Part shown: one piece after another, positions 1 through 64,000 of the stretch
Position numbering within the stretch: the stretch's first letter is position 1
Layout: every line of letters begins with the position of its first letter
Assembly (NCBI RefSeq): GCF_019402665.1
Contig: NZ_VSST01000089.1
Location: 62,001-126,000 of the forward strand
From: Bradyrhizobium canariense
GTDB taxonomy: Bacteria > Pseudomonadota > Alphaproteobacteria > Rhizobiales > Xanthobacteraceae
DNA: 64,000 nt
Reading direction: 5' to 3'
Position numbers and translations under genes: made by a program
Notes under the pieces: model-generated
The model's database searches: none
Told to the model about the DNA's origin: nothing
The model's input: only the letters and a program-made list of their open reading frames with translations

Positions 1-229
1 TCGCCGAGCTGGCCGGACCGTGCTCGCTGACGATCGCCTCGAGGATCGCGGCCTTGCCGGCGAAGTGATTGTAGAGGCTGCTCTCGCGAATGCCGACGCG
101 ACGCGCGAGCTCGCGCATCGAGGCGCCGCCATAGCCGCTCTGCGCGAACAGATCGAGCGCCTCGGCGAGGATGCGCGCGCGGGTCGTGGGCGCAGCCGCT
201 TCCGCCGCGCTGGTGGTGTGAACAGCCAT
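1..229 (-). CDS. TetR/AcrR family regulator, N-terminal part (runs off window)
   Basis: Only the first 76 codons are inside the window; the gene continues beyond base 1. The translation from the ATG at 229 holds a typical TetR DNA-binding domain: a helix beginning TRARILAEALDLFAQSGYGG, then a recognition helix region with MRELARRVGIRESSLYNHF, the family's signature. The regulator lies head-to-head with a TctC-type binding protein and a 30-bp palindrome sits between them, so it most likely represses itself and the 319-1870 genes. Its ligand-binding domain is not visible, so the inducer cannot be guessed. Partial because of the window edge, not because of mutation. Confidence 0.9.
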   Translation of the reverse strand, partial: MAVHTTSAAEAAAPTTRARILAEALDLFAQSGYGGASMRELARRVGIRESSLYNHFAGKAAILEAIVSEHGPASSA

Positions 230-234
230 TCGGC

Positions 235-264
235 TTGACTAACGAACGATCGTTCGCTAGTCAA
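235..264. promoter_or_regulatory. TetR-type operator, 30-bp near-perfect palindrome
   Basis: Bases 235-264 form an inverted repeat centred at 249/250, with core CGAACGATCGTTCG flanked by TTGACTA and TAGTCAA. Only one symmetric base pair (A242 against C257) breaks the dyad. It starts 6 bp upstream of the TetR start codon at 229 and ends 54 bp before the ATG of the Bug protein. This is the expected place for a repressor that controls both divergent genes. Confidence 0.85.
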
Positions 265-318
265 CCGCTTCAACTCCGCTCTCAAAAGAAGCGGAGAGCA
301 ATCTGGGGAGACCAGGTC

Positions 319-1308
319 ATGGCGCGCTTCGTCCATTTTCGTCTGCTGCGCGCCGCAACATTGTCATTGGTCGTAACGTCCTCGGCAATGCTGCCTGCGC
401 GCGCCGAGGATCCGGCCGCCTATCCCACCCACAAGATCAGGATGCTGCTGCCTTATGCGGCCGGTGGCGGCGGCGACGTGATCGGGCGGCTGCTCGGCGA
501 CAGGATGGGCAAGACGCTCGGACAGAGCGTCTATATCGAGAACCACACCGGGGCCGCCGGCACGCTCGGCACCCAGATGGTCGCGGCGTCGGCGAATGAC
601 GGCTACACTATCACCGTCGGCGGCATGACCACGCATGTGCTGGCGCCGGCGATCTATCCGAAACTGCCCTACGATTCGATCAAGGATTTCACCACGATCG
701 GGCGCATCGGCACGTCCTCGATCATGCTGGTGGCGACCAAGGATTTTGCGGCCGACGACATCAAGGGCCTGATCGCGTTGGCCAGGAAGGGCGAGCCGAT
801 CCAGTACGGAAGCTGGGGCGTCGGCTCGACCGGACAATTCTGCGCGGAAATCCTGATGCAGCAGACCGGAATCAAGATGGACCACGTGCCATTCAACGGC
901 ATCGCCAAATTGGCCGGCGATTTGCTCGGCGGCCACATCTCGCTGGCGACACTCGACATGGCGACCGCGACTCCGCTGGTGAAGGACGGCTCGATCAAGG
1001 CGCTGGCCGCCTGCGGCGAACGCTCGCCGAGCCTGCCGGATGTCGCAAGCTACAAGGAACAGGGCGTGCCGTTCGACCGCAGCCTGTCCTGGGCGATGTA
1101 TGCGCCTGCGGGCCTTGCCGAACCGATCGCAAGAAAGCTGTCGGCGGCATTGAAGGACGCGCTCGCCGATGCCGAGGTCAAGGAGAAGCTGCTGGGGCTC
1201 GGCATCACGCCGCAATTCGTACCCGGCGACGAGCAGCGTGACATCAACGCCCGCGACATCGCGGCCTGGAAGCAGGTTGCCAAGGACGCGGGCATCGAGG
1301 TCAAGTGA
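319..1308 (+). CDS. Tripartite tricarboxylate transporter substrate-binding protein (Bug/TctC family)
   Basis: Periplasmic solute-binding protein of 329 residues. The ATG at 319 follows a GGGGAGA Shine-Dalgarno-like stretch and opens a Sec signal peptide that should be cut after ARA at residue 29. The frame is open from 235, but that upstream part overlaps the operator and lacks a signal sequence. After the signal come YPTHKIRMLLPYAAGGGGD and later RIGTSSIMLVA and MDHVPFNGIA, typical of Bug proteins, which bind carboxylates such as aromatic or tricarboxylic acids. No TctA or TctB membrane genes are nearby, which is common for orphan Bug proteins. Spacing of 25 bp to the next gene suggests one transcript under the TetR repressor. 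The substrate is unknown. Confidence 0.9.
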   Translation: MARFVHFRLLRAATLSLVVTSSAMLPARAEDPAAYPTHKIRMLLPYAAGGGGDVIGRLLGDRMGKTLGQSVYIENHTGAAGTLGTQMVAASANDGYTITVGGMTTHVLAPAIYPKLPYDSIKDFTTIGRIGTSSIMLVATKDFAADDIKGLIALARKGEPIQYGSWGVGSTGQFCAEILMQQTGIKMDHVPFNGIAKLAGDLLGGHISLATLDMATATPLVKDGSIKALAACGERSPSLPDVASYKEQGVPFDRSLSWAMYAPAGLAEPIARKLSAALKDALADAEVKEKLLGLGITPQFVPGDEQRDINARDIAAWKQVAKDAGIEVK

Positions 1309-1333
1309 TCAAGCTGACAAGAGGAGCGCTGGC

Positions 1334-1870
1334 ATGAGCCGCATCTTCGGCGCGGTGCGCCAGAACGGATATGTGGTGCGGGACATCCACGCCGCGATGA
1401 AGCACTGGATCGAGGTGATGGGCGTCGGTCCCTGGTACTACATGGACCGCGTCAAGACCGACTGGTTTCGCCATCGCGGCGAAAACTCCGCGGTCGAGAT
1501 GAGCATCGCGCTGGCCAATTCCGGCGACCTCCAGATCGAGCTGATCCAGCAGCGCAACGACGCGCCCTCGCTGTACAGGGAATTCCTCGAGTCCGGCCAC
1601 GAAGGCCTCCAGCACATGTCCTACTGGAGCCACGACTACCAGGCGCTCTATGACAGGGCGCTCGGGCTCGGCTACAGGATCGGCCACGAGGGCCAGATCG
1701 GCGGCGACAAGGGCCGCTTTGCCTATTTCGACACCCAGGCCCATCCTGGGACCGTAATCGAGATCTCCGACATCAGCGGCACCAAGGGGCCGTTCTTTGA
1801 GAAGGTCCGGCAGGCGGCTTTGAGCTGGGACGGCACGCGGCCGATCCGGGAGGTCGGCGGGAGCCGATGA
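1334..1870 (+). CDS. VOC family (glyoxalase/dioxygenase fold) protein
   Basis: 178-residue protein. It starts at the ATG at 1334 behind GAGGAG (bases 1321-1326). The first half (IFGAVRQNGYVVRDIHAAMKHW, then GVGPWYY) and the second half (EGLQHMSYWSHDYQALYDRA, then GTVIEISD) form the paired beta-alpha-beta-beta-beta units of the vicinal oxygen chelate fold. It resembles methylmalonyl-CoA epimerase and glyoxalase-like proteins. Such proteins bind a metal and act as epimerases, lyases or ring-cleaving dioxygenases; which of these cannot be told here. It follows the Bug protein closely, so it may process the imported carboxylate or its CoA ester. That link is inference from context. Confidence 0.85.
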   Translation: MSRIFGAVRQNGYVVRDIHAAMKHWIEVMGVGPWYYMDRVKTDWFRHRGENSAVEMSIALANSGDLQIELIQQRNDAPSLYREFLESGHEGLQHMSYWSHDYQALYDRALGLGYRIGHEGQIGGDKGRFAYFDTQAHPGTVIEISDISGTKGPFFEKVRQAALSWDGTRPIREVGGSR

Positions 1871-1985
1871 CGCCGGCGGCCGGCAAGGCGATGCAACAAC
1901 CGGCCGGGTTCACCGCGCTGCTGGCGCGGGAGACGGCAATCCATGGTAACGTGAGCTTCGTGTCCGAACCTTCAGCGAGGCAAGC

Positions 1986-2798
1986 ATGTCCAACACTGAC
2001 AAGGTTTTCGCCGGCTCGATCCCAAAGCTCTACGACGAATATCTGGTGCCGCTGATCTTCGCCGTCTACGCCGACGACATCGCAAGACGTGTCGCGGCCC
2101 GGTCTCCCTCCGTGCTGCTCGAGATCGCGGCAGGCACCGGCGCTTTGACGCGCGCGGTGGCGGCGGCGCTGCCGCGCGGCGTCCGTTATATCGCGACCGA
2201 CCTCAACGAGCCCATGCTCGCCGTCGCGGCGCAGCGCCAGGCAGACGACGATCGCATCTCGTGGCGCCAGGCCGATGGATCGGCCCTGCCCTTCGACGAC
2301 GCCGAATTCGACGTGGTCTGCTGCCAGTTCGGCGCCATGTTTTTCCCGGATCGCGTCAAAGCTTACGGCGAAGTGAAGCGCGTCCTCAACGGCAATGGCA
2401 CGTTCGTGTTCAACGTCTGGGATCGCATCGAGGACAATGTGCTGACGCATGAAGCAACGGTCGCGCTCGAAAAGCTGTTTCCCGACGACCCGCCCCGTTT
2501 CATGGCCCGGACGCCGCACGGCTATCACGACAAGGCGGTCATCAGAACCGACCTCGAACGCGCAGGCTTCCGTGACATATCGATCGAAACGCGAGCTGAA
2601 ATCAGCCGCGCACCGTCGCCCGAGCACGTCGCGATCGCGCTCTGCCAGGGCACGCCGCTGCGCAGCGAGATCGAGGCACGCGATGCCAGTAAGCTTCAGG
2701 CTGCGACCGACATCGTTACCGAGGCGATCCGAACGCGCCATGGGTCCGGACCGATCGAAGGCAAGATCCAGGCTATTGTGATCGAGGCGCGGCGATAG
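1986..2798 (+). CDS. Class I SAM-dependent methyltransferase
   Basis: 270-residue cytoplasmic protein. Motif I (LLEIAAGTGALTRAV, about residues 39-53) is followed by an acidic residue closing strand 2 (IATDLNEPML) and the motif IV region (FDVVCCQFGAMFF), the standard order of the Rossmann-like methyltransferase domain of the UbiE/Methyltransf_11 type. The C-terminal third, ending at EARR, is variable and probably sets substrate choice, which is unknown. It begins 115 bp after the VOC gene with no clear terminator between, so it could be a third gene of that transcript or have its own promoter. Convergent with the L,D-transpeptidase. Confidence 0.88.
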   Translation: MSNTDKVFAGSIPKLYDEYLVPLIFAVYADDIARRVAARSPSVLLEIAAGTGALTRAVAAALPRGVRYIATDLNEPMLAVAAQRQADDDRISWRQADGSALPFDDAEFDVVCCQFGAMFFPDRVKAYGEVKRVLNGNGTFVFNVWDRIEDNVLTHEATVALEKLFPDDPPRFMARTPHGYHDKAVIRTDLERAGFRDISIETRAEISRAPSPEHVAIALCQGTPLRSEIEARDASKLQAATDIVTEAIRTRHGSGPIEGKIQAIVIEARR

Positions 2799-2799
2799 T

Positions 2800-2821
2800 G
2801 GCGGGCTTCGATCTGCCCGCC
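2800..2821. terminator. Hairpin between convergent genes
   Basis: GGCGGGC (2800-2806) and GCCCGCC (2815-2821) form a perfect 7-bp stem with an 8-nt loop in the 25-bp gap between the methyltransferase stop (2798) and the L,D-transpeptidase stop (2824). No T-run follows on either strand, so termination is plausible but not assured. Confidence 0.55.
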
Positions 2822-2823
2822 TC

Positions 2824-4380
2824 CTACCAGAAGCCCCGCTGCATCGGCTGTGCCGGCTGATAATATTGATACTGGCCGCGCCGGCGCGGATTGACCGGCT
2901 GCGGATTCGGATCGCGCTGGAAGAAGAAGCCGAAACCGTTGCCGCCATTGTCCCAGCCGTCGTCGCTCGCCATGGCCATCGGAGGCGCGGTCGGCTTGCG
3001 CGTAATGAAACCGCCCTGGGGCTGGTTGCTCAGCACCGCGACGAACTCGGTGCGGTAGTTGGTCTCGCTGCTCAGCGGCTCGTCCGAGATGATGATCGAG
3101 GAGCGCGGCAACGCGGTCGGCGCAATGCGATCGAGCACCTCCTGCGGAATGGTGATGCGATCGAGCGCGTTCCTGGCGTTGTCGCCGTCGTCGATCGTGA
3201 CCACGCTCCAGCGCAGACCCGTGTCGTTCTTCGCCATCGCCGTGAAGATATGCGTTCCGAGCGGCTGATCCGGATTGCGGATCGTGACGGGAACCTCGAT
3301 GCTGGTGTCGAACACCTCGCCGCCGCCGTCCGGTGCCGGCTTGTGCGTGTTCCGCCGCACATAGAGCTTCTGCGTCGCGCGGCTGATGTAGACCGAGACC
3401 GGCTCGAGCGCGAGCTTTGCGTCGGTCGCAGCCTTCACGGCGTCGGCCTTCCTGGCTGCTGCCGCCTTGGCCGCCTCTTTCGTGGCCGCGACCGCATCGC
3501 GCTTCGGCTGTGCGGCGGCCTTGGCGGCATCGAGCTGCGTCGCCGCGTCGGCGGCCTTGATGGCGGCCTTCTGCTTCAGCTCCTCGGCCTTGGCGCGGGC
3601 TTGATCGGTCCTGGCGGCCGCGAACTGCTTGTCGGCGAAGGCGAGCTCGGCGTCAGCGCGGGTCTTCTGCTGTTCCAGCTTGCGCAGCGAAGCCGGCAGC
3701 GATGCCGCCTCTTTCGCGGCCAAAGTCGCGGCCTTCTTGGCCTCGTCGGCCGCCCTTGTCGCCTCCTCGGCCTCGCCGGAGAGCCTGCCGATTTGGCCTG
3801 GCGCCGCCGCAATGGCGTCCCGCTTCGGCATGAACAACGCGGGATGAACGATGTCGATCGGGGCCGCGTCGTTGGGCGAGATGATCACCCGCATCCCGAT
3901 GTTGGTCTTGTCGAACAGGCCCTCCGCGAAGCCGAACGGCATCCGCACGCAGCCGTGCGAAGCGGCATAGCCGGGCAGCGGCCCGCCATGCAGCGCGATG
4001 CCGTTCCAGGTGATGCGCTGCATGTTCGGCATCCAGGCGTCGTCATACATGGTCGAGTGGTGGTCCTTGTCCTTCTCGACGATGGCGAAGACGCCGGCCG
4101 GCGTCTCGCGTCCCGTGGTGCCGGTGGACACCGGCGCGCGGAAAATCCAGCCCTCGGCGTCGTAGAAGGTGACCTGCTGGCTTTTGATCGACACGATCGC
4201 CATGATCGGCTCGCCGGCCTCGCGCGGCGCCACCGCCTCGACCGACTGACGCGCCTGCTTGGCCGCATTGGCCGGGGCCACAGCCGCAAAGGCGAGCATT
4301 GCCGCCAAGGTCGCAATTCCGGGAGGCCCCCAACGCCGCATCGCCACGGTAGATTGCGCCGTTGTCGTCAGGTTTCTCAT
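2824..4380 (-). CDS. L,D-transpeptidase (YkuD family) with coiled-coil linker and degenerate second domain
   Basis: 518-residue exported protein. Residues 1-40 are a signal peptide (hydrophobic core IATLAAMLAFAAVAPANA). Residues about 55-190 form a YkuD domain with His131 and the catalytic motif SHGCVR (Ser141, His142, Cys144, Arg146). This domain makes 3-3 crosslinks in peptidoglycan or attaches proteins to it. Residues about 195-335 are almost only Ala, Lys, Glu and Asp and should form a long coiled coil. Residues about 338-475 (VSVYISRATQKLYVRRNT, later RSSIIISDEPLSSE) look like a second YkuD-like fold without the Cys motif. The C-terminus is rich in Asn, Pro, Gln and Gly. Very similar tandem layouts are known in Rhizobiales. 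Start: ATG at 4380. Confidence 0.88.
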   Translation of the reverse strand: MRNLTTTAQSTVAMRRWGPPGIATLAAMLAFAAVAPANAAKQARQSVEAVAPREAGEPIMAIVSIKSQQVTFYDAEGWIFRAPVSTGTTGRETPAGVFAIVEKDKDHHSTMYDDAWMPNMQRITWNGIALHGGPLPGYAASHGCVRMPFGFAEGLFDKTNIGMRVIISPNDAAPIDIVHPALFMPKRDAIAAAPGQIGRLSGEAEEATRAADEAKKAATLAAKEAASLPASLRKLEQQKTRADAELAFADKQFAAARTDQARAKAEELKQKAAIKAADAATQLDAAKAAAQPKRDAVAATKEAAKAAAARKADAVKAATDAKLALEPVSVYISRATQKLYVRRNTHKPAPDGGGEVFDTSIEVPVTIRNPDQPLGTHIFTAMAKNDTGLRWSVVTIDDGDNARNALDRITIPQEVLDRIAPTALPRSSIIISDEPLSSETNYRTEFVAVLSNQPQGGFITRKPTAPPMAMASDDGWDNGGNGFGFFFQRDPNPQPVNPRRRGQYQYYQPAQPMQRGFW

Positions 4381-4737
4381 GCCATCCTCGGTCGAAATGC
4401 CAGTCCGCCGGTCATTGATCAGATTGCGATCTTTGAATTAAGAAATTGCAGCCGCCTTACGTTCCGTCTGTGGCGACATTCGGCACGTTCCGGCGATAAA
4501 TCTCATATACGACGGTTGACGCAGGCGGAAGGGCGGCGCGCGGCCGAAGCTGGCGGTCTATCGCTGCGACAGAATGACCGGGGGTCGGTGACACGGCTGC
4601 CAGCGCCCGGCGTCGGACGGCGAAGCCACCTTGAACGGGCGCAGAACGCCCATCGCCTTCCGATCGCGCGGATTCACGCCATGCGGCGGCCGCGCGGGGG
4701 CGGTGTAAGCGAAACCGCTGGGGCCAAGGCCGCCTTT
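4381..4737. other. Intergenic region upstream of the L,D-transpeptidase gene
   Basis: 357 bp between the desaturase stop and the transpeptidase start, both genes on the minus strand. A short AT-richer stretch at about 4425-4450 lies where the transpeptidase promoter would be expected. The remainder is GC-rich and shows no convincing gene, repeat or hairpin. Frames that cross it on the minus strand are antisense-like extensions without codon bias. Confidence 0.5.
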
Positions 4738-5763
4738 TCAAACAAGCTTGGCTCCCTTGCCAAACAAGGCTGCCTCTCCAAAAGAGACGAGCCGCTGCCG
4801 CTCCTCGTCCCACAAGGTCAGCCGCACGGTCCGCAAACTCTGGAGCAGCGTAATCCGCCCGACACCAGCGAACTGCGGATTGTCGCGCAACACGTCCTGC
4901 AAGCGATAGTAGGGAATTCGACTGGACAAATGATGGATGTGGTGGACGCCGATATTTGCCGTGAACCATCGCAGGACGCCCGGCAATTGATAGTGAGAGC
5001 TGCCGTGCAGCGCAGCGTCGTGAAAATTCCAGGTCTCGTCGTGGGCCCAATGCGTGTGCTCGAACTGGTGCTGGACGTAGAACAGCCAGACGCCGATCGA
5101 CGCCGCCAGAACAATGATCGGCAGATGCACGAGCAGGAACGGCCCATAGCCGACCAGCTGGATCATCGTGACGACGAGAACCGCGAGGGCGATGTTCGTG
5201 CCCATCGTGCTCAGCCAGGGTTTCCAGCCGCGACCCATCATCCCGACCGGCAATCGGTGCTTCAAGATGAACAAATACGAGGGACCGACGCCAAACATCA
5301 CCAGGGGATGTCGATACAAACGATATAGCGTCCGACGCCATCGCGACCGCCCGAGAAATTCCCGCGTGGTCAACGTGTCGATGTCGCCTAAGCCCCTTTG
5401 ATCGAGATTGCCGGAGTTCGCATGATGGCCTGCATGGTTGCGCCGCCAGTAGCCGTATGGCGTCAGTGTCATCACGCCGAGGGCACGGCCGACCCAATCG
5501 TTCGCAAGGCGGCCGCGGAAGAAAGAGCCGTGTCCGCAATCGTGCTGGATCATGAAGAGGCGGACCAGCAAACCCGCCGCGGGCACCTCCAGCAGGAGGG
5601 CAAACCAATAACCCTGGTCAAGAGCGGCCCAGATCAGAGCCCAGATGACGACGAACGGTATCGCCGTAATCGCCAGTTCGAGGATACCCCGCGCATTGTC
5701 GGGCTCGCGATAGCGGGCAAGCAACTGCGCCGATGCGCGGATTTCCGGTATTCCTTGGCTCAT
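4738..5763 (-). CDS. Fatty acid desaturase (membrane di-iron)
   Basis: 341-residue membrane protein of the FA_desaturase family. The three histidine boxes are complete: HDCGH (74-78), HAGHH (110-114, with the first His at 110) and HHIHH (274-278). They ligate the di-iron centre that inserts a double bond into acyl lipids. Hydrophobic segments at about 31-48, 52-70, 190-206 and 208-230 frame the boxes. I place the start at the ATG at 5763 (MSQGIPEIRA), behind GGGAG. A longer frame from 5871 adds 36 residues unlike the family. It resembles the delta-12/omega-6 type of bacterial desaturases, but position specificity cannot be read from the sequence. Confidence 0.88.
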   Translation of the reverse strand: MSQGIPEIRASAQLLARYREPDNARGILELAITAIPFVVIWALIWAALDQGYWFALLLEVPAAGLLVRLFMIQHDCGHGSFFRGRLANDWVGRALGVMTLTPYGYWRRNHAGHHANSGNLDQRGLGDIDTLTTREFLGRSRWRRTLYRLYRHPLVMFGVGPSYLFILKHRLPVGMMGRGWKPWLSTMGTNIALAVLVVTMIQLVGYGPFLLVHLPIIVLAASIGVWLFYVQHQFEHTHWAHDETWNFHDAALHGSSHYQLPGVLRWFTANIGVHHIHHLSSRIPYYRLQDVLRDNPQFAGVGRITLLQSLRTVRLTLWDEERQRLVSFGEAALFGKGAKLV

Positions 5764-5930
5764 ATCTGCTCTGCTCCCGACATGCGGCCCAAGAAGCACG
5801 GTTATGGCCATGGACGCAACAAAAACGCCCTCCGCCTGGAGCGCTTCCGGTCGGAACCGAGCCATCGCCAAGCCAAGCGGCGCTCTCGGAGCTTCAGACG
5901 GTGAGGCCGAGCCTCGTCAGATATTGCGGC

Positions 5931-7367
5931 TTAAACGCCCAGCGCCTTGCGGTTGAAGGTTCGCAGGAAACGCAGCGACAGCGTCCGGACGTTTGCGACG
6001 TTCAGCAACCAGCCGGCAGCGGCATAAGCGAGCCCGCCGGCGAGGCTCACGACCATGAGCGGGACGAGGCCGATCCCATTGACCTGGGATCGTGCCACGA
6101 GAATCGCGGCCGCCATCGCTGCGGCGGAGACGGCAACGCCGGCCAGGCGGTGGAGGTCGAACGGGACCGGATGGGCGCGATGCATCAGGACGACGGCAAC
6201 GAGGAAACCGATCGCTTCGGTCGCAAGCGTCGCCAGCGCCGCGCCGTAGAGACCATGGCTGGCCACCAGCACGAACATCAAAGCCACGCTCACGACCAGC
6301 GTCAGGAACGACTGCGCCGCCAGCATGAACGGTCGCTCGGCAAGCTGGAAGCTGATCTGCACGTAGAATTGATTGGCGATGCCGAATAAGCGCGCGAGCA
6401 CCAGCGTTGGCAGCAATACCGATACGCCGGTGCGGAAGTCGACGCCGACGAGCGTGCCGGCGACCTGATCGGCCGCAAGCGCAAGCCAGACGGCGACGGG
6501 CGCGACCACGACGAGCAGAAGCTCGAGGCTCTCGGTCAGCCGCTCCCGCGTCGTCTCGATGTTTTTGTCCGACAATGACCGGAACACCAGTGGCACGGTC
6601 GCCGCGGCGACGCTGGAGGCGATCATGACCATGAACTGTCTCGGCAGATCGGCGGCGACGCCAAAGATGCCGGCGGCGTCCTTCCCGAGCAAATAAGCCA
6701 CGATGAGGCGGTCGCAGGCCGAGTAGACCGCAACCGACAATCCGGCCAGCGTCAGCGGCAGGCCGTAGCGCGCGAGCTGCGCGAACTGGCTGCGCTGAAA
6801 GCGCGCGATCCGGGTGCGGTCACCAATGAGGTTCAGGATGATCCCGGCGAGCGAACCCAGGCCGAACGCGGCGAGCAGTCCCAGTCCACCCCAGCCGAGC
6901 CAGATGCCGAGCAGGCCGAAACCGACGCTCGACACGCTGCGCACGATCGAGATCGCCGCGAATCTGTAAGGGCGCAGTTTGGCGCGCTCGAACTCCTGGC
7001 CGACATCGACGGCATTCGCCATGATCGCAACGAACATGCTGGCAAGCAGCAGCCCAACGCTGAGATCGCTGCGGAACAGGAAGACCAGCGGCGTGGTGGC
7101 GCAGAGGACGGCAACGGTGAGCGCGAAGGCGACCATTGCAGTGCCGCGAAAATCCACCTCGGCCGACATCGCCTGATAGCGCGACACGGACAGCTTGATC
7201 CAGGCGAAGAAGATCGCCCCCAGAATGCCGGCCAGGCTGATGCCGACGACATAGACGCCGTACTCCGCCGGCGTCAGCAGCCGCGTGTAGGCCGTGACGG
7301 CAAAGAACCCCACCGCCGCAGGCAGGATGTAGGCGACGAGATAAATCGAGAAATGGCGGTTCAGCAT
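5931..7367 (-). CDS. Polysaccharide flippase / lipopolysaccharide biosynthesis membrane protein (Wzx-like)
   Basis: 478-residue integral membrane protein with about 12-14 hydrophobic segments spread over its length. It begins MLNRHFSIYLVAYILPAAVGFFAVTAY-type, followed by TRLLTPAEYGVYVVGISLAG. The 'TPAEYG' turn after helix 1 is characteristic of the polysaccharide-transport family (MATE/MOP superfamily). These proteins flip undecaprenyl-linked oligosaccharides across the inner membrane for O-antigen or exopolysaccharide assembly. It stands alone as a flippase: no polymerase (Wzy) or glycosyltransferase operon surrounds it. A xylanase is divergent and a DUF6492 protein follows farther on, which hints at an exopolysaccharide role. 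Confidence 0.85.
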   Translation of the reverse strand: MLNRHFSIYLVAYILPAAVGFFAVTAYTRLLTPAEYGVYVVGISLAGILGAIFFAWIKLSVSRYQAMSAEVDFRGTAMVAFALTVAVLCATTPLVFLFRSDLSVGLLLASMFVAIMANAVDVGQEFERAKLRPYRFAAISIVRSVSSVGFGLLGIWLGWGGLGLLAAFGLGSLAGIILNLIGDRTRIARFQRSQFAQLARYGLPLTLAGLSVAVYSACDRLIVAYLLGKDAAGIFGVAADLPRQFMVMIASSVAAATVPLVFRSLSDKNIETTRERLTESLELLLVVVAPVAVWLALAADQVAGTLVGVDFRTGVSVLLPTLVLARLFGIANQFYVQISFQLAERPFMLAAQSFLTLVVSVALMFVLVASHGLYGAALATLATEAIGFLVAVVLMHRAHPVPFDLHRLAGVAVSAAAMAAAILVARSQVNGIGLVPLMVVSLAGGLAYAAAGWLLNVANVRTLSLRFLRTFNRKALGV

Positions 7368-7672
7368 GCGAGCACGGGACCGGCAACGTTATTGCGAGTG
7401 TGACGGCCGTTCATCAATTGGACCATGGCGGGGCGAACGAATTGCGCCGCAGCATCTCTCAAGAATGTCACATAAGTCTGGAGATCGGGCGGCGAATGCG
7501 GCTTTGAAGTCGCTTTCGCGGGTTAGCGTTAAATTTGCCCTTCCCTGGTGGGGGCACGACCACTGAAAGGAACCGTCATTCGGAGATGGCAAAGTTAACC
7601 CAAGGAGGGAAAACCCCGGCGTTGCAAGGCGCCGCTTGGTACGATGGCGCGTTGGCTCCGATAAGGAATGCC
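7368..7672. promoter_or_regulatory. Divergent intergenic region (flippase / xylanase)
   Basis: 305 bp between the flippase start (7367, minus) and the preferred xylanase start (7673, plus). It must hold both promoters. An AT-richer stretch (TTAGCGTTAAATTT, about 7523-7536) is a candidate promoter element for the xylanase. The xylanase frame stays open upstream to 7535 but there is no signal sequence there. Nothing else was seen. Confidence 0.4.
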
Positions 7673-8740
7673 GTGACCAGGCTCGACAGACGCGAATTTC
7701 TCCTCGGCAGCGCCGCAGCACTCGCGGCGGGCGCGTCGGCGTCCGCAGCGCCGGCGTCGAAACTCGCCCAGCGCCATCAGGGATTTGGTGCCGCGGCCAC
7801 GCTCTGGGATCTGCGAGCCGATCCCAGGCTTGGCGAAGCCATCAGCACCTATTGTACGCAGGTGGTTCCGGTGCTCGAGCTGAAATGGCCGATGCTGCGT
7901 CCCGACGCGCACACCTTTGCTTTCGAACGTGCCGACGCGATCCTGGATTTCGCCCGGCAGAACGACCTGACGATGCGCGGGCACGCGCTCGCCTGGTATC
8001 ACGACATTCCGGACTGGACCAAGCAGATCAAGGATACCAAGGGCGTCGAGCGCGCCTACATCGACCACATCGGCACCGTCGTCTCCTATTACAAGGACAA
8101 GCTGACATCGTGGGATGTCGTCAACGAGCCGATCCCGGACAATCCACGCAGCCCGAAAGACCGCCGCGAGTCGTTCTGGACGCAGCATCTGGGCAATCGC
8201 TGGATTCCGCTGGCGTTCCGCACGGCGGCCGCGGCCGATCCCTTGGTCAAGCTCGCGATCAACGAATACGACATCGAGTCGGCAAAGGACACGTTCATTG
8301 CGAAGCGCGCGGCCTACCGCCATCTCATCATGGACCTGCTCGACCAGGGCGTGCCGTTGCACGCCGTGGGATTGCAATCGCATCTGCATGCCGAGCTCGA
8401 GATCGACACCCATGGGCTCGCGGAATTCGCCACCGAGCTGCGCGCCTGGGGGGTCGAGGTGCTCGTCACCGAGCTCGATGTCGACGACCAGAAGCTGACG
8501 GGGACGCCGGCAGAGCGCGATGCCATCGTCGCCAAGCGCGTCGACGATCTCTTGACCGCGATCTCGACCAGCGGACCGGTGCGCTCGATCCTGACCTGGG
8601 GTCTCTCGGACCGCTACAGCTGGATCAACGGCACCTTTGCCCGGCCCGACAAGCAGCCGAACCGTCCTTTGCCGCTTGACGGCGAATTCAAGCCGAAGCC
8701 GTTCATGAACGTGATCAGCAAGTTCACGAGAGACGCTTAA
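7673..8740 (+). CDS. Endo-1,4-beta-xylanase, glycoside hydrolase family 10, Tat-exported
   Basis: 355 residues from a GTG at 7673. The GTG follows AAGGA with 5-bp spacing and gives a compact Tat signal peptide (MTRLDRREFLLGSAAALAAG, twin Arg at 6-7). An ATG at 7586 in the same frame is the alternative and would leave the twin-Arg 50 residues in. The mature part is a GH10 TIM barrel: RGHALAWYHDIPDW, the acid/base Glu152 in WDVVNEP, and the nucleophile Glu267 in VTELDV. It cleaves beta-1,4-xylan or a related heteroglycan in the periplasm or outside the cell. Beside a flippase it may trim the cell's own exopolysaccharide or loosen plant cell wall; this is inference. Confidence 0.88.
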   Translation: MTRLDRREFLLGSAAALAAGASASAAPASKLAQRHQGFGAAATLWDLRADPRLGEAISTYCTQVVPVLELKWPMLRPDAHTFAFERADAILDFARQNDLTMRGHALAWYHDIPDWTKQIKDTKGVERAYIDHIGTVVSYYKDKLTSWDVVNEPIPDNPRSPKDRRESFWTQHLGNRWIPLAFRTAAAADPLVKLAINEYDIESAKDTFIAKRAAYRHLIMDLLDQGVPLHAVGLQSHLHAELEIDTHGLAEFATELRAWGVEVLVTELDVDDQKLTGTPAERDAIVAKRVDDLLTAISTSGPVRSILTWGLSDRYSWINGTFARPDKQPNRPLPLDGEFKPKPFMNVISKFTRDA

Positions 8741-8805
8741 GCGGTTTTATTTTGAGCATGATCTTTCCGGAAAACCGCTGCACACTTTTCCGGATCAGGC
8801 TCTAG
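8739..8805. repeat. Intergenic palindromic repeat (GAGCATGATC/TTCCGGA type)
   Basis: Two nested inverted repeats: AGCGGTTTT (8740-8748) with AAAACCGCT (8771-8779), and GAGCATGATC-TTTCCGGA with TTTCCGGATCAGGCTC (ending about 8802). I recognise this as a repeat that occurs many times between genes in Bradyrhizobium. It lies between convergent genes and includes the last bases of the xylanase stop and the stop codon of the DUF6492 gene, so it may also act as a bidirectional terminator. Confidence 0.75.
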
Positions 8806-9752
8806 CGCGTCTTCGGCACCTCGAATTCGGCCTCGTCGCCTATGTGATCGGGCGCAAGGCTCGGACCGCGACGGTCGCGCGAGCTGAGACGGAACACGTC
8901 GCGGATGTCGTCGATCGAGGTCGACGAATAGGACTGGATGCACAGCGCCACCTGGTCGGGCGAAGCGGCGCGCATCATCGCTTCGATGGCCGGGCGGTCG
9001 AGGCGCGTGTCGTCCCAATGCGAGACCGCGATGCTGTCTTCGGTGACCCGATGGGCGGCCAGATGCGCGGGCGCGTTCGCGACGAAATGGCCGTACATGA
9101 GATATTCCGAGAACTTCTTCTTCCGGCACAGTGCCAGAACCCAGTTCAATCCCGTCGCCGACTTGATCGCCTCAGTCATCGCACGCGCGGTGTCCTTGTC
9201 CCAGACCAGCGCGTTGCCGACATAGTCGTCCGCAGGGAAGGACCGGTCCTTGATGCCAAGGAGCTGATCGACGGTGCGGAGCCACAGGACATGCAAGGGG
9301 TGGGCGGCGTCGATCCCGTTGCGCGTGACGAACAGCGGCGTCTTCTCGGCGCCGGCATACTGGCCGACGTCGAATTCGCGGAAGAACAGATTGTCCGAAT
9401 CCAGGATGCAGACGCGCTGCTCCGGCGCGTTGAGGACGCCGGCGATCTTGAGAATCTGCTGAATGTGCCAGCCATGAACAGGTGACGACAGCAGCGACAG
9501 CCAGACGCGCCGTTTGCTGATGAACTGCAGAGCCGGCGGCAGCGCCCACAGCCATTTCGGCAAATAGCGCGAGGCCGGAACGATGACGCGCTTGTCGGAA
9601 GCGAACCGCGCGAACAGCGGCAGATCCTCATCGTTAACGAGAACATAATGCCGCGTGTAGCCCGTCAACCAGGTGTCGATGCTTTCGCTGAGCAGCGAAA
9701 AGCGCTCGATATCCTTGGCGTAGCTGGCGGTCAGCAGGGCAACGGAATGCAT
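8802..9752 (-). CDS. DUF6492 family protein (glycosyltransferase-like)
   Basis: 316-residue soluble protein starting MHSVALLTASYAKDIERFSLL, matching what I know of the DUF6492 family. It shows a GT-A-like beginning, a WL-rich middle (KRRVWLSLLSSPVHGWHIQQ, trimmed), and CILDSDNLFFREFD, where DSD looks like the metal-binding DxD of GT-A glycosyltransferases. No signal peptide. Many DUF6492 genes lie in polysaccharide loci, and here a flippase is 1.5 kb away, so a sugar-transfer role is reasonable but unproven. The TAG stop sits inside the intergenic repeat. Confidence 0.75.
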   Translation of the reverse strand: MHSVALLTASYAKDIERFSLLSESIDTWLTGYTRHYVLVNDEDLPLFARFASDKRVIVPASRYLPKWLWALPPALQFISKRRVWLSLLSSPVHGWHIQQILKIAGVLNAPEQRVCILDSDNLFFREFDVGQYAGAEKTPLFVTRNGIDAAHPLHVLWLRTVDQLLGIKDRSFPADDYVGNALVWDKDTARAMTEAIKSATGLNWVLALCRKKKFSEYLMYGHFVANAPAHLAAHRVTEDSIAVSHWDDTRLDRPAIEAMMRAASPDQVALCIQSYSSTSIDDIRDVFRLSSRDRRGPSLAPDHIGDEAEFEVPKTR

Positions 9753-9847
9753 GGCGCGCGCTCGTATGGCGATCAGGCCGCAGTCATAGCGGCGCCGAGG
9801 CGTGTTGAATACTTACATTCGCAATCAAGGTAAAATGAAACGAAGCA

Positions 9848-10642
9848 TTAGCCATCCGACGGCAGCCCCTGCTCGATGCCGCGAAAGCGCAGCGGGGCCA
9901 GCGCGGAGGCGCGCTGCCACCAGTCGGCGACGCGATCGTCGAGCGCGGTCACACCTCGACCCTGACCGGGGAAGATCCGGATCTGCTGCACCGCCTCGGC
10001 TTCGAACCCCTTGCCCTTGCGGGTGATCTTGAGCGCGGCGCCTTCGCGGTCCCGCTGGGTCAGCGGCACCAGAAGGCGGCCGCGCGGACGAAGCGACCGA
10101 AGCCACAGCGGATGCGGCTGCGAGAAGCCGGCATGAACGATGATCACGTCGGCGGGCTCGCCGATGTCCTCGCATCCGTCGCCATGGACGACCGCGACGT
10201 TGCGATAGGCGCCAAGATAGGTTGCGGCCCGCGCCGCAAGCCGCTCGTCGCATTCGATTGCCTGCACCCTGCCCTTCGGGCCGACGATCTTCGACAGCAC
10301 GGCCGAGAAATAGCCGAGCCCGCAGCCGATCTGGACCACACGGTCTTTTTCCCCGACGTCGAGCAAATCGATGAAGTGCGCCCACAGGCTCGGCAGTCCG
10401 GTGTCGAGCTTGCGGCGCGCATCGATCGCGACCAGCACATTGTCCTGGAGATGAACGGGATCGGCATCCGGCGTCAGCCGATAGTTGCGCGCCGCCTCGC
10501 TCTTGATGCGCCACGGTCCCTTCGCCAGAAACTTTTCGCGCGGAACAGTGCCGAGGGCTTCGAGCAGGCGCGTTGAAGAGATCCGCTCGCGCCTTGCGAT
10601 CAGCCCCACGTAACGCGCACGCGCGGCGGCAAGATCGCTCAT
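9848..10642 (-). CDS. Protein-L-isoaspartate O-methyltransferase family protein
   Basis: 264-residue methyltransferase. I start it at the ATG at 10642, one base after the TGA of the upstream cyclase gene; the frame extends 9 codons farther but that would overlap the cyclase. Features: REKFLAKGPWRI (the PIMT N-terminal helix region), DPVHLQDNVLVAIDA, motif I VVQIGCGLGYFSAVLS, then AIECDERLA and ADVIIVHAGFSQ. PIMTs repair isoaspartate in damaged proteins. This member departs from the canonical substrate loop (SQPYIVA becomes LQDNVLV), so a different methyl acceptor is possible. Probably translated with the cyclase gene. Confidence 0.8.
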   Translation of the reverse strand: MSDLAAARARYVGLIARRERISSTRLLEALGTVPREKFLAKGPWRIKSEAARNYRLTPDADPVHLQDNVLVAIDARRKLDTGLPSLWAHFIDLLDVGEKDRVVQIGCGLGYFSAVLSKIVGPKGRVQAIECDERLAARAATYLGAYRNVAVVHGDGCEDIGEPADVIIVHAGFSQPHPLWLRSLRPRGRLLVPLTQRDREGAALKITRKGKGFEAEAVQQIRIFPGQGRGVTALDDRVADWWQRASALAPLRFRGIEQGLPSDG

Positions 10643-10643
10643 C

Positions 10644-13600
10644 TCAGGGATCGGCCTGTTCACGAACAAGCGCGCCCGCGCCGAGCTCGTCGATCAGTTG
10701 CATCGCCTGTTTCAGGTCCGGCGTGGAGAAGCCCTCGCTGAACTTGCCGAGGATCGGTACGAGCAGGAGACGAGCGTGCTCGCGCTTGCCGCCTTCGTGC
10801 GACAGGCGCGCGAGGCTGACGGCGGTGCGAAGCTCCCAGGACAGCGCGCCCTGCTTGCGCGCGATCTCCAGCGACAGGTTGAACAGGTCCTCGGCCTCCT
10901 GCACCGAGGCCGGATTCCCGTCCGACAGGGTGATCTCGCCTTGCAGGCGGTAGACTTCGGCGAGGTAGGAGTGGTCGCCGGTCCGTCTTGCGGTCGCGAG
11001 CGCACCGTCCAGCGCGCGCAAGGCGGCATCGCGCATCCCGACCTTGGCGTAGGCCTCCGCAAGCAGGCAGCGAAACCAGCAGCCGGCGAGCCAGGAATCC
11101 ATCGCTTCGTATTCGTCGAGGCCGAACCGCATCTGGCTGAGGCCTTCGTCGGCCTCGCCGAGCTGCGCCAGCGCCCAGCCGCGCAGGATCGCCGCCTGCT
11201 GCTTCCAGTGCAGGAAGTTGTGCTCGGTGGCGATGATCATGGCACGGTTGGCGTGGTCGCGCGTGCCCTCGACATCGCGCAAATGCTGGCAGAGATAGGC
11301 GCCGAACACGAGCGCGAAGGCGAGCGTGAAGGGGTGGCGGATCTTCTCGGCGTTCGCGATCGCCTGCTCGCTGTGCTGGCGCGCCGCGTCGGGCCGGCCG
11401 AGGAACCACAGCAGATAGCCGAGATAGGACAGCGAGACGACGCCGGGATCGGTGCCGTGCCGCTCCATCAGATCGGAGTGCAGGTCGGGGCTGTAGAGGT
11501 CGATGCAGCGGTGCAGATGATGCTGGGACGCGGCAAAGCGCCCGCGATAGAGCATGGTCATCGCGATCGAGCGATGCGCCTCGATCAGATAGCCGGTCTG
11601 CTGCGCCGGCTGTGTCCCCTCGTTCAGCCGCTCGCGCTTGGCGAACTTCAACAGCTCGACGCTGAGATCGTGCGCGCGGGTCAGATCGGCGCGGATGAAA
11701 TGACAGACCCAGAGCCCGCGCGTGGCGGCGAAGGCCTTTTCGTCGTCGTCGAGCTGCTGGCCGAGTTCGAGGGCGCGAACGTAGTTCTCCTCGACCTCCT
11801 GCACGGCATAGCCCTTGGCGGCGATCAGCGCGTTGCCGAGCGCGATGCGCAGTTCGAGCTCCATCTCGTCGGCGCCCTGCATGCGCGCATTGGCCTGCAC
11901 GACGCTGAGGCCGCGGCCCAGATGCCCGATCGCCTCCAGATTGGCGCCACTCTTGGCCGCCTGCTTGCCGGCCTTGAGCCAGAAGCTGGCGGCGCTCTCG
12001 CTCTGGCCGGATTCGGTCATATGATGGGCGAGCAACTCCGGTTCGCGCTCGGTCTTCTCGGGATACATCTCGGCGAGCACCTGGGCGATCCGGGAATGCA
12101 GCTTGCGCCGCTCGCTGTGCAGCAAGCTCGCATGCGCGGCGTTCTGAATCATCACGTGCTTGAAGGAGTAGAGCGCGTCGGGCGGATGGCCGCGGCGCAT
12201 GATCAGTCCGGCCTCCTCCAGATGATTGAGCGCGGCCTCGATCTGTTCGGCGGGTGTGTTGGCGACCGCGTGCAGAGTCTCATAGGAGAATTCGCGGCCG
12301 ATAGTGGCGCCGATCTGCGCGATCCGCTTGAACGGCCCCATCCGGTCCAGCCGCGCCATCAGCGAGTCCGTCAGCGTCGCCGGGATCGCAAGCTGCCGCC
12401 ACGGGCCCGACAGGACGTAGCGCCCGTGCCGTTCGGTCAGGAGGTTGGATTCGAGAACCGTCTTGGTCAGCTCCTCCAGGAACAGCGGCACGCCGTCGGT
12501 CTTGACGATGATCTCCTCGATGACCTCCTTGGGAAGCTCGCGTCCCGCCACGCGCTCGACCAGCGTCGCGCGCAACTGCCGGCTCAACCGGCTCAGCACC
12601 AGGGTCGTGATATGCGAATGGGCGTTCCAGCTCGGCTGGAATTCGGTGCGCGCGGTGATGATGACCAGGATTGCCCGGTTCTGTGCCCGATCGACCAGGA
12701 GATCGATCACCTCACGGGACGTCGGGTCGATCCAGTGCAGATCCTCGAATGCGATCACCAGCGGCTGCTCGCGCGCAAGGCCGAGGAAATGATTGACCAG
12801 CGCCGCGACGGTCGCATCCTTTTGCTGCTGCGGCGACAGCTCCAGTGGCGGATAGCGGTCACCGGTCGGAATGGACAACAGCGCGGCAAGCAGCGGCGCA
12901 ACCTGCTCGATGTCGCCATGAGCGGCAGCGATCGCGGTCTCCAGGCTCGCCAGCGACTGCACGGACGCATCCTCGCGATCGAGACCGAGAGAGTATTTGA
13001 GCTGCTCGGCGAACGGATAGAACGCCGTGGAGGTGTAATAGGGCGAGCACTGGAACGAGACCTGTCCATGGCGGTCACCGGCGATCCGTTCGAAGATTTC
13101 CTGGATGATGCGCGACTTGCCGATGCCGGGCTCGCCGAACTTGACCACGACCTGGCCCTCGCCCTCCTTGGCCTGCTGCCAGCGCCCCATCAGCAGCGCA
13201 ATCTCCTCCTCGCGGTTGACGAGCGGGGTCAGCCGCGTGCCCATCGCGGCGGCGAAGCGGGTCTCCACCCGCGAGGCGCGCATCACGTGCCAAGCCTGGG
13301 CCTTCTCCGAGATGCCCTTCAGCGCGTGGACGCCGAGATCGCGGTAGTCGAACTTCCCCTTCAGCAGCGACTGGGTCGACGTGGAAATCACCACGCCGTT
13401 GGGCGGCGCCAGACTTTGCAGCCGCGCGGCGAGATTGACGGTTTCTCCGACCGCGGAGTCGCGCTCTTCGGTGCCCTGTCCGACGAGGTCCCCAACCACG
13501 ACGAGACCGGTCGCGATGCCGATGCGGACGGCGGGTGAGTGGCTGAGCGCACCACGTGGCTCGATCGCGCGGGCGGTCGACAGCACCCGGACGATTTCCA

Positions 13601-14108
13601 GCCCCGCTCGCACGGCGCGCTCGGCGTCGTCCTCATGTGCGGTCGGATAGCCGAAATAGACCAAAATACCGTCCCCGACGAAGCGGGCGGCAAAACCTTC
13701 GTAATGCTTCACCACGCGGACACAGGTTTCGCGGAAGCTCGCGATCATGTCGCGCACGTCTTCCGGATCGAACTGCACCGAAAGCGAGGTGGAATCCACC
13801 ATGTCGCAGAACATGGTGGTGAGCTGACGCCGCTCGGCGCCGACCTCCGTCCGGACTTGCGGGCGCGCCGTGGCGTCGGGCTTTTCAGCGGTTTCGGCCC
13901 GGAACAACGCGGTCATGGCTCGCTGGAGCCGCTTCCGATCGCCGAGCGGCAATCCAAGCTCGACGAGATCGGATTCGGTCAGGTCTCCCATGACGTCGAG
14001 ATCGAGACGGTGCTGCGCGAAGAGATCGGTATAGTGGCTAAGACCGATACCCTCGAGCCAGCGCTTCAGCCCGCCTTCCGCTCCCGTGCCCGGCTCATTC
14101 TCCAGCAT
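10644..14108 (-). CDS. SAM domain - class III nucleotide cyclase - AAA ATPase - TPR signalling protein
   Basis: 1154-residue soluble protein. Order of parts: a sterile-alpha-motif domain (about 14-70, WLEGIGLSHYTDLFAQHRLD); a class III cyclase domain (about 93-270) with FCDMVDST and FVGDGILVYFGYP holding the two metal-binding Asp; an AAA/STAND-type ATPase with Walker A GEPGIGKS and Walker B VIAFEDLHWIDPTS; and about 500 residues of TPR-like helices. Such proteins make cAMP or act as scaffolds under control of the ATPase. The cyclase's adenine-selecting residues cannot be judged here. It is divergent from the NRPS gene over a 142-bp gap, so the two could share control. Confidence 0.88.
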   Translation of the reverse strand: MLENEPGTGAEGGLKRWLEGIGLSHYTDLFAQHRLDLDVMGDLTESDLVELGLPLGDRKRLQRAMTALFRAETAEKPDATARPQVRTEVGAERRQLTTMFCDMVDSTSLSVQFDPEDVRDMIASFRETCVRVVKHYEGFAARFVGDGILVYFGYPTAHEDDAERAVRAGLEIVRVLSTARAIEPRGALSHSPAVRIGIATGLVVVGDLVGQGTEERDSAVGETVNLAARLQSLAPPNGVVISTSTQSLLKGKFDYRDLGVHALKGISEKAQAWHVMRASRVETRFAAAMGTRLTPLVNREEEIALLMGRWQQAKEGEGQVVVKFGEPGIGKSRIIQEIFERIAGDRHGQVSFQCSPYYTSTAFYPFAEQLKYSLGLDREDASVQSLASLETAIAAAHGDIEQVAPLLAALLSIPTGDRYPPLELSPQQQKDATVAALVNHFLGLAREQPLVIAFEDLHWIDPTSREVIDLLVDRAQNRAILVIITARTEFQPSWNAHSHITTLVLSRLSRQLRATLVERVAGRELPKEVIEEIIVKTDGVPLFLEELTKTVLESNLLTERHGRYVLSGPWRQLAIPATLTDSLMARLDRMGPFKRIAQIGATIGREFSYETLHAVANTPAEQIEAALNHLEEAGLIMRRGHPPDALYSFKHVMIQNAAHASLLHSERRKLHSRIAQVLAEMYPEKTEREPELLAHHMTESGQSESAASFWLKAGKQAAKSGANLEAIGHLGRGLSVVQANARMQGADEMELELRIALGNALIAAKGYAVQEVEENYVRALELGQQLDDDEKAFAATRGLWVCHFIRADLTRAHDLSVELLKFAKRERLNEGTQPAQQTGYLIEAHRSIAMTMLYRGRFAASQHHLHRCIDLYSPDLHSDLMERHGTDPGVVSLSYLGYLLWFLGRPDAARQHSEQAIANAEKIRHPFTLAFALVFGAYLCQHLRDVEGTRDHANRAMIIATEHNFLHWKQQAAILRGWALAQLGEADEGLSQMRFGLDEYEAMDSWLAGCWFRCLLAEAYAKVGMRDAALRALDGALATARRTGDHSYLAEVYRLQGEITLSDGNPASVQEAEDLFNLSLEIARKQGALSWELRTAVSLARLSHEGGKREHARLLLVPILGKFSEGFSTPDLKQAMQLIDELGAGALVREQADP

Positions 14109-14250
14109 GGTGATTCCGCCCGACCAATCACTCCGTCGAAGGGCTTAGGGCCCCGCAACCACAGATTTTGGGGCCAAAACTTCACCTCAGACTGGACGCG
14201 TTCCCTAACTTCTTGGAAGAATAGCCCAATCGGATCAAAAGGGAACGGAA
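14109..14250. promoter_or_regulatory. Divergent promoter region cyclase/NRPS with TTTTGG-N2-CCAAAA dyad
   Basis: 142 bp separate the divergent cyclase and NRPS starts. Bases 14166-14179 read TTTTGG-GG-CCAAAA, a perfect dyad that could bind a dimeric regulator acting on both genes. No sigma-54 or clear sigma-70 boxes were recognised. Confidence 0.45.
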
Positions 14251-17200
14251 TTGTCGGACGCCACACGCCCAGCGCCGCAGGAATTGGCCGGCACGACGGC
14301 CGAAACGGAGATATTCGCGGATATCGGCGGTCTTCTCGATTTCCATGCCCGCAAGACGCCGGCGGCCCCCGCCCTCCTCGCCCCCGGCCGGCCGGTCCTC
14401 AACTACGGCGGGATTGGCGCGCGGACGCAGGATCTCGTCCGCACGCTGCGCGGGTTTGGCATCGCCCCTGCCGACCGCATTGCGGTTGCGCTGCCGCGCG
14501 GTGCCGACAGCGCACTGGCCCTGATCGCGGTCGCCTCGAGCTGCGCTTGCGTCCCCGTCAATCCCGATCTGACGGCGGACGAGCTGCAACGCTATTTCAG
14601 CGAATTGAAGCTGACGGCGCTCGTCACCCGGGCCGACACGAACTCGGCGGCCCGCGATGTCGCCAAGGCGCTCGATATTGCCATGATCGATTTCGTGCCG
14701 GGGGCGCAAGACGATCTCGGCGGCTGCACGTTCGTCGGGCCGGCTGTTGGACCGGCGAGCAGCAGCGGCGCCTCGCGCGGCGACGACGACGCGTTCATCC
14801 TGCTGACCTCGGGCACCGCGGCGCGGCCGAAGATGGTGCCGCTGACGCATCGCAACGTATGTCTCTCCGCCTACAATGCCGGCCACGTGCTGTCGCTTGC
14901 GTCCCACGATCGTCTGCTCAACGTCCTGCCACTGTTTCACGCCCATGGTTTGATCTCCGGCCTGCTAACGGCGCTGGCCGCGGGCTCCAGCGTGATCTGT
15001 ACCGAGGATTTCGACGCAGCCTCCTTCTTCGGCTGGATGCGGCAGCTGCAACCGACCTGGTACACGGCCGTGCCGACCATCCATCGCGCGCTGCTGACGG
15101 CGGCGGAGGCCGACCCGGATCTTGCCCGATCGTCCTCGCTGCGCGTGATCCGCTCCGCCTCGGCGTCGCTTGCGCCTGCGATCCTCGACGGACTGGAGGC
15201 GACGTTCGGCGTTCCCGTGCTCGAAACCTACGGCATGACTGAGGCGGCCTCGCAGATCGCGGCCAACCCGTTCGAGCTGCGCAAGGTCGGATCGGTCGGC
15301 CGCGCCGCGGGCCCCGAGATCGCCATCATGGACGAGACCGGCCGCGCGCTCGCCAGCGGCGAGCACGGCGAGATCATGCTGCGCGGACCCAATATGAGCC
15401 ACGGCTACTATAATGACGAGGCGGCGACGCAGGCCGCATTCCGCAACGGTTGGTTCCGGACCGGCGATCTCGGCTATCTCGACGCCGACGGCTATCTCTT
15501 CATCGTCGGCCGTATCAAGGACGTCATCAACCGCGGCGGGCAGAAGATCTCGCCCCTGGAGGTCGAAGATGTCCTGCTCAGCCATCCGGCGGTGCTGGAG
15601 GCCGGCGTGTTTGCCGTCCCGCACCCGAAGCTCGGCGAGAACGTCGCCGCAATCGTGGTGCTGCGGCCGAATTCCGAGGCGACCTCGGACCAGTTGCGCC
15701 AGTTCGCCCGGAAACGGCTTGCGGCCTACAAGGTGCCGAGCCTGATCCGTAGCGTGGCGACGCTGCCGAAAGGCGCCAGCGGCAAGGTCAAGCGCAATGC
15801 GCTGGCCGAGCTGATCGCAACAATGGGCGGCGGCGAGGAGGAGGAGGCCCGTCTGCCGCGCAACGCGCTGGAGACTGAGCTCGCCGGGATCTGGGCCAAT
15901 TTGCTGGAGCTGCCACAGGTCGGGGGCGATCAGGACGTCTTTGCGCTGGGTGCGGACTCGCTCGCGGTGACGCAGATGCGCTCGCGCCTGCGCGAACGCT
16001 TCAATGTCGATTTCTCGTTCGAGGACGTTTTCGATTGCGCCACGCCCGCCGCGCTTGCGGCCCGGATCGAGACCGCTGCAACCCATCGCGAAACGATGCT
16101 GCCGGCCTGGCGCCAGGCCGGGGAAGCAGACGCGCCGCTGTCGTTCCAGCAGCAGCGGATGTACGTGCTCTCGCGGCTCGACCCCACGCGCTACAATTAT
16201 AACGTCGTCGAAGTCGCGCTCCTCAAGGGTGGGCTCGATGTCGCCGCACTTTCTGCGAGCCTTGCCGCGGTCTCTGCCCGCCATGAGGCGTTGCGGTCGG
16301 TCATCATCGAACGCGAGGGCGAGCCGGTGCAGCTTGTGCTGCAATCGCCGCCGCAGTTCGAGCGGATCAAGCTCAAGCCCTGCCCGGCGGACAAGCGGGC
16401 CGCTGTTGTCAGGCGCGAAGCGCTCCGGCTCGCGCAACATCCGTTCGACCTTGCGCACGAGGCGCCGCTGAAGGTCACGCTGCTCTCGTTCGACAAGAGC
16501 AGCCACGCGCTCGTGGTCAACGTCCATCATCTCGTCACCGACGGCTGGTCGCAGCGACTGTTCTGGGAAGAACTCGCCGCCCATTATTCGGCAGCGCGCA
16601 AGAACGACGTGGCAACACTGCCTGCGCCCGCCTTCCAGTACCGCGACTTTGCGCTCTGGCAGCAGAGCTGGGCCAAGACGCCGGCGGCCAAGGAGCAGCT
16701 CGATTACTGGCGGACGCAACTGGACGGCGTCACCACGCTGCCGCTGCGGACCGACCGGCCAAGGCCGGAGGTCTGGAGCGGCCACGGTGCCCGTCACTAT
16801 CTCGAATTCTCCAAGACTCTGTCGGCCGACTTGCGTGCGCTGAGCCAGAACCAGGGCGTCACGCCCTTCATGACCCTGCTCGCAATGTTCCAGTGCCTGC
16901 TGTTCCGTCACACCGGACACGAGGATGTCGCGACGGGATCGCTGATCGCCAACCGCAACCAGATCGAGAGCGAGCGCCTGATCGGACTGTTCGCCAACAG
17001 CCTGATCCTGCGCAATGATTTCGGCGGCGATCCGAGCTTCGGCGACATGTTGCGCCGGGTCCGGCAGGTCACGCTCGATGCCTATCGCAACCAGGACCTC
17101 CCGATCGAAGAGGTCCTGCGCGCGCTTCAGATCGCGCGAAGGAGCGACGGCAATCCGCTGTTCCGGATCATGTTCATCCTCCAGAACGCCTCGATTGAGG

Positions 17201-20200
17201 CGGCACGATTCTCCGGTCTGTCGACGCGGCGGATCGAGATCGATCCACAAGTGGCGCGATTCGACATCACGCTCGAACTGGTCGAGGCCGACGGCCGTTT
17301 CACCGGCTTCTTCGAATACGCCACCGATCTGTTCGACGCGGCGACGATCGAGGGCATGGCCGCTCAGTTCAGAACCCTGCTCAAATCCGTCATCGCCGAT
17401 CCGGAGCAGCGCATCTCGCACCTGCCACTCCTGAGCGAGACCGAACGCCGGCAGCTGCTGGCGCAGGGCCGGGGCGTGCCGGCCGATTTCGCCACGCGCG
17501 GCAATTTGAGCGAAGGTTTCGACCGCCAGGTCAAGAAGACGCCGAACGCGATCGCCGTGTCGGACGGCCGCACATCCGTGAGCTACCGCGAGCTGGCGCG
17601 CCGCAGCCAGGCGGTCGCGCGCTGGCTCACCCTCGAAGGCGTCGGCGCCGAGACCGTGGTCGCCTTGCTTGCAGATCGCGGGGCCGACCTGCTCGCCGCG
17701 ATGATCGCCGTGCAACGCGTGGGCGCCGCCTTCCTCAATCTCGATCCCGACCAGCCGCCGGCACGGCTCGCAACCATCCTCGGATCGAGCGGCGCCCGCA
17801 TGCTGCTGACCGGACGGTCGCAGTCGTCCATGGCGGAGGGGCTGCTCGAACCGCTGGTCGAGCGCCTTCAGGTGGCCGAGCTCGAGGACGCGATCGCGCC
17901 GGCGTCGACCAAGCCGGCCCGTGCAACGCGGCGCGCGGCTTCGAGCCTTGCCTATCTCATCTACACTTCCGGGTCATCCGGCGCGCCGAAGGGCGTCATG
18001 ATCGAGCAGCGCGGGCTTTCGAACCATCTGGCCTCGCTCATCTCCGAGCTGAAACTCACGTCCCGGGACGTGATCGCGCAGACCGCGCCGCAGAGTTTTG
18101 TCATCTCGGTGTGGCAGTTCCTCGCGGGGCCCATGGTCGGTGCGCGGGTCCATGTGTGCGGTACCGCGATCGTGCAGGACCCGATTTTGCTCGCGCGCGA
18201 GATCGAGCGCGAGGGCATCACGGTGCTCGAGATCGTCCCATCGCTGCTGCGTGTGATCCTCGATCGCATGGACGAGGCACAGGTCCGACGCGCCTTTGCG
18301 AGGCTGCGCCTTCTGATCTCGACGGGCGAACCGCTGCCCGTCGATCTCTGCAAGGCCTGGTTCGCCCGCTGTCCGAAAGTGCCGCTGATCAACGCCTATG
18401 GTGCCTCGGAATGTTCCGACGACGTCTCGCTGCATCGCCTGACCAGGGCACCGACGACCCGGACGGGCAACGTCCCGGTCGGCGCGCCGCTGCCGAATAC
18501 CCAGCTCTACGTGCTCGACGCAAGCCTGCAGCCGCAGCCGGTCGGCGTGACCGGCGAGCTCTGCATCGGTGGCGCCGGTGTAGGCCGCGGCTATGTCAAC
18601 GACCCCGCGCAGAACCGGCAGCGCTTCCTGCCCGATCCGTTCTCGCGCAAAGCAAGCAGCCGGCTGTACCGGACCGGCGATCTCGCCCGCCGCCGCGCCG
18701 ACGGAACGATCGAATGCCTCGGTCGCGCCGACCATCAGGTCAAGGTTCGCGGCTACCGTATCGAGCTCAAGGAGATCGAGAACGCGCTTGCCGACCATCC
18801 CAGTGTGCGCGCCGGCATCGTCGAGCCGCGCCGCGAAGCAACCGGCGATGTCAGGCTGATTGCCCATATCGTCGCAAGATCGGGCAGCCGGAGCAGCGCC
18901 AGCGAGCTGCGCGACTTCCTGCAGAGCCGGCTGCCGGGCCATGCCATCCCCTCCGCGTTCCTGTTCCTGGATCAGGTGCCGCTCAATGCCCATGGCAAGA
19001 TCGACCGCACCGCGCTGCTGGCGCCGGCGCAGCAGGAAACGTCCGGACCGGATGCGGCCGTGCCGGCGCGGCGCTTCACCGAAAAGGTGCTGTCCGACAT
19101 CTGGATCGACCTGCTGAAGATCGAGAGCCTCGGCGTCACCGATAATTTCTTCGACCTCGGCGGTCATTCGCTGCTGGCGGGCCAGGCGATGGCGCGCATC
19201 GCTCGGGCGCTCGGCGTGTCGCTGCCGATCAAGACCATCTTCGAGGCACCGACGATCGACGAGCTTGCCCGGCGGGTCGACGAGGCCGTGGCGGCAAAGC
19301 CGCGCAAGCCGGCCGCAAGTTTCGCAAGGCTGGCTACAGCGAGCCTGGCCGAAGGCAGCCCTCCCACGCTCTCGATCGCGCAGGACCAAATGCTGCGGAT
19401 CGAGCAGAATCTTTCGGGTTTGCCGCTGTTCAACCTGCCTTTCGCCTTCCGTCTCCAGGGGCCGCTCAATCTGGCCGCCCTGGCGCAGACGATCGACGAC
19501 ATCGTGCGCCGGCACGAATCGCTGCGGACCCATTTCGGCTGGAGCGGCGGGGAGCCCGTCAGCCACGTCGCCGCGCCCGGCGCCCTCGGCCGTGTCATGA
19601 GTGTCGAGACGATCGGCGACGGTCAGCCCCACAACAACAAGCGGCGCAAGGCGCTGGAGCTCCGCAAGATCGATCTCCTGATCGAACAGGAGACCTATGT
19701 CCCGATCGACACCACGCGCGCGCCGCTGCTGCGCGCCCGGCTGTTGCGGCTCCACGATGACGATCACGTCTTGCTGCTGACGCTGCACCACGCCGTCGTG
19801 GATGGCTGGTCGATCGGCGTGCTGTTCGAGGAATTATCCAACCGTTATGCGGCGCTGGCCGGATACCCATCGGTGCCGCTGCCGAAACCGCCGCCGGCCT
19901 TTTCGGATGTAGCGCGCTGGCAGCGCTGGTGGTGCGGCACCGATGCCGCCCGCCATCAGGCGGCCGACTGGACGGAGAATTTGCGCGGGGCGCCTCCCCT
20001 CTTCGAGGGCGGATCAAGTCCGGGCCCGTCCAGGGGGCACCATCTCGTCAGCCTGGATCGTGAGCTGATCGGCCGGCTCGCGGCTTTCGCCGGCCAGCAC
20101 AATTGCACGCTGTTCATGTGTCTGCTGACCGGCTTGAAAGCCGTGCTGCTGGCGCGGACCGGCCGCCACGACATCTCGATCGCCACCGCCATGGCCAATC

Positions 20201-20709
20201 GCGCCCAGCCGGACACCGACCGGATCGTCGGTCCGTTCGAGAACACGGTGATCGTTCGCACCAAAATCACGCCGGAGCTGTCGTTCGTGCAGGCCGTGGT
20301 CCGGGTCCGCCAGAGCGTGCTTGACGCGCATGCGCGCCAGGAGCTGCCGTTCAACATCCTGGCCGACCATCTGGAGCAGGAGGGGGTCAATCCAGCCTCG
20401 CTGCTCCAGGTCTATTTCACCCTGCAAAATCCGCTGCGCCAGCCGCTCGATTTGCCTGATCTCACGACAGGATCGATCGGCAACATCGCCCGCGAAGGCC
20501 AGCCGGTGCTGCCGATCGACCAGACCTGGCTGTCGCTGATGCTCAAGGAGCGGCCGACGGGAATCACCGGTTCATGCAACTACAAGAGCGAGCTGCTCGA
20601 CCGCGCTACGGTCGGCCAGTGGATGGAGTATCTCGTCGCGCTGCTCGGGGCGGCCCTCGCCCAACCCAACGCACCACTCGGCCGATTGCTCAATCGCAGG
20701 GCGGCATGA
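14251..20709 (+). CDS. Non-ribosomal peptide synthetase, A-T-C-A-T-C, no thioesterase
   Basis: 2152 residues from a TTG at 14251 behind AAAAGGGA. Order: A1 (about 20-530; LLTSGTAARPKMVPLTHRN at 184, TGDLGYLD, GGQKISPLEVED); T1 with GADSLAV, Ser570; C1 (about 628-1060) with HHLVTDG, His759-His760-Asp764; A2 (about 1085-1590) with YTSGSSGAPKG; T2 with GGHSLLAG, Ser1640; C2 (about 1705-2140) with HHAVVDG, His1846-His1847-Asp1851. A1 lacks amino-acid A-domain motifs; LPLFHAHGL and TWYTAVPTIHRALL recall oxalate-CoA ligases, so it may load a small acid. In A2 the Asp that normally holds the alpha-amine is Val1284 (SFVISVWQ). No epimerase, thioesterase or reductase follows C2; release may be by condensation with a free amine. 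Product unknown. Confidence 0.9.
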   Translation: MSDATRPAPQELAGTTAETEIFADIGGLLDFHARKTPAAPALLAPGRPVLNYGGIGARTQDLVRTLRGFGIAPADRIAVALPRGADSALALIAVASSCACVPVNPDLTADELQRYFSELKLTALVTRADTNSAARDVAKALDIAMIDFVPGAQDDLGGCTFVGPAVGPASSSGASRGDDDAFILLTSGTAARPKMVPLTHRNVCLSAYNAGHVLSLASHDRLLNVLPLFHAHGLISGLLTALAAGSSVICTEDFDAASFFGWMRQLQPTWYTAVPTIHRALLTAAEADPDLARSSSLRVIRSASASLAPAILDGLEATFGVPVLETYGMTEAASQIAANPFELRKVGSVGRAAGPEIAIMDETGRALASGEHGEIMLRGPNMSHGYYNDEAATQAAFRNGWFRTGDLGYLDADGYLFIVGRIKDVINRGGQKISPLEVEDVLLSHPAVLEAGVFAVPHPKLGENVAAIVVLRPNSEATSDQLRQFARKRLAAYKVPSLIRSVATLPKGASGKVKRNALAELIATMGGGEEEEARLPRNALETELAGIWANLLELPQVGGDQDVFALGADSLAVTQMRSRLRERFNVDFSFEDVFDCATPAALAARIETAATHRETMLPAWRQAGEADAPLSFQQQRMYVLSRLDPTRYNYNVVEVALLKGGLDVAALSASLAAVSARHEALRSVIIEREGEPVQLVLQSPPQFERIKLKPCPADKRAAVVRREALRLAQHPFDLAHEAPLKVTLLSFDKSSHALVVNVHHLVTDGWSQRLFWEELAAHYSAARKNDVATLPAPAFQYRDFALWQQSWAKTPAAKEQLDYWRTQLDGVTTLPLRTDRPRPEVWSGHGARHYLEFSKTLSADLRALSQNQGVTPFMTLLAMFQCLLFRHTGHEDVATGSLIANRNQIESERLIGLFANSLILRNDFGGDPSFGDMLRRVRQVTLDAYRNQDLPIEEVLRALQIARRSDGNPLFRIMFILQNASIEAARFSGLSTRRIEIDPQVARFDITLELVEADGRFTGFFEYATDLFDAATIEGMAAQFRTLLKSVIADPEQRISHLPLLSETERRQLLAQGRGVPADFATRGNLSEGFDRQVKKTPNAIAVSDGRTSVSYRELARRSQAVARWLTLEGVGAETVVALLADRGADLLAAMIAVQRVGAAFLNLDPDQPPARLATILGSSGARMLLTGRSQSSMAEGLLEPLVERLQVAELEDAIAPASTKPARATRRAASSLAYLIYTSGSSGAPKGVMIEQRGLSNHLASLISELKLTSRDVIAQTAPQSFVISVWQFLAGPMVGARVHVCGTAIVQDPILLAREIEREGITVLEIVPSLLRVILDRMDEAQVRRAFARLRLLISTGEPLPVDLCKAWFARCPKVPLINAYGASECSDDVSLHRLTRAPTTRTGNVPVGAPLPNTQLYVLDASLQPQPVGVTGELCIGGAGVGRGYVNDPAQNRQRFLPDPFSRKASSRLYRTGDLARRRADGTIECLGRADHQVKVRGYRIELKEIENALADHPSVRAGIVEPRREATGDVRLIAHIVARSGSRSSASELRDFLQSRLPGHAIPSAFLFLDQVPLNAHGKIDRTALLAPAQQETSGPDAAVPARRFTEKVLSDIWIDLLKIESLGVTDNFFDLGGHSLLAGQAMARIARALGVSLPIKTIFEAPTIDELARRVDEAVAAKPRKPAASFARLATASLAEGSPPTLSIAQDQMLRIEQNLSGLPLFNLPFAFRLQGPLNLAALAQTIDDIVRRHESLRTHFGWSGGEPVSHVAAPGALGRVMSVETIGDGQPHNNKRRKALELRKIDLLIEQETYVPIDTTRAPLLRARLLRLHDDDHVLLLTLHHAVVDGWSIGVLFEELSNRYAALAGYPSVPLPKPPPAFSDVARWQRWWCGTDAARHQAADWTENLRGAPPLFEGGSSPGPSRGHHLVSLDRELIGRLAAFAGQHNCTLFMCLLTGLKAVLLARTGRHDISIATAMANRAQPDTDRIVGPFENTVIVRTKITPELSFVQAVVRVRQSVLDAHARQELPFNILADHLEQEGVNPASLLQVYFTLQNPLRQPLDLPDLTTGSIGNIAREGQPVLPIDQTWLSLMLKERPTGITGSCNYKSELLDRATVGQWMEYLVALLGAALAQPNAPLGRLLNRRAA

Positions 20710-20850
20710 CCGGCCGTACAGCACGGGCGAATACGGGGTCACCCGTCAAAGCTGTGAATGACCAAGTTGCATCTTGATTATTTGGCGCCATCGCGCAAGA
20801 TTATTCTCGCGTTTTGATTTGGACGATTATTTTCAACCGGGGAGTTCGTT
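20710..20850 (+). promoter_or_regulatory. Region between NRPS and 57-aa gene: small dyad and three GATTATT copies
   Basis: 141 bp. ACGGG-GTCA-CCCGT (20733-20746) is a short perfect hairpin 24 bp after the NRPS stop. GATTATT then occurs three times, at 20776, 20799 and 20825, in an AT-rich tract unlike the GC-rich surroundings. A promoter or regulator-binding array for the small gene is likely, but no clean -35/-10 pair was found. Confidence 0.4.
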
Positions 20851-21024
20851 ATGGGTTTCATCAAATTTACCAAGGGCACCTCGTTGAGTGACAAGGACCG
20901 CAAGGCCCTGCAGAAGTTGCTCGGTGCCGAGAAGAAGAAGCTGCAGTCCGCGCTGAAGGACGTCGACGCCAGCATTTCGATGCTGGGCGGCTCCAAGAAG
21001 TCCAAGAAGAAGAAGAAGACGTAA
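20851..21024 (+). CDS. 57-residue lysine-rich small protein in the NRPS locus
   Basis: ATG at 20851 is preceded by GGGGAG with 6-bp spacing, a strong ribosome site, and the frame ends at TAA 21022-21024. Of 57 residues, 16 are Lys. It starts MGFIKFTKGTSLSDKDRKAL, continues as a likely amphipathic helix (residues about 12-45, with KKKLQSALKDVDASISML), has a Gly-Gly turn at 46-47, and ends KKSKKKKKT. There is no signal peptide or cysteine, and it is not MbtH-like. I do not recognise the family. Its place between an NRPS and its phosphopantetheinyl transferase suggests a linked role, for example nucleic-acid or polyanion binding, or serving as an amine acceptor; these are guesses. Confidence 0.72.
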   Translation: MGFIKFTKGTSLSDKDRKALQKLLGAEKKKLQSALKDVDASISMLGGSKKSKKKKKT

Positions 21025-21057
21025 GACTCGTCGGCCGGGACGCCGCACGAATCTTCA

Positions 21058-21084
21058 GGCTTCAGTTTTCGGGCTTCAGTTTTC
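21058..21084. repeat. Direct repeat GGCTTCAGTTTTC x2
   Basis: The 13-mer GGCTTCAGTTTTC occurs at 21058-21070 and 21072-21084, a 14-bp period. It lies just after the 57-residue gene, in the leader of the phosphopantetheinyl transferase gene. Confidence 0.8.
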
Positions 21085-21171
21085 AGATTTGGCCGCTCGC
21101 CTGTCGAGTTGGGGTCTCGCACAAGCTTGCGCCCGTAAACCGGCCAGCAATCGACAAGGATTCGCCGGAGT

Positions 21172-21190
21172 GGACCGCTAGAAGCGGTCC
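21172..21190. promoter_or_regulatory. Perfect 8-bp stem hairpin (GGACCGCT-AGA-AGCGGTCC)
   Basis: GGACCGCT (21172-21179), loop AGA, AGCGGTCC (21183-21190). It ends directly at a tandem 15-bp repeat and lies 80 bp before the phosphopantetheinyl transferase start. There is no T-tract, so it may be a transcript-stabilising or translation-control element, a weak terminator for the small gene, or an operator. Confidence 0.55.
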
Positions 21191-21220
21191 GCTCAGTTGA
21201 TTCTTGCTCAGTTGATTCTT
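21191..21220. repeat. Perfect tandem duplication of a 15-bp unit
   Basis: GCTCAGTTGATTCTT occurs twice without a gap, at 21191-21205 and 21206-21220, immediately downstream of the hairpin at 21172-21190. Exact tandem repeats of this kind usually reflect recent slippage or a spaced binding site. Confidence 0.85.
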
Positions 21221-21269
21221 CCGTCATGGCAGGGGATTTGGCCCCGGCCTGACGCCATGGGCCCAATTG

Positions 21270-22001
21270 ATGGCAGACGACAGAATTGAACTGTTTGTCG
21301 GACTGATCGAGACTTTTGACGCGCCGGATGCGGTTGATACGTGCCGGCGCCTGCTCTCGGTCGACGAACGGGTACGAGCCGACCGCTTCGTGTTCGAGCG
21401 GCACCAGCGACAGTATATTTTCGCGCACGCGATGTTGCGCCTTGCGCTCTCCCACGTCGCACCTGAGGTCGCACCGACCGACTGGTCATTTGCGGCCGGG
21501 CGTTACGGGCGGCCGTTTGTCGCATCGCCCAAGACCTCGAGCACGCTGCATTTCAGCCTGTCGCACGCCGACGGCTGCGTCGCCTGCGTCGTGTCAGGGC
21601 ATGAGACCGTCGGCGTCGACGTCGAGACCGTGTCGCGTCGGGTGGCGCCGCTGTCGACCGCGCTTCGGTTCTTCGCGCCGGAAGAGGTCGAAGCGCTGCG
21701 CGGGCTGCCGGAGCCCGCCGCGACCGAGCGCTTCTTCGACTACTGGACGCTGAAAGAAGCCTATCTGAAGGCCAGAGGTTTCGGCCTCAATTTGCCGCTC
21801 GACGCCTTCGCCATGCAGGTATCTCGCGAGGCCATCGAGATCAGCTTCAAGCCCGATATCGCCGACGATCCGCAAGGGTGGCGATTCCAGCTGATCTCGC
21901 CGTCGCCCTCGCATCGTCTCGCGATCGCCGACGGCTCCCGCGCCAGCGGCGGCCTTCCCATCACGCGCAATGCGTGGCCGCTGCAGGAGGCAGCTGAATG
22001 A
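21270..22001 (+). CDS. 4'-phosphopantetheinyl transferase, Sfp/Gsp type
   Basis: 243 residues. It transfers phosphopantetheine from CoA to the Ser of carrier domains, here most likely Ser570 and Ser1640 of the NRPS. Both family motifs are present: GVDVE (115-119, with metal ligands Asp117 and Glu119) and FFDYWTLKEAYLKARG (Lys162, Glu163, Lys167). The N-terminal half has the expected LHFSLSHADGCV (CoA-binding His). The ATG at 21270 is preferred; a TTG directly before it is in frame. Its stop overlaps the start of the monooxygenase gene (ATGA), so the two are translationally coupled. At 243 residues it is of usual Sfp length. Confidence 0.92.
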   Translation: MADDRIELFVGLIETFDAPDAVDTCRRLLSVDERVRADRFVFERHQRQYIFAHAMLRLALSHVAPEVAPTDWSFAAGRYGRPFVASPKTSSTLHFSLSHADGCVACVVSGHETVGVDVETVSRRVAPLSTALRFFAPEEVEALRGLPEPAATERFFDYWTLKEAYLKARGFGLNLPLDAFAMQVSREAIEISFKPDIADDPQGWRFQLISPSPSHRLAIADGSRASGGLPITRNAWPLQEAAE

Positions 22002-22975
22002 CGCCGCGGCTGCGTGTCTTTCCCGCGATTTCGCGCAACCGCGACCCAAAGAAATATGTCGGTGAGTTGATGCGAGTGGCGCAGTTCGCCGACCGCAACG
22101 GCTTCGAAGGCATCCTGCTGTTCGAAGGCAACGACGTGTTCGTCGAGCCCTGGGCGATGGCCCAGCACATCATCGGCGAGACGACCCGGTCCTCGCCGCT
22201 GATCGCGGTCAATCCGGTCTATATGCACCCGTTCACGGCGGCAAAATTCGTCTCGTCGTTTGCGCAACTCCACGGCCGCAAGGTCTATCTCAACATGATC
22301 ACGGGGACGGCGGTCAGCGATCTGCAGGGGCTGGGCGACGAGCAGTCCCATGCCGACCGCTATGTCCGGCTCGGCGAATTCGTTGCGCTGATGCGCCAGT
22401 TGCTGGCAAGCCCGCGGCCGGTCACTTTCGAGGGCCGGTTCTACCGCGCCAGCAACCTGCAACTGCGGCCGCGCCTGCCGCCGGAGCTGATGCCGGAATT
22501 TCTGGTCGCGGGCCAGTCCGAGCCGGCACAGCGCGCCGCAAAGGAGACCGGCTGCATCAAGATGCAGATGCTGCCGCCCGATCTCGACCGCGGCCTCGAC
22601 GCGCCGGGCGTGAATTTTGGAATCTTCGCCCGCGAGGGACGCGACGAGGCACGGCAAGCGGCAAAGGCGCGTTTCCGCGATAATGCCGACGATCGCGAGC
22701 TGCTCGTGCTCACCGTGGAGAACAGCGATTCCGTGTGGAAACGGCGCCTCTACGAAGGCCAGAGCGGCGAGTTCGCGGACAATGGCTATTGGCTGCTGCC
22801 GTTCCTGACCTTCCAGGCCGACTGCCCCTACCTCGTCGGCAGCTACGCGGAGATCGGCGCGAAGCTGAAGGAGTTTGCCGCGAAGGGGCTGACCACGATC
22901 ATGCTCGACATGGTCGCAGACGAGACCGAGATGCAGCACGTCTGCAAGGCGCTCGCGGCAAGCGGGATGTTTTGA
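21998..22975 (+). CDS. Luciferase-like (LLM) flavin-dependent monooxygenase
   Basis: 325-residue FMN-dependent oxidoreductase of the bacterial luciferase/SsuD fold. Seen: ISRNRDPKKYVGELMRVAQFADRNGFEG at the start (first beta-alpha unit; quoted in part), FVSSFAQLHGRKVYLNMITG, RYVRLGEFVALMRQLL, and EFLVAGQSEPAQRAAKETG, typical of the alkanesulfonate monooxygenase branch. Its ATG overlaps the PPTase stop by 4 bp. Coupling with an Sfp-type PPTase and the NRPS upstream suggests that it oxidises the peptide or a carrier-bound intermediate rather than sulfonates, since no sulfonate transporter is near. The reaction is not predictable in detail. Confidence 0.88.
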   Translation: MTPRLRVFPAISRNRDPKKYVGELMRVAQFADRNGFEGILLFEGNDVFVEPWAMAQHIIGETTRSSPLIAVNPVYMHPFTAAKFVSSFAQLHGRKVYLNMITGTAVSDLQGLGDEQSHADRYVRLGEFVALMRQLLASPRPVTFEGRFYRASNLQLRPRLPPELMPEFLVAGQSEPAQRAAKETGCIKMQMLPPDLDRGLDAPGVNFGIFAREGRDEARQAAKARFRDNADDRELLVLTVENSDSVWKRRLYEGQSGEFADNGYWLLPFLTFQADCPYLVGSYAEIGAKLKEFAAKGLTTIMLDMVADETEMQHVCKALAASGMF

Positions 22976-22997
22976 GATCGAATTATCAAGGAAGTGC

Positions 22998-23140
22998 CTC
23001 TTCTCCCTCTCCCCGTTCTTACGGGGAGAGGGTCGGGGTGAGGGGCTCTCTCTGCGGGCGAGATATGCCAGAGACCTGTACCCCCTCACCCGGAATTTGC
23101 TCGCGCAAATTCCGACCTCTCCCCGCAAGCGGGGAGAGGT
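22998..23140. repeat. Intergenic repeat with CTCTCCCCG/CGGGGAGAG stems
   Basis: Two hairpins, CCTCTCCCCGT with ACGGGGAGAGG (about 23006-23031) and CCTCTCCCCGC with GCGGGGAGAGG (23116-23139), enclose a spacer. Another copy of the same family lies at 29778-29937. Here it fills the gap between the convergent monooxygenase and deacetylase genes and could end both transcripts. Confidence 0.8.
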
Positions 23141-23145
23141 AAACT

Positions 23146-24171
23146 TCACCGCGCCTCTTCGAATCCGGCCAGCACGGAAGTCAGGTTCGCGCCGAGGATA
23201 TCCGAGAGATAGCCGCCCTCCTGCACGAACACGGTCGGCAGGCCCATCTTTGCGATGGCCTGGCCGATGCGGCGAAAGCCGGGCGTGGTGACGGCGAGAC
23301 CCTTCAGCGGATCGTGCTCGGAGGCGTCGAGGCCGAGCGCGATGACGAGAGCACCGGGCGCGAAGGACTCGATTGCCCTGCGCGCAACGTCCATCGCCTG
23401 CATGTAGCCGTCATCGCCGGTACCGATCGCCAGGGGAATGTTGAGATTTGTGCCGAGGCCGGGACCTTCGCCGCGCTCATGCGCGTAGCCCCACACGTAA
23501 GGATAATATGCGACGGGATCGGCATGGATCGAGACCGTGTAGACGTCCGGCCGCGCGTAAAAGATTCCTTGCGTGCCGTTGCCGTGATGGACGTCGACGT
23601 CGAGGATCACGACGCGCTCGTGCTTCTGCCGCAGATGCGCCGCCGCGATCGCGCTGTTGTTGAGGAAGCAGAAGCCGCCGGCCATGTCGCGATAGGCGTG
23701 ATGACCGGGCGGACGGCAGAGCGCATAGGTCGCGTCCTCGCCGTCCATCACCATCTGTGCCGCGGTGACCGCGACGTCGGTCGCGGCGCAGGCCGCAGCC
23801 CAGGTGCCCGGGCCGATCGGCGCCGCGGTGTCGGCGGTGTGCCAGCCGAGCTTGCCGGTGATATGGGTGGGATAAGTCGCGGCATGGCGCACCGGATGGA
23901 TGTTGCCGATCATCTCCGGGCCGGAATCGCCGAGCGCGGTCCATTCCTCCCAGGCCTCGCTCAGGAACGACAGATATTCCGGACTATGGATGCGCGCACG
24001 CGGCCCCTGCCCGAATGTGGTTGGCTCGACCAGTTGGTGCTTGCCGTCCTTGAGCCCTTTGAGCAGGCGGTCGGCACGTTCGGGCTGCTCGGTGGTGCGC
24101 TTGACCACACCGCGAACCAGGAAGAATTGCGGATCGTGGCTGCGATGCAGCTCGGTATGGACGGCTTTCAC
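23146..24171 (-). CDS. Histone-deacetylase superfamily protein, acetylpolyamine amidohydrolase-like
   Basis: 341 residues from a GTG at 24171 (MKAVHTELHRSHDPQFF) with GGAG 7-8 bp upstream; the frame could extend 11 codons to another GTG. Zinc-dependent deacylase features are complete: RPPGHHAYRDMAGGFCFLNN (the tandem His pair), VVILDVDVHHGNGTQ (zinc ligands Asp and His), and LDASEHDPLKGLAVT with the third ligand Asp. The N-terminal region and HDP insert fit the class II acetylpolyamine amidohydrolases (AphA), which deacetylate acetylputrescine or acetylspermidine. Acetoin utilisation proteins are the main alternative. Several amine-catabolism genes lie downstream in the window. Confidence 0.87.
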   Translation of the reverse strand: MKAVHTELHRSHDPQFFLVRGVVKRTTEQPERADRLLKGLKDGKHQLVEPTTFGQGPRARIHSPEYLSFLSEAWEEWTALGDSGPEMIGNIHPVRHAATYPTHITGKLGWHTADTAAPIGPGTWAAACAATDVAVTAAQMVMDGEDATYALCRPPGHHAYRDMAGGFCFLNNSAIAAAHLRQKHERVVILDVDVHHGNGTQGIFYARPDVYTVSIHADPVAYYPYVWGYAHERGEGPGLGTNLNIPLAIGTGDDGYMQAMDVARRAIESFAPGALVIALGLDASEHDPLKGLAVTTPGFRRIGQAIAKMGLPTVFVQEGGYLSDILGANLTSVLAGFEEAR

Positions 24172-24297
24172 TCGAACACTCCGTGGTCGCTTTGAGGGTG
24201 CCACAGATGTCTAAATCCCCGCGGCGGCGAGATGCAAGCAAGAAGAATGCCGTCCCTTTCGCACCGCCCTGCGCCTGAAGCAGATCGCTCGTGAAGC

Positions 24298-25239
24298 TCA
24301 GCAACGCCCGCGCTGAAGGCAGTGCTCGCGGCCCTGCTGGTCGGTGCGGAAGGACTCGACGAAGCCGCCCTGACGCTGGGTGACGAAAATCGTCTTGCCG
24401 TCGCTACCGCCGAAGGCAAGGTTTGTCGGCTCCTTGGCCCTCAGCGCGATCTCCCGCTCGACCGCGCCATTGGCCTTCATCAACGTGATGGTGCCCTTGA
24501 GGATGCGCGCGACATAGAGGCGGCCAGCCATGTCGGTGCGCAGGCCATCGACGCTGTCGGGCTGAAACGCCTTGACGAGTTTTGGACTGGTGAGCTCGTT
24601 GCCGCCGATCGTGTAGGACCAGATCTGGCCGCTGCTGGATTCCCCGACATAGAGCGTCTTGTCATCGGGGCTGAGATCGATGCCGTTGGTGGTGCCCATC
24701 GCGCGCGGCGCCGACATGAGCTGTCCCTGCACCGTTCCGTCGGCTTCCTTCGCGATGCGCCAGATATGGCCTTCGCGACCTTTCCAGTTCGGATCACTCG
24801 CGTAGATCGTGCCGTCGCGGGCGATGGTGATGTCGTTGGGCTGGTTCATCTCGTCGGAGTGAAACCAGATGGCGGGCTCGGTCGATCCCTTCGGGATCGC
24901 GAAGATGTTGTGCTTCTTGTAGTCGGCGATGAACATGGTGCCGTCGCGCGCGAAGCGGATGGCATTGCCGACGCTGCCATCGGGCAAAGCCGTGAACGGC
25001 TCGGACGCCGCGCCGCCGACAGGCAGCTTGCCGATGGTGCCGGGCTTGCCGAAATTGACAACGAAGAGATTGCCGTTGAGATCGGCGGCCGGGCCTTCGA
25101 TGCCAAACGTGTATTCGCCTGATGGCGTCACCTGCACGCTTTCGAACAGTTTTGTTTCCGCTCGTGCCGGTGCCGTCGCAAGGACGAGAACAACGCTACT
25201 GCACAGGCACCAGAAATTCCTGCCGGATGTAATAGCCAT
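24298..25239 (-). CDS. SMP-30/gluconolactonase-like secreted beta-propeller
   Basis: 313 residues from the ATG at 25239 (MAITSGRNFWCLCSSVVLVL), whose signal peptide ends at ARA; an in-frame start at 25260 is possible. Repeated blades such as ADLNGNLFVVNFGKPGTIGK, NDITIARDGTIYASDPNW and GIDLSPDDKTLYVGES give the six-bladed SMP-30/gluconolactonase propeller. These are metal-dependent lactonases or hydrolases in the periplasm. The start lies inside the 3' end of the upstream dehydrogenase gene (overlap about 44 bp), so the two are translated together. A lactonase after a sugar dehydrogenase makes chemical sense: sugar to lactone to acid. Confidence 0.85.
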   Translation of the reverse strand: MAITSGRNFWCLCSSVVLVLATAPARAETKLFESVQVTPSGEYTFGIEGPAADLNGNLFVVNFGKPGTIGKLPVGGAASEPFTALPDGSVGNAIRFARDGTMFIADYKKHNIFAIPKGSTEPAIWFHSDEMNQPNDITIARDGTIYASDPNWKGREGHIWRIAKEADGTVQGQLMSAPRAMGTTNGIDLSPDDKTLYVGESSSGQIWSYTIGGNELTSPKLVKAFQPDSVDGLRTDMAGRLYVARILKGTITLMKANGAVEREIALRAKEPTNLAFGGSDGKTIFVTQRQGGFVESFRTDQQGREHCLQRGRC

Positions 25240-27268
25240 CGTCGTCGCTGCACTCGCCATTCAGATAGGGATCGGCCGGCCGGAAGAAGCGGCTGAAGCC
25301 GGGTTTGTCTACAGCGTTCCTTTGTGTCACGACGACGACCTTGGCAGCCGGTATTTCGCCGCATTCCTTGTTGGTTTTGCCAAAGAACTTGCGCTGCGGC
25401 GGGCCGGACTTGATCCGCATCCGGATGCCTGGAACCATTTTTGACACCAGCAGATCCGCCGTGTCGAGCAGGCGCGTGTAACCAGGCTCGGCCTTCGGCA
25501 GGCCTTCGCCACCCGGCGGCATCAGCTTCTCCGCGCCTAACCCACGAAGCCGCGTGCGCAACTTTCCGGAGTCGGGATCACCAGGATAGATCCAGCCATC
25601 CTGCGACAGCATGAAGCGAAGCACCGTCGCGTCCTTCTGAGCGTCAGATAGGCCCGGCTTCAGGCCGAAGTCCGAGTGACAGCCGACGCAGTGCTTTTCG
25701 ACGAGGCCTTTGCGCAAATTGGTGAGCCGGACGCTGTTCTGCGCATCTTTGGCCACGAAGACAGCCAGTTGATCGATCAGCGCCTGGCTACGCATGTCGC
25801 AGGGCAACGGCGGCGGCGCATCGCCCGCGGCGCGGTCGATCCGGATCACGGTCTGGTTCTTGTCCTCGACCAACCAGATTGCGCCGTCCTCCGCGACCGT
25901 CATGCCGACGGGGGCGCCCTGCGGCCGCGCGCCGTTGACGCGGTGCCAGCCTGCGATCAGCTCCTCGAACGGCGCGGCGGCGACGTCGCCGGCCTCGGTC
26001 TGAAAACTGTGGGTCGGATCGGCCGCGCAACTGACATGATAGCGGACCGGCGCCGGGGCGGGCTTCGGGAAGCCGTGGTCGTCGACGTCATAGACGATGA
26101 CGCGGCTGCCGGTCGGGCGATAGCCATGCAGGCCGACCAGCAGCTTGCCCTCGAGCTCCGGAAATTTCGCGCCGTGATAATAGAGCATCGCGAGCGGCGC
26201 GCCGTGCGGCGGCAGCAGCGAGAACGGCGCCTTGTAGAGAGCGTTGGCGGTGCACAGCGATTTGTAGATCCCCGACTGCAATACGATCCTGAATTCGGGA
26301 CTCGGCGTCGACAAATCGTAGCAATAAGGCCAACCGTAATGCCTGCCCTGCTCGATGGCGTTGATCTCCTCGTTCGGCTTGAAAATGTCAGGCAGGTCGC
26401 GGCCGTTCTCGCCTTGCAGGAAGGCATAGCCCGCATCGGGAAAGTTCGGGTGCAGCGCCAGCGCCATCGAGTTGCGCAGGCCGCGCGCATAGACGCCGTG
26501 CGGCGGGTCGGGTTCGCCAGGCTTCAACGCCGGGAAGATACCGCCCGGGGGCGGCGTGAACAGCCAGATCGACGCCATCGCGGAAGCACCCTCGGCCGCC
26601 GCGCAAGGTCGCGTGATCGGCGCCGGCGTGATGCAGTCGTCGCTGTGCGAGCCGATGTTGACGAACAGCCGGCCGTTCCTGTCGAACACAAACTGCTTGA
26701 GCGGGTGCGCGCTCTCGTCGACCCTGGTGCCGTCGGGCAATGTGATCCGGCGGCCCGGCATCTGACGGACGATGGTCTCGACCATGTCGCGCGGATTGTC
26801 GGCGAGCGGATCGAACCGGAAGATCGTCTCCGCGCTCGAGGCATAGAGCTTCTTGTCCGGACCGATCACGAGGCCAAACGGATATTCGATTGCAGTGAGC
26901 AGCTCCTTGAACCGCCGTCCCTGGGGCGCGCGCGGGTCGAGCAACAGCAGTCGGCCATCGGTATGGCCCCAGCCCGCCATGTCGGCGACCACGAACAGGT
27001 CACGACCGGGCACCTGGATGATCGCCCGCGGGAATTTCAGCCGATCCTCCTCGCTGGCGACGAGGCCGGCGCAAAATCCGGCCTTCATGTCGATCTGGAT
27101 TCTGGGAAAAGCCAGATCGGCACTGCCGCAGGTCTCCGTGCCGATCGCATAGCCGCTCTTGCGGACCGGTTCTGATGAGCCTACCGAGGTGAGGGTCAGG
27201 AGCACCACCAAGGCGCCCGCGCATGCGCGCAGGCTTCGGCTTTCACGCCAAAATGTGAGGTGGTTCAC
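25196..27268 (-). CDS. Periplasmic sugar dehydrogenase-like beta-propeller fused to cytochrome c
   Basis: 690 residues from a GTG at 27268 behind GGGAGG; an ATG at 27304 would add 12 residues without a ribosome site. A signal peptide with core GALVVLLTLTSVGSS is followed by a GSDH/sorbosone-dehydrogenase-like propeller (PRAIIQVPGRDLFVVADMAG, ARGLRNSMALALHPNFPDAG, HYGWPYCYD) and then a class I cytochrome c domain with CVGCH (Cys527, Cys530, His531) and a likely axial Met in KLMPPGG. Such fusions oxidise sugars with PQQ and pass electrons to the haem. PQQ use is inferred from the family. Cytochrome maturation implies a periplasmic site. Confidence 0.82.
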   Translation of the reverse strand: MNHLTFWRESRSLRACAGALVVLLTLTSVGSSEPVRKSGYAIGTETCGSADLAFPRIQIDMKAGFCAGLVASEEDRLKFPRAIIQVPGRDLFVVADMAGWGHTDGRLLLLDPRAPQGRRFKELLTAIEYPFGLVIGPDKKLYASSAETIFRFDPLADNPRDMVETIVRQMPGRRITLPDGTRVDESAHPLKQFVFDRNGRLFVNIGSHSDDCITPAPITRPCAAAEGASAMASIWLFTPPPGGIFPALKPGEPDPPHGVYARGLRNSMALALHPNFPDAGYAFLQGENGRDLPDIFKPNEEINAIEQGRHYGWPYCYDLSTPSPEFRIVLQSGIYKSLCTANALYKAPFSLLPPHGAPLAMLYYHGAKFPELEGKLLVGLHGYRPTGSRVIVYDVDDHGFPKPAPAPVRYHVSCAADPTHSFQTEAGDVAAAPFEELIAGWHRVNGARPQGAPVGMTVAEDGAIWLVEDKNQTVIRIDRAAGDAPPPLPCDMRSQALIDQLAVFVAKDAQNSVRLTNLRKGLVEKHCVGCHSDFGLKPGLSDAQKDATVLRFMLSQDGWIYPGDPDSGKLRTRLRGLGAEKLMPPGGEGLPKAEPGYTRLLDTADLLVSKMVPGIRMRIKSGPPQRKFFGKTNKECGEIPAAKVVVVTQRNAVDKPGFSRFFRPADPYLNGECSDDDGYYIRQEFLVPVQ

Positions 27269-27474
27269 GGCGCCTCCCGGACTTTCCGTCCAGGGTTGTT
27301 CCATGCCGCGGGAACGCCGTCCAGTTGATCAACACCCCCTTGTGATCAAACCAGCAGGGGGCTTGGCGCCGACCAATCTCCGTAGATTCCCTTACCGGGC
27401 TCGACCCGAATGTTTCGCGAAGGCTTGGAATGGTATCGGTTTGCCGTCCCAATCGCTCCCAATAGGAGACGCAT

Positions 27475-27708
27475 ATGGTCCAGGTCTATTTTCACTGCTC
27501 CAATACCGAGGGCACGCTGATCGATCGCAGCGGCACAGCCGTGACCAACCTGACCGAGGCGCGCGACCGTGCCGCCCAGATCATGAACGCGATGATCCTG
27601 ACGCCCGGCGCTGAGGATTGGCGCGACTGGGTGATCCATGTCAGCGGCTCCGACGGCGAGGAGATCTTCGACCTCCCCTTCACTGCCATGCTCGGCAAGC
27701 CGCACTGA
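27475..27708 (+). CDS. DUF6894 family small protein
   Basis: 77-residue acidic protein (MVQVYFHCSNTEGTLIDRSG, later LTEARDRAAQIMNAMI and DWVIHVSGSDGEEIFDLPF). This matches the DUF6894 pattern, a short beta-beta-alpha-beta domain frequent in Bradyrhizobium and Methylobacterium, often in many copies per genome and of unknown function. AGGAG at 27463-27467 precedes the ATG. A second small gene follows after 9 bp, so both are likely on one transcript. Confidence 0.82.
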   Translation: MVQVYFHCSNTEGTLIDRSGTAVTNLTEARDRAAQIMNAMILTPGAEDWRDWVIHVSGSDGEEIFDLPFTAMLGKPH

Positions 27709-27717
27709 GGTGATGCC

Positions 27718-27894
27718 ATGTTGCTCGCGTCACTGACCCTGCTCCGCCAGCCCCTGAGCTTCGTCGCCGGCAAATGGCAGACGCTGATCCGGATCGCGGG
27801 CAATCCCTACCGGCCCGAGCTCCACTACATGCGCGGGCCTGGCCCGAAATGGCACGCCAAGTATCAGGCCAGCCGGCTGGATCGCGCGCGCTGA
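27718..27894 (+). CDS. 58-residue hypothetical protein
   Basis: ATG at 27718 lies 9 bp after the DUF6894 stop, with GAGG 6 bp upstream; stop TGA at 27892-27894. The product is basic (MLLASLTLLRQPLSFVAGKW at the start, then NPYRPELHYMRGPGPKWHAK) and has no signal peptide or cysteine. Coupling and spacing suggest a real gene co-expressed with the DUF6894 protein. Family not recognised. Confidence 0.6.
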   Translation: MLLASLTLLRQPLSFVAGKWQTLIRIAGNPYRPELHYMRGPGPKWHAKYQASRLDRAR

Positions 27895-27935
27895 GCTCTG
27901 CGGCTTCCGCTTCCCACTGATCGGTCTCTCGACTC

Positions 27936-28003
27936 GTGATGCCCGGGCATAGCCGTCCGAAGGACGGCGTCGCTTCCGCTCGCCTATGCCCCGGGCATTC
28001 ACG
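27936..28003. repeat. Intergenic palindromic repeat (GTGATGCCCGGGCATA type)
   Basis: GTGATGCCCGGGCATA (27936-27951) is complementary to TATGCCCCGGGCATTCAC (about 27985-28002) apart from one bulge and one extra base. The spacer holds GCCGTCC-GAA-GGACGGC, a second hairpin. This is a known-looking Bradyrhizobium repeat. It sits in the 261-bp gap before the gamma-glutamyltransferase gene. Confidence 0.75.
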
Positions 28004-28155
28004 CGTTGGCGCCTCCCCCGCCTGCTTCACACCAGCCATGTCGCGCCTCCCTTTCGATATTCTCGGTGGGGACGATGTGCCATTGTCCGCGCACTCCGCC
28101 GATTGCGGAGCTCAGCGCAACGAAGCCAAACCGAAGACAGCACACAGACATCATC

Positions 28156-29745
28156 ATGCCGCACCAGTTCAGCCACGCCCAAACCGTCCGCAAGCCCGCC
28201 ATCACAACCAAAGGCGGCATCGTCGCCGCGCAGTCGCGGCGGGCGGCCGAAGTGGGGGCGCAAGTGCTGGCGGCGGGCGGCGACTGCGTGGATGCGATCG
28301 TCGCCACCACCTTCGCGCTCAACGTTCTGGAGCCCTGGAACAGCGGCATGGGCGGCGGCGGCGCCATGGTGCTCTACCGTGCCGCGGAAAATCGCTACGA
28401 AGTGATCGACTACGGCATGTGCGCGCCGCAAAGCCTGCGCGCCGCCGACTATCCGCTCAGCGGCGAAGGCGCGGCTTCCGATCTGTTCCCCTGGCAGCGG
28501 GTGAAGGACGACCGCAACATCCACGGCCCCGGCGCGATCGCCGTGCCCGGCGTCGTCGCCGGCATGGAGGAGGCTCATCGCCGTCACGCGAAGTTGCCCT
28601 GGAAGGATCTGGTCGCGCCGGCAGCGGTCCTCGCCGGCGAAGGCCTGCTGGTTGACTGGTGGACCACGCTGACGATCGCGGCATCGGCGGCCGATCTTCG
28701 GCGCTATCCCGCGAGCGCGACAACGTTCCTGAAGGACGGCCTGCCGCCAAGCGCGCCGTGGGGCATCAAGTCCGAGACGCGACTGCCGCTGGACACTCTG
28801 AAGGCGACGCTGTCGCACCTTGCCGACGCCGGTCCGCGCGATTTCTACCAGGGCGATCTCGCCAGGAGTATCGCATCCGACATCAAGGCCAACGGCGGCG
28901 CGCTGTCGGTGGAGGACCTCGCCGCGTTCCGAGCTCATCTGCGCGAGCCGCTGGCGATCCCCTATCGCGGCGGCAAGGTGTTTGCGACGCCGGAGCTCAC
29001 AGCCGGGCCGACAATGGCGCATGCGCTGCGCCTGTTGCAGCAGAACCTGAATCCGGGAAGCGCGCCCGACGCGGCCGGCTATGTCGAATATGCGCTCGCC
29101 CTGCAATCGGCTTATCGCGAGCGGCTCAAGGATATGGGCGATGCCGACGGCAAGCGCTCGCTCGGCGCGGACTATCTGGCGCCCGCCTGCACCACGCACT
29201 TCTCCGTGGTCGACCGCCACGGCAACATCGCGGCGGTGACGCAGACGCTGCTGTCCTCCTTCGGCTCGAAATACGTCACGCCGCACACCGGCATCGCCAT
29301 GAACAACGGCATCATGTGGTTCGACCCGACGCCGGGCACCACCAACTCGCTCGCCCCAGGCAAGCGCTGTCTCACCAACTACACGCCTGTCATCGCCGAG
29401 ACCGCGGACGGCAAGCGGCTCGCGGTCGGCGCCTCCGGCGGTCGCCGCATCCTGCCGTCGGTGATGCAGATCGTGTCGTTTGCGATGGATTTCGGCATGG
29501 ATCTCGATGCCGCGATCCACCAGCCGCGCATCGATGCCAGCGAGGGCGCGATCGTGATCGGCGACGCCAGACTTCCGAAGGAAGTCCGCAAGGCACTCGC
29601 CGCGCGCTTCGACTATGAGGAGACGCAGGTACAGGCCGTGCCGATGAAGTTCGCCTTCCCGAGCGTAGTGATGCGCCAGGGCGACACGAGTTCCGGCGCG
29701 GTCGAGATTTTTCATCCTTGGGCCGATGCGGTGGCGGAAGCCTAA
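28156..29745 (+). CDS. Gamma-glutamyltransferase family protein (Ntn hydrolase)
   Basis: 529 residues from the ATG at 28156 (MPHQFSHAQTVRKPAITTKG); the frame is open upstream into the repeat but without coding character. It has the standard GGT layout: GGIVAAQSRRAAEVGAQVLA and NSGMGGGGAMVLY in the large part, then the autocleavage site CTTHFSVVD with Thr346 as new N-terminal nucleophile, and later GASGGRRILPSVMQ and HQPRIDA in the small part. GGTs transfer or hydrolyse gamma-glutamyl groups. No signal peptide is seen, unlike E. coli GGT, so a cytoplasmic role (cephalosporin-acylase-like or gamma-glutamyl-amine hydrolysis) is likely. Confidence 0.88.
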   Translation: MPHQFSHAQTVRKPAITTKGGIVAAQSRRAAEVGAQVLAAGGDCVDAIVATTFALNVLEPWNSGMGGGGAMVLYRAAENRYEVIDYGMCAPQSLRAADYPLSGEGAASDLFPWQRVKDDRNIHGPGAIAVPGVVAGMEEAHRRHAKLPWKDLVAPAAVLAGEGLLVDWWTTLTIAASAADLRRYPASATTFLKDGLPPSAPWGIKSETRLPLDTLKATLSHLADAGPRDFYQGDLARSIASDIKANGGALSVEDLAAFRAHLREPLAIPYRGGKVFATPELTAGPTMAHALRLLQQNLNPGSAPDAAGYVEYALALQSAYRERLKDMGDADGKRSLGADYLAPACTTHFSVVDRHGNIAAVTQTLLSSFGSKYVTPHTGIAMNNGIMWFDPTPGTTNSLAPGKRCLTNYTPVIAETADGKRLAVGASGGRRILPSVMQIVSFAMDFGMDLDAAIHQPRIDASEGAIVIGDARLPKEVRKALAARFDYEETQVQAVPMKFAFPSVVMRQGDTSSGAVEIFHPWADAVAEA

Positions 29746-29777
29746 GGCTTAACGAAAACCGATTGAGCCGCGAGCAC

Positions 29778-29937
29778 CGCTGCACCTCTTCCGCTTGCGG
29801 GAGAGGTCGACGCGCGCCGGGCGATGCAAAGCATCGTCCCGAGCGCGGCGGGTGAGGGCTCTCTCCTCTTGGGGATTCCCTGTATGGAAACACCCTCTCC
29901 CCAGCCCTCTCCCGCAAGCGGGAGAGGGAGCGCACCT
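29778..29937. repeat. Second copy of the GCAAGCGGGAGAGG repeat family
   Basis: Outer stems CCTCTTCCGCTTGCGGGAGAGG (split by its own loop, near 29786) and CCCTCTCCCGCAAGCGGGAGAGG (near 29908-29930) resemble the repeat at 22998-23140, with the same GGTGAGGGCTCTCTC interior. An inner hairpin GCGATGC-AAA-GCATCGT is present. It fills the gap between the convergent GGT and FAD oxidoreductase genes. Confidence 0.78.
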
Positions 29938-29969
29938 GTGCTGCGGCAACAGTAAATCTAATCGCGCCG

Positions 29970-31256
29970 TTAGATCCCGAGCCGGTCGCGCACCCGGCCT
30001 GCGATCACTGCCGTCGTCACGCCCACCGGCCAGAATGCGTGCATCGGGATCGGCTTGATGCCGGTGACGGGCACGTCGAGCTCGGCCTTGGCGCCTCCGA
30101 TCAGACGTCGTGCGAGCTGTGCGCCCATCGCGGTCGAGAGCGCTACGCCGCGGCCGTTGCAGCCGAGCGAGATCAGGATGTTGTCCGCGGGCTCGTGCAC
30201 ATGCGGGTAATGATCCGCGGTGATGGCGAGCCGGCTGTTCCAGCCATGGGTCCAGGCAACGCCCTCGAGTTGCGGCCATAGCCGCTCGGCGTATCGCATG
30301 AGATAGGCGACGTCGCGCGGCGAATTGATCCAGCGCATCGGACCGCGACCACCCATCAAGAGGCGGTTCTGCTGATCGACGCGGTAATAGACGGTGATGT
30401 GGCCGCTCTCGTAAAGGACGGGACGCGTCGGCATGATCGAACGGGCCACATCGTCGGACAACGGCGCGGTGGCCGCGATCGAGGAGAACACCGGCACGAT
30501 GGTTCGGCGAAGCGCCGGCCAGAGATCGTCCGTAAAACCGTTGGTCGCGAGCAGCACTTTGTCGGCATGCACCACCGCGCGCGGCGTCTCGATGCGCCAG
30601 CGGCTGCCCTCGCGGCGTAGCGACAGCGCCGGTGTCTCGCCGTGCACCTTTGCGCCCGCGGAGATCGCGGCGCGCGCGAGACCGCGGGCATAACTGAGCG
30701 GATGCAGATCGCCGCCGCGGGTATCCAGCATGGCGCCGACGTAGCGATCGGTGCCGGTCATCGCGCGCAGCTGCTCGCGGTTCAGGTACGACACCGGCAT
30801 GCCGCGGGCGGTGCATTGCCGCGCGGTTGTCTCGATCGCGGCGGCGCTGGCCTGGTTATAGGCCGCGCGCAGCGTGCCGTTCTGCCGCGCCTCGCACGGG
30901 ATCTGGTAGCGGCGGATCAAATCGTGGGTGAAGTTCGTCGTGCCGTAGGAGAAGTCGATCATACGGCGGCCGAGCTCAGTGCCAAAATCGGCTTCGATCT
31001 GATCGGGGTCGTGCTTCAGTCCCGGATTGGTGTGGCCGCCATTATTGCCGGATGCGCCCCAGCCGGGCTCCTGCGCCTCCAGCACCAGTGCCTCCACGCC
31101 CTGCTCGGCCAGATGCAACGCCGTGGACAGACCGGTGTAGCCGCCGCCGACGATGGCGACCGAGACCGTCTTGTCGATTTCGAGCGGCGGCGTGGCCACC
31201 GGCGCGACGGCGGTGTCGGCATAGAGGGACGGCGGCAGAGGCAGGCGCGTGGTCAT
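29970..31256 (-). CDS. FAD-dependent amine oxidoreductase (DAO family, PuuB-like)
   Basis: 428 residues. The N-terminal dinucleotide-binding motif is VAIVGGGYTGLSTALHLAEQG; then LVLEAQEPGWGASGNNGG, where GASGxNGG is typical of gamma-glutamylputrescine oxidase (PuuB) and related sarcosine-oxidase-like enzymes. C-terminal: LISLGCNGRGVALSTAMGAQ, the FAD-closing motif. It oxidises an amine to aldehyde or imine with release of ammonia and peroxide. It is encoded 12 bp upstream of... rather, its start lies 12 bp after the stop of the ABC ATPase gene on the same strand, so it belongs to that operon, and the imported compound is probably its substrate or precursor. Confidence 0.85.
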   Translation of the reverse strand: MTTRLPLPPSLYADTAVAPVATPPLEIDKTVSVAIVGGGYTGLSTALHLAEQGVEALVLEAQEPGWGASGNNGGHTNPGLKHDPDQIEADFGTELGRRMIDFSYGTTNFTHDLIRRYQIPCEARQNGTLRAAYNQASAAAIETTARQCTARGMPVSYLNREQLRAMTGTDRYVGAMLDTRGGDLHPLSYARGLARAAISAGAKVHGETPALSLRREGSRWRIETPRAVVHADKVLLATNGFTDDLWPALRRTIVPVFSSIAATAPLSDDVARSIMPTRPVLYESGHITVYYRVDQQNRLLMGGRGPMRWINSPRDVAYLMRYAERLWPQLEGVAWTHGWNSRLAITADHYPHVHEPADNILISLGCNGRGVALSTAMGAQLARRLIGGAKAELDVPVTGIKPIPMHAFWPVGVTTAVIAGRVRDRLGI

Positions 31257-31268
31257 GGCAAGGACCGG

Positions 31269-32000
31269 TCAGAGCGGATGCAGAACGCGGCGCAAAAAAT
31301 CCTGCGTCCGCGCATGCTGCGGTTGATTGAGCACCGATTTCGCCGGTCCCTGCTCGACGATGACACCGCCGTCGATGAACAGCACGCGGTCGGCGACGTC
31401 GCGGGCAAAGCCCATCTCGTGCGTAACGACGACCATGGTCATGCCGTCGTCGGCGAGCTTGCGCATCACGCCGAGAACGTCGCCGACCAGTTCAGGATCG
31501 AGCGCCGAGGTCGGTTCGTCGAACAGGATGGCCTTGGGCTGCATCGCCAGCGCCCGCGCGATCGCGACGCGTTGCTGCTGGCCGCCGGAGAGCTGCGGCG
31601 GATGTTCGTTGGCTTTCTCGGCAAGGCCCACCTGGGCGAGCAGCGCGCGGCCACGCTCGAATGCGGCAGCGCGCGGCTCCTTCTTCACATAGAGCGGACC
31701 TTCGACCACGTTCTCCAGCACCGTTCGGTGCGGAAACAAATTGAAGCGCTGGAACACCATCGAGACCTGGGTGCGGACTTGCACGATCGACGGCGCGTCG
31801 CGGTCGACCTTCAATCCCTCGACGCTGATCTCGCCGCGGTCGTAGCTTTCGAGACCGTTGATACAGCGCAAGATGGTGGACTTGCCGGAGCCGGAGGGCC
31901 CGACGATGCAGACCACCTCGCCCTTCTGCACGGAGGCCGTGATGCCCTTGAGCACCTCGTTTTCGCCAAAGCTCTTGTGGACGTCGGTCAGCTCGATCAT
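31269..32000 (-). CDS. Polar amino acid ABC transporter ATP-binding protein
   Basis: 243 residues from the ATG at 32000; it overlaps the permease stop by 4 bp (ATGA), so a longer frame to 32264 is not used. Walker A GPSGSGKS (34-41), signature LSGGQQQR, Walker [12 protein letters not shown] and the H-loop VVTHEMG are all intact. It belongs to the HisP/GlnQ family that energises uptake of polar amino acids and opines. It forms an operon with permease and binding protein upstream and the FAD oxidoreductase downstream. Confidence 0.93.
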
Positions 32001-32650
32001 TTCTTGCCGGCCCGCTTCTCGAAGTGACGGACCAGCAGGATCAGCGGAATGCTCATGGTGAGATACATCAGCGCAACCATCGTGAACACGTTGGTGTTCT
32101 TGAAGGTCGAGGACGCGATCAGCTTGCCTTGCAGCGCGAGCTCGGCGACCGTGATGGTCGAGGCCTGCGAGGAATCCTTCAGCATCATGATCATGACGTT
32201 GCCGTAAGGCGGCAACACGATTCGCACCGCCTGCGGCAGCACGACGCGGCGCATGGTCAGCCACCAGCCCATGCCGATCGATTGCGCCGCCTCGATCTGC
32301 CCCTTGTCGATGGCCTCGATGCCGGCGCGGAAATTTTCCGCCTGATAGGCCGAGTAGGCGATGCCGAGCCCAAGGATCGCAGCCTGCAACGCGGACAGCG
32401 TGACGCCGAGATCCGGCATCACGAAGTAGAGGTAGAACAACAGCACGATGATCGGAATGCCGCGGATCACATTGATCAGGCTGGCGCTGAGCAGCGACAG
32501 GACGCGGATGCCGGAGACCCGCATCATCGCCCAGACGAGGCCAAGCACCGTCGACAGCAGCAGCGAGCCGATGGTGACGACGATCGTCAGCACGACGCCG
32601 CTCATCAGGATCGGGAAGAATTCCGCCGCGTCGTGCCAGAAGCCTTTCAT
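31997..32650 (-). CDS. Polar amino acid ABC transporter permease
   Basis: 217-residue inner-membrane protein of the HisMQ family with about five hydrophobic segments. The EAA-type loop is recognisable around [21 protein letters not shown] (quoted shorter: [18 protein letters not shown]), which contacts the ATPase. Only one permease gene is present, so a homodimer is likely. The next gene upstream (binding protein) ends 31 bp before its start; the ATPase gene overlaps its stop. Confidence 0.92.
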
Positions 32651-32681
32651 CGATCAGCCTTCATCGATTGACCTCTCGCGA

Positions 32682-33446
32682 TCAACCCTGCGCCTTCAGG
32701 CCCCATTTATCGAGGATCTTCTCGATGGTGCCGTTGGCCTTGAGCTTGGCGAGCGAGGCGTTGATCTTGCCGAGCAGCGCGCTCTCGCCCTTGCGGACGC
32801 CGATGCCGACCGAGCCGACAGTAGCAGGCTTGTAGCTGTCGACGAGCCGCACCTCGGGGAAGCCGCCCTGCTTCAGATTGTAGGCGAGGATCGGATAATC
32901 GGCATAACCGGCCTTGAGGCGGCCGGTGTTCACGTCGCGCAGGATGTCGGGAATGGTATCGTAGGCCTTGACGTCGGCGAACAGGCCGGACTTCTTCAGC
33001 GCATCGACGAAGGCGGTGCCGACCTGGGCGCCGACCGTCTCGCCTTTCAGATCGTCCTGCGTGGCGTAGGCCTTGGTATCGCCCTTCGGCACGACGAGGC
33101 CTTCCCCGTAAGTGTAGATCGGATCGGAGAAGTCGACGACCTCCTTGCGCGGCGCGGTGATGAACATCGCGGCCGCGATGATGTCGATCTTGCTGGAGGT
33201 CAGCGACGGGATCAGCGCCGAGAACGCCATCGGCTCGATCTGCACGTTGAGGCCGGCATCCTTGCCGATCTCGGTGATGAGATCGACCATGATGCCCTGG
33301 ATGGTGTTGGTCTTGGTGTCGAGGAAGGTGAAGGGAATGCCTGTCGGCGTCGAACCAACCTTCAGCACCTGCTGCGCCGAAGCCGGCGCTGCTGCGGCAA
33401 TCGCGAGTGCCGCGACCGCGGCCTGGACAAAACGCTTCAACGCCAT
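32682..33446 (-). CDS. Periplasmic amino acid-binding protein of the ABC importer
   Basis: 254 residues from the ATG at 33446, which follows AAAGGGG; a longer frame upstream crosses the divergent promoter. A signal peptide (MALKRFVQAAVAALAIAAAA, ending ASA) precedes an SBP_bac_3 domain: GIPFTFLDTKTNTIQGIMVD, DFSDPIYTYGEGLVVPKGD and the C-terminal NASLAKLKANGTIEKILDKW. It is the first gene of the importer-oxidoreductase operon. The ligand is probably an amino acid or an amino-acid-like amine such as an opine or gamma-glutamyl compound; not readable from the sequence. Confidence 0.92.
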   Translation of the reverse strand: MALKRFVQAAVAALAIAAAAPASAQQVLKVGSTPTGIPFTFLDTKTNTIQGIMVDLITEIGKDAGLNVQIEPMAFSALIPSLTSSKIDIIAAAMFITAPRKEVVDFSDPIYTYGEGLVVPKGDTKAYATQDDLKGETVGAQVGTAFVDALKKSGLFADVKAYDTIPDILRDVNTGRLKAGYADYPILAYNLKQGGFPEVRLVDSYKPATVGSVGIGVRKGESALLGKINASLAKLKANGTIEKILDKWGLKAQG

Positions 33447-33528
33447 CGCATTCCCCTTTGGGCTCGGCCGATGGCGGCGCTCGCAGATGTCGTGATCGCA
33501 GACATTGCGGGCCGAGCCGTTTCGGCCT

Positions 33529-33548
33529 ATTTTCACCAACATGAAAAT
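33529..33548. promoter_or_regulatory. Candidate operator 1: ATTTTCA-N6-TGAAAAT
   Basis: ATTTTCA (33529-33535) and TGAAAAT (33542-33548) are exact reverse complements 6 bp apart in the divergent region between the ABC operon and the XRE-cupin gene. A related site lies 51 bp downstream at 33580, on the same face of the helix. Confidence 0.6.
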
Positions 33549-33579
33549 TTGGTCACACTTTCGCGGGTCATGCAAGCGG

Positions 33580-33597
33580 TTTTCATGCACATGAAGG
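33580..33597. promoter_or_regulatory. Candidate operator 2: TTTTCA-N6-TGAAGG, containing TTCATG-N2-CATGAA
   Basis: TTTTCA (33580-33585) with TGAA (33592-33595) repeats the TTTTCA-N6-TGAA design of the site at 33529. Inside it TTCATG-CA-CATGAA (33582-33595) is a perfect dyad. It ends about 13 bp before the GTG start of the XRE-cupin gene and overlaps its ribosome-binding region, which suits autorepression. Confidence 0.6.
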
Positions 33598-33609
33598 AAG
33601 CGGTTTGAC

Positions 33610-34302
33610 GTGAGCGGTGGCAAAAGAATGCGCAGACCGGCCGCCGCAAAGCCGGTGAAGAAGGTGCAGATAAAGGCGAAGGCGAAAGCCAACGCCAACA
33701 CCAAGGCTATCGCCAAAGCCGCCGAGCCCGCGATGGACATCGCGGTCGGCCGCCGTATCCGCGATCTCAGGCGCATCAGGCAATTCTCGCTCGAGACGGT
33801 CGCTTCGCGCACGGATCTGTCGATCGGCTTCCTCAGCCAGATCGAGCGCGGCCTGTCGTCGCCGTCGCTGCGTGTGCTGGCCACGCTCGCCGACGTGCTC
33901 GGCGTCGGCATCGCCGCGCTGTTCGGCGCGAGCCCGAACGCCGACGGTGCATCCAATCAAATCGTCACGCGCGGGCTTCAGCGGCCCGAGCTGAAGCTCT
34001 GGCGCACCGGCGTGTCGAAGCAATTGTTGAGCCCGGCCAGCGCCGACAACCGGCTCAACCTGTTCCTGGTGCATCTGGAGCCAGGCGGCTCCACCGGCGA
34101 CGAGCTCTACACTCATGACGGCGAGGAAGCCGGCCTCGTCCTCGAAGGCGAGATGATGCTGACGGTGGACAGCGAGACATGGTCGCTGAAGACGGCCGAC
34201 AGTTTTCGGTTTGCAAGCCGGCGGCCGCACCGGTTTTCCAATCCGGCCAATGACGCGAAGGCTGTGGTGCTGTGGGTGAATTGCGTGACGGGGACGGGGT
34301 AG
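33610..34302 (+). CDS. XRE family regulator with cupin sensor domain
   Basis: 230 residues from a GTG at 33610 (an ATG at 33628 is the alternative). An unusual Lys/Ala-rich leader (about 1-42, KAKAKANANTKAIAKA) precedes an HTH of the Cro/C1 type (RIRDLRRIRQFSLETVA, then SIGFLSQIERGLSSPSLRVL) and a small cupin domain (LEPGGSTGDELYTHDGEEAG, later SFRFASRRPHRFSNP). It is divergent from the amino-acid importer operon and most likely controls it and itself through the two TTTTCA-N6-TGAA sites. The cupin pocket would sense the imported compound or a metabolite. Confidence 0.9.
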   Translation: MSGGKRMRRPAAAKPVKKVQIKAKAKANANTKAIAKAAEPAMDIAVGRRIRDLRRIRQFSLETVASRTDLSIGFLSQIERGLSSPSLRVLATLADVLGVGIAALFGASPNADGASNQIVTRGLQRPELKLWRTGVSKQLLSPASADNRLNLFLVHLEPGGSTGDELYTHDGEEAGLVLEGEMMLTVDSETWSLKTADSFRFASRRPHRFSNPANDAKAVVLWVNCVTGTG

Positions 34303-34308
34303 CGCAGC

Positions 34309-34395
34309 CGTCATTGCGAGCGAAGCGAAGCAATCCAGACTCTCACCGCGGAGACACTCTGGATTGCTTCGTCGCTTCGCTCCTCGTAATGACGG
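34309..34395. repeat. Intergenic repeat, CGTCATTGCGAGCGAAGCGA family
   Basis: The left arm starts CGTCATTGCGAGCGAAGCGA (34309) and runs to CAATCCAG; the right arm (about 34359-34395) is its reverse complement with one short insertion. The same family reappears at 52244-52332. Lying between convergent genes, it can form a long hairpin and may end transcription. Confidence 0.82.
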
Positions 34396-34407
34396 GAGGA
34401 TAGAGTC

Positions 34408-35673
34408 TTAGCCGAACCGATACTTATACCGGTTCACCGTCAGAGCACTCACATCAATGTCCGGCTTCTTGCCCGACAGCATGTCGGCGAGTACGCGGCC
34501 GGAGCCGCACGACATGGTCCAGCCTAGCGTGCCGTGGCCGGTGTTGAGGTGAAGGTTGGCGTATTGCGTCGGGCCGATCACGGGCGGGCCGTCCGGGGTC
34601 ATCGGGCGCAGGCCGCTCCAGAACGTCGCCTTGGAGAGATCGCCGCCGCGCGGGAACAGATCGGTCAGCGAATGATCGAGCGTGGCGCGGCGCGCATCAT
34701 AGAGCTGGCTCGAGAAGCCGGAGATTTCGGCGGTGCCGCCGACGCGGATGCGATTGCCCAAACGGGTGATAGCCACCTTGTAGCTCTCATCCATCACGGT
34801 CGATTCCGGCGCGCCGGAAGCGTCCTTGATCGGCACCGTGATCGAATAGCCCTTCACCGGATAGACCGGCAGCGAAATATCGAGCGGCGCGACCAGCCGC
34901 GACGACCAGCTTCCGAGCGCGAGAACGTAAGCGTCTGCCTGCAACATTCCGGCGCTGGTCACGACGCCGCTGACGCGCGCGCCGTCGGTGACGATGCGGT
35001 CGATGCCGGTGTTGAACATGAAGCGCACGCCGAGCGCTTCGGCGTGCTTGGCCAGTGCCTGCGTGAACATGTGGCAATCGCCGGTCTCGTCCTGCGGCAG
35101 GCGCAGTCCGCCCGCGAACTTCTCCTTCACGCCCGCCAGCGCCGGCTCGGCCGCGATGCAGCCCTCACGGCTGAGCACCTCAAAGGGCACGCCGTATTGC
35201 TTGAGCACGGCGATGTCCTCACCGGTGCCGTCGAGCTGGGCCTGGTAGCGGAACAGCTGCAGCGTGCCCTGGGAGCGCTCGTCATACTGGATGCCGATGT
35301 CGCGGCGCAGATCGCGCAGGCAATCGCGGCTATACTCCGCGATCGGGATCATCCGGCTCTTGTTGATCGCATAGCGTTCGCTGGTGCAGTTGCGCAGCAT
35401 CTTCAGCAGCCAGACCCACATCACGGGATCGAGCTTCGGCCGGATCACAAGGGGGCCGTGCTTCATCAGCAGCCATTTGACCGCCTTCACCGGTACGCCG
35501 GGGCCGGCCCAGGGCGAAGAATAGCCGGGCGACACTTCGCCGGCGTTGGCAAAGGAGGTCTCGAGCGCCGGTTCGGGCTGACGGTCGACAACCGTCACCT
35601 CATGGCCGGCACGCGCGAGGTAGTAGGCAGAGGTGACACCGATGACACCGCTGCCGAGGATCAGAACTTTCAC
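34408..35673 (-). CDS. dadA: D-amino acid dehydrogenase small subunit
   Basis: 421 residues. The start [20 protein letters not shown] holds the FAD-binding GxGxx[21 protein letters not shown] follows, a hallmark of DadA, and near the end [20 protein letters not shown] closes the flavin site. DadA oxidises D-amino acids (D-alanine best) to keto acids and passes electrons to the respiratory chain. No alanine racemase gene (dadX) is adjacent. The aminotransferase gene lies 70 bp upstream on the same strand, so co-transcription is likely. Confidence 0.9.
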
Positions 35674-35742
35674 GCTTGGTCAAACTCCCGCGGCATCACG
35701 CTCGCCGCTGCAAGAGGAACTCCGCAACGGCGAGAGCAATTA

Positions 35743-37071
35743 TCAGGCCACCCGCTTGATGGCATCGCCGAGGATCGACACGATATCGTCGATGTGGCTC
35801 TTCTCGACGATGAGCGGAGGCGACAGCGCAAAGCTATCGCCGCTCATGCGGAAGTACAGCCCGCGATTGAAGCAATCGACCATGACGTCGTAGCCACGCA
35901 CGCCGACGGTACCGTCACGGGGTGACAGCTCGACCGCGCCCATCAGGCCGCAATTGCGGATGTCGACGACGTTGGGCAGGCCCTTCAGCGAATGCAGCGC
36001 ATCGCGCCAGTATTCGGAGATCGACGCACCGCGCGTCAGCAGGCCTTCGTCCTTGTAGATGTCGAGCGTCGCGATACCCGCGGCGCAGGCGACCGGATGC
36101 GCCGAATAGGTATAGCCGTGGAACAGCTCCATCGCGTTCTCCGGGCCGACCATCAGGCCGTCATGCACCTTGCGGCTCGCGAACACGGCGCCGCAGGGAA
36201 TGGTGCCGTTGGTGATGCCCTTGGCCGTCGTCATCATATCAGGCGTGACGCCGAAGAAGTTGGCGGCGAACGGCGTGCCGAGGCGGCCGAAGCCGGTGAT
36301 GACCTCGTCGAAGATCAGGAGGATGCCGTGCTTGTCGCAGATCTCGCGCAGGCGCTGGAGATAGCCCTTCGGCGGCGGCAACACCGCGGTCGAACCCGGC
36401 ACCGGCTCGACGATGACGGCAGCGATGGTCTCGGCGCCGTGCAGGGCCACCAACCGCTCGAGATCATCGGCGAGCTCGGCGCCATGCTCGGGCTGATCCT
36501 TGGCGAAGGCGTTGCGGGTGAGATCGTGGGTGTGGCGGATGTGGTCGACGCCCGGCAGCAGGGTGGCGAAGGCGCGGCGGTTGGCGACCATGCCGCCGAC
36601 CGAAGTGCCGCCGAAGCCGACGCCGTGATAGCCGCGCTCGCGGCCGATCAGGCGGGTGCGGCTCGCCTGGCCGTTGGCACGGTGATAGGCGAGCGCGATC
36701 TTCAGCGCGGTATCGACCGACTCGGAGCCGGAATTGGTGAAGAAGATGCGATCGAGGCCCTTCGGCGCGATCTCGGCCAGACGCTCGGCGAAGTCGAATG
36801 CCAGCGGATGGCCCATCTGGAACGACGGCGCGAAGTCCAGCGTCATCAGCTGGCGCTCGACGGCGGCGGCGATCTGCTTGCGGCCGTGGCCGGCATTGAC
36901 GCACCAGAGGCCGGCGGAGGCGTCGATCACCTTGCGGCCGTCGACGGTGGTGTAGTGCATGCCCTCGGCCGAGGAGAACAGGCGCGGCGCCTTCTTGAAC
37001 TGCCGGTTGGCCGTGAACGGCATCCAGAACGAGTCGGTCTTGATGGTGTTCGGAATCTGATGAAGGGTCAC
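35743..37071 (-). CDS. Omega-amino acid:pyruvate aminotransferase (class III)
   Basis: 442-residue PLP enzyme. Start MTLHQIPNTIKTDSFWMPFT, with WMPFTANRQFK characteristic of omega-amino-acid:pyruvate transaminases (beta-alanine or amine donors). Further: FTNSGSESVDTALKIA (phosphate-binding turn), LIFDEVITGFGRLG (PLP Asp), and MTTAKGITNG with the Schiff-base Lys. It would move the amino group of beta-alanine, GABA-like amines or taurine to pyruvate, giving alanine and a semialdehyde. It is divergent from a PuuR-like XRE-cupin regulator and upstream of dadA. Donor specificity is uncertain. Confidence 0.9.
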   Translation of the reverse strand: MTLHQIPNTIKTDSFWMPFTANRQFKKAPRLFSSAEGMHYTTVDGRKVIDASAGLWCVNAGHGRKQIAAAVERQLMTLDFAPSFQMGHPLAFDFAERLAEIAPKGLDRIFFTNSGSESVDTALKIALAYHRANGQASRTRLIGRERGYHGVGFGGTSVGGMVANRRAFATLLPGVDHIRHTHDLTRNAFAKDQPEHGAELADDLERLVALHGAETIAAVIVEPVPGSTAVLPPPKGYLQRLREICDKHGILLIFDEVITGFGRLGTPFAANFFGVTPDMMTTAKGITNGTIPCGAVFASRKVHDGLMVGPENAMELFHGYTYSAHPVACAAGIATLDIYKDEGLLTRGASISEYWRDALHSLKGLPNVVDIRNCGLMGAVELSPRDGTVGVRGYDVMVDCFNRGLYFRMSGDSFALSPPLIVEKSHIDDIVSILGDAIKRVA

Positions 37072-37182
37072 GGGCCACGCTCCTTTGCTGACCTGCTACC
37101 AGAGGCACGGCTTGAAAAGCGCAACAAGTCCTTTTCTGATGGGCTGCAAGCCATTGATTTAACTGGGGCTGCCGGTCCATAT

Positions 37183-37197
37183 TTGCGCGATCCGCAA
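37183..37197. promoter_or_regulatory. Candidate operator TTGCG-N5-CGCAA
   Basis: TTGCG-CGATC-CGCAA is a perfect 5-bp dyad 23 bp upstream of the XRE-cupin ATG (37221) and about 110 bp upstream of the divergent aminotransferase start. GCAACAC repeats next to it (37194-37200 and 37203-37209). It is a plausible site for the adjacent regulator. Confidence 0.5.
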
Positions 37198-37220
37198 CAC
37201 CTGCAACACGGGACAAGGCT

Positions 37221-37769
37221 ATGAGCGTCGATATCGGTGGACGGCTGCGATTCATCCGGGCGCGCCAGAAGCTGTCGCAGCGCGAACTCGCCAAACGCGC
37301 CGGCGTCACCAATTCGACGATCTCACTGATCGAATCCAACCAGATGAACCCCTCGGTCGGCGCGCTCAAGCGCATCCTCGACGGCATCCCGATGGGGCTC
37401 GCCGAGTTCTTCGCGCTGGAGCCGGAGAGCCGGCGCAAGATATTCTACCGCGGCGAAGAGCTGACCGAGGTCGGCAAGAAGCCGATCTCGTATCGGCAAA
37501 TCGGCGACAATCTGTTCGGTCGCAGCCTGCAGATCCTGAAGGAGCGCTACGAGCCCGGCAGCGACACCGGGCGCGTTCATCTCGTCCATGACGGCGAGGA
37601 AGGCGGCATCGTGATCTCGGGCAAGCTCGAAGTCACCGTCGAGGACGAGCGCCGCATCCTCAATCCCGGCGATGCCTACTACTTCGAGAGCCGTCGCCCG
37701 CATCGCTTCCGCTGCGTCGGCGGCAAGCCGTGCGAGGTGATCTCGGCCTGCACACCGCCGACGTTTTGA
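37221..37769 (+). CDS. XRE-cupin regulator, PuuR-like
   Basis: 182 residues. N-terminal HTH: GGRLRFIRARQKLSQRELAK, then GVTNSTISLIESNQMNPSVG. C-terminal cupin: GRVHLVHDGEEGGIVISGKL and GDAYYFESRRPHRFRC. Size and layout match PuuR, the repressor of putrescine degradation, and related regulators. It is divergent from the omega-aminotransferase gene, which with dadA is its most likely target. The ligand is presumably an amine or amino acid; identity with true PuuR is not proven. Confidence 0.9.
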   Translation: MSVDIGGRLRFIRARQKLSQRELAKRAGVTNSTISLIESNQMNPSVGALKRILDGIPMGLAEFFALEPESRRKIFYRGEELTEVGKKPISYRQIGDNLFGRSLQILKERYEPGSDTGRVHLVHDGEEGGIVISGKLEVTVEDERRILNPGDAYYFESRRPHRFRCVGGKPCEVISACTPPTF

Positions 37770-37909
37770 AGTTGCCCGCAATCCTACGGAGCCACCGGTA
37801 TCATACGGAGCTTGAGCCATCTCAATTTCCGCAGCCTGATCCTCTATATGTTCCGAGCCATAGCCAAGCAGCCTCCGCTTTCCGGAGCCGCTTCGTAACA
37901 GGGCTCGCT

Positions 37910-38062
37910 ATGAAGATCACGCTCGCAAATGCAGAGGCTGCGCTCGATGAAGTGCAGCGCGACAGCGACAGGCTCCATTCGGAGGAGCTGCGCAAGGCCA
38001 TCGCGAACTACATCGAGGCGCAGCGAGAAGCGCTCAAGGCTCTTCGCAAGAAGCTGCACTAG
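37910..38062 (+). CDS. 50-residue hypothetical protein
   Basis: ATG at 37910, TAG stop at 38060-38062. The product is helical and charged: MKITLANAEAALDEVQRDSD, later ELRKAIANYIEAQREALKAL and a basic end RKKLH. A longer frame reaches back into the XRE gene without coding character. The ribosome site is weak (CAGGG). Such short coiled-coil proteins are frequent and uncharacterised; a real gene is likely because the amino-acid pattern is strongly heptad-like. Confidence 0.5.
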   Translation: MKITLANAEAALDEVQRDSDRLHSEELRKAIANYIEAQREALKALRKKLH

Positions 38063-38104
38063 CAGGCGGAGAGCGAGACGGCATCGCCGGCCCGTGGCCT
38101 CAGG

Positions 38105-40360
38105 CTACGTCAGCAACTCTTCAATCCGGATCGGGAAGCGGCGGACACGCACGCCCGTCGCATGCCAGACGGCGTTGGCGACTGCCCCTGCACTGCCGGT
38201 GATGCCGATCTCGCCGACACCCTTGATGCCGAGCGCGTTCACGTGCGGGTCGTGCTCATCGACCGTGATCACGTCGAGCGGCGGCACGTCGGCATTCACC
38301 GGGATATGGTACTCGCCGAGATTGGCGTTCATGATCCGGCCGGTGCGGCGGTCGGTGATGGCTTCCTCGTGCAACGCGAAGGACAGGCCCCAGATCATGC
38401 CACCGAACAGCTGGCTCTGCACCATGCGCGGATTGACGATCCGCCCCGCGGCGAAGGCGCCGACCATGCGGGTGACGCGGACCTGGCCGAGCTCGGGATC
38501 GACCTTCACCTCCGCGAACACCGCGCCATGGGCGTGCATCGCATACTCCTCCATGGCCGCCGGATTCGGCGCACCGGTGCCACGCGCCTCGATTTCGGCG
38601 ACGCCGGCGCGCGCGAGAATCTCGGAATAGCTTTCGCCGCGGCTCTCGTCGTCGCGCCGGATCAACCGGCCATCGCGCCCGATCACGCCGGCATTGCCGG
38701 CGCCGAACAGCGGCGACTTCTCGTCGCTGGTGGCGAGATCGGCGAGTTTTGCAATCACGGCCGCGCCTGCGCTGTGGATCGCGGCACCCGCGGTTGCCGT
38801 GTGTGCCGAACCGCCGGCGATGCCGGCATCGGGCAGGTCGGATGAACCCGCCTTGAACTCGACGCGGTCGATATCAAGCCCGAGTTCGTCGGCCGCGATC
38901 TGCGCCAGCGCCGTCCAGGCGCCCTGCCCCATGTCATGCGCGCCGATCTCCATGGCACCGGAGCCATCGCGGCGGAGCACGGCACGCGCTTCGGCCTGGA
39001 ACATCAATGCCGGGAAGGTCGCGGTGCCCATGCCCCAGCCGACCAGAAGGCCGGCATCGTCGCGCATCTGCCGCGGCTGGAGCGGTCGCTTCGCCCAGCC
39101 GAAGCGCGCCGCGCCCTGCTCGTAGCAGGCGCGCAGCGCCTTGGACGAGAACGGCTTGCCGGTGATGGGCTCGACCTCGGCATAGTTCTTCAGACGAAAG
39201 GCGAGCGGATCGACGCCGCAGGCCCAGGCCATCTCGTCGATCGCGCTCTCCAGCGCGATCGAGCCGGTCGCCTCGCCGGGCGCGCGCATGAACAAAGGCG
39301 TACCCGTGTTGACACGCACGGCGTCGTGCGAGGTGCGGATCGCGGGCGCCGCATAGAGCGTGTGCGAGGCGTCGGCCGCGGGCTCGTAGAAATCGTCGAA
39401 CGTGCTCGACACGGTCCTCGCATGGTGCTCGAGCGCGGTCAGGCGCCCCTCGCCATCGGTGCCGATGCGAAGCCGCTGCCGCGTCGGCGCGCGATGGCCG
39501 ACCGGGCCGTACATCTGCTCACGGCGCAGCACCAGCTTGACTGGTTTGCCGACGAGCTTTGCCGCCATGATGCCGAGGACCGGAGGGCCGGCCATGAGCC
39601 CCTTCGAGCCGAAGCCGCCGCCGAGGAACGGGCTGCGGATATGGATCTTGTCGTGCGCGATGCCGAACAATTCGGCAACGCGCGCCAGCGACAGCATGAG
39701 GCCCTGGGTCGGCATGTCGATCTGCAGATTGTCGCCGTTCCAGGCAGCCACGATCGCATGCGGCTCCATCGCATTGTGATATTGCGGCGGCGTTTCGTAG
39801 ACCGCGTCGATCCGCTTCTCGGCCGACGCAAGCTCCGCCTCGACATCGCCGCGGTGATTTTCCGTCGGGTTGCCGACGCCGACGACCGGCGGCACGAAGC
39901 TCTCACCCGCGTCGAGACCGATGAGCGCGGGCAGCGTCTCGTAGTGCGGCGCCAGCAGCGCCGCGCCTTCCGTCGCCGCCTCCAGCGTCTCGGCGATTAC
40001 GACGGCGATCGGCTGGTTGGCGTAGCGGACCTCATTGCTCTGTAGCACCTCCATCCGGAATACGAATGGATTGGTCTTGATCTCGGGATCGATCGCGAGC
40101 TCAGGCTTGTGGTCTGGCGTCATGACATCGATGACGCCGGGGTGGCGCTTGGCAGCAGCGACATCGAGCGAGGTCACGCGACCGCGCGCGATGCTGGAAA
40201 CGGCCATCACCGCAAACAGCATACCGGGCGGATGATTGTCGGCGGCGTAGGTCGCCTGGCCTTTGACCTTAAGCACGCCGTCGCGGCGGGTCAGCGGCTG
40301 GCCGATGTTCGAGCCGTGCCGCAGATGAGCGGGCGCGCTGGTGAGATTAAGCTCGGGCAT
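38105..40360 (-). CDS. Molybdenum-binding subunit of PaoC-type aldehyde oxidoreductase
   Basis: 751 residues from the ATG at 40360, which overlaps the FAD subunit gene's end by 14 bp. Xanthine dehydrogenase family, large subunit. Visible: the N-terminal a/b hammerhead ([20 protein letters not shown]), [12 protein letters not shown] and RAPGEATGS near the cofactor, and the C-terminal [15 protein letters not shown], where the Glu of GVGE is the catalytic base. It binds molybdopterin-cytosine dinucleotide and oxidises aldehydes, probably broad or aromatic ones. Order and sequence fit E. coli PaoABC; whether it is periplasmic depends on the small subunit, which here lacks a Tat signal. Confidence 0.9.
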
Positions 40361-41408
40361 GAATGGCTCCGGACATCGAGGCAAAGGGAGAGGCCGGCAG
40401 CGCGGGGATGCGCACGGGCGTACCGGCGGCGGCGAGGCTCAGCGCGCGCACGACGATGCGGCGCGCGAGCTCGATCTTGAAGGCGTTGTCGCCGGACGGT
40501 TTTGCGTCGGCGAGCGCGCGCGAGGCGGCTTCCTGGAAAGCGTCCACCGTGGGCGGGACGTCCCTGAGCATGTCCTCCGCAGCGCGGGCACGCCAGGGCT
40601 TTGCGGCGACACCGCCGAGCGCAAGCCGCGCCTCCGCGATCTTGCCGTTCTCGATCCGCAGCGCAGCGGCAGCCGAGACGACGGCAAATGCGTAGGACGT
40701 TCTATCGCGAACCTTGAGATAGCGCGCATGAGCCGCAAAGCCGCGCGCAGCGGGCGGCAGGCGCACGGCGACGATGAGATCACCCGGTTCGAGCGCCGAT
40801 TCACGCTCGGGCGTATCGCCGGGCAGGCGATGCAGGTCGTCGAGCGCGATCTCGCGCCGCCCGCTCCTGCCCTCGATCTCGACGATGGCGTCGAGCGCGA
40901 CCAGCGGCACGCAGAAGTCGGATGGATGCGTGGCGATGCAGTTTTCGCTCCAGCCGAGCACGGCGTGGGTGCGGTTCTCGCCGTCACGCGCGTCGCAACC
41001 GCTGCCGACCTCGCGCTTGTTGCAGCGGCTGGCGGTGTCGTAAAAATACGCGCAACGCGTCCGTTGCAGCAGATTTCCGCCGACGGTCGCGGCGTTGCGC
41101 AGTTGCGCCGACGCGCCGGAGAGCAGCGCTTCGGCGACAGCCGGGTAGGCCTTGGCGAAGTCGGCGTCATGCGCAAGATCGGCGTTGCTCACCAGCGCGC
41201 CGATACGCACACCACCGTCGGCAAGGCGCTCGATCTGATCGAGCCCGTCGAGATGCGTGACGTCGACCAGACGATCCGGACGGCTGACGCCGCCCTTCAT
41301 CAGATCGAGCAGATTGGTGCCGGCGGCGAGATAGACGGCGCCCGGCTGCGCTGCGGCCGCGACGGCTTCGGCGACCGTGGCCGGCCTGACGTAATCAAAT
41401 TGTTTCAT
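40347..41408 (-). CDS. FAD-binding subunit of PaoB-type aldehyde oxidoreductase (with 4Fe-4S loop)
   Basis: 353 residues from the ATG at 41408, overlapping the preceding stop by 4 bp. FAD-binding motifs: [15 protein letters not shown] and [13 protein letters not shown]. Between them and HPSD there is a cysteine-rich loop, [20 protein letters not shown] and then GC-DARDGEN, ending with CIATHPSD. The four cysteines match the extra [4Fe-4S] cluster of E. coli PaoB, which separates this type from ordinary xanthine dehydrogenases. It passes electrons from the molybdenum centre outward. Confidence 0.9.
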
Positions 41409-41902
41409 GCGGAGCGCCTCTGATTGGATTCGTCCATCCCGGCCTGCGCGTCGAGCACGGCATCGACGATGCCGGCATAGGCGCCGCAGCGGCATAGATT
41501 GCCGCTCATGCATTCGCGGATGCGCTCGGGATCGTTGCCGGCCTGTGCCTCGCTCATCATGCCGATCGCGCTCATGATCTGGCCGGGCGTGCAGAAGCCG
41601 CACTGAAAGCCGTCATGGGCGATGAAGGCGGCCTGCACGGGGTGAAGCTGGTCGCCGCGCGCCACGCCCTCGATGGTGAGAATGTCGGCACCGTCATGGC
41701 TAATGGCCAGCGCGAGGCAGGAGTTGATCCGCTTGCCGTCGACGAGAATGGTGCAGGCGCCGCATTGACCGCGGTCGCATCCCTTCTTGGTTCCGGTCAG
41801 GTGGAGGCGCTCACGCAGGAGATCGAGCAATGTGACGCGCGCATCGTCGAGGACGAAGTCGCGCCGCGCACCGTTCACGGTGAGGCTGATGGAGTGGTTC
41901 AT
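41405..41902 (-). CDS. 2Fe-2S subunit of PaoA-type aldehyde oxidoreductase
   Basis: 165 residues. Two [2Fe-2S] sites: the plant-ferredoxin-like [15 protein letters not shown] and the second [10 protein letters not shown] with CRCGAY. It starts [20 protein letters not shown], without the Tat leader of E. coli PaoA, so the complex is expected in the cytoplasm. First gene of the operon; its stop overlaps the PaoB start (ATGA). The 240-bp upstream region is shared with a divergent TetR gene, the likely regulator. Confidence 0.92.
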
Positions 41903-42142
41903 ATAAGGCTCCGATCAGATATGGACATGAGTCGTCGCGCAGCGCGCCACCGCCGTGGCCGCCGTCGATTCCGCGCCGCCCGAATATCATCCGAGCCAAC
42001 GTCTTCAGCGAAGATACGGAGGCAGCCTCCGCTTAACAAGGGCCGCCGAAAAATTTTGGAATTCGTCAAAAGCCCGTGCGCATCAACGCGATGCAGCCCC
42101 ACAAGGGTTCAATCTAACCAACTCGTGATCTACAGTGCCGGC

Positions 42143-42784
42143 ATGGACGACCACACCGATCAGATCCGCAAGCCGCGTGCCGATGCCGTGCGCAATCGCG
42201 AGCGCGTGCTCGAGGCGGCGAAAGCCGTGTTCAACGCGGGCGGGCCGGAGGCGAGCCTGGAGGCGGTGGCAAAACGCGCCGGCGTCGGCATCGGCACGCT
42301 CTATCGGCATTTCCCGACGCGCGAGGATTTGTTCGAGGCGGTGTACCGGCGCGAGGTCGAGCAGCTCAGCGAACTCGCCGAGCAGTTGAAGAATGCGAAG
42401 GACCCGGTGGATGCGCTGCGGCGCTGGCTGCGCTCAGGTGTCGAATTCGTTGCCACCAAAAAGGGCATGGTGGCAGCCTTGGCACTCGCGGTGCAGAGCG
42501 GGTCGGAGTTGCATGCCTTTTCCTTTGAGCGCCTGAGCAAGGCGATCGGCTCGCTGCTCGATCGGGCAGCCGCGGCCGGCGCGATGCGCGCGGACGTCAG
42601 CCCCGAGGACTTGCTGCGCGCGTTCTTCGGCATGTGCTACATGCACGACCAGCCCGGCTGGCAATCCTCGGTGCTGCGGATGCTCGACGTGTTCGTTGAC
42701 GGTTTGCGGGTGCAGCCTGTCGTGAAAGCCAAGGCCCGCGTGGCCGCCAGGCCCGCGAAGCCGGCTGCAAAGCGGAAGCGATAG
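42143..42784 (+). CDS. TetR/AcrR family regulator
   Basis: 213 residues from the ATG at 42143. HTH: RERVLEAAKAVFNAGGPEAS, AVAKRAGVGIGTLYRHFPTR. The ligand domain (LEHEL-like helices) includes MRADVSPEDLLRAFFGMCYM, and the C-terminus is Lys/Ala/Pro-rich (KARVAARPAKPAAKRKR). It is divergent from the aldehyde oxidoreductase operon and probably represses it. GGTT-N6-AACC at 42106-42119 is a weak dyad in the shared region. The 'GTLYRHFPTREDLFEAVYRREV' class often senses aromatic or small organic compounds. Confidence 0.9.
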   Translation: MDDHTDQIRKPRADAVRNRERVLEAAKAVFNAGGPEASLEAVAKRAGVGIGTLYRHFPTREDLFEAVYRREVEQLSELAEQLKNAKDPVDALRRWLRSGVEFVATKKGMVAALALAVQSGSELHAFSFERLSKAIGSLLDRAAAAGAMRADVSPEDLLRAFFGMCYMHDQPGWQSSVLRMLDVFVDGLRVQPVVKAKARVAARPAKPAAKRKR

Positions 42785-42838
42785 CCCGCGAGATGTGCTA
42801 GGATCGGCGCCGCCCGGGATTTCAACGCGGAGCCTGTC

Positions 42839-43246
42839 ATGCGCATCGCCGCCTTGCTGGTCTTTCTCAGTGTCGCCTTCGGTCCGATCTCGGCGCGTGC
42901 CGACGATGTCGCGACGGCACAGGATATCATCCGCGCCCAGGAGCAGGCATTCGGCCGCGACGACGCGCGCGCGGCCTATTCCTACGCCGCACCGGCGATC
43001 CGGGAGATCTTCCCCGCGCCCGACATCTTCATGTCCATGGTGCAAAACGGCTACCCGCCGGTCTATCGGCACAAGAGCTTTGAATTCGGCGACAGCAAGA
43101 GCGAGGGCAGCCGCATTGCCCAGCACGTCCATATCATCGATGCCAATGGCGAGGCCTGGGAAGCGCTCTACACGCTCGAGCAGCAGGCAGACGGCAGCTA
43201 CAAGATCACGGGTTGTTCGCTGCTGAAGGCGGGACAGGCAGTCTAG
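42839..43246 (+). CDS. DUF4864 domain exported protein
   Basis: 135 residues. A signal peptide (MRIAALLVFLSVAFGPISARA) is followed by a DUF4864 domain (DIIRAQEQAFGRDDARAAYS, SPAIREIFP-like, YKITGCSLLKAG), a small cystatin/NTF2-like fold of unknown function found in periplasmic proteins of alphaproteobacteria. It ends overlapping by 4 bp with the convergent MFS gene. It follows the TetR gene by 54 bp and could be on the same transcript. Confidence 0.82.
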   Translation: MRIAALLVFLSVAFGPISARADDVATAQDIIRAQEQAFGRDDARAAYSYAAPAIREIFPAPDIFMSMVQNGYPPVYRHKSFEFGDSKSEGSRIAQHVHIIDANGEAWEALYTLEQQADGSYKITGCSLLKAGQAV

Positions 43247-44508
43247 GTCGCAAAACCTGGACCGGTCCTGACTGCATTCATCCGCGAGCGGATCAGCAGC
43301 GTCAGCACGATGCCGATATTGAGCGCGTTCCACGCCACGCCGTTGGCGAACGCCGCTGCATAGGAACCTGTCGCGTCGAAGATGACGCCCGAGACCCAGC
43401 CGCCGAACGACATGCCGAACACGGAGGCGAAGATCACGATGCCGACGCGGGTTGCGGCCTCGCTCGCTGGCATCGCCTCGCGCACGATGATGGCATAGCT
43501 CGGCACGATGCCGCCCTGGAACAGGCCGAACATCGCGGAGATCAAATAGAGCGAGGTCAGGCTGTCGAAGAACAGGTAGAATACGAGCGCAAAGCCTTGC
43601 GCCAGGGCGCCGATCAGAAGCGTCGGGATGCCGCCGATCTTGTCGGCGAGGTAGCCCGAGCCGATCCGACTGACGATGCCGCAGGCCATCATCAGCGACA
43701 ACATCTCGGCACCGCGCGCCACGCCATATCCGAGATCGCCGCAATAGGCGACGATATGCACCTGCGGCATTGCCATGGCGACGCAGCAGGAGATGCTGGC
43801 GATCGAGAGCAGCACCGTCAGCGTATTGGTCGAGAGCTTGAGGTCGACCCGCGGCGGCGCTGCATTGGCATGATCGTGAACCTTGTCGTCGCCCATCTGC
43901 GCGCGCAGGACCAGCACCAGGATGGTCATCAGGCTGACGCAGACGAGGCCAATGCCGATGTGAGTGAAGCGCCAGCCGATCGTCTGCATGCCCGTGCTCA
44001 CGAGCGGCGGCCACATCGTGCCGGCGACATAATTACCGCTCGCGACGATGGTCACGGCCAGGCCGCGATAGCGCTCGAACCAGTGGGAGGCCTCCGCCAT
44101 CAGCGGCGCGAAGGTCGCCGACGTGCCGAGTCCGATCAGGAAATACGCCGCCACGAACTGCCAGAGTTGGGTCGATAGACCCGCCAGCACATTGGCGACG
44201 CCGAGGAAGGCAATGCTGATCGCCATCGCCGCCACGATGCCGAACCGGTCGGTGATCCTGCCGGCGATGACGCCGCCAAGCCCGAAGCCGAACATCATCA
44301 GCGTGAAAGCCAGCGACACCGCGCCGCGCGTCGCGGAGAATTCGGCCTGCACCGCGGGAATCATCACCACGATCGCCCACATGCCGACGCCGCCGATCGA
44401 ACCGATCAGAAGCGCAATGACCAGGCGCATCCAGGCCTGACGCGAATCAGGGGTGAATGTTTCAGGTGTTTGTCCCGATTGATTTGGCGCGTGCACGGGC
44501 GGGACCAT
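43243..44508 (-). CDS. MFS transporter (monocarboxylate/oxalate-formate type)
   Basis: 421-residue membrane protein with 12 predicted hydrophobic segments. Loop motifs GVIAGRITDRFG (between helices 2 and 3) and GSGYLADKIGG (between 8 and 9), plus the central loop around residues 205-225 (QMGDDKVHDHANAAPPRVD), place it in the major facilitator superfamily. The beginning MIPAVQAEFSATRGAVSLAF resembles the OFA/MCT group that carries organic acids. Substrate unknown. It is divergent from the copper operon over 150 bp. Confidence 0.87.
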   Translation of the reverse strand: MVPPVHAPNQSGQTPETFTPDSRQAWMRLVIALLIGSIGGVGMWAIVVMIPAVQAEFSATRGAVSLAFTLMMFGFGLGGVIAGRITDRFGIVAAMAISIAFLGVANVLAGLSTQLWQFVAAYFLIGLGTSATFAPLMAEASHWFERYRGLAVTIVASGNYVAGTMWPPLVSTGMQTIGWRFTHIGIGLVCVSLMTILVLVLRAQMGDDKVHDHANAAPPRVDLKLSTNTLTVLLSIASISCCVAMAMPQVHIVAYCGDLGYGVARGAEMLSLMMACGIVSRIGSGYLADKIGGIPTLLIGALAQGFALVFYLFFDSLTSLYLISAMFGLFQGGIVPSYAIIVREAMPASEAATRVGIVIFASVFGMSFGGWVSGVIFDATGSYAAAFANGVAWNALNIGIVLTLLIRSRMNAVRTGPGFAT

Positions 44509-44660
44509 GGCCCGCGGATCGCCACAGGGTCAACCATTGTGGCGCGATATTGGGCATGCACGGTGCACTGCGGTAAGAAGGAGCTTGGCGAACGCGCGTT
44601 TTGTCATTATTTTGCAAATCAGCGCGTGCAACATCGCCGCGCGAAGGGCATGTCGGCGGA

Positions 44661-45107
44661 ATGTTGCTGCGATTGACACGATCGATGCGGATCAGGGTGG
44701 GGCGTGTGATTGCCCTTGCCTATCTGTTCTGCGTGCTCGCGCCGGCCGCAAGCCTCGCCTGGGGTAGCGGTCCAGCACCGTGCCTCGACGACGCGCTCCT
44801 CGCCCATCTCGTGCCGGTGCATCACCAGATGCAGGCCGGCCACACGCATGACGGCGCCTCGCATGACCACGCCGGGCCGCATGCGCATCACCAGACCGCC
44901 GCGCAGGACGCGCCCGCCGTCCCTCATCATCACGACGGCAAGGGTACGCCGGGACCGTGCTGCGCGATGATGTGCGTGAGCGCGCTGCCGGCCGACCTGC
45001 CCAGCGTCGTAAAGCCGCTTCAGCCGGTTTCCGCCTGCTCGCCCGAGATCGTGGCCAGCCTGCACAGCGCGGCGCCGCCCCTGCACTACCGCCCTCCCAT
45101 CGTCTGA
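44661..45107 (+). CDS. His-rich exported protein at the head of the copper operon
   Basis: 148 residues from the ATG at 44661; ATG 44685 and TTG 44601 are in-frame alternatives. The signal sequence VIALAYLFCVLAPAASLAWG is followed by a segment with about 16 His (HHQMQAGHTHDGASHDHAGP, HHHDGKG) and Cys-Cys in GPCCAMMCVSA. The pattern resembles DUF2946/CopL-like periplasmic metal-binding proteins that often precede copper genes. It probably binds Cu(II) or Cu(I) or buffers it before efflux. No exact family assignment. Confidence 0.72.
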   Translation: MLLRLTRSMRIRVGRVIALAYLFCVLAPAASLAWGSGPAPCLDDALLAHLVPVHHQMQAGHTHDGASHDHAGPHAHHQTAAQDAPAVPHHHDGKGTPGPCCAMMCVSALPADLPSVVKPLQPVSACSPEIVASLHSAAPPLHYRPPIV

Positions 45108-45186
45108 TCTGACGCGCGACGACGTCAGGCCGAGCGCGCACCCGCGCGCGCGAACCTGTGGTCTCCAGACAGATCAGGGATGACTC

Positions 45187-45471
45187 ATGCTTACGCTTAC
45201 CGGGGCGAAGTCCGCCGCTGCATCCGCGGCGCGGGGACGACACTTTCGATTCCATTGGCCGCTGCTGGCCGCGACGGCATTGGCGCTGTCCGGCTGCGTG
45301 CCGGCAACGACACAAGTCGCGGGCGCTGATCCTGCCGATCCCGCGACCAAGGTCGCGCGCGCCGGCTATCATTCGACGATTGCGCCCTACACCAGCCTGC
45401 GGCCTGCGACGCCGGCACCATGGCGCGAGCGCAACGAGAACGTCGCGCCGCAACCGAAGCAAGACCGGTAG
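45187..45471 (+). CDS. Small putative lipoprotein in the copper operon
   Basis: 94 residues. A long basic N-region (MLTLTGAKSAAASAARGRHF) leads to WPLLAATALALSGC, a lipobox with Cys at 37. The mature part is short and Pro/Ala-rich without known domains. It lies 9 bp upstream of the TolC-like gene, so the two are co-translated. Its role, perhaps a partner of the outer-membrane channel, is unknown. Confidence 0.68.
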   Translation: MLTLTGAKSAAASAARGRHFRFHWPLLAATALALSGCVPATTQVAGADPADPATKVARAGYHSTIAPYTSLRPATPAPWRERNENVAPQPKQDR

Positions 45472-45480
45472 GAGCGCGTC

Positions 45481-46902
45481 ATGACACACCGTCTCGCGCC
45501 AAGCCTGCTCGTTCTTGCCTCGCTCGGCTTGTCGGGCTGTGCCGCCTTCTCGCCCGACAGCGGCATGAATGCCGTCTCCGAGCTGACGAGCCAGACCATC
45601 AACAAGGACGTCGCCTTCGTGCGGACGGCCGAGGGAGCCGGCGCGGTCGACGCGCGCGTTCGCCAACTGCTGTCGCGAACACTCAACCCCGAGACCGCGG
45701 TGCAGATCGCACTGCTCAACAACAAGGGGCTTCAGGCCGCCTATAACGAGCTGGCGCTGGCCGAGACCGATCTCGTCGAGCAGGGCCTGCCGCCCAATCC
45801 CGTGTTCTCGGTCTCGCGGATCTCGGGCAACGGCGCCAGCGAAATCGAGCGTCAGGTCGTCGGCGACATCCTCGCGCTCGCCACGCTGCCGTTTCGTTCG
45901 GAGATCGCCCGCGACCGTTTTCGTCAGGCGCAATTGCGCGCGGGTCTGGCGACGTTGCGGCTTGCCGCCGATGTCCGCCGCGTCTATTGGCGCGCCGTGG
46001 GCGGCAACGAGATGGTGGCGTTGCTGACGGATGCGAAGGCGACGGCGGAATCGACCGCACAGCTCGCGGTCAAGCTCGGCGAAACGGGCTCGATCAACAA
46101 GCTCGATCAGGCTCGTGAACAGGTGTTTTACGCCGAAACCACCGCCGACCTTGCCACCGCGCGACAGACGGCGACGAGCGCGCGCGAAAAGCTGGCGCGC
46201 CTGATGGGACTTTGGGACGGCGACCTCGACTTCCGCCTGCCCAACCGGCTGCCGCCGCTGCCGCGCCGGCCGCAGGCTTTGCCGTCGATTGAAGCCGACG
46301 CGGTCGCCCATCGCATCGACCTTCAGATCGCGCGGCTCGAGCTGACCGCGCTCGCGAAGTCGCTGAACCTCACGGAGGCGACGCGCTTCGTGACGCTGCT
46401 CGATCTCGCCGGCATCTCCCGCCGCACCCGGGATCCGGAAGGCGCGCCGTTCCGCGAACGCGGCTTCGACGTGCAGTTCCAGATCCCGATCTTCGACGGC
46501 GGCGAGGTGCGGGTGCGGCAGGCGGCGGAGACCTACAATTTCGCCTTCAATCGGCTGACCGAGCGCGCCGTGAACGTACGCTCCGAGGCGCGCGATGCTT
46601 ACCGGATCTATCGCTCGGGCTACGACATCGCCAGCCACTATCAGCGCGAGATCATCCCCTTGCGAAAGATCATCACCGAGGAGATGCAGCTGCGCTTCTC
46701 CAGCATGCAGGTCGATATCTTCGCGCTGCTCAACGAGGCGCGGCAGCGACTTGCGTCGCTGCGCGGTGCAATCGATGCGAAGCAAAGATTTTTCCTTGCC
46801 CAGTCCGACTTGCAGACCGCCGTCAATGGCGGCGGCGCGCCTGCTGACGGCGACAATTCAACCACTCTCGCCGCGGCAGCGCCTGCCGATGGCGGTCACT
46901 GA
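45481..46902 (+). CDS. TolC family outer-membrane lipoprotein
   Basis: 473 residues. A lipobox in LVLASLGLSGCAAF (Cys20) marks it as an outer-membrane lipoprotein. Two OEP/TolC repeats are visible: NPETAVQIALLNNKGLQAAYNEL..., GLPPNPVFSVSRI, and in the second half AVNVRSEARDAYRIYRSGYDIASH (abridged) with long helices. The channel would couple with an inner-membrane pump, but no RND or adaptor gene is in the operon, so the pump is encoded elsewhere or the protein acts with the oxidase in copper detoxification. 13 bp to the oxidase ATG. Confidence 0.85.
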   Translation: MTHRLAPSLLVLASLGLSGCAAFSPDSGMNAVSELTSQTINKDVAFVRTAEGAGAVDARVRQLLSRTLNPETAVQIALLNNKGLQAAYNELALAETDLVEQGLPPNPVFSVSRISGNGASEIERQVVGDILALATLPFRSEIARDRFRQAQLRAGLATLRLAADVRRVYWRAVGGNEMVALLTDAKATAESTAQLAVKLGETGSINKLDQAREQVFYAETTADLATARQTATSAREKLARLMGLWDGDLDFRLPNRLPPLPRRPQALPSIEADAVAHRIDLQIARLELTALAKSLNLTEATRFVTLLDLAGISRRTRDPEGAPFRERGFDVQFQIPIFDGGEVRVRQAAETYNFAFNRLTERAVNVRSEARDAYRIYRSGYDIASHYQREIIPLRKIITEEMQLRFSSMQVDIFALLNEARQRLASLRGAIDAKQRFFLAQSDLQTAVNGGGAPADGDNSTTLAAAAPADGGH

Positions 46903-46915
46903 CATGGAGGCCAGC

Positions 46916-48253
46916 ATGTTTTCCCGCCGAGGATTTTTGGGTAGCGCCGCGCTCGCCGGCGCATCCGTCGTCAGCGGCCGCGCGCAGGCCGCCTCCATTC
47001 CGGAAGCCCCGCACATGGACAAGGTAGTGATGCAGCCGCCACTGCACCCCATCAGCGGGCCGGACTATCGCCCCGTCGTCACGCTGAACGGCTGGTCGCT
47101 GCCGTTCCGGATGAACGGCGACTGGAAGGAATTCCATCTCGTCGCCGAGCCCGTGGTGCGCGAATTCGCCGAGGGCATGAAGGTGAATTTGTGGGGCTAT
47201 AACGGCCAGTCGCCGGGCCCGACGATCGAGGCCGTCGAGGGCGACAAGGTCCGCATCTTCGTGACCAACAGACTGCCCGAATACACCACCGTGCACTGGC
47301 ACGGCATGATCATTCCCAGCGGCATGGACGGTGTCGGCGGACTGACACAGCCTCACATCCAGCCGGGAAAAACCTTCGTCTACGAGTTCGAGATGAAGAA
47401 GAGCGGGACCTTCATGTACCACCCGCATTCCGACGAGATGGTGCAGATGGCGATGGGCATGATGGGCATGGTCGTCGTGCATCCGCGCGACCCGAACTTT
47501 CGGGCCGTGGACCGCGACTTCGTCTTCGTCATGAGCACCTATCGCGTCGATCCCGGCACCTATCTGCCGCAGGTCAACGAGATGACCGACTTCAACATGT
47601 GGACCTGGAACGCGCGGGTGTTTCCCGGCATCGATCCGCTGCCGGTCAGGCTCGGCGACAAGGTGCGCGTGCGCATCGGCAATCTCAGCATGACCAACCA
47701 TCCGATCCATTTGCACGGCCACAGCTTTGCAGTGACCTGCACCGACGGCGGCTGGATTCCGGAGAGCGCGCAATATCCGGAGACAACCACGGACGTACCG
47801 GTCGGCGCTGTCAGGGTGTTCGACGTGCTCGCCGACAACCCCGGCGACTGGGCGTTCCACTGCCACAAGTCGCATCACACCATGAATGCGATGGGACACG
47901 ACATGCGCAACATGATCGGGGTGTCGCGCAAGGATCTCGCCAGGGCCGTCGGCAAGCTCGCGCCTGACGGCATGGCGATGGGCTCGACCGGCATGGCGAT
48001 GGGCAACATGGAGATGCCCGCGCCCGACAACACGCTGCCGATGATGACCGGCACCGGCCAGTTCGGCCCGATCGAGATGGGCGGCATGTTCACGGTGATG
48101 AAGATCCGCGAAGGCCTCGCGCGCGACGATTATCGCGATCCCGGCCCCTACCAATTCCCGCAAGGCACCGTCGCCTACGAGGTCACGCCGCCGGCCCCGG
48201 AGCCCGTGCGCCAACAACCAGGCGGGCCGCCGATGAAGAACATGAAGATGTGA
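46916..48253 (+). CDS. Multicopper oxidase, Tat-exported (CopA/CueO-like)
   Basis: 445 residues. The ATG at 46916 follows GGAGG by 5 bp, better than the ATG at 46904. The Tat signal is MFSRRGFLGSAALAGASVVS. All copper motifs are present: HWHG (His127, His129), HPH (169, 171), HPIHLHGHSF (His262, 265, 267, 269) and HCHKSHHTMNAM (His315, Cys316, His317, His321, Met326), giving T1, T2 and T3 centres. The C-terminal GMAMGSTGMAMGNMEM is Met-rich, as in copper-tolerance oxidases. It would oxidise Cu(I) to Cu(II) in the periplasm. Two of the three usual cupredoxin domains are recognisable. Confidence 0.92.
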   Translation: MFSRRGFLGSAALAGASVVSGRAQAASIPEAPHMDKVVMQPPLHPISGPDYRPVVTLNGWSLPFRMNGDWKEFHLVAEPVVREFAEGMKVNLWGYNGQSPGPTIEAVEGDKVRIFVTNRLPEYTTVHWHGMIIPSGMDGVGGLTQPHIQPGKTFVYEFEMKKSGTFMYHPHSDEMVQMAMGMMGMVVVHPRDPNFRAVDRDFVFVMSTYRVDPGTYLPQVNEMTDFNMWTWNARVFPGIDPLPVRLGDKVRVRIGNLSMTNHPIHLHGHSFAVTCTDGGWIPESAQYPETTTDVPVGAVRVFDVLADNPGDWAFHCHKSHHTMNAMGHDMRNMIGVSRKDLARAVGKLAPDGMAMGSTGMAMGNMEMPAPDNTLPMMTGTGQFGPIEMGGMFTVMKIREGLARDDYRDPGPYQFPQGTVAYEVTPPAPEPVRQQPGGPPMKNMKM

Positions 48254-48288
48254 GCGTTTCGATGAACCACCACCAACTGGAGATACCA

Positions 48289-48747
48289 ATGAAGACGACG
48301 ATCAAGCTCGGTCTGGCGCTGGCCGCGCTTTCCACCGCGCCGGCCTTTGCCCACGACCAGCACGGGCACGGCACCTTTTCGGCCGGCGAGCCCGGCGACC
48401 CCAAAAAGCCCGCGCGCACCATCGAGATCCTCCTGAACGAGATGGACTACGCGCCCGCCAGCATCGAGGTCAAACGTGGCGAGCAGATCCGCTTCGTGCT
48501 GCGCAATGTCGGCAAGGAGGACCATGAATTCCTGCTCGCCACCACCAAAGAGAATCTCGCGCATGCGGTGGAGATGAAGAAGCATCCGCACATGGAGCAC
48601 GACGATCCCAACGGTGTCAGGCTCGCGCCGAGCAAGACAGCCGAGATCCTCTGGAAGTTCAGCAAGGCCGGCACGTTCGAATTTTCCTGCCTGATTCCCG
48701 ACCACCGCGACTACGGCATGGTCGGCCACGTCACCGTGAAGCAATAA
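48289..48747 (+). CDS. Cupredoxin (plastocyanin-like copper protein)
   Basis: 152 residues from the ATG at 48289 behind GGAG; in-frame starts at 48250 and 48262 precede the signal peptide MKTTIKLGLALAALSTAPAF A. His-rich start of mature part (HDQHGHG). Blue-copper features: ASIEVKRGEQIRFVLRN, DHEFLL (first His ligand) and FSCLIPDHRDYGM (Cys, His, Met ligands). Also HPHMEHDD in a loop. It probably carries copper or electrons for the oxidase encoded 35 bp upstream. Confidence 0.88.
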   Translation: MKTTIKLGLALAALSTAPAFAHDQHGHGTFSAGEPGDPKKPARTIEILLNEMDYAPASIEVKRGEQIRFVLRNVGKEDHEFLLATTKENLAHAVEMKKHPHMEHDDPNGVRLAPSKTAEILWKFSKAGTFEFSCLIPDHRDYGMVGHVTVKQ

Positions 48748-48758
48748 AGGAGAGTCCC

Positions 48759-49061
48759 ATGAACCGCATCATTCGTATCGCCGCAGCGCTGGCGCTGACC
48801 GTCGGCCTTGGCACAGGTGCCTTCGCGGCCCAGGGCGCCGCGATCAGCGGCGAGGTCAAGAAGATCGACGAGGGCGCCGGCAAGATTACGCTCAAGCACG
48901 GGCCCGCGAAAAACCTCGGCATGGATGAACCCATGACCATGGTCTACCGCGTCAAGGACCCGGCCGTGCTCAAAGAGGTGAAGGTCGGCGACAAGGTGAC
49001 TTTCGAAGCCGAGGAGGCGGCTTCGGGGTACATGGTGACCCGGATGGAGAAGGCGAAGTAG
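48759..49061 (+). CDS. CusF-like periplasmic copper-binding protein
   Basis: 100 residues with signal peptide ending AFA (MNRIIRIAAALALTVGLGTG). The mature part has the CusF OB-fold pattern GEVKKIDEGAGKITLKHGPA and GMDEPMTM. The metal site would be His47, Met59 and Met61; the Trp of E. coli CusF that stacks on Cu(I) is replaced by Met55. It follows the cupredoxin by 11 bp and closes the operon. It likely binds Cu(I)/Ag(I) and hands it on. Confidence 0.88.
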   Translation: MNRIIRIAAALALTVGLGTGAFAAQGAAISGEVKKIDEGAGKITLKHGPAKNLGMDEPMTMVYRVKDPAVLKEVKVGDKVTFEAEEAASGYMVTRMEKAK

Positions 49062-49077
49062 GCTGCCTCCACAATGG

Positions 49078-49202
49078 GTCATTCCGGGGCGCGCCTCTTG
49101 GCGCGAGCTATGATGCGCAATTGCGCATCTGAGAATCCATTTCTCCACGACGCCTGCGGCACGATGGATTTCGGGCTCCCGCTTCGCGCGCCCCGGAATG
49201 AC
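49078..49202. repeat. Intergenic repeat GTCATTCCGGGGCGCG/CGCGCCCCGGAATGAC
   Basis: GTCATTCCGGGGCGCG at 49078 is the reverse complement of CGCGCCCCGGAATGAC ending about 49202; the inside holds ATGATGCGCAATTGCGCATCTG, with the perfect dyad TGCGCAATTGCGCA. A common Bradyrhizobium-type mosaic repeat. It separates the copper operon from flhA. Confidence 0.8.
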
Positions 49203-49251
49203 GGCGTTAGAGCCCGAAATACCCCGGTCAGCCCCCATGCCGCAGCCTTTA

Positions 49252-49268
49252 TTAACCGTTTGCTAACC
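49252..49268 (+). promoter_or_regulatory. CtrA-type binding site upstream of flhA
   Basis: TTAA-CCGTTTG-CTAACC at 49252-49268 matches the CtrA consensus TTAA-N7-TTAAC with one change. It lies 185 bp before the preferred flhA ATG and 83 bp before the alternative GTG. CtrA control of early flagellar genes is established in alphaproteobacteria, and ctrA itself lies 9 kb downstream. Confidence 0.6.
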
Positions 49269-49436
49269 ATACACCCGGCAAGAATTGCCCAGTGGAGTCG
49301 AGTGTCGTCAGCCGCGTAGAACGGGGAGTGCCCTGTGGACGCCAGTGCGGTGCCTCACTTTCGGAACGGCGGCCCTTCGGCCGCCGCGCAGACATTTGGG
49401 GCGCGCGGACGGCAGTCGCGCGGAGGGGCAGCTACT

Positions 49437-51578
49437 ATGGTCGACGTCACCGCGGGACAGGGCGTAGGCGGCACAAACGCCGGTTTCCCCACCCTTGCCG
49501 AGATCGGCAACATCCTCAAACGCGGCGATATCGCGCTGGCGCTCGGCGTCCTCACCATCCTGGTGGTGCTGATCCTTCCGCTGCCCGCGATCGTGCTGGA
49601 CCTGTTCCTGGCGATTTCAATCACGCTCTCGATCCTGATCCTGATGACGTCGCTGTTCATCCAGGCGCCGCTGGAATTCTCCGCTTTCCCGACCGTCCTG
49701 CTGATCTCGACCATGCTGCGGCTGTCGCTCAACATGGCCTCGACCCGCCTGATCCTGTCGCACGGGCACGAGGGCACGGATGCCGCCGGTCACGTCATCG
49801 AGGCCTTCGGCAGCTTCGTGATGGGCGGCAATTTCGTCATCGGCATCATCGTCTTCGCCATCCTGATCATCGTCAACTTCGTCGTCATCACCAAGGGTTC
49901 GGGCCGCATCGCCGAAGTCGCCGCCCGCTTCCACCTCGACGCCATGCCCGGCAAGCAGATGGCGATCGACGCCGACCTCTCCGCCGGACTGATCGACGAG
50001 GCGGTCGCCAAGCAGCGGCGCAAGGATCTGGAGGACGAGAGCGGCTTCTTCGGCGCCATGGACGGTGCCTCCAAATTCGTCCGCGGCGACGCCATTGCCG
50101 GCCTTCTGATCGTCTTCATCAACGTCGTCGGCGGCATGATCATCGGCGTGGCGCAGCAGGGCCTGTCCTTCGCCGACGCCGGCCGCAGCTACACGCTGCT
50201 GACCGTCGGTGACGGCCTCGTCACCCAGGTGCCGGCGCTGATCGTTTCGACCGCGGCCGGCCTGCTGGTCTCCAAGGCCGGCGTGTCCGGCGCCGCCGAC
50301 AAGGCGCTGATGAAGCAGTTCTCCGGATATCCGCAGGCGCTCGCGATGTCCGCGGCGGTCATGCTGGTGCTGGCGGCCCTGCCGGGCATCCCGACCATCC
50401 CCTTCCTGGCGCTCGGTTCCGGTGCCGGCGCGCTCGCCTGGCACGCCCGCAACCGCAATCGGGCGACTGCCAGGGCTGCCGAAGTTGCAAAGACCGCACC
50501 TGCGCCGGGAACGCCGGGCGCAGCCGGCTCCGCTGCGGCGGAGGAGCCGATCTCCGCGGCGCTGAAGATCGACGACCTCAAGATCGAGCTCGGCTATGCC
50601 CTGCTGCCGCTGGTCAACGGCCCCGACGGCACCGACCGCCTCACCGAGCAGATCAAGGCGCTGCGCCGCTCGCTCGCGATCGAGATGGGTTTTGTGATGC
50701 CGGCCGTGCGCATCCTCGACAACGTCCAGCTCGAAGCCAACACCTACATCATCAAGATCAAGGAGGTCGACGCCGGCACCGGCAAGATCTGGCCGAACCA
50801 GTTCATGGTCATGGACCCCGGCGGCAGCCAGGTGCAGGTGCCCGGCATCCACACCACCGAGCCGACCTTCGGCCTGCCCGCGACCTGGGTTGATGCCAGC
50901 CTCAAGGAGGAAGCCTCGCTCAAGGGCTACACCGTCGTCGATGCCGCGACCGTGCTCTCGACCCACCTCACCGAGCTGCTCAAGGCCAACATGTCGGATC
51001 TGCTCTCCTATGGCGAGGTGCAGAAGCTGCTCAAGGAGCTGCCGAAGGAGCAGGGGGAGCTGGTCAAGGACATCGTGCCCGGACAGGTCACCGTCTCCGG
51101 CATCCAGCGCGTGCTGCAGCTGCTGCTCGCCGAGCGCATCTCGATCCGCGACCTCTCGACCATTCTAGAAGGCATCGCGGACTCGCTCGCCTTCTCGCGC
51201 AATCCGGCCACCATGGTGGAGCACGTCCGCGCCCGCCTGGCGCGGCAGATCTGTGCGCAGAACACCTCCTACAGCGGTTATCTGCCGCTGATCGCGCTCT
51301 CGGCGCGGTGGGAACAAGCCTTTGCCGAATCCATTATCGGCCAGGGCGAGGAGCGCAGCCTCGCGATGCAGCCCTCGAAGCTGTCGGAGTTCATGACCGG
51401 CGTGCGCGAGGCCTTCGAGCGCGCCGCGCGTGAAGGCGAGGCCCCGGTGCTGGTCACCTCTGCGGCAATTCGTCCCTTCGTGCGTTCCCTGGTCGAGCGG
51501 TTCCGGGCGCAGACGACCGTGCTGTCGCAAGCTGAAATCCACCCCAGGGCGAGATTGAAAACGGTCGGAAGCATCTGA
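49437..51578 (+). CDS. flhA: Flagellar biosynthesis protein FlhA
   Basis: 713 residues from the ATG at 49437 (MVDVTAGQGVGG), behind GGAGGGG; a GTG at 49335 behind GGGGAG would give 747 residues. FlhA is the export-gate component of the flagellar type III secretion system. Eight hydrophobic segments fill about residues 30-320, with the FHIPEP-like loop present as FSAFPTVLLISTMLRLSLNMAS (abridged) and GFFGAMDGASKFVRGDAIAG. The cytoplasmic C-terminal domain contains KELPKEQGELVKDIVP and LSQAEI near the end. It stands apart from other export genes; fliI and fliJ lie 5 kb away on the other strand. Confidence 0.95.
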   Translation: MVDVTAGQGVGGTNAGFPTLAEIGNILKRGDIALALGVLTILVVLILPLPAIVLDLFLAISITLSILILMTSLFIQAPLEFSAFPTVLLISTMLRLSLNMASTRLILSHGHEGTDAAGHVIEAFGSFVMGGNFVIGIIVFAILIIVNFVVITKGSGRIAEVAARFHLDAMPGKQMAIDADLSAGLIDEAVAKQRRKDLEDESGFFGAMDGASKFVRGDAIAGLLIVFINVVGGMIIGVAQQGLSFADAGRSYTLLTVGDGLVTQVPALIVSTAAGLLVSKAGVSGAADKALMKQFSGYPQALAMSAAVMLVLAALPGIPTIPFLALGSGAGALAWHARNRNRATARAAEVAKTAPAPGTPGAAGSAAAEEPISAALKIDDLKIELGYALLPLVNGPDGTDRLTEQIKALRRSLAIEMGFVMPAVRILDNVQLEANTYIIKIKEVDAGTGKIWPNQFMVMDPGGSQVQVPGIHTTEPTFGLPATWVDASLKEEASLKGYTVVDAATVLSTHLTELLKANMSDLLSYGEVQKLLKELPKEQGELVKDIVPGQVTVSGIQRVLQLLLAERISIRDLSTILEGIADSLAFSRNPATMVEHVRARLARQICAQNTSYSGYLPLIALSARWEQAFAESIIGQGEERSLAMQPSKLSEFMTGVREAFERAAREGEAPVLVTSAAIRPFVRSLVERFRAQTTVLSQAEIHPRARLKTVGSI

Positions 51579-51634
51579 TTTGCCTTAAGAAGCCGTGTGT
51601 TTTTCGGCCACAGGCAAATGGTTTTTCAGTTTCT

Positions 51635-51667
51635 GGCGCCTTGCCGATCAATGGCCGGCAAGGCGCC
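51635..51667. terminator. Strong 12-bp stem hairpin after flhA
   Basis: GGCGCCTTGCCG (51635-51646) and CGGCAAGGCGCC (51656-51667) pair perfectly over 12 bp with a 9-nt loop, 57 bp after the flhA stop. No T-tract follows, so it may be a Rho-assisted terminator or mRNA-stabilising stem. Confidence 0.6.
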
Positions 51668-51872
51668 CGGCAGACACATTACAGCTTTGAAATAATTGCC
51701 AAATTGCACGATCAAGGATCGTTTTTGATCGCGGCTTCTCACGTCCTGTCACGCTCTTGTGATCGCCTCTTGGGAACGAATCCCCCCAATACTAGGTTGT
51801 TGGGCACCGGAAGCATGAACCTGCCCAAACACGCAGGCGACTACTTCGGGTAGATGGCGGCAGGAGCCTTCC

Positions 51873-52073
51873 ATGAACCACTCGATTTACAGCGCAGATC
51901 GCTCGACCCACCTCAAGATCGTGGTTGTCGCGCTCGTTGCCGGCATCGCGGTGGCGGGCCTCGGGATCACCGCGCGTACGAGTTCAGACGAAGGCCTGAC
52001 CCAGACCGCTCGCGTCATGAAGGCGGGCAAGCCGATCGCCATCACCAGCTCGAACGTTTCCCTCGTTCGCTAA
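51873..52073 (+). CDS. Small single-span membrane protein, unknown
   Basis: 66 residues from the ATG at 51873 behind AGGAG (6-bp spacing). It has one hydrophobic helix (IVVVALVAGIAVAGLGITA, about 17-35) and a short polar tail ending ITSSNVSLVR. It is followed by a clear terminator, so it is a separate small transcription unit. The family is not recognised; small membrane proteins of this form are common in Bradyrhizobium. Confidence 0.65.
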   Translation: MNHSIYSADRSTHLKIVVVALVAGIAVAGLGITARTSSDEGLTQTARVMKAGKPIAITSSNVSLVR

Positions 52074-52168
52074 GGAGATTTGAGTTTCAGGAATTCACGC
52101 GGCTCTTTATCAGCCCCCCAAAGTCGCCACGTGGATATGTAGACGACCCCAACCCCAAGTCGACTACA

Positions 52169-52197
52169 GAAAGCGCCCGCCCCCCACGGGCGCTTTC
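52169..52197 (+). terminator. Terminator after the 66-aa gene
   Basis: GAAAGCGCCCG (52169-52179) and CGGGCGCTTTC (52187-52197) pair perfectly over 11 bp around CCCCCCA. The right arm ends in TTTCT. It lies 96 bp after the stop at 52073. Confidence 0.7.
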
Positions 52198-52243
52198 TCA
52201 TGTCTGGGGTATGTCGTCATCGTGAGCGCACGCGCGTCCAGCT

Positions 52244-52332
52244 CCGTCATTGCGAGGAGCTCTTGCGACGAAACAATCCAGAATCCCTCCGCAGAGACAG
52301 GCTGGATTGCTTCGCTGCGCTCGCAATGACGG
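52244..52332. repeat. Second copy of the CGTCATTGCGAG repeat family
   Basis: CCGTCATTGCGAGGAGC at the left and GCGCTCGCAATGACGG at the right (ending about 52332), with ACAATCCAG and CTGGATTGC inside. Same family as 34309-34395 but differing in the middle. Confidence 0.8.
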
Positions 52333-52410
52333 AATCTGTGGGTGGCAGCGTCGCTCTTTAAATTCGCATCTCACTCGCAGACACACCTTCGCCATCTCGC
52401 GGCTTGTTCG

Positions 52411-52918
52411 CCCGAGCTTTGCTTCGTCGCCTCACCCCCGAATGAAAGAGGGCGCAGGGAAGACCGGGTGCCGGCTGGCACCCGCGGTCCACTGTGCGAG
52501 ATTGTCGTAAGAACATTGCACAGCGGCATACAGGTGAAGCCTGAACATCCGGCCTTCCCTGCGCAGTGGTTTTACGGCTTATGTCGTGCTCTCCCCGGGG
52601 AGCGATGCACTATTGCCCCCGTCGCCTTGCGGATGGCTGACGCGTGTGCCCGGTTGAGCCACCACATCACCGCAACGCTTGGCGCACAGACCCCGGGCGC
52701 CAGGACCACACGATTTTGCCGTACGCCGATCACACCGGTCGTGTGCGCGACGGCTTCACTCACGGTTGCCCGCCCTTGCGAAGCCCTTCGCGCCGATGTG
52801 ACTAACGTCCACCGCCGTCCGGCCCGCGTTCGTGACGATCGCGATACGCCCCTCTTCCTTGGGCCGGAGTGAGGCGAAATATACGCAATTCCGAAATTCG
52901 GTGAAGTGGAATATTTTG
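52411..52918. repeat. Long (~0.5 kb) Bradyrhizobium-type repeat, often misannotated as a gene
   Basis: The stretch beginning near 52411 and containing AGGGAAGACCGGGTGCCGGC (52457 on) and later CGAAATATACGCAATTCCGA belongs to a repeat I recall as scattered through Bradyrhizobium and Nitrobacter genomes. In some frames it translates to peptides such as GCRLAPAVHC and HPAFPAQWFYG, which appear in databases as hypothetical proteins. No ribosome-binding site or conserved reading frame supports a protein here. About 0.7 kb from 52333 to 53067 holds no other gene. Confidence 0.7.
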
Positions 52919-52976
52919 AGCCACGCGGGTTGACCGGCAGCTTGGGTGTTTTGCCCGACGGGCAACGCGATATCTT

Positions 52977-53054
52977 GTAGCCCGGATGAGCGCAGCGATA
53001 TCCGGGGTGTCTCCGTGAGCGGCCCCGGGTGTCGCTTCGCTCACCCGGGCTACG
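52977..53054. repeat. Intergenic repeat GTAGCCCGGATGAGCG / CACCCGGGCTAC
   Basis: GTAGCCCGGATGAGCGCAGC at 52977 and TTCGCTCACCCGGGCTAC ending at 53053 pair as long arms of a common palindromic repeat. It lies just beyond the 3' end of the AraC gene (stop 53068) and could terminate it. Confidence 0.78.
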
Positions 53055-53067
53055 CCTTCGGCGCGGC

Positions 53068-54027
53068 TCAGGCCTCGCGCAGTTCCGATGGCGTCGCGGC
53101 AAAGCGCTTGCGGAAGGCGCGGTTGAAATAGGACAGATCGGAGAAGCCCGACGAATGCGCGATGTCGCTGATCTTGCGGGTCCTGGCGCGAGGATCGCTG
53201 AGCAGCTTGCGCGCCTGCAGCAGGCGCTGCTCCAGCACGAATTCGGTGAAGGTCGTTCCGGCCTGCTCAAACAGGCGCTGTGCCTGGCGCGGGCTCAGGC
53301 CCGAGCGCGTGGCAATCTCGGACAGGCAGAGATCGTTGCGGCCAAGTGCAGCCATCACGTCGGCGCGCATGAGATCGAGACGGGCCGCCGCATGACCTCG
53401 CCCGCGCGCAAGACTTGCATGCTCGGCGTCAGTCCCGAGCAGGAGCCCGACGAGATCGACCATGTGCTGCGCGGTGAGGCGCTGGCCGACGGCGTCGAGA
53501 TGCGGCGCGTGATGGGCCGCAAGGGAGTGGTAGCGGAAGATCGTCTCGGCGACCGCGCCGTCCGAGAGCACTTGCGACAGCTTGTCCTCGGCGCGTGGAC
53601 TGATGTCGAGGAGTGCGCGGCGCGGCATGCGGATGGTGGTGAAGCGATCTTCCTCGGTGTGGCCCACGGTGCCGGTGATGCCCATGTCGACGAGCACCAT
53701 CTGCGCGGGCGCAAGCTCCACGGCATGGCCGTTCTGCCCAACGCGGACGAGACCCGCGTGTGCCGCGATCAGGACGAGATCGTCGCTGCCGTCGGCAAGG
53801 TGGCTCTGGGTGCGTGAATATTGCGCGGAGGCGCCTTCGGGAATGGCGAGTGCGATATTGTCGACCACGCTGACTTGGAGCCGGCAATCGATGCTGTCGC
53901 CCCGGCTCGGCCCGATATCCAGGCCGCAGGCCCCGAAAGTCCGCTCGCGCCAATGTTCGAAGGCCTGGCCGTGTGGCAGCCCCGCATATTGGTGAATGAA
54001 GATGCCCGACGTTTTCGCTGCATCCAT
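53068..54027 (-). CDS. AraC family transcriptional regulator
   Basis: 319 residues from the ATG at 54027 (MDAAKTSGIFIHQYAGLPHG); the frame reaches 54198 but the added part is Arg/Pro-rich and unlike the family. The N-terminal half is an AraC-binding-like domain (LVRVGQNGHAVELAPAQMVL). The C-terminal 100 residues carry two HTH motifs: CLSEIATRSGLSPRQAQRLF and KISDIAHSSGFSDLSYFNRA, then FRKRFAATPSELR. AraC regulators usually activate genes for compounds sensed by the N-terminal domain. No obvious neighbour target: repeats lie on both sides. Confidence 0.88.
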   Translation of the reverse strand: MDAAKTSGIFIHQYAGLPHGQAFEHWRERTFGACGLDIGPSRGDSIDCRLQVSVVDNIALAIPEGASAQYSRTQSHLADGSDDLVLIAAHAGLVRVGQNGHAVELAPAQMVLVDMGITGTVGHTEEDRFTTIRMPRRALLDISPRAEDKLSQVLSDGAVAETIFRYHSLAAHHAPHLDAVGQRLTAQHMVDLVGLLLGTDAEHASLARGRGHAAARLDLMRADVMAALGRNDLCLSEIATRSGLSPRQAQRLFEQAGTTFTEFVLEQRLLQARKLLSDPRARTRKISDIAHSSGFSDLSYFNRAFRKRFAATPSELREA

Positions 54028-54378
54028 CTGATTTCTCGCCCCTCTCCGGCGCCATGCTTGGGGGCGCCGACTGCAAATTCCGGGCATTTGACGCCACGAA
54101 ACGGATGGAGGTTCAAATCGGGGGAGGATTCGGCGGGAATTGTCGGGATGCGACGGAGAGGTGGACGGTGGCGACAGAAACCGATCAGGCATTGCCACGA
54201 CGATGTTGAAGCGTCCAATGCCCCCGGTGTCGTCCTGGACAAGCGAGCAGAGCGAGCGCCGATCCAGGACCCATTACCCCGGGATTGAGTGGTTGCTCAC
54301 CCGTGTGGCCACGGCTCACTCTTGCAACAAGCTCTTGGGGTAATGGGTCCTGGCTTTCGCCAGGACGACAATAGAAAC
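54028..54378. other. Intergenic region upstream of the AraC gene
   Basis: 351 bp. The first 200 bp should contain the AraC promoter (minus strand); no box was identified. The remainder is the repeat at 54229-54369. No gene seen. Confidence 0.5.
54229..54369. repeat. Intergenic repeat GTCGTCCTGG ... CCAGGACGAC
   Basis: GTCGTCCTGG (54229-54238) is complementary to CCAGGACGAC (ending about 54369). Inside, ATCCAGGACCCATTACCCC pairs with GGGGTAATGGGTCCTGG. The right end again forms a short hairpin, TCCTGGC-TTTC-GCCAGGA. It separates the AraC and anti-sigma genes and could terminate the latter. Confidence 0.78.
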
Positions 54379-55434
54379 CTACTTCTTCGCGGGCGCCTGC
54401 GGCTGTGACGGCGGCACGGTCTCGATCAGCTTGCCGGAAAATATGGGCGCCGAGGTCGGCTGGCCATTGGGCGAGCCGCCCGCCTGCTCGACGGTGACCG
54501 CGTAGGTCGCGCTGTTGACGACGTCGGCATCGTACGAACCGAGCACCGGTCGTGCGGTGAAATCGCCGGCGCCGATCACGCCGAGCGAGCGCGGGCGCGG
54601 CAGCTTGTCGGAGATCAGCCAGAGCTCGAAACTCTTGCCGGGCTCCGGTGTCGCGCCCACTTTGCGCACGGTGAAGTTCTTGGTCGCACCGTCGATGGTG
54701 AGGATGAAGGCAGGACCTCCGCCCTGGCCCTGCAACAGCGCGACATATTGCGACGACACCGGGAGCGGCGCCGGTGTCTTCACCTCGACCGTCTGGATGC
54801 GTGGCGCCGGTCGCAAGCCGCCCGGGAGCGCCTCGGGCTGGAATATCTGAAGCGACAGCGTCACGAGCAGCGCGGCCGCGAGCGCACCGACGGCGGATGC
54901 GATGGTGCGCCAGCGCTTCACGCGCCCCTCGAGCCGGATCACGTTACTGTTGTCGGCAACCGGCGGCGGTGGCGTACGCGCGACCTCCGGGTCTGGCGCG
55001 TGGACCTGCGGCATGAAGATCGGCACGACATCGGGAAGCGCATCGGGCGCCGGTGGCGTCGTTTCGGGCTGCTCCGCTTCGGGAGGCTGCGGCGCCGGTT
55101 GCTGCATATTCTCCGACGGCACCGGCGGAGGCACGGTGTCGGGCGAGGAAAACTCCGGCACAGGTGGCGGCGCTGCGTCCGGCAGCGCTGGCGGATCCTG
55201 CGCAAAGCCCGTCCGCGCGAGCTCGGACCTGATGTTCTCCCACACGATCGGACGCGGCTCGATCGAGCCGACCATCTGGTTGAGGACGCCGAGCCGGAAT
55301 GCCCACGCCTGCACGACATCGGCGAACGCCTTGTCCACCGCCATCATGGTCTCGACCTGCGCGCGCTCGCCGGCGTCGAGCGTGCCGAGCGCATATTCCG
55401 CGGCGAGCGCGATATGGTCCTCCGTGTAGGCCAT
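54379..55434 (-). CDS. Anti-sigma factor, RskA-like membrane protein
   Basis: 351 residues from the ATG at 55434 (MAYTEDHIALAAEYALGTLD); an in-frame TTG at 55467 is an alternative. Parts: a cytoplasmic anti-sigma domain (1-75; ALGTLDAGERAQVETM), a very Pro/Glu-rich linker (about 80-160), a membrane helix (about 179-197), and a periplasmic RskA C-terminal domain (GGPAFILTIDGATKNFTVRK, SFELWLISDKLPRPRSLGVI). The anti-sigma holds the adjacent ECF sigma factor until a periplasmic signal leads to release, often by proteolysis. It is encoded 37 bp after the sigma gene on the same strand. Confidence 0.9.
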   Translation of the reverse strand: MAYTEDHIALAAEYALGTLDAGERAQVETMMAVDKAFADVVQAWAFRLGVLNQMVGSIEPRPIVWENIRSELARTGFAQDPPALPDAAPPPVPEFSSPDTVPPPVPSENMQQPAPQPPEAEQPETTPPAPDALPDVVPIFMPQVHAPDPEVARTPPPPVADNSNVIRLEGRVKRWRTIASAVGALAAALLVTLSLQIFQPEALPGGLRPAPRIQTVEVKTPAPLPVSSQYVALLQGQGGGPAFILTIDGATKNFTVRKVGATPEPGKSFELWLISDKLPRPRSLGVIGAGDFTARPVLGSYDADVVNSATYAVTVEQAGGSPNGQPTSAPIFSGKLIETVPPSQPQAPAKK

Positions 55435-55471
55435 CACTTGCGATCCAGACTCGCCCTCACCGTCCAAGCCC

Positions 55472-56017
55472 TCATAGCCCGAGACATTCGCGAATATCCA
55501 TCATGCTGCGCCGAAGCCACGTCTTCACCGTGTTGACGGGCGCCGCGAATTTCTCCGCCAATTGCTCGCGGCTCCAGCCGTTGTAATAGGCGAGAAGCAC
55601 GAGCCTCTGACGGTCCGGCTCGAGCCGGCCGATACATTCCAGCAGCCGCCTCAATTCCTCGGTCATCTCGCGCCGCGCCAACGGATCGGGGCTATCGCTT
55701 GCGACTTCCATCGCCTGCGGCTCTTCCTCGATGGAGACTTCCGTCTTCTTACGCACGACGTCGATGGCGCGGTTGCGCGCGATCGACGCCATCCATGTGA
55801 TCGGCGACGCGAGAGCGGGATTGAACTGGCCGGCGCTGTTCCAGATCTTGACGTAGGTCTCCTGAATGACCTCCTCTGCGAGATCCTGTCGGCGCAAGAT
55901 ACGGAGCACGACGCCATAGAGTTTCGCGCGCGTGGCGACGTAGAGGCGCTCGAACGCGGCCTGATCGCCCTGCGCCACTGCCCCAATCAGCCCGACCAGC
56001 TCTGCTGGCGTCAGCAT
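55472..56017 (-). CDS. ECF-family RNA polymerase sigma factor (SigK/RpoE type)
   Basis: 181 residues. Sigma region 2: DQAAFERLYVATRAKLYGVV, EEVIQETYVKIW and PITWMASIARNRAIDVVRKK (core binding and -10 recognition). Region 4: GRLEPDRQRLVLLAYYNGWS, then VNTVKTWLRRSM (-35 HTH). No extra N-terminal domain. It is partnered with the RskA-like anti-sigma. Targets are not known; the pair is comparable to the SigK/RskA systems that respond to envelope or oxidative stress. Confidence 0.92.
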   Translation of the reverse strand: MLTPAELVGLIGAVAQGDQAAFERLYVATRAKLYGVVLRILRRQDLAEEVIQETYVKIWNSAGQFNPALASPITWMASIARNRAIDVVRKKTEVSIEEEPQAMEVASDSPDPLARREMTEELRRLLECIGRLEPDRQRLVLLAYYNGWSREQLAEKFAAPVNTVKTWLRRSMMDIRECLGL

Positions 56018-56135
56018 TCAGCCCCCCAATGCGCGGCCCGTCGCATTCCGCGCAGGTCCTGGCACGCCGCCACCATAGCGCGCGACAAAGCCGACCACCA
56101 AGGGGGCGCGGCGGCACACTGTGGACAGCACATGC

Positions 56136-56163
56136 AAAAACCCGGACCTTTGGGGTCCGGGTT
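56136..56163 (-). terminator. Intrinsic terminator of fliI-fliJ
   Basis: AACCCGGACC (56139-56148) and GGTCCGGGTT (56154-56163) pair over 10 bp with a 5-nt loop. On the minus strand the stem is followed by TTTTT (complement of 56136-56140). It begins 34 bp after the fliJ stop. Confidence 0.88.
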
Positions 56164-56196
56164 CTGCAAATTCTCGCAGGTCTGGCGGCTAGCGCC

Positions 56197-56616
56197 TCAG
56201 GCGACGGCGCCCATGCGGGCACGCATCAGGCCGATGCTGTCGAGATCGGCCTGCTCGCGGGCGTTTTCCTCGGCGCGTTCGCGGGCCTGATCGCGCTCGT
56301 CGAGGAGCTCGACCTTCTTCAGCTCCTCGAAGGCTTCGGCCAGCGCTGCCTTGGCCTCGTCGAGCTGGCCCTTCAGCTCGTCGGCCGAGCGGGTCAGGTT
56401 CTCGCGACGCTGGATGGCAGCCTTGGCATAGGTCGGATAGGCGAAGTGCGAGGGATCGTTGATCCCGGCGCGCTCCTGCTCGGTCGAGATCTCGCGTTCA
56501 AGATCGGTCGACATCCGCTGGAAGTCGGCGATCATGGTCTCGATCTGGCTGACCCGGCGGCGCTTCTCGTCGACCTGAAATTTCTTCAGGCGGATGAGGG
56601 TATCACGTGACTTCAT
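56197..56616 (-). CDS. fliJ: Flagellar export protein FliJ
   Basis: 139 residues, almost entirely helical coiled coil (RLKKFQVDEKRRRVSQIETM, RRENLTRSADELKGQLDEAK, ELLDERDQARERAEENAREQ). It matches FliJ in size and pattern and lies 121 bp downstream of fliI. FliJ is a chaperone-escort that links the FliI ATPase to FlhA. The intrinsic terminator follows. Confidence 0.92.
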   Translation of the reverse strand: MKSRDTLIRLKKFQVDEKRRRVSQIETMIADFQRMSTDLEREISTEQERAGINDPSHFAYPTYAKAAIQRRENLTRSADELKGQLDEAKAALAEAFEELKKVELLDERDQARERAEENAREQADLDSIGLMRARMGAVA

Positions 56617-56737
56617 CGACTCGTACTCCCCAGAAGTCCCTTGGCTGCACGTGGGACAACACCGGTCTCCCCACAGGCCCGACGGGGGCCAAGACCGGCT
56701 CTGCTACTCTGTGGGATGGGATGATGACCGGACAAAG

Positions 56738-58063
56738 TTAGCGTTCCGTTTCCAAATCACCGAGGATTTGCGCCAACTGGCGGTAGCCGTCCGCCAGCGA
56801 TGCATTTTCGTCCTTGCGCTGGCGCAGGAAGGCCTCCAGCGGCTCGTGCAGGCGGATCGCCTCGTCGACCTCCGGGCTGGAGCCAGCGCGGTAGGCGCCC
56901 AGACGGATCAATTCCTCCATGTCGGCATAGGTCGCCATCACCGCCCGCGCCTTGTGGATGGTCGGCCAGAACTCCGGGTCGGCCGATTTCGGCATGGTGC
57001 GGGAGACGGATTTGAGGATGTTGATGGCGGGGTAGCGGCCGCGCTCGGCGATCGAGCGCTGCATCACGATGTGGCCGTCGAGGATGCCGCGGACGGCATC
57101 CGCAATCGGCTCGTTATGGTCGTCGCCATCGACGAGCACCGTGAAGATCGCGGTGATGGCGCCCTCGCCCAGGCCCGGACCGGCGCGCTCCAGAAGCTTC
57201 GGCAGTTCGGTGAACACGGTCGGCGTGTAGCCCTTGGCGGTCGGCGGCTCGCCCGCGGACAGACCGATCTCGCGCTGGGCCATGGCAAAGCGCGTCACCG
57301 AATCCATCAGGCAAAGGACGTCCTGCTCCTCGTCGCGAAAATATTCGGCGATCGCAAGCGTCAGATACGCGGCTTGGCGGCGCATCAGCGCCGGCTCGTC
57401 GGAGGTCGCGACCACGACGACGGAACGCGCCAGGCCCTCCTCGCCGAGGTCGTCCTGCAGGAATTCCTGCACCTCGCGGCCGCGTTCGCCGATCAGCCCG
57501 ATGACGCTGACCGCGGCATCGACGTTGCGCGCCAGCATCGACAGCAGCACCGACTTGCCGACGCCGGAGCCTGCGAAAATGCCCATGCGCTGGCCGCGGC
57601 AGCAGGTCAGGAACGTGTTCATCGCGCGCACGCCGAGATCGAGCGGCGCGCCGACGCGCTTGCGCGAGTGCGCCGGCGGCGGCGAATTGCGGTACGGCAT
57701 CGGCGCCGGCCCCTGGGGGAGCGGCCCCTTGCCGTCGATCGGCTCACCCAGCGCATTGACGACGCGGCCGAGCCAGGCCGCGCAAGGCCGCACCTGATTT
57801 GCGGCATTGGCGATGACGGCCTTGCAGCCGCGCCGCACGCCGTCGAGACCGGCGAACGGCATCACGACGGCGTTGTTGCCGGAGAAGCCGATCACCTCGC
57901 AGGGGATGGAACGGTTGCCGCCGGTCTCGATCACGAGCCGCGCGCCGACCGACATCGCATGGATCGGGCCGGCCACCTCGACCATCAGGCCGCGCACGCC
58001 GACCACACGGCCATAAATATTGATGCCGTCAATGTCGCCGATCTGTTCGGCAAGAGCCTTCAC
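56738..58063 (-). CDS. fliI: Flagellar export ATPase FliI
   Basis: 441 residues. F1-type ATPase of the flagellar type III export apparatus. Walker A is [11 protein letters not shown] (Lys170, Ser171); then [20 protein letters not shown] (catalytic Glu), Walker [19 protein letters not shown] with [16 protein letters not shown]. Size and domain layout are normal. It is divergent from ctrA, a gene order conserved in Rhizobiales, and fliJ follows it. A CtrA-like site lies 86 bp upstream of its start. Confidence 0.96.
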
Positions 58064-58478
58064 AAGAGGGCCTTCATGAGGTGATCGCCTTCATAACCCG
58101 GGGTTTCGTGGCGAGAACCTTAAGTTTCGCCATATTTCTGAACGGCGCTTAACTTCGTGTTTACCCGCATCGTTAATCATTGCGTCACTGTCTTTGTGAC
58201 TGAGCGTGGCTCCCCTTCAGAAGAAGGCTGAGTCGCGGGAGTCGGTTAGGCCCGTCTCTTAAAGTGGAACTTGAACGCAACCGGATAACGAAAGCTGCTT
58301 CGCACACAAGACCTTAGGGCGATTCGACGAAAATTGCATCTACAGGGCTTGCGTTCCAGAATCAGAATTTGTTAACCATCTGTTGTCAGGATCCGAATCA
58401 GTTGTTCAAAGGCGTTTTGTTGTGTGCCGCGAATGCGGCCGACCTGACGCCCAGGAGCGGCGACTATGGGGAACTGGC
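58064..58478. promoter_or_regulatory. fliI/ctrA divergent control region with CtrA and CcrM sites
   Basis: 415 bp. CtrA-like elements: TTAA-CTTCGTG-TTTAC at 58149-58164 (one mismatch to TTAA-N7-TTAAC) near fliI, and the half-site TTAACCAT at 58372-58379 near ctrA. Five GANTC sites: 58230, 58239, 58321, 58359 and 58395 (first base). About 0.7 would be expected by chance in the 170 bp that hold them. In Caulobacter, ctrA transcription depends on the CcrM methylation state and on CtrA feedback. Confidence 0.7.
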
Positions 58479-59180
<702 letters not shown>

Positions 59181-59225
59181 TCGGTTTACTGCGCAAGCCC
59201 CAGGGCTTGCTCCTCCCAGCCTGGA

Positions 59226-59256
59226 CCCCGCCGCAAATGGCGGGGTTTTGTTTTTT
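59226..59256 (+). terminator. Intrinsic terminator of ctrA
   Basis: CCCCGCC (59226-59232), loop GCAAAT, GGCGGGG (59239-59245), then TTTTGTTTTTT. It begins 45 bp after the ctrA stop. A textbook Rho-independent terminator. Confidence 0.92.
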
Positions 59257-59346
59257 GGGGGATGCGACCGGAGCCTTATCGTCCTTGCGCCATTGAACCG
59301 CTATCCTTCCCCCGCCGACGAATGGTCGCTGCACGATGGGGGAACG

Positions 59347-59751
59347 ATGATCCTGCAATCACTCGCCGGCCTGCCCGCCTTCCTGGTCTATTTCTGCACC
59401 GGGCTCATCGCGATCGTGACGTACCTGTTCGTCTACACCCGCATCACGCCCTACAACGAATTCCAGCTCATCCGCGACAACGAGCCGGCCGCGGCGATCG
59501 CACTCGGCCTCAGCCTGCTCGGCTTCGTGGCGCCGCTGGTCAGCGCGATCGCGCATTCGGCCAATGTGCTGGATTGCCTGATCTGGGCGCTCGTCGCGCT
59601 GATCGTGCAGATCATCGTGCTCTTTCTGGTGAGGGTGCCCGTGCCGAATCTGCCGGCTCGGATCGCGGCCGGCGAGCTTGCGCCTGCGATCTGGCTCGGC
59701 CTGTCCTCGCTTGCCGCGGGGCTGCTCAACGCCGCCTGCATGATCTACTGA
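59347..59751 (+). CDS. DUF350 membrane protein (YjfL-like)
   Basis: 134 residues from the ATG at 59347. Four hydrophobic helices (FLVYFCTGLIAIVTYLFVYT, ALGLSLLGFVAPLVSAIA, CLIWALVALIVQIIVLFLV, IWLGLSSLAAGLLNAACM) with NEFQLIRDNEPAAAI between, the DUF350 hallmark. E. coli YjfL is the nearest named relative. Its stop and the next start are 1 bp apart. With the following two genes it repeats the E. coli order yjfL-yjfM-yjfC; function unknown. Confidence 0.87.
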   Translation: MILQSLAGLPAFLVYFCTGLIAIVTYLFVYTRITPYNEFQLIRDNEPAAAIALGLSLLGFVAPLVSAIAHSANVLDCLIWALVALIVQIIVLFLVRVPVPNLPARIAAGELAPAIWLGLSSLAAGLLNAACMIY

Positions 59752-59752
59752 C

Positions 59753-60175
59753 ATGGCCGACAAGCCCTCCAAAAAGGAGTTCGGCAAGCGCCGGCCGGCG
59801 GCAGGACCGCCGCCTGCACGACAGCCGGTGAAGCGCTCCGGCCGTGTCGCGCTGCTGGTGATGGGAACGATCGCGGTCGGCACCACCGCCTACACGCTGA
59901 TGCCGCGGCAGAATTGCGAGCCCTCTGCTACCGGGGCGATAGTCCCCGGGGCGACGGTCCCCGGGGCCGCGCCGGTGCAGGCGAGCACCGCCTGCAGCAG
60001 CAGAAGCAGCTCGTCGGGCGGCGGTGGCAGCTCGCGCTGGTCGTCGCGATCGAGTTTCTTCAGCAGCGACTCCTCGAGCCATTCCTCGTCCGGAACGTCG
60101 TCCGATTCAGGCTCCGGCGGCGTGAGCCGCGGCGGCTTCGGCTCGTTTGGCCATGGCTTCTCCGGCGGCGGCTGA
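59753..60175 (+). CDS. Ser/Gly-rich YjfM/DUF1190-like protein
   Basis: 140 residues. A basic cytoplasmic start (MADKPSKKEFGKRRPAAGPP) and one hydrophobic span (VALLVMGTIAVGTTAYTLM, about 32-50) lead to a Cys (55) and a low-complexity tail: SSRSSSSGGGGSSRWSSRSS, then SSDSSSHSSSGTSSDS and GFGSFGHGFSGGG. The position between DUF350 and glutathionylspermidine-synthase-like genes matches YjfM. Whether the tail is exported is uncertain; function unknown. Confidence 0.72.
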   Translation: MADKPSKKEFGKRRPAAGPPPARQPVKRSGRVALLVMGTIAVGTTAYTLMPRQNCEPSATGAIVPGATVPGAAPVQASTACSSRSSSSGGGGSSRWSSRSSFFSSDSSSHSSSGTSSDSGSGGVSRGGFGSFGHGFSGGG

Positions 60176-60178
60176 CCC

Positions 60179-61339
60179 ATGCGACGCATCGTCTGCCCCG
60201 AGCGCGACGACTGGCGGCAGACGGCCGAACAATGCGGCTTCGCCTTCCACACCATCGAAGGCGAGCGCTATTGGGACGAGCGCGCCTACTACGCCTTCAC
60301 GCTCGACGAGATCGAGCGCGGCATCGAGACGCCGACCGGCGAGCTTGACGCGATGTGCCTGGAGCTTGCCGGCCGCGTGATCGGCGAAGAGCGCCATCTG
60401 CAGCGCCTGAAAATACCGGACGCTTTCTGGAGCTTGATCGCCGAGAGCTGGGCACGAGACGACCGCAGCCTCTATGGCCGGCTCGATCTGAAATTCGACG
60501 GCAAGGGACCGGCAAAGCTGCTCGAATACAACGCGGACACGCCGACCTCGATTTTCGAAGCCGCGGTGTTTCAATGGACCTGGCTCGAACAGGCGATCGA
60601 ACGCCGCATCATCCCGTCGCGCGCCGACCAGTTCAACTCTATCCACGAACGCCTGATTGAAGCGTGGAAGCGGATTGCCGCAGGGCGCCATGTCCATTTC
60701 ACCGGCACCACAGGCAACGAGGAGGATGCCGGCACGCTCGCCTATCTCGAAGACACGGCGCGCCAGGCTGGACTGGCGACCACGCTACTCGACATCGAGG
60801 CGATCGGCTGGCGCGATGATGCCGGCGGCTTCGTCGATCTCGACGACCGCGACATCGCGCTCGCCTTCAAGCTCTATCCCTGGGAATGGATGTTCCACGA
60901 CAGCTTCGGCGCAAAGCTCAAGGACGCAGCGACACGCTGGATCGAACCGCCGTGGAAGGCGGTGCTCTCCAACAAGGGCATCCTGCCGCTGCTCTGGGAG
61001 ATGTTTCCGAACCATCCCAATCTGCTGCCGGCGTTCTTCGAGGACGATCCGCGGGCCGCCGAGCTCGGCAGCTCCTATGTGCGCAAGCCGCTGCTGTCGC
61101 GCGAAGGCGCCAATGTCACGCTGGTGTCGGGCGGAATGCCGCTCGACGAGCAGGCAGGACCCTACGGCGCCGAAGGATTCGTGCGGCAGGCCCTCGCGCC
61201 CTTGCCGAACTTTTCCGACTTCTATCCGGTGGTGGGAAGCTGGCTGGTGGATCACGAACCCTGCGGCCTGTCGATCCGCGAGGACGAGAGCCCGATCACC
61301 GGCAACGGCTCGCGGTTTCTGCCGCATGCGATCTTGTGA
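60179..61339 (+). CDS. Glutathionylspermidine synthase family protein (YjfC-like)
   Basis: 386 residues. An ATP-grasp enzyme like the synthetase half of E. coli GspS, without the amidase half. Seen: MRRIVCPERDDWRQTAEQCG, LYGRLDLKFDGKGPAKLLEY-NADTPTSIFEA, WKAVLSNKGILPLLWEMFPNHPNLLPA, and RKPLLSREGANV (quoted in parts). The family ligates carboxylates such as glutathione to amines like spermidine. Close relatives YjfC and YgiC probably use other substrates. The three genes 59347-61339 are translated as one unit (gaps of 1 and 3 bp). Substrate unknown. Confidence 0.86.
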   Translation: MRRIVCPERDDWRQTAEQCGFAFHTIEGERYWDERAYYAFTLDEIERGIETPTGELDAMCLELAGRVIGEERHLQRLKIPDAFWSLIAESWARDDRSLYGRLDLKFDGKGPAKLLEYNADTPTSIFEAAVFQWTWLEQAIERRIIPSRADQFNSIHERLIEAWKRIAAGRHVHFTGTTGNEEDAGTLAYLEDTARQAGLATTLLDIEAIGWRDDAGGFVDLDDRDIALAFKLYPWEWMFHDSFGAKLKDAATRWIEPPWKAVLSNKGILPLLWEMFPNHPNLLPAFFEDDPRAAELGSSYVRKPLLSREGANVTLVSGGMPLDEQAGPYGAEGFVRQALAPLPNFSDFYPVVGSWLVDHEPCGLSIREDESPITGNGSRFLPHAIL

Positions 61340-61350
61340 GGTGCGCTCGT

Positions 61351-61376
61351 CTTCCCTTCTTGTGGGAAAAGGGAAG
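61351..61376. terminator. Hairpin between convergent gspS-like and cheR genes
   Basis: CTTCCCTT (61351-61358) and AAGGGAAG (61369-61376) pair perfectly over 8 bp with a 10-nt loop, in the 45-bp gap between the two stops. It may end both transcripts. Confidence 0.6.
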
Positions 61377-61384
61377 AACGCATC

Positions 61385-62257
61385 TCACCGCGCCGCTGCC
61401 ACCTTCAACGACGGCGGCATCAATCCGCCCATCGGGCGGCCGGAGCGCGTTGGGTTGAGCTGATAGAGACCACGACGTTCGGCGATCGGGCGGAACGCGT
61501 CGGTGATGCCGACGACGGATTCGGCGGCGCCGAGCAGCAGCGTACCGTCGGCTTCCAAAACCTTCGCCATGCGCTCGAAGATCACGGCCTTGGTGTCCTG
61601 GTCGAAATAGATCAGCACGTTGCGGCAGAAGATCACGTCGAACGTGCCGAGATGGGAGAAGTCCTGCAACAGATTGAGCTGGCGGAACTGCACCATCGCG
61701 CGGATGTCGGCATTGAGCTGCCAGACCTCGCCCGCTTGCGTGAAGTATTTCATCAGGTGCTGGATCGGCAGGCCGCGCTGCACCTCGAACTGGCTGTAGA
61801 CGCCGGCCTTGGATTTCTCCAGCACCTCCTGCGACAGATCGGTGGCGACGATCTCGATGCGCCATCCGGCGAAGGCAGCGCCCATCTCCTTCACGCACAT
61901 CGCGATCGAATAAGGCTCCTGTCCCGTCGACGACGCCGCCGACCAGATGCGCAGCGACTTGCGCGCCGCGCGCGCCCGATGCAGCCCCGGCAGGATCGTT
62001 TCGCGCAAATGATCGAACGGGATCTTGTCGCGGTAGAAGAAGGTCTCGTTGGTGGTCATCGCTTCGACCACGTCGCTCGCAAGCCGCCCGTCGCCGTTCC
62101 TGATCTTCAGCACGAGATCGGGAATCCCGCTAAGGCTCGCCTTGCGAGCCAGCGGCAGCAACCGGCTCTCGACCAGATACTGCTTGTCCGGGGAGAGATC
62201 GAGGCCGGAGCGCTCTTTCAGGAATTTGCGTAGATAGTCGTAGTCAACAGGCGTCAC
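61385..62257 (-). CDS. cheR: Chemotaxis protein methyltransferase CheR
   Basis: 290 residues. CheR methylates glutamates of chemoreceptors with SAM. N-terminal all-alpha domain: [38 protein letters not shown] domain: [40 protein letters not shown] and [13 protein letters not shown]. Last visible gene of the che operon; its ATG overlaps the cheB stop by 4 bp (ATGA). Confidence 0.94.
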
Positions 62258-63450
62258 GAACGGTCTCCCGCAAAGAGGCGATTGACCCTGGCGCCGATCT
62301 GGTTGAGCGGCAGGATCGCCGCGCAGATGCCGGCATTGGCGGCTGCGCCCGGCATGCCCCAGACCACGCTGGAGGCTTCGTCCTGCGCGATCACGCTGCC
62401 GCCGGCGGCGACGATGTCCTTGCCGCCGCGCATGCCGTCCGAGCCCATGCCCGTCAGGATCACGGAGAGGATGGCGCCATGCCAGATGTCGATGGCGGAG
62501 GTGAACAGCGGATCGACCGCGGGCTTGCAGAAATTGACGGCGGGACCGTCGTCGAGCGCGATCGCCACGTCGGCGCCGCTGCGCACGACGCGCATGTGCT
62601 TGCCGCCCGGCGCAAGATAGATGCGGCCCGGCTTCACCGGCTCGCCATCGACGGCTTCGGCTGCCGGCTTGCGGCTCGTGCGTGCCAGATGCTCGGCGAG
62701 AATGGTGGTGAAGGTCGGCGGCATGTGCTGGGTGATCAGCACCGGGACGCGGTCGATCACGGCGCCAAGCTCGGCGACGAGCGCCATCAGCGCCTGAGGA
62801 CCGCCGGTCGATGAGCCGATCAGCAGCACCTTCGGTGCCTGGGTCGAGAACGGACGCGTGGACAGCACCGAGGACGACGACGGCGCATGCACGGCCGGAG
62901 CCGGCGCGGCAGGCCGCGCGACAACCGGTCCACGTGCGGCCGGGGCCGGGCTCGCAGGCGCCAGCGGCGGGCTCGCAACCGCGGGCTTGCGGCGAAGCCG
63001 TGCGCCGAGGTGGCGGATTTTCTGGATCAGGTCGTGGTGGAAGATGTCCGCAGCCGACGCCTCGCGCGTCGATTCCGGCTTCGGAATGTAGTCGGCGGCG
63101 CCGAGCGACAGCGCCTTGAAGCTGATCTCCGCGTTACGGCGGGTCAGCGTCGAAGCCATGATGATGACGAGATCGCGCTTCTTCGCCAGGAGTTGCGGCA
63201 GCGCCGAGATGCCGTCGAGCTCGGGCATTTCGATATCGAGCACGGCAACGTCGGGGTTGATGCGTTCGATCTGGTTGACCGCCTCGAGCCCGGTGCGCAG
63301 CGAGGCCGCGACCTCCATGTCATGCTCGGCACCGATCCAGCGCGAGATCAGACCGCGAATGACGACGGAGTCGTCGACGATCATCACCCGCAAAGGCCCG
63401 GCTTCCCGCGACGAGCCCGGGGTCGAATTACCTGCGAACGCAACACTCAT
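62254..63450 (-). CDS. cheB: Chemotaxis response regulator/methylesterase CheB
   Basis: 398 residues. Receiver domain with Asp26/Asp27 and phospho-site Asp72 ([13 protein letters not shown]). A long Ala/Pro linker (about 155-200) follows, then the methylesterase domain with catalytic Ser in [12 protein letters not shown], His in LITQHMPP and Asp in [10 protein letters not shown]. It removes methyl groups from chemoreceptors when phosphorylated by CheA. The start at 63450 gives an N-terminal tail of about 20 residues before the receiver. Confidence 0.94.
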
Positions 63451-63525
63451 TACTCACCAACTCAGACTGAAACGGTCAGTTGAAGACAAACGCCGAAGGA
63501 GCCGTTCAGCCTCCGGGGCGGTCGC

Positions 63526-63891
63526 TCAGATAAGGCCGACTTCCTGGAATTTCGCCGTCACGATGTCCTTGTCGAAGGGCTTCATGATGTACTCGTTGGC
63601 GCCGGCGTGCAGCGCGCGCGCGATATGCGCGACGTCGTTCTCGGTGGTGCAGAACACCACCTTGGGCTGGTCGCCGCCGGGCATGCGGCGGAGATGGCCG
63701 AGGAACTCGTAGCCGTCCATCACCGGCATGTTCCAGTCCAGCAGCACAGCGTCGGGCAGGCCGCGCTTGCAGGCCTCCAGCGCCTTCTCACCGTCCTCGG
63801 CTTCGAGGATCTGGAAGTCGAGGCCCTCCAGGATCCGGCGCGCAACCTTGCGGATGACGCTGGAATCATCAACGACGAGACAAGTTCGCAT
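63526..63891 (-). CDS. cheY: CheY-type response regulator
   Basis: 121 residues from the ATG at 63891 behind GAGG; a longer frame to 63933 overlaps the intergenic hairpin. Single receiver domain: acidic Asp8/Asp9, Asp52 (LLDWNMPVMDG), Thr82 or Thr83, Lys104 (IMKPFD). It acts on the flagellar motor or as a phosphate sink. It is first in the visible che string, 75 bp upstream of cheB, and downstream of a gene whose last codons lie at 63965-64000. Confidence 0.92.
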   Translation of the reverse strand: MRTCLVVDDSSVIRKVARRILEGLDFQILEAEDGEKALEACKRGLPDAVLLDWNMPVMDGYEFLGHLRRMPGGDQPKVVFCTTENDVAHIARALHAGANEYIMKPFDKDIVTAKFQEVGLI

Positions 63892-63907
63892 GTGAACCTC
63901 TGCTTCT

Positions 63908-63923
63908 CCCCGCTTTTGCGGGG
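63908..63923. other. Intercistronic hairpin in the che operon
   Basis: CCCCGC-TTTT-GCGGGG is a perfect 6-bp stem with a tight loop 17 bp upstream of the cheY ATG, on the transcript between the upstream gene and cheY. It may attenuate or protect the mRNA. Confidence 0.45.
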
Positions 63924-63964
63924 GCACTTCCAATTGCAGGTACGTCGGCGGATGTGCCGGCGTA

Positions 63965-64000
63965 TCAGGCCGCCATCATCTCGGGCGCGAGCTCGAGGAC
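63965..64000 (-). CDS. 3' end of the gene upstream of cheY (perhaps cheW), partial
   Basis: Only the last 11 codons, ending VLELAPEMMAA, and a TGA are in the window, on the same strand and 73 bp before cheY. In rhizobial che operons the usual order is cheA-cheW-cheY-cheB-cheR, which suggests CheW. The residues themselves are too few to tell. Confidence 0.45.
   Translation of the reverse strand, partial: VLELAPEMMAA

Follow-up and report, generated by a model that had tools for sequence, protein, structure and literature searches.

A Bradyrhizobium non-ribosomal peptide synthetase with an acyl-ligase-type loader and a Dab-like second module: a candidate short acyl-amide synthetase

Two sets of described enzymes bear on the locus considered here. 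The first are ligases: the oxalyl-CoA synthetases AAE3/Pcs60 and the FadD7-type acyl-CoA ligases. The second are assembly systems in which a condensation (C) domain forms an amide. In rhabdopeptide synthesis a C domain serves as the amide-forming release step, and in that of the glidonins a C domain adds free putrescine within a termination module organized C-A*-T-TE (PMC10587159). The OaaA/OaaACP/OaaC proteins of Coprococcus make fatty-acyl amides of aminovalerate and GABA; according to the preprint, the activated acid is carrier-bound and a C domain joins it to the small omega-amino acid (PMC13142362). Chemistry of this sort therefore exists. The synthetase we describe draws, it seems, on both sets. 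Its loading domain (A1) is of the ligase lineage but is fused to carrier and C domains, and carries a serine in place of a family histidine and a smaller residue in the FHxHG loop. Its steps might resemble those of the Oaa system, except that the Oaa proteins are free-standing and have no second module; and its last domain, C2, is predicted to form an amide on release as the glidonin and rhabdopeptide C domains do, although C2 stands alone at the end of its chain, unlike the glidonin module.

The DNA analysed (‘the window’) is a stretch of 64,000 nucleotides of Bradyrhizobium canariense, bases 62001–126000 of contig 145 in a genome of 8.56 Mb. Pfam finds two AMP-binding, two PP-binding and two Condensation domains in the synthetase (NRPS), and their positions along the single chain give the order A-T-C-A-T-C that the original prediction had described; the four genes that it placed on one strand are there too (Table 1), including the 57-aa Lys-rich protein, the Sfp-type PPTase, the LLM oxidoreductase and the ATGA overlap of the last two, at 21998–22001. 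Both carriers have their serine (GADSL in T1, GGHSL in T2). Among aligned rows at least 52% identical, the window included, HHxxxDG is intact in all 103 rows of C1 and all 99 of C2.

Table 1. Features of the synthetase locus, in window coordinates
Feature	Position	Strand	Basis
PCMT-like SAM methyltransferase	9848..10669	-	Pfam, genome and locus counts
SAM-domain/nucleotide cyclase/AAA/TPR protein, divergent from NRPS	10644..14108	-	Pfam, NCBIfam; in 71/76 named loci
NRPS, 2152 aa, TTG start, A1-T1-C1-A2-T2-C2	14251..20709	+	ORF list, Pfam
A1 loading domain (residues 27-521), acyl-ligase type, of the oxalyl-CoA-synthetase/FadD7 lineage	14329..15813	+	NCBIfam, solved structures, tree
A1 Ser334; His in stand-alone relatives and three solved oxalyl-CoA synthetases	15250..15252	+	Alignment
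T1 carrier domain	15853..16086	+	Pfam, alignment
C1 condensation domain, HHLVTDG	16129..17460	+	Pfam, alignment, tree
A2 adenylation domain, code VIWEITADDK	17518..19038	+	Pfam, code alignment
A2 Val1284, code position 235; Asp in alpha-amino-acid A domains	18100..18102	+	Alignment
T2 carrier domain	19087..19278	+	Pfam, alignment
C2 condensation domain, last on the chain (no A, T, TE or R beyond it), HHAVVDG	19348..20700	+	Pfam, alignment
57-aa Lys-rich ORF, 16 Lys, no Pfam match	20851..21024	+	ORF list, Pfam
PPTase (Sfp/HetI-like), ACPS	21267..22001	+	Pfam, NCBIfam, genome counts
LLM oxidoreductase, Bac_luciferase	21998..22975	+	Pfam, NCBIfam, solved structures

That the NRPS frame is a product of chance is excluded by full-length homologues without internal stops, 62–100% identical among the matches listed. 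The copy in genome G039 (55% identity) has one TGA flagged, yet its locus, L101, holds a frame of 2156 aa. Bradyrhizobium is a genus of crop symbionts, and of 98 of its genomes 49 have the synthetase among the matches listed. Presence was hand-scored among the best matches listed, at full or nearly full length and at least 55% identity; two of the 49 are split (G046, G078), two match only to residue 1715–1717 (G064, G029), and a remnant in G040 brings the number to 50. Split or remnant copies occur in a few strains, at L080, at L100 and, in G078, on contig 1 near 3.33 Mb. Another 76 matches came from a named collection; the named and unnamed collections share members, so rows in the alignments are not to be equated with genomes. 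All 76 are labelled Bradyrhizobium save one, labelled Frankia sp. RB7 (L036): it is a Bradyrhizobium-type locus, with an NRPS of 82% identity and the usual neighbours, and the record is probably mislabelled or contaminated. A literature search found, by title or abstract opening, no paper on the locus, and no characterised cluster was matched in the searches run, in keeping with the earlier remark that no compound was known from such an architecture. The synthetase is thus a real family, spread through Bradyrhizobium, and one for which our searches give no sign of earlier characterisation.

We give a probability of about 0.45 to the following reading of its sequence: that the locus encodes a synthetase of short acyl amides. 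A1 would activate a carboxylic acid other than oxalate and load it onto T1. A2 would activate an omega-amino acid that has a gamma-amine but no alpha-amine—4-aminobutyrate (GABA) is the best guess—and load it onto T2, and C1 would join the two. C2, with neither carrier nor thioesterase downstream, would then hand over the chain, the acceptor being a small molecule with a free amine, to yield an N-acyl-(GABA-like) amide. Tailoring would fall to the methyltransferase and, optionally, to the LLM oxidoreductase, and the carriers might be primed by the nearby PPTase, though this is not tied to them.

The specificity code of A2 is VIWEITADDK in 93 family rows and VIWQITADDK in nine, with one-letter variants in two and VIWEITADD, the last place not reached, in two more. 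Lys517 is present in 104 of these 106 rows and the alignment stops short of it in the other two. Position 235 is valine in all 106, and aspartate in none. The nearest relatives of A2 outside Bradyrhizobium, among 398 genomes across the phylum, are 40–46% identical. All 15 of the A domains fetched from other genera carry Asp235, and the 10 closest of these, from other Pseudomonadota and 43–45% identical, have the code DIWELTADDK, which shares eight of its 10 residues with that of A2 and differs at positions 235 and 299 only. We take DIWELTADDK to be a code for 2,4-diaminobutyrate (Dab), though none of the texts searched prints this assignment. Two papers (PMC11355689, PMC12283262) describe Asp235 as conserved in alpha-amino-acid domains; one states that it contacts the alpha-amino group, the other that every such domain has it. 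In A2 it has been lost, and the acidic residues for a gamma-amine have been kept; together these suggest a gamma-amino acid that lacks an alpha-amine. Probably, then, A2 loads something GABA-like, of which GABA itself is the simplest, although a Dab-type pocket without Asp235 could instead admit a 2-hydroxy- or 2-oxo-4-amino acid. The product had been foreseen as dipeptide-like. This does not fit: A2 is the only domain that loads a residue after the acyl loader, and it is without the aspartate of alpha-amino-acid domains. A search of plasmids with A2 gave 92 records, every one below 60% identity.

More tentatively, the acyl-amide reading may be narrowed: a Dab-type domain that has lost Asp235 and kept its gamma-amine acids might load GABA itself, between a ligase-derived loader and an amine-releasing C domain, to make N-acyl-GABA amides that are possible signals in soil or nodule. 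If A2 does load GABA, it is a natural example of how one lost pocket contact turns an alpha- into a gamma-amino-acid domain, useful to those who engineer NRPSs, and a hint that legume symbionts make a class of small amides not known so far.

Of the alternatives, the one that survives best is that of an ordinary lipopeptide-type NRPS, in which the starter loaded by A1 is a fatty acid, A2 takes L-Dab, C2 is vestigial and release is hydrolytic. We think it unlikely. The kinship of A2 with domains whose code we take to be that for Dab speaks for it, as does the FadD7-like score of A1; the valine at position 235 in every one of the 106 rows speaks against it, and so does C2, whose HHxxxDG, intact in all 99 rows of 52% identity or more, argues that this is not a dead domain.

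What C2 does instead, on the acyl-amide reading, is suggested by its relatives. Bradyrhizobium also has short A-T-C proteins (about 1085 aa; L097, L098 and L099) related to A1-T1 and C2, with matches of this form in at least four of the 98 genomes. C2 is 44–45% identical to the C domain of these three proteins, and C1 31%. The C2s and the A-T-C C domains form one clade, with support of 100/100, in a tree that comprised 43 C domains, few of them from outside Bradyrhizobium (24 of the 25 loci chosen yielded rows). Both of the A-T-C proteins scanned have a single carrier domain, so the acceptor of their C domain is probably a free molecule; because C2 falls in the same clade, and no TE, R or T follows it on the chain, it too is suggested to release its product onto a free amine. 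The C tree puts neither the A-T-C form nor the longer NRPS first; in the A1 tree L101 falls with the A-T-C proteins (SH-aLRT 92).

A partner might be supplied from elsewhere. If C2 worked in trans with the carrier of another NRPS, the locus would build the start of a longer peptide, a possibility that we rate somewhat below the lipopeptide one. At least one further NRPS, a 1406-aa frame on contig 149, is encoded in the window’s genome, and one variant locus shows such a continuation: in L096 of B. nitroreducens (9968–29679) the NRPS ends after T2, as A1-T-C-A2-T, and is followed by the LLM, a C-A-T-TE protein with a Gly-like A domain, a polyketide synthase (KS-AT-DH-ER-KR-ACP) and one more C protein. 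Set against this are the clade that C2 shares with the A-T-C C domains and the single carrier of two of those proteins. Since L096 continues with C-A-T-TE and PKS proteins, the class of product varies. Two other loci, L081 and L084, share this NRPS form, the place of the LLM and the code of the second A domain, DILQ..VIWK, which is presumably Gly-like. The A1-T-C-A2-T core has been reused in the variant loci, and probably serves different products.

To return to the acyl-amide reading, and to its first step: A1 was said to be an acyl-ligase-type loader of the oxalate-CoA-ligase lineage, and this holds. The motifs first noted in A1, LPLFHAHGL among them, are there; TWYTAVP and FHxH are largely retained, and the closest solved enzymes are oxalyl-CoA synthetases (6qjz, 372 bits; 5ie0, 370; 8aff, 282), followed by an o-succinylbenzoate-CoA ligase at 210 bits. 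By HMM, A1 shows a likeness to the NCBIfam FadD7 equivalog, at 590 bits, under the curated cut-off of 650. The best-scoring paralogue of A1 in the window’s own genome is 32% identical. With a related A-T-C protein as query, 87 of 367 genomes of the class have a match at E <= 1e-100, two of them Bradyrhizobium; almost all the remaining matches are stand-alone ligases, 41–50% identical and mostly in frames of 500–650 aa. Gene neighbourhoods were listed for six stand-alone ligases as a possible guide to substrate, each ORF by its first 60 residues; three of the six (L160, L162 and L163) contain WYTAVPT. In a quick tree of 30 rows (31 loci chosen, 30 kept), a single clade (SH-aLRT 99) unites the A1 domains of the NRPSs with those of the A-T-C proteins, and the stand-alone ligases lie next to it.

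Two changes set this clade apart from the ligases. The histidine of MTEAxH is kept in the three solved enzymes and in all 13 stand-alone alphaproteobacterial ligases in which the position was read, of 85 matching genomes outside Bradyrhizobium; it is serine in 99 of 99 NRPS rows and threonine in the three A-T-C proteins. This histidine we take to be the oxalate contact in the plant oxalyl-CoA synthetase; a literature search, by title, found nothing on the oxalate contact residues. The loop FH(V/I)HG has become FHAHG in the NRPSs and FHGHG in the A-T-C proteins, and the smaller residue should widen the pocket. Oxalate is weakened as a candidate substrate by the change from histidine to serine, and A1 would take a changed, probably larger, acid. 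That A1 nonetheless loads oxalate, to give an oxalyl-amino acid (oxamic acid) compound, as its nearest solved relatives and the surviving TWYTAVP and FHxH motifs would favour, is improbable, the least likely of the alternatives, in view of the replaced histidine and the altered loop.

The four genes had been taken for a co-conserved unit, and as a whole they are not. Three of the 48 NRPS-free genomes (NRPS scored among the matches listed) have the PPTase at >=55% over most of its length (G011, G016, G072), and one of these (G072) the 57-aa ORF, as against 46 and 45 of the 50 with the NRPS. In two of those 46 the PPTase lies elsewhere in the genome (G029 and G064, the latter with the 57-aa ORF also away from the NRPS). 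PPTase hits at <=46% were dropped, as were partial pieces (in G073, and a second one in G007). From the 76 named loci the PPTase is missing in six and the ORF in seven. Found without the NRPS, displaced or missing, neither is its specific partner; it is the PPTase, not the NRPS, that the 57-aa ORF accompanies. The PPTase, which may start at ATG 21270, one codon past the listed TTG, could prime the T domains, though it is not NRPS-specific. Fisher tests of the association of these genes with the NRPS ignore kinship, and so overstate it.

The LLM gene is another matter, and its tie to the NRPS stands: all 44 genomes that have it (>=70% identity; hits at 38–39% in G004, G023, G042, G044 and G069 were dropped) also have the NRPS, one as a remnant, among the 50 with the NRPS, and none of the 48 others do, the NRPS again scored among the matches listed. 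It is absent from 10 of the 76 named loci. On the tree of 76 C1 domains its state changes four times—at least three if only well-supported branches are counted—and we read these changes as losses, while the NRPS stayed. A deep member, G654, with A2 at 57%, has no LLM match at E <= 1e-80. From the repeated losses and this absence, the LLM seems to be a dispensable tailoring enzyme. Among 385 genomes of the class two match it (E <= 1e-60), and among 248 of the family nine do (E <= 1e-80), all of them Bradyrhizobium; the genome samples are thin, so rare members elsewhere stay possible. The best solved match is to the alkanesulfonate monooxygenase SsuD, yet at only 70 bits, and against the SsuD NCBIfam models the protein scores 77 where the cut-offs are 510–518. 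Its AlphaFold model is weak, with a mean pLDDT of 62.6.

The closest companion of the NRPS is a gene that the original prediction overlooked. The PCMT-like methyltransferase (>=60%; hits at <=45% dropped) is in 49 of the 50 genomes with the NRPS and in none of the 48 others, by the same scoring among the matches listed; two of the 76 named loci lack it, both cut by contig ends. It is bound more tightly to the NRPS than the 57-aa ORF, the PPTase or the LLM. Mere inheritance as a block is argued against by L081, L084 and L096, which have no cyclase, PPTase or 57-aa ORF near the NRPS and in which the methyltransferase and LLM still adjoin it. Strict linkage is argued against by G039, which has no methyltransferase, and in which a flavoprotein gene sits between NRPS and LLM. 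As listed, the methyltransferase ORF begins within the cyclase ORF. Its product, perhaps a regulator, scores 550 bits against the TOMM kinase/cyclase fusion family, for which the cut-off is 706, and the gene is missing from five of the 76 named loci, two of these cut.

As for signals, no promoter-like sites were found in 20600–23200, and two terminator-like sites where 2.0 are expected. A GC-rich hairpin of 12 pairs lies at 21168–21194, in the gap that separates the 57-aa ORF from the PPTase gene. At the far end a gene for a histone-deacetylase-like protein (23146–24204, - strand) adjoins the locus; it is absent from 10 of the 76 named loci, two of them short at that end, and is likely a neighbour only.
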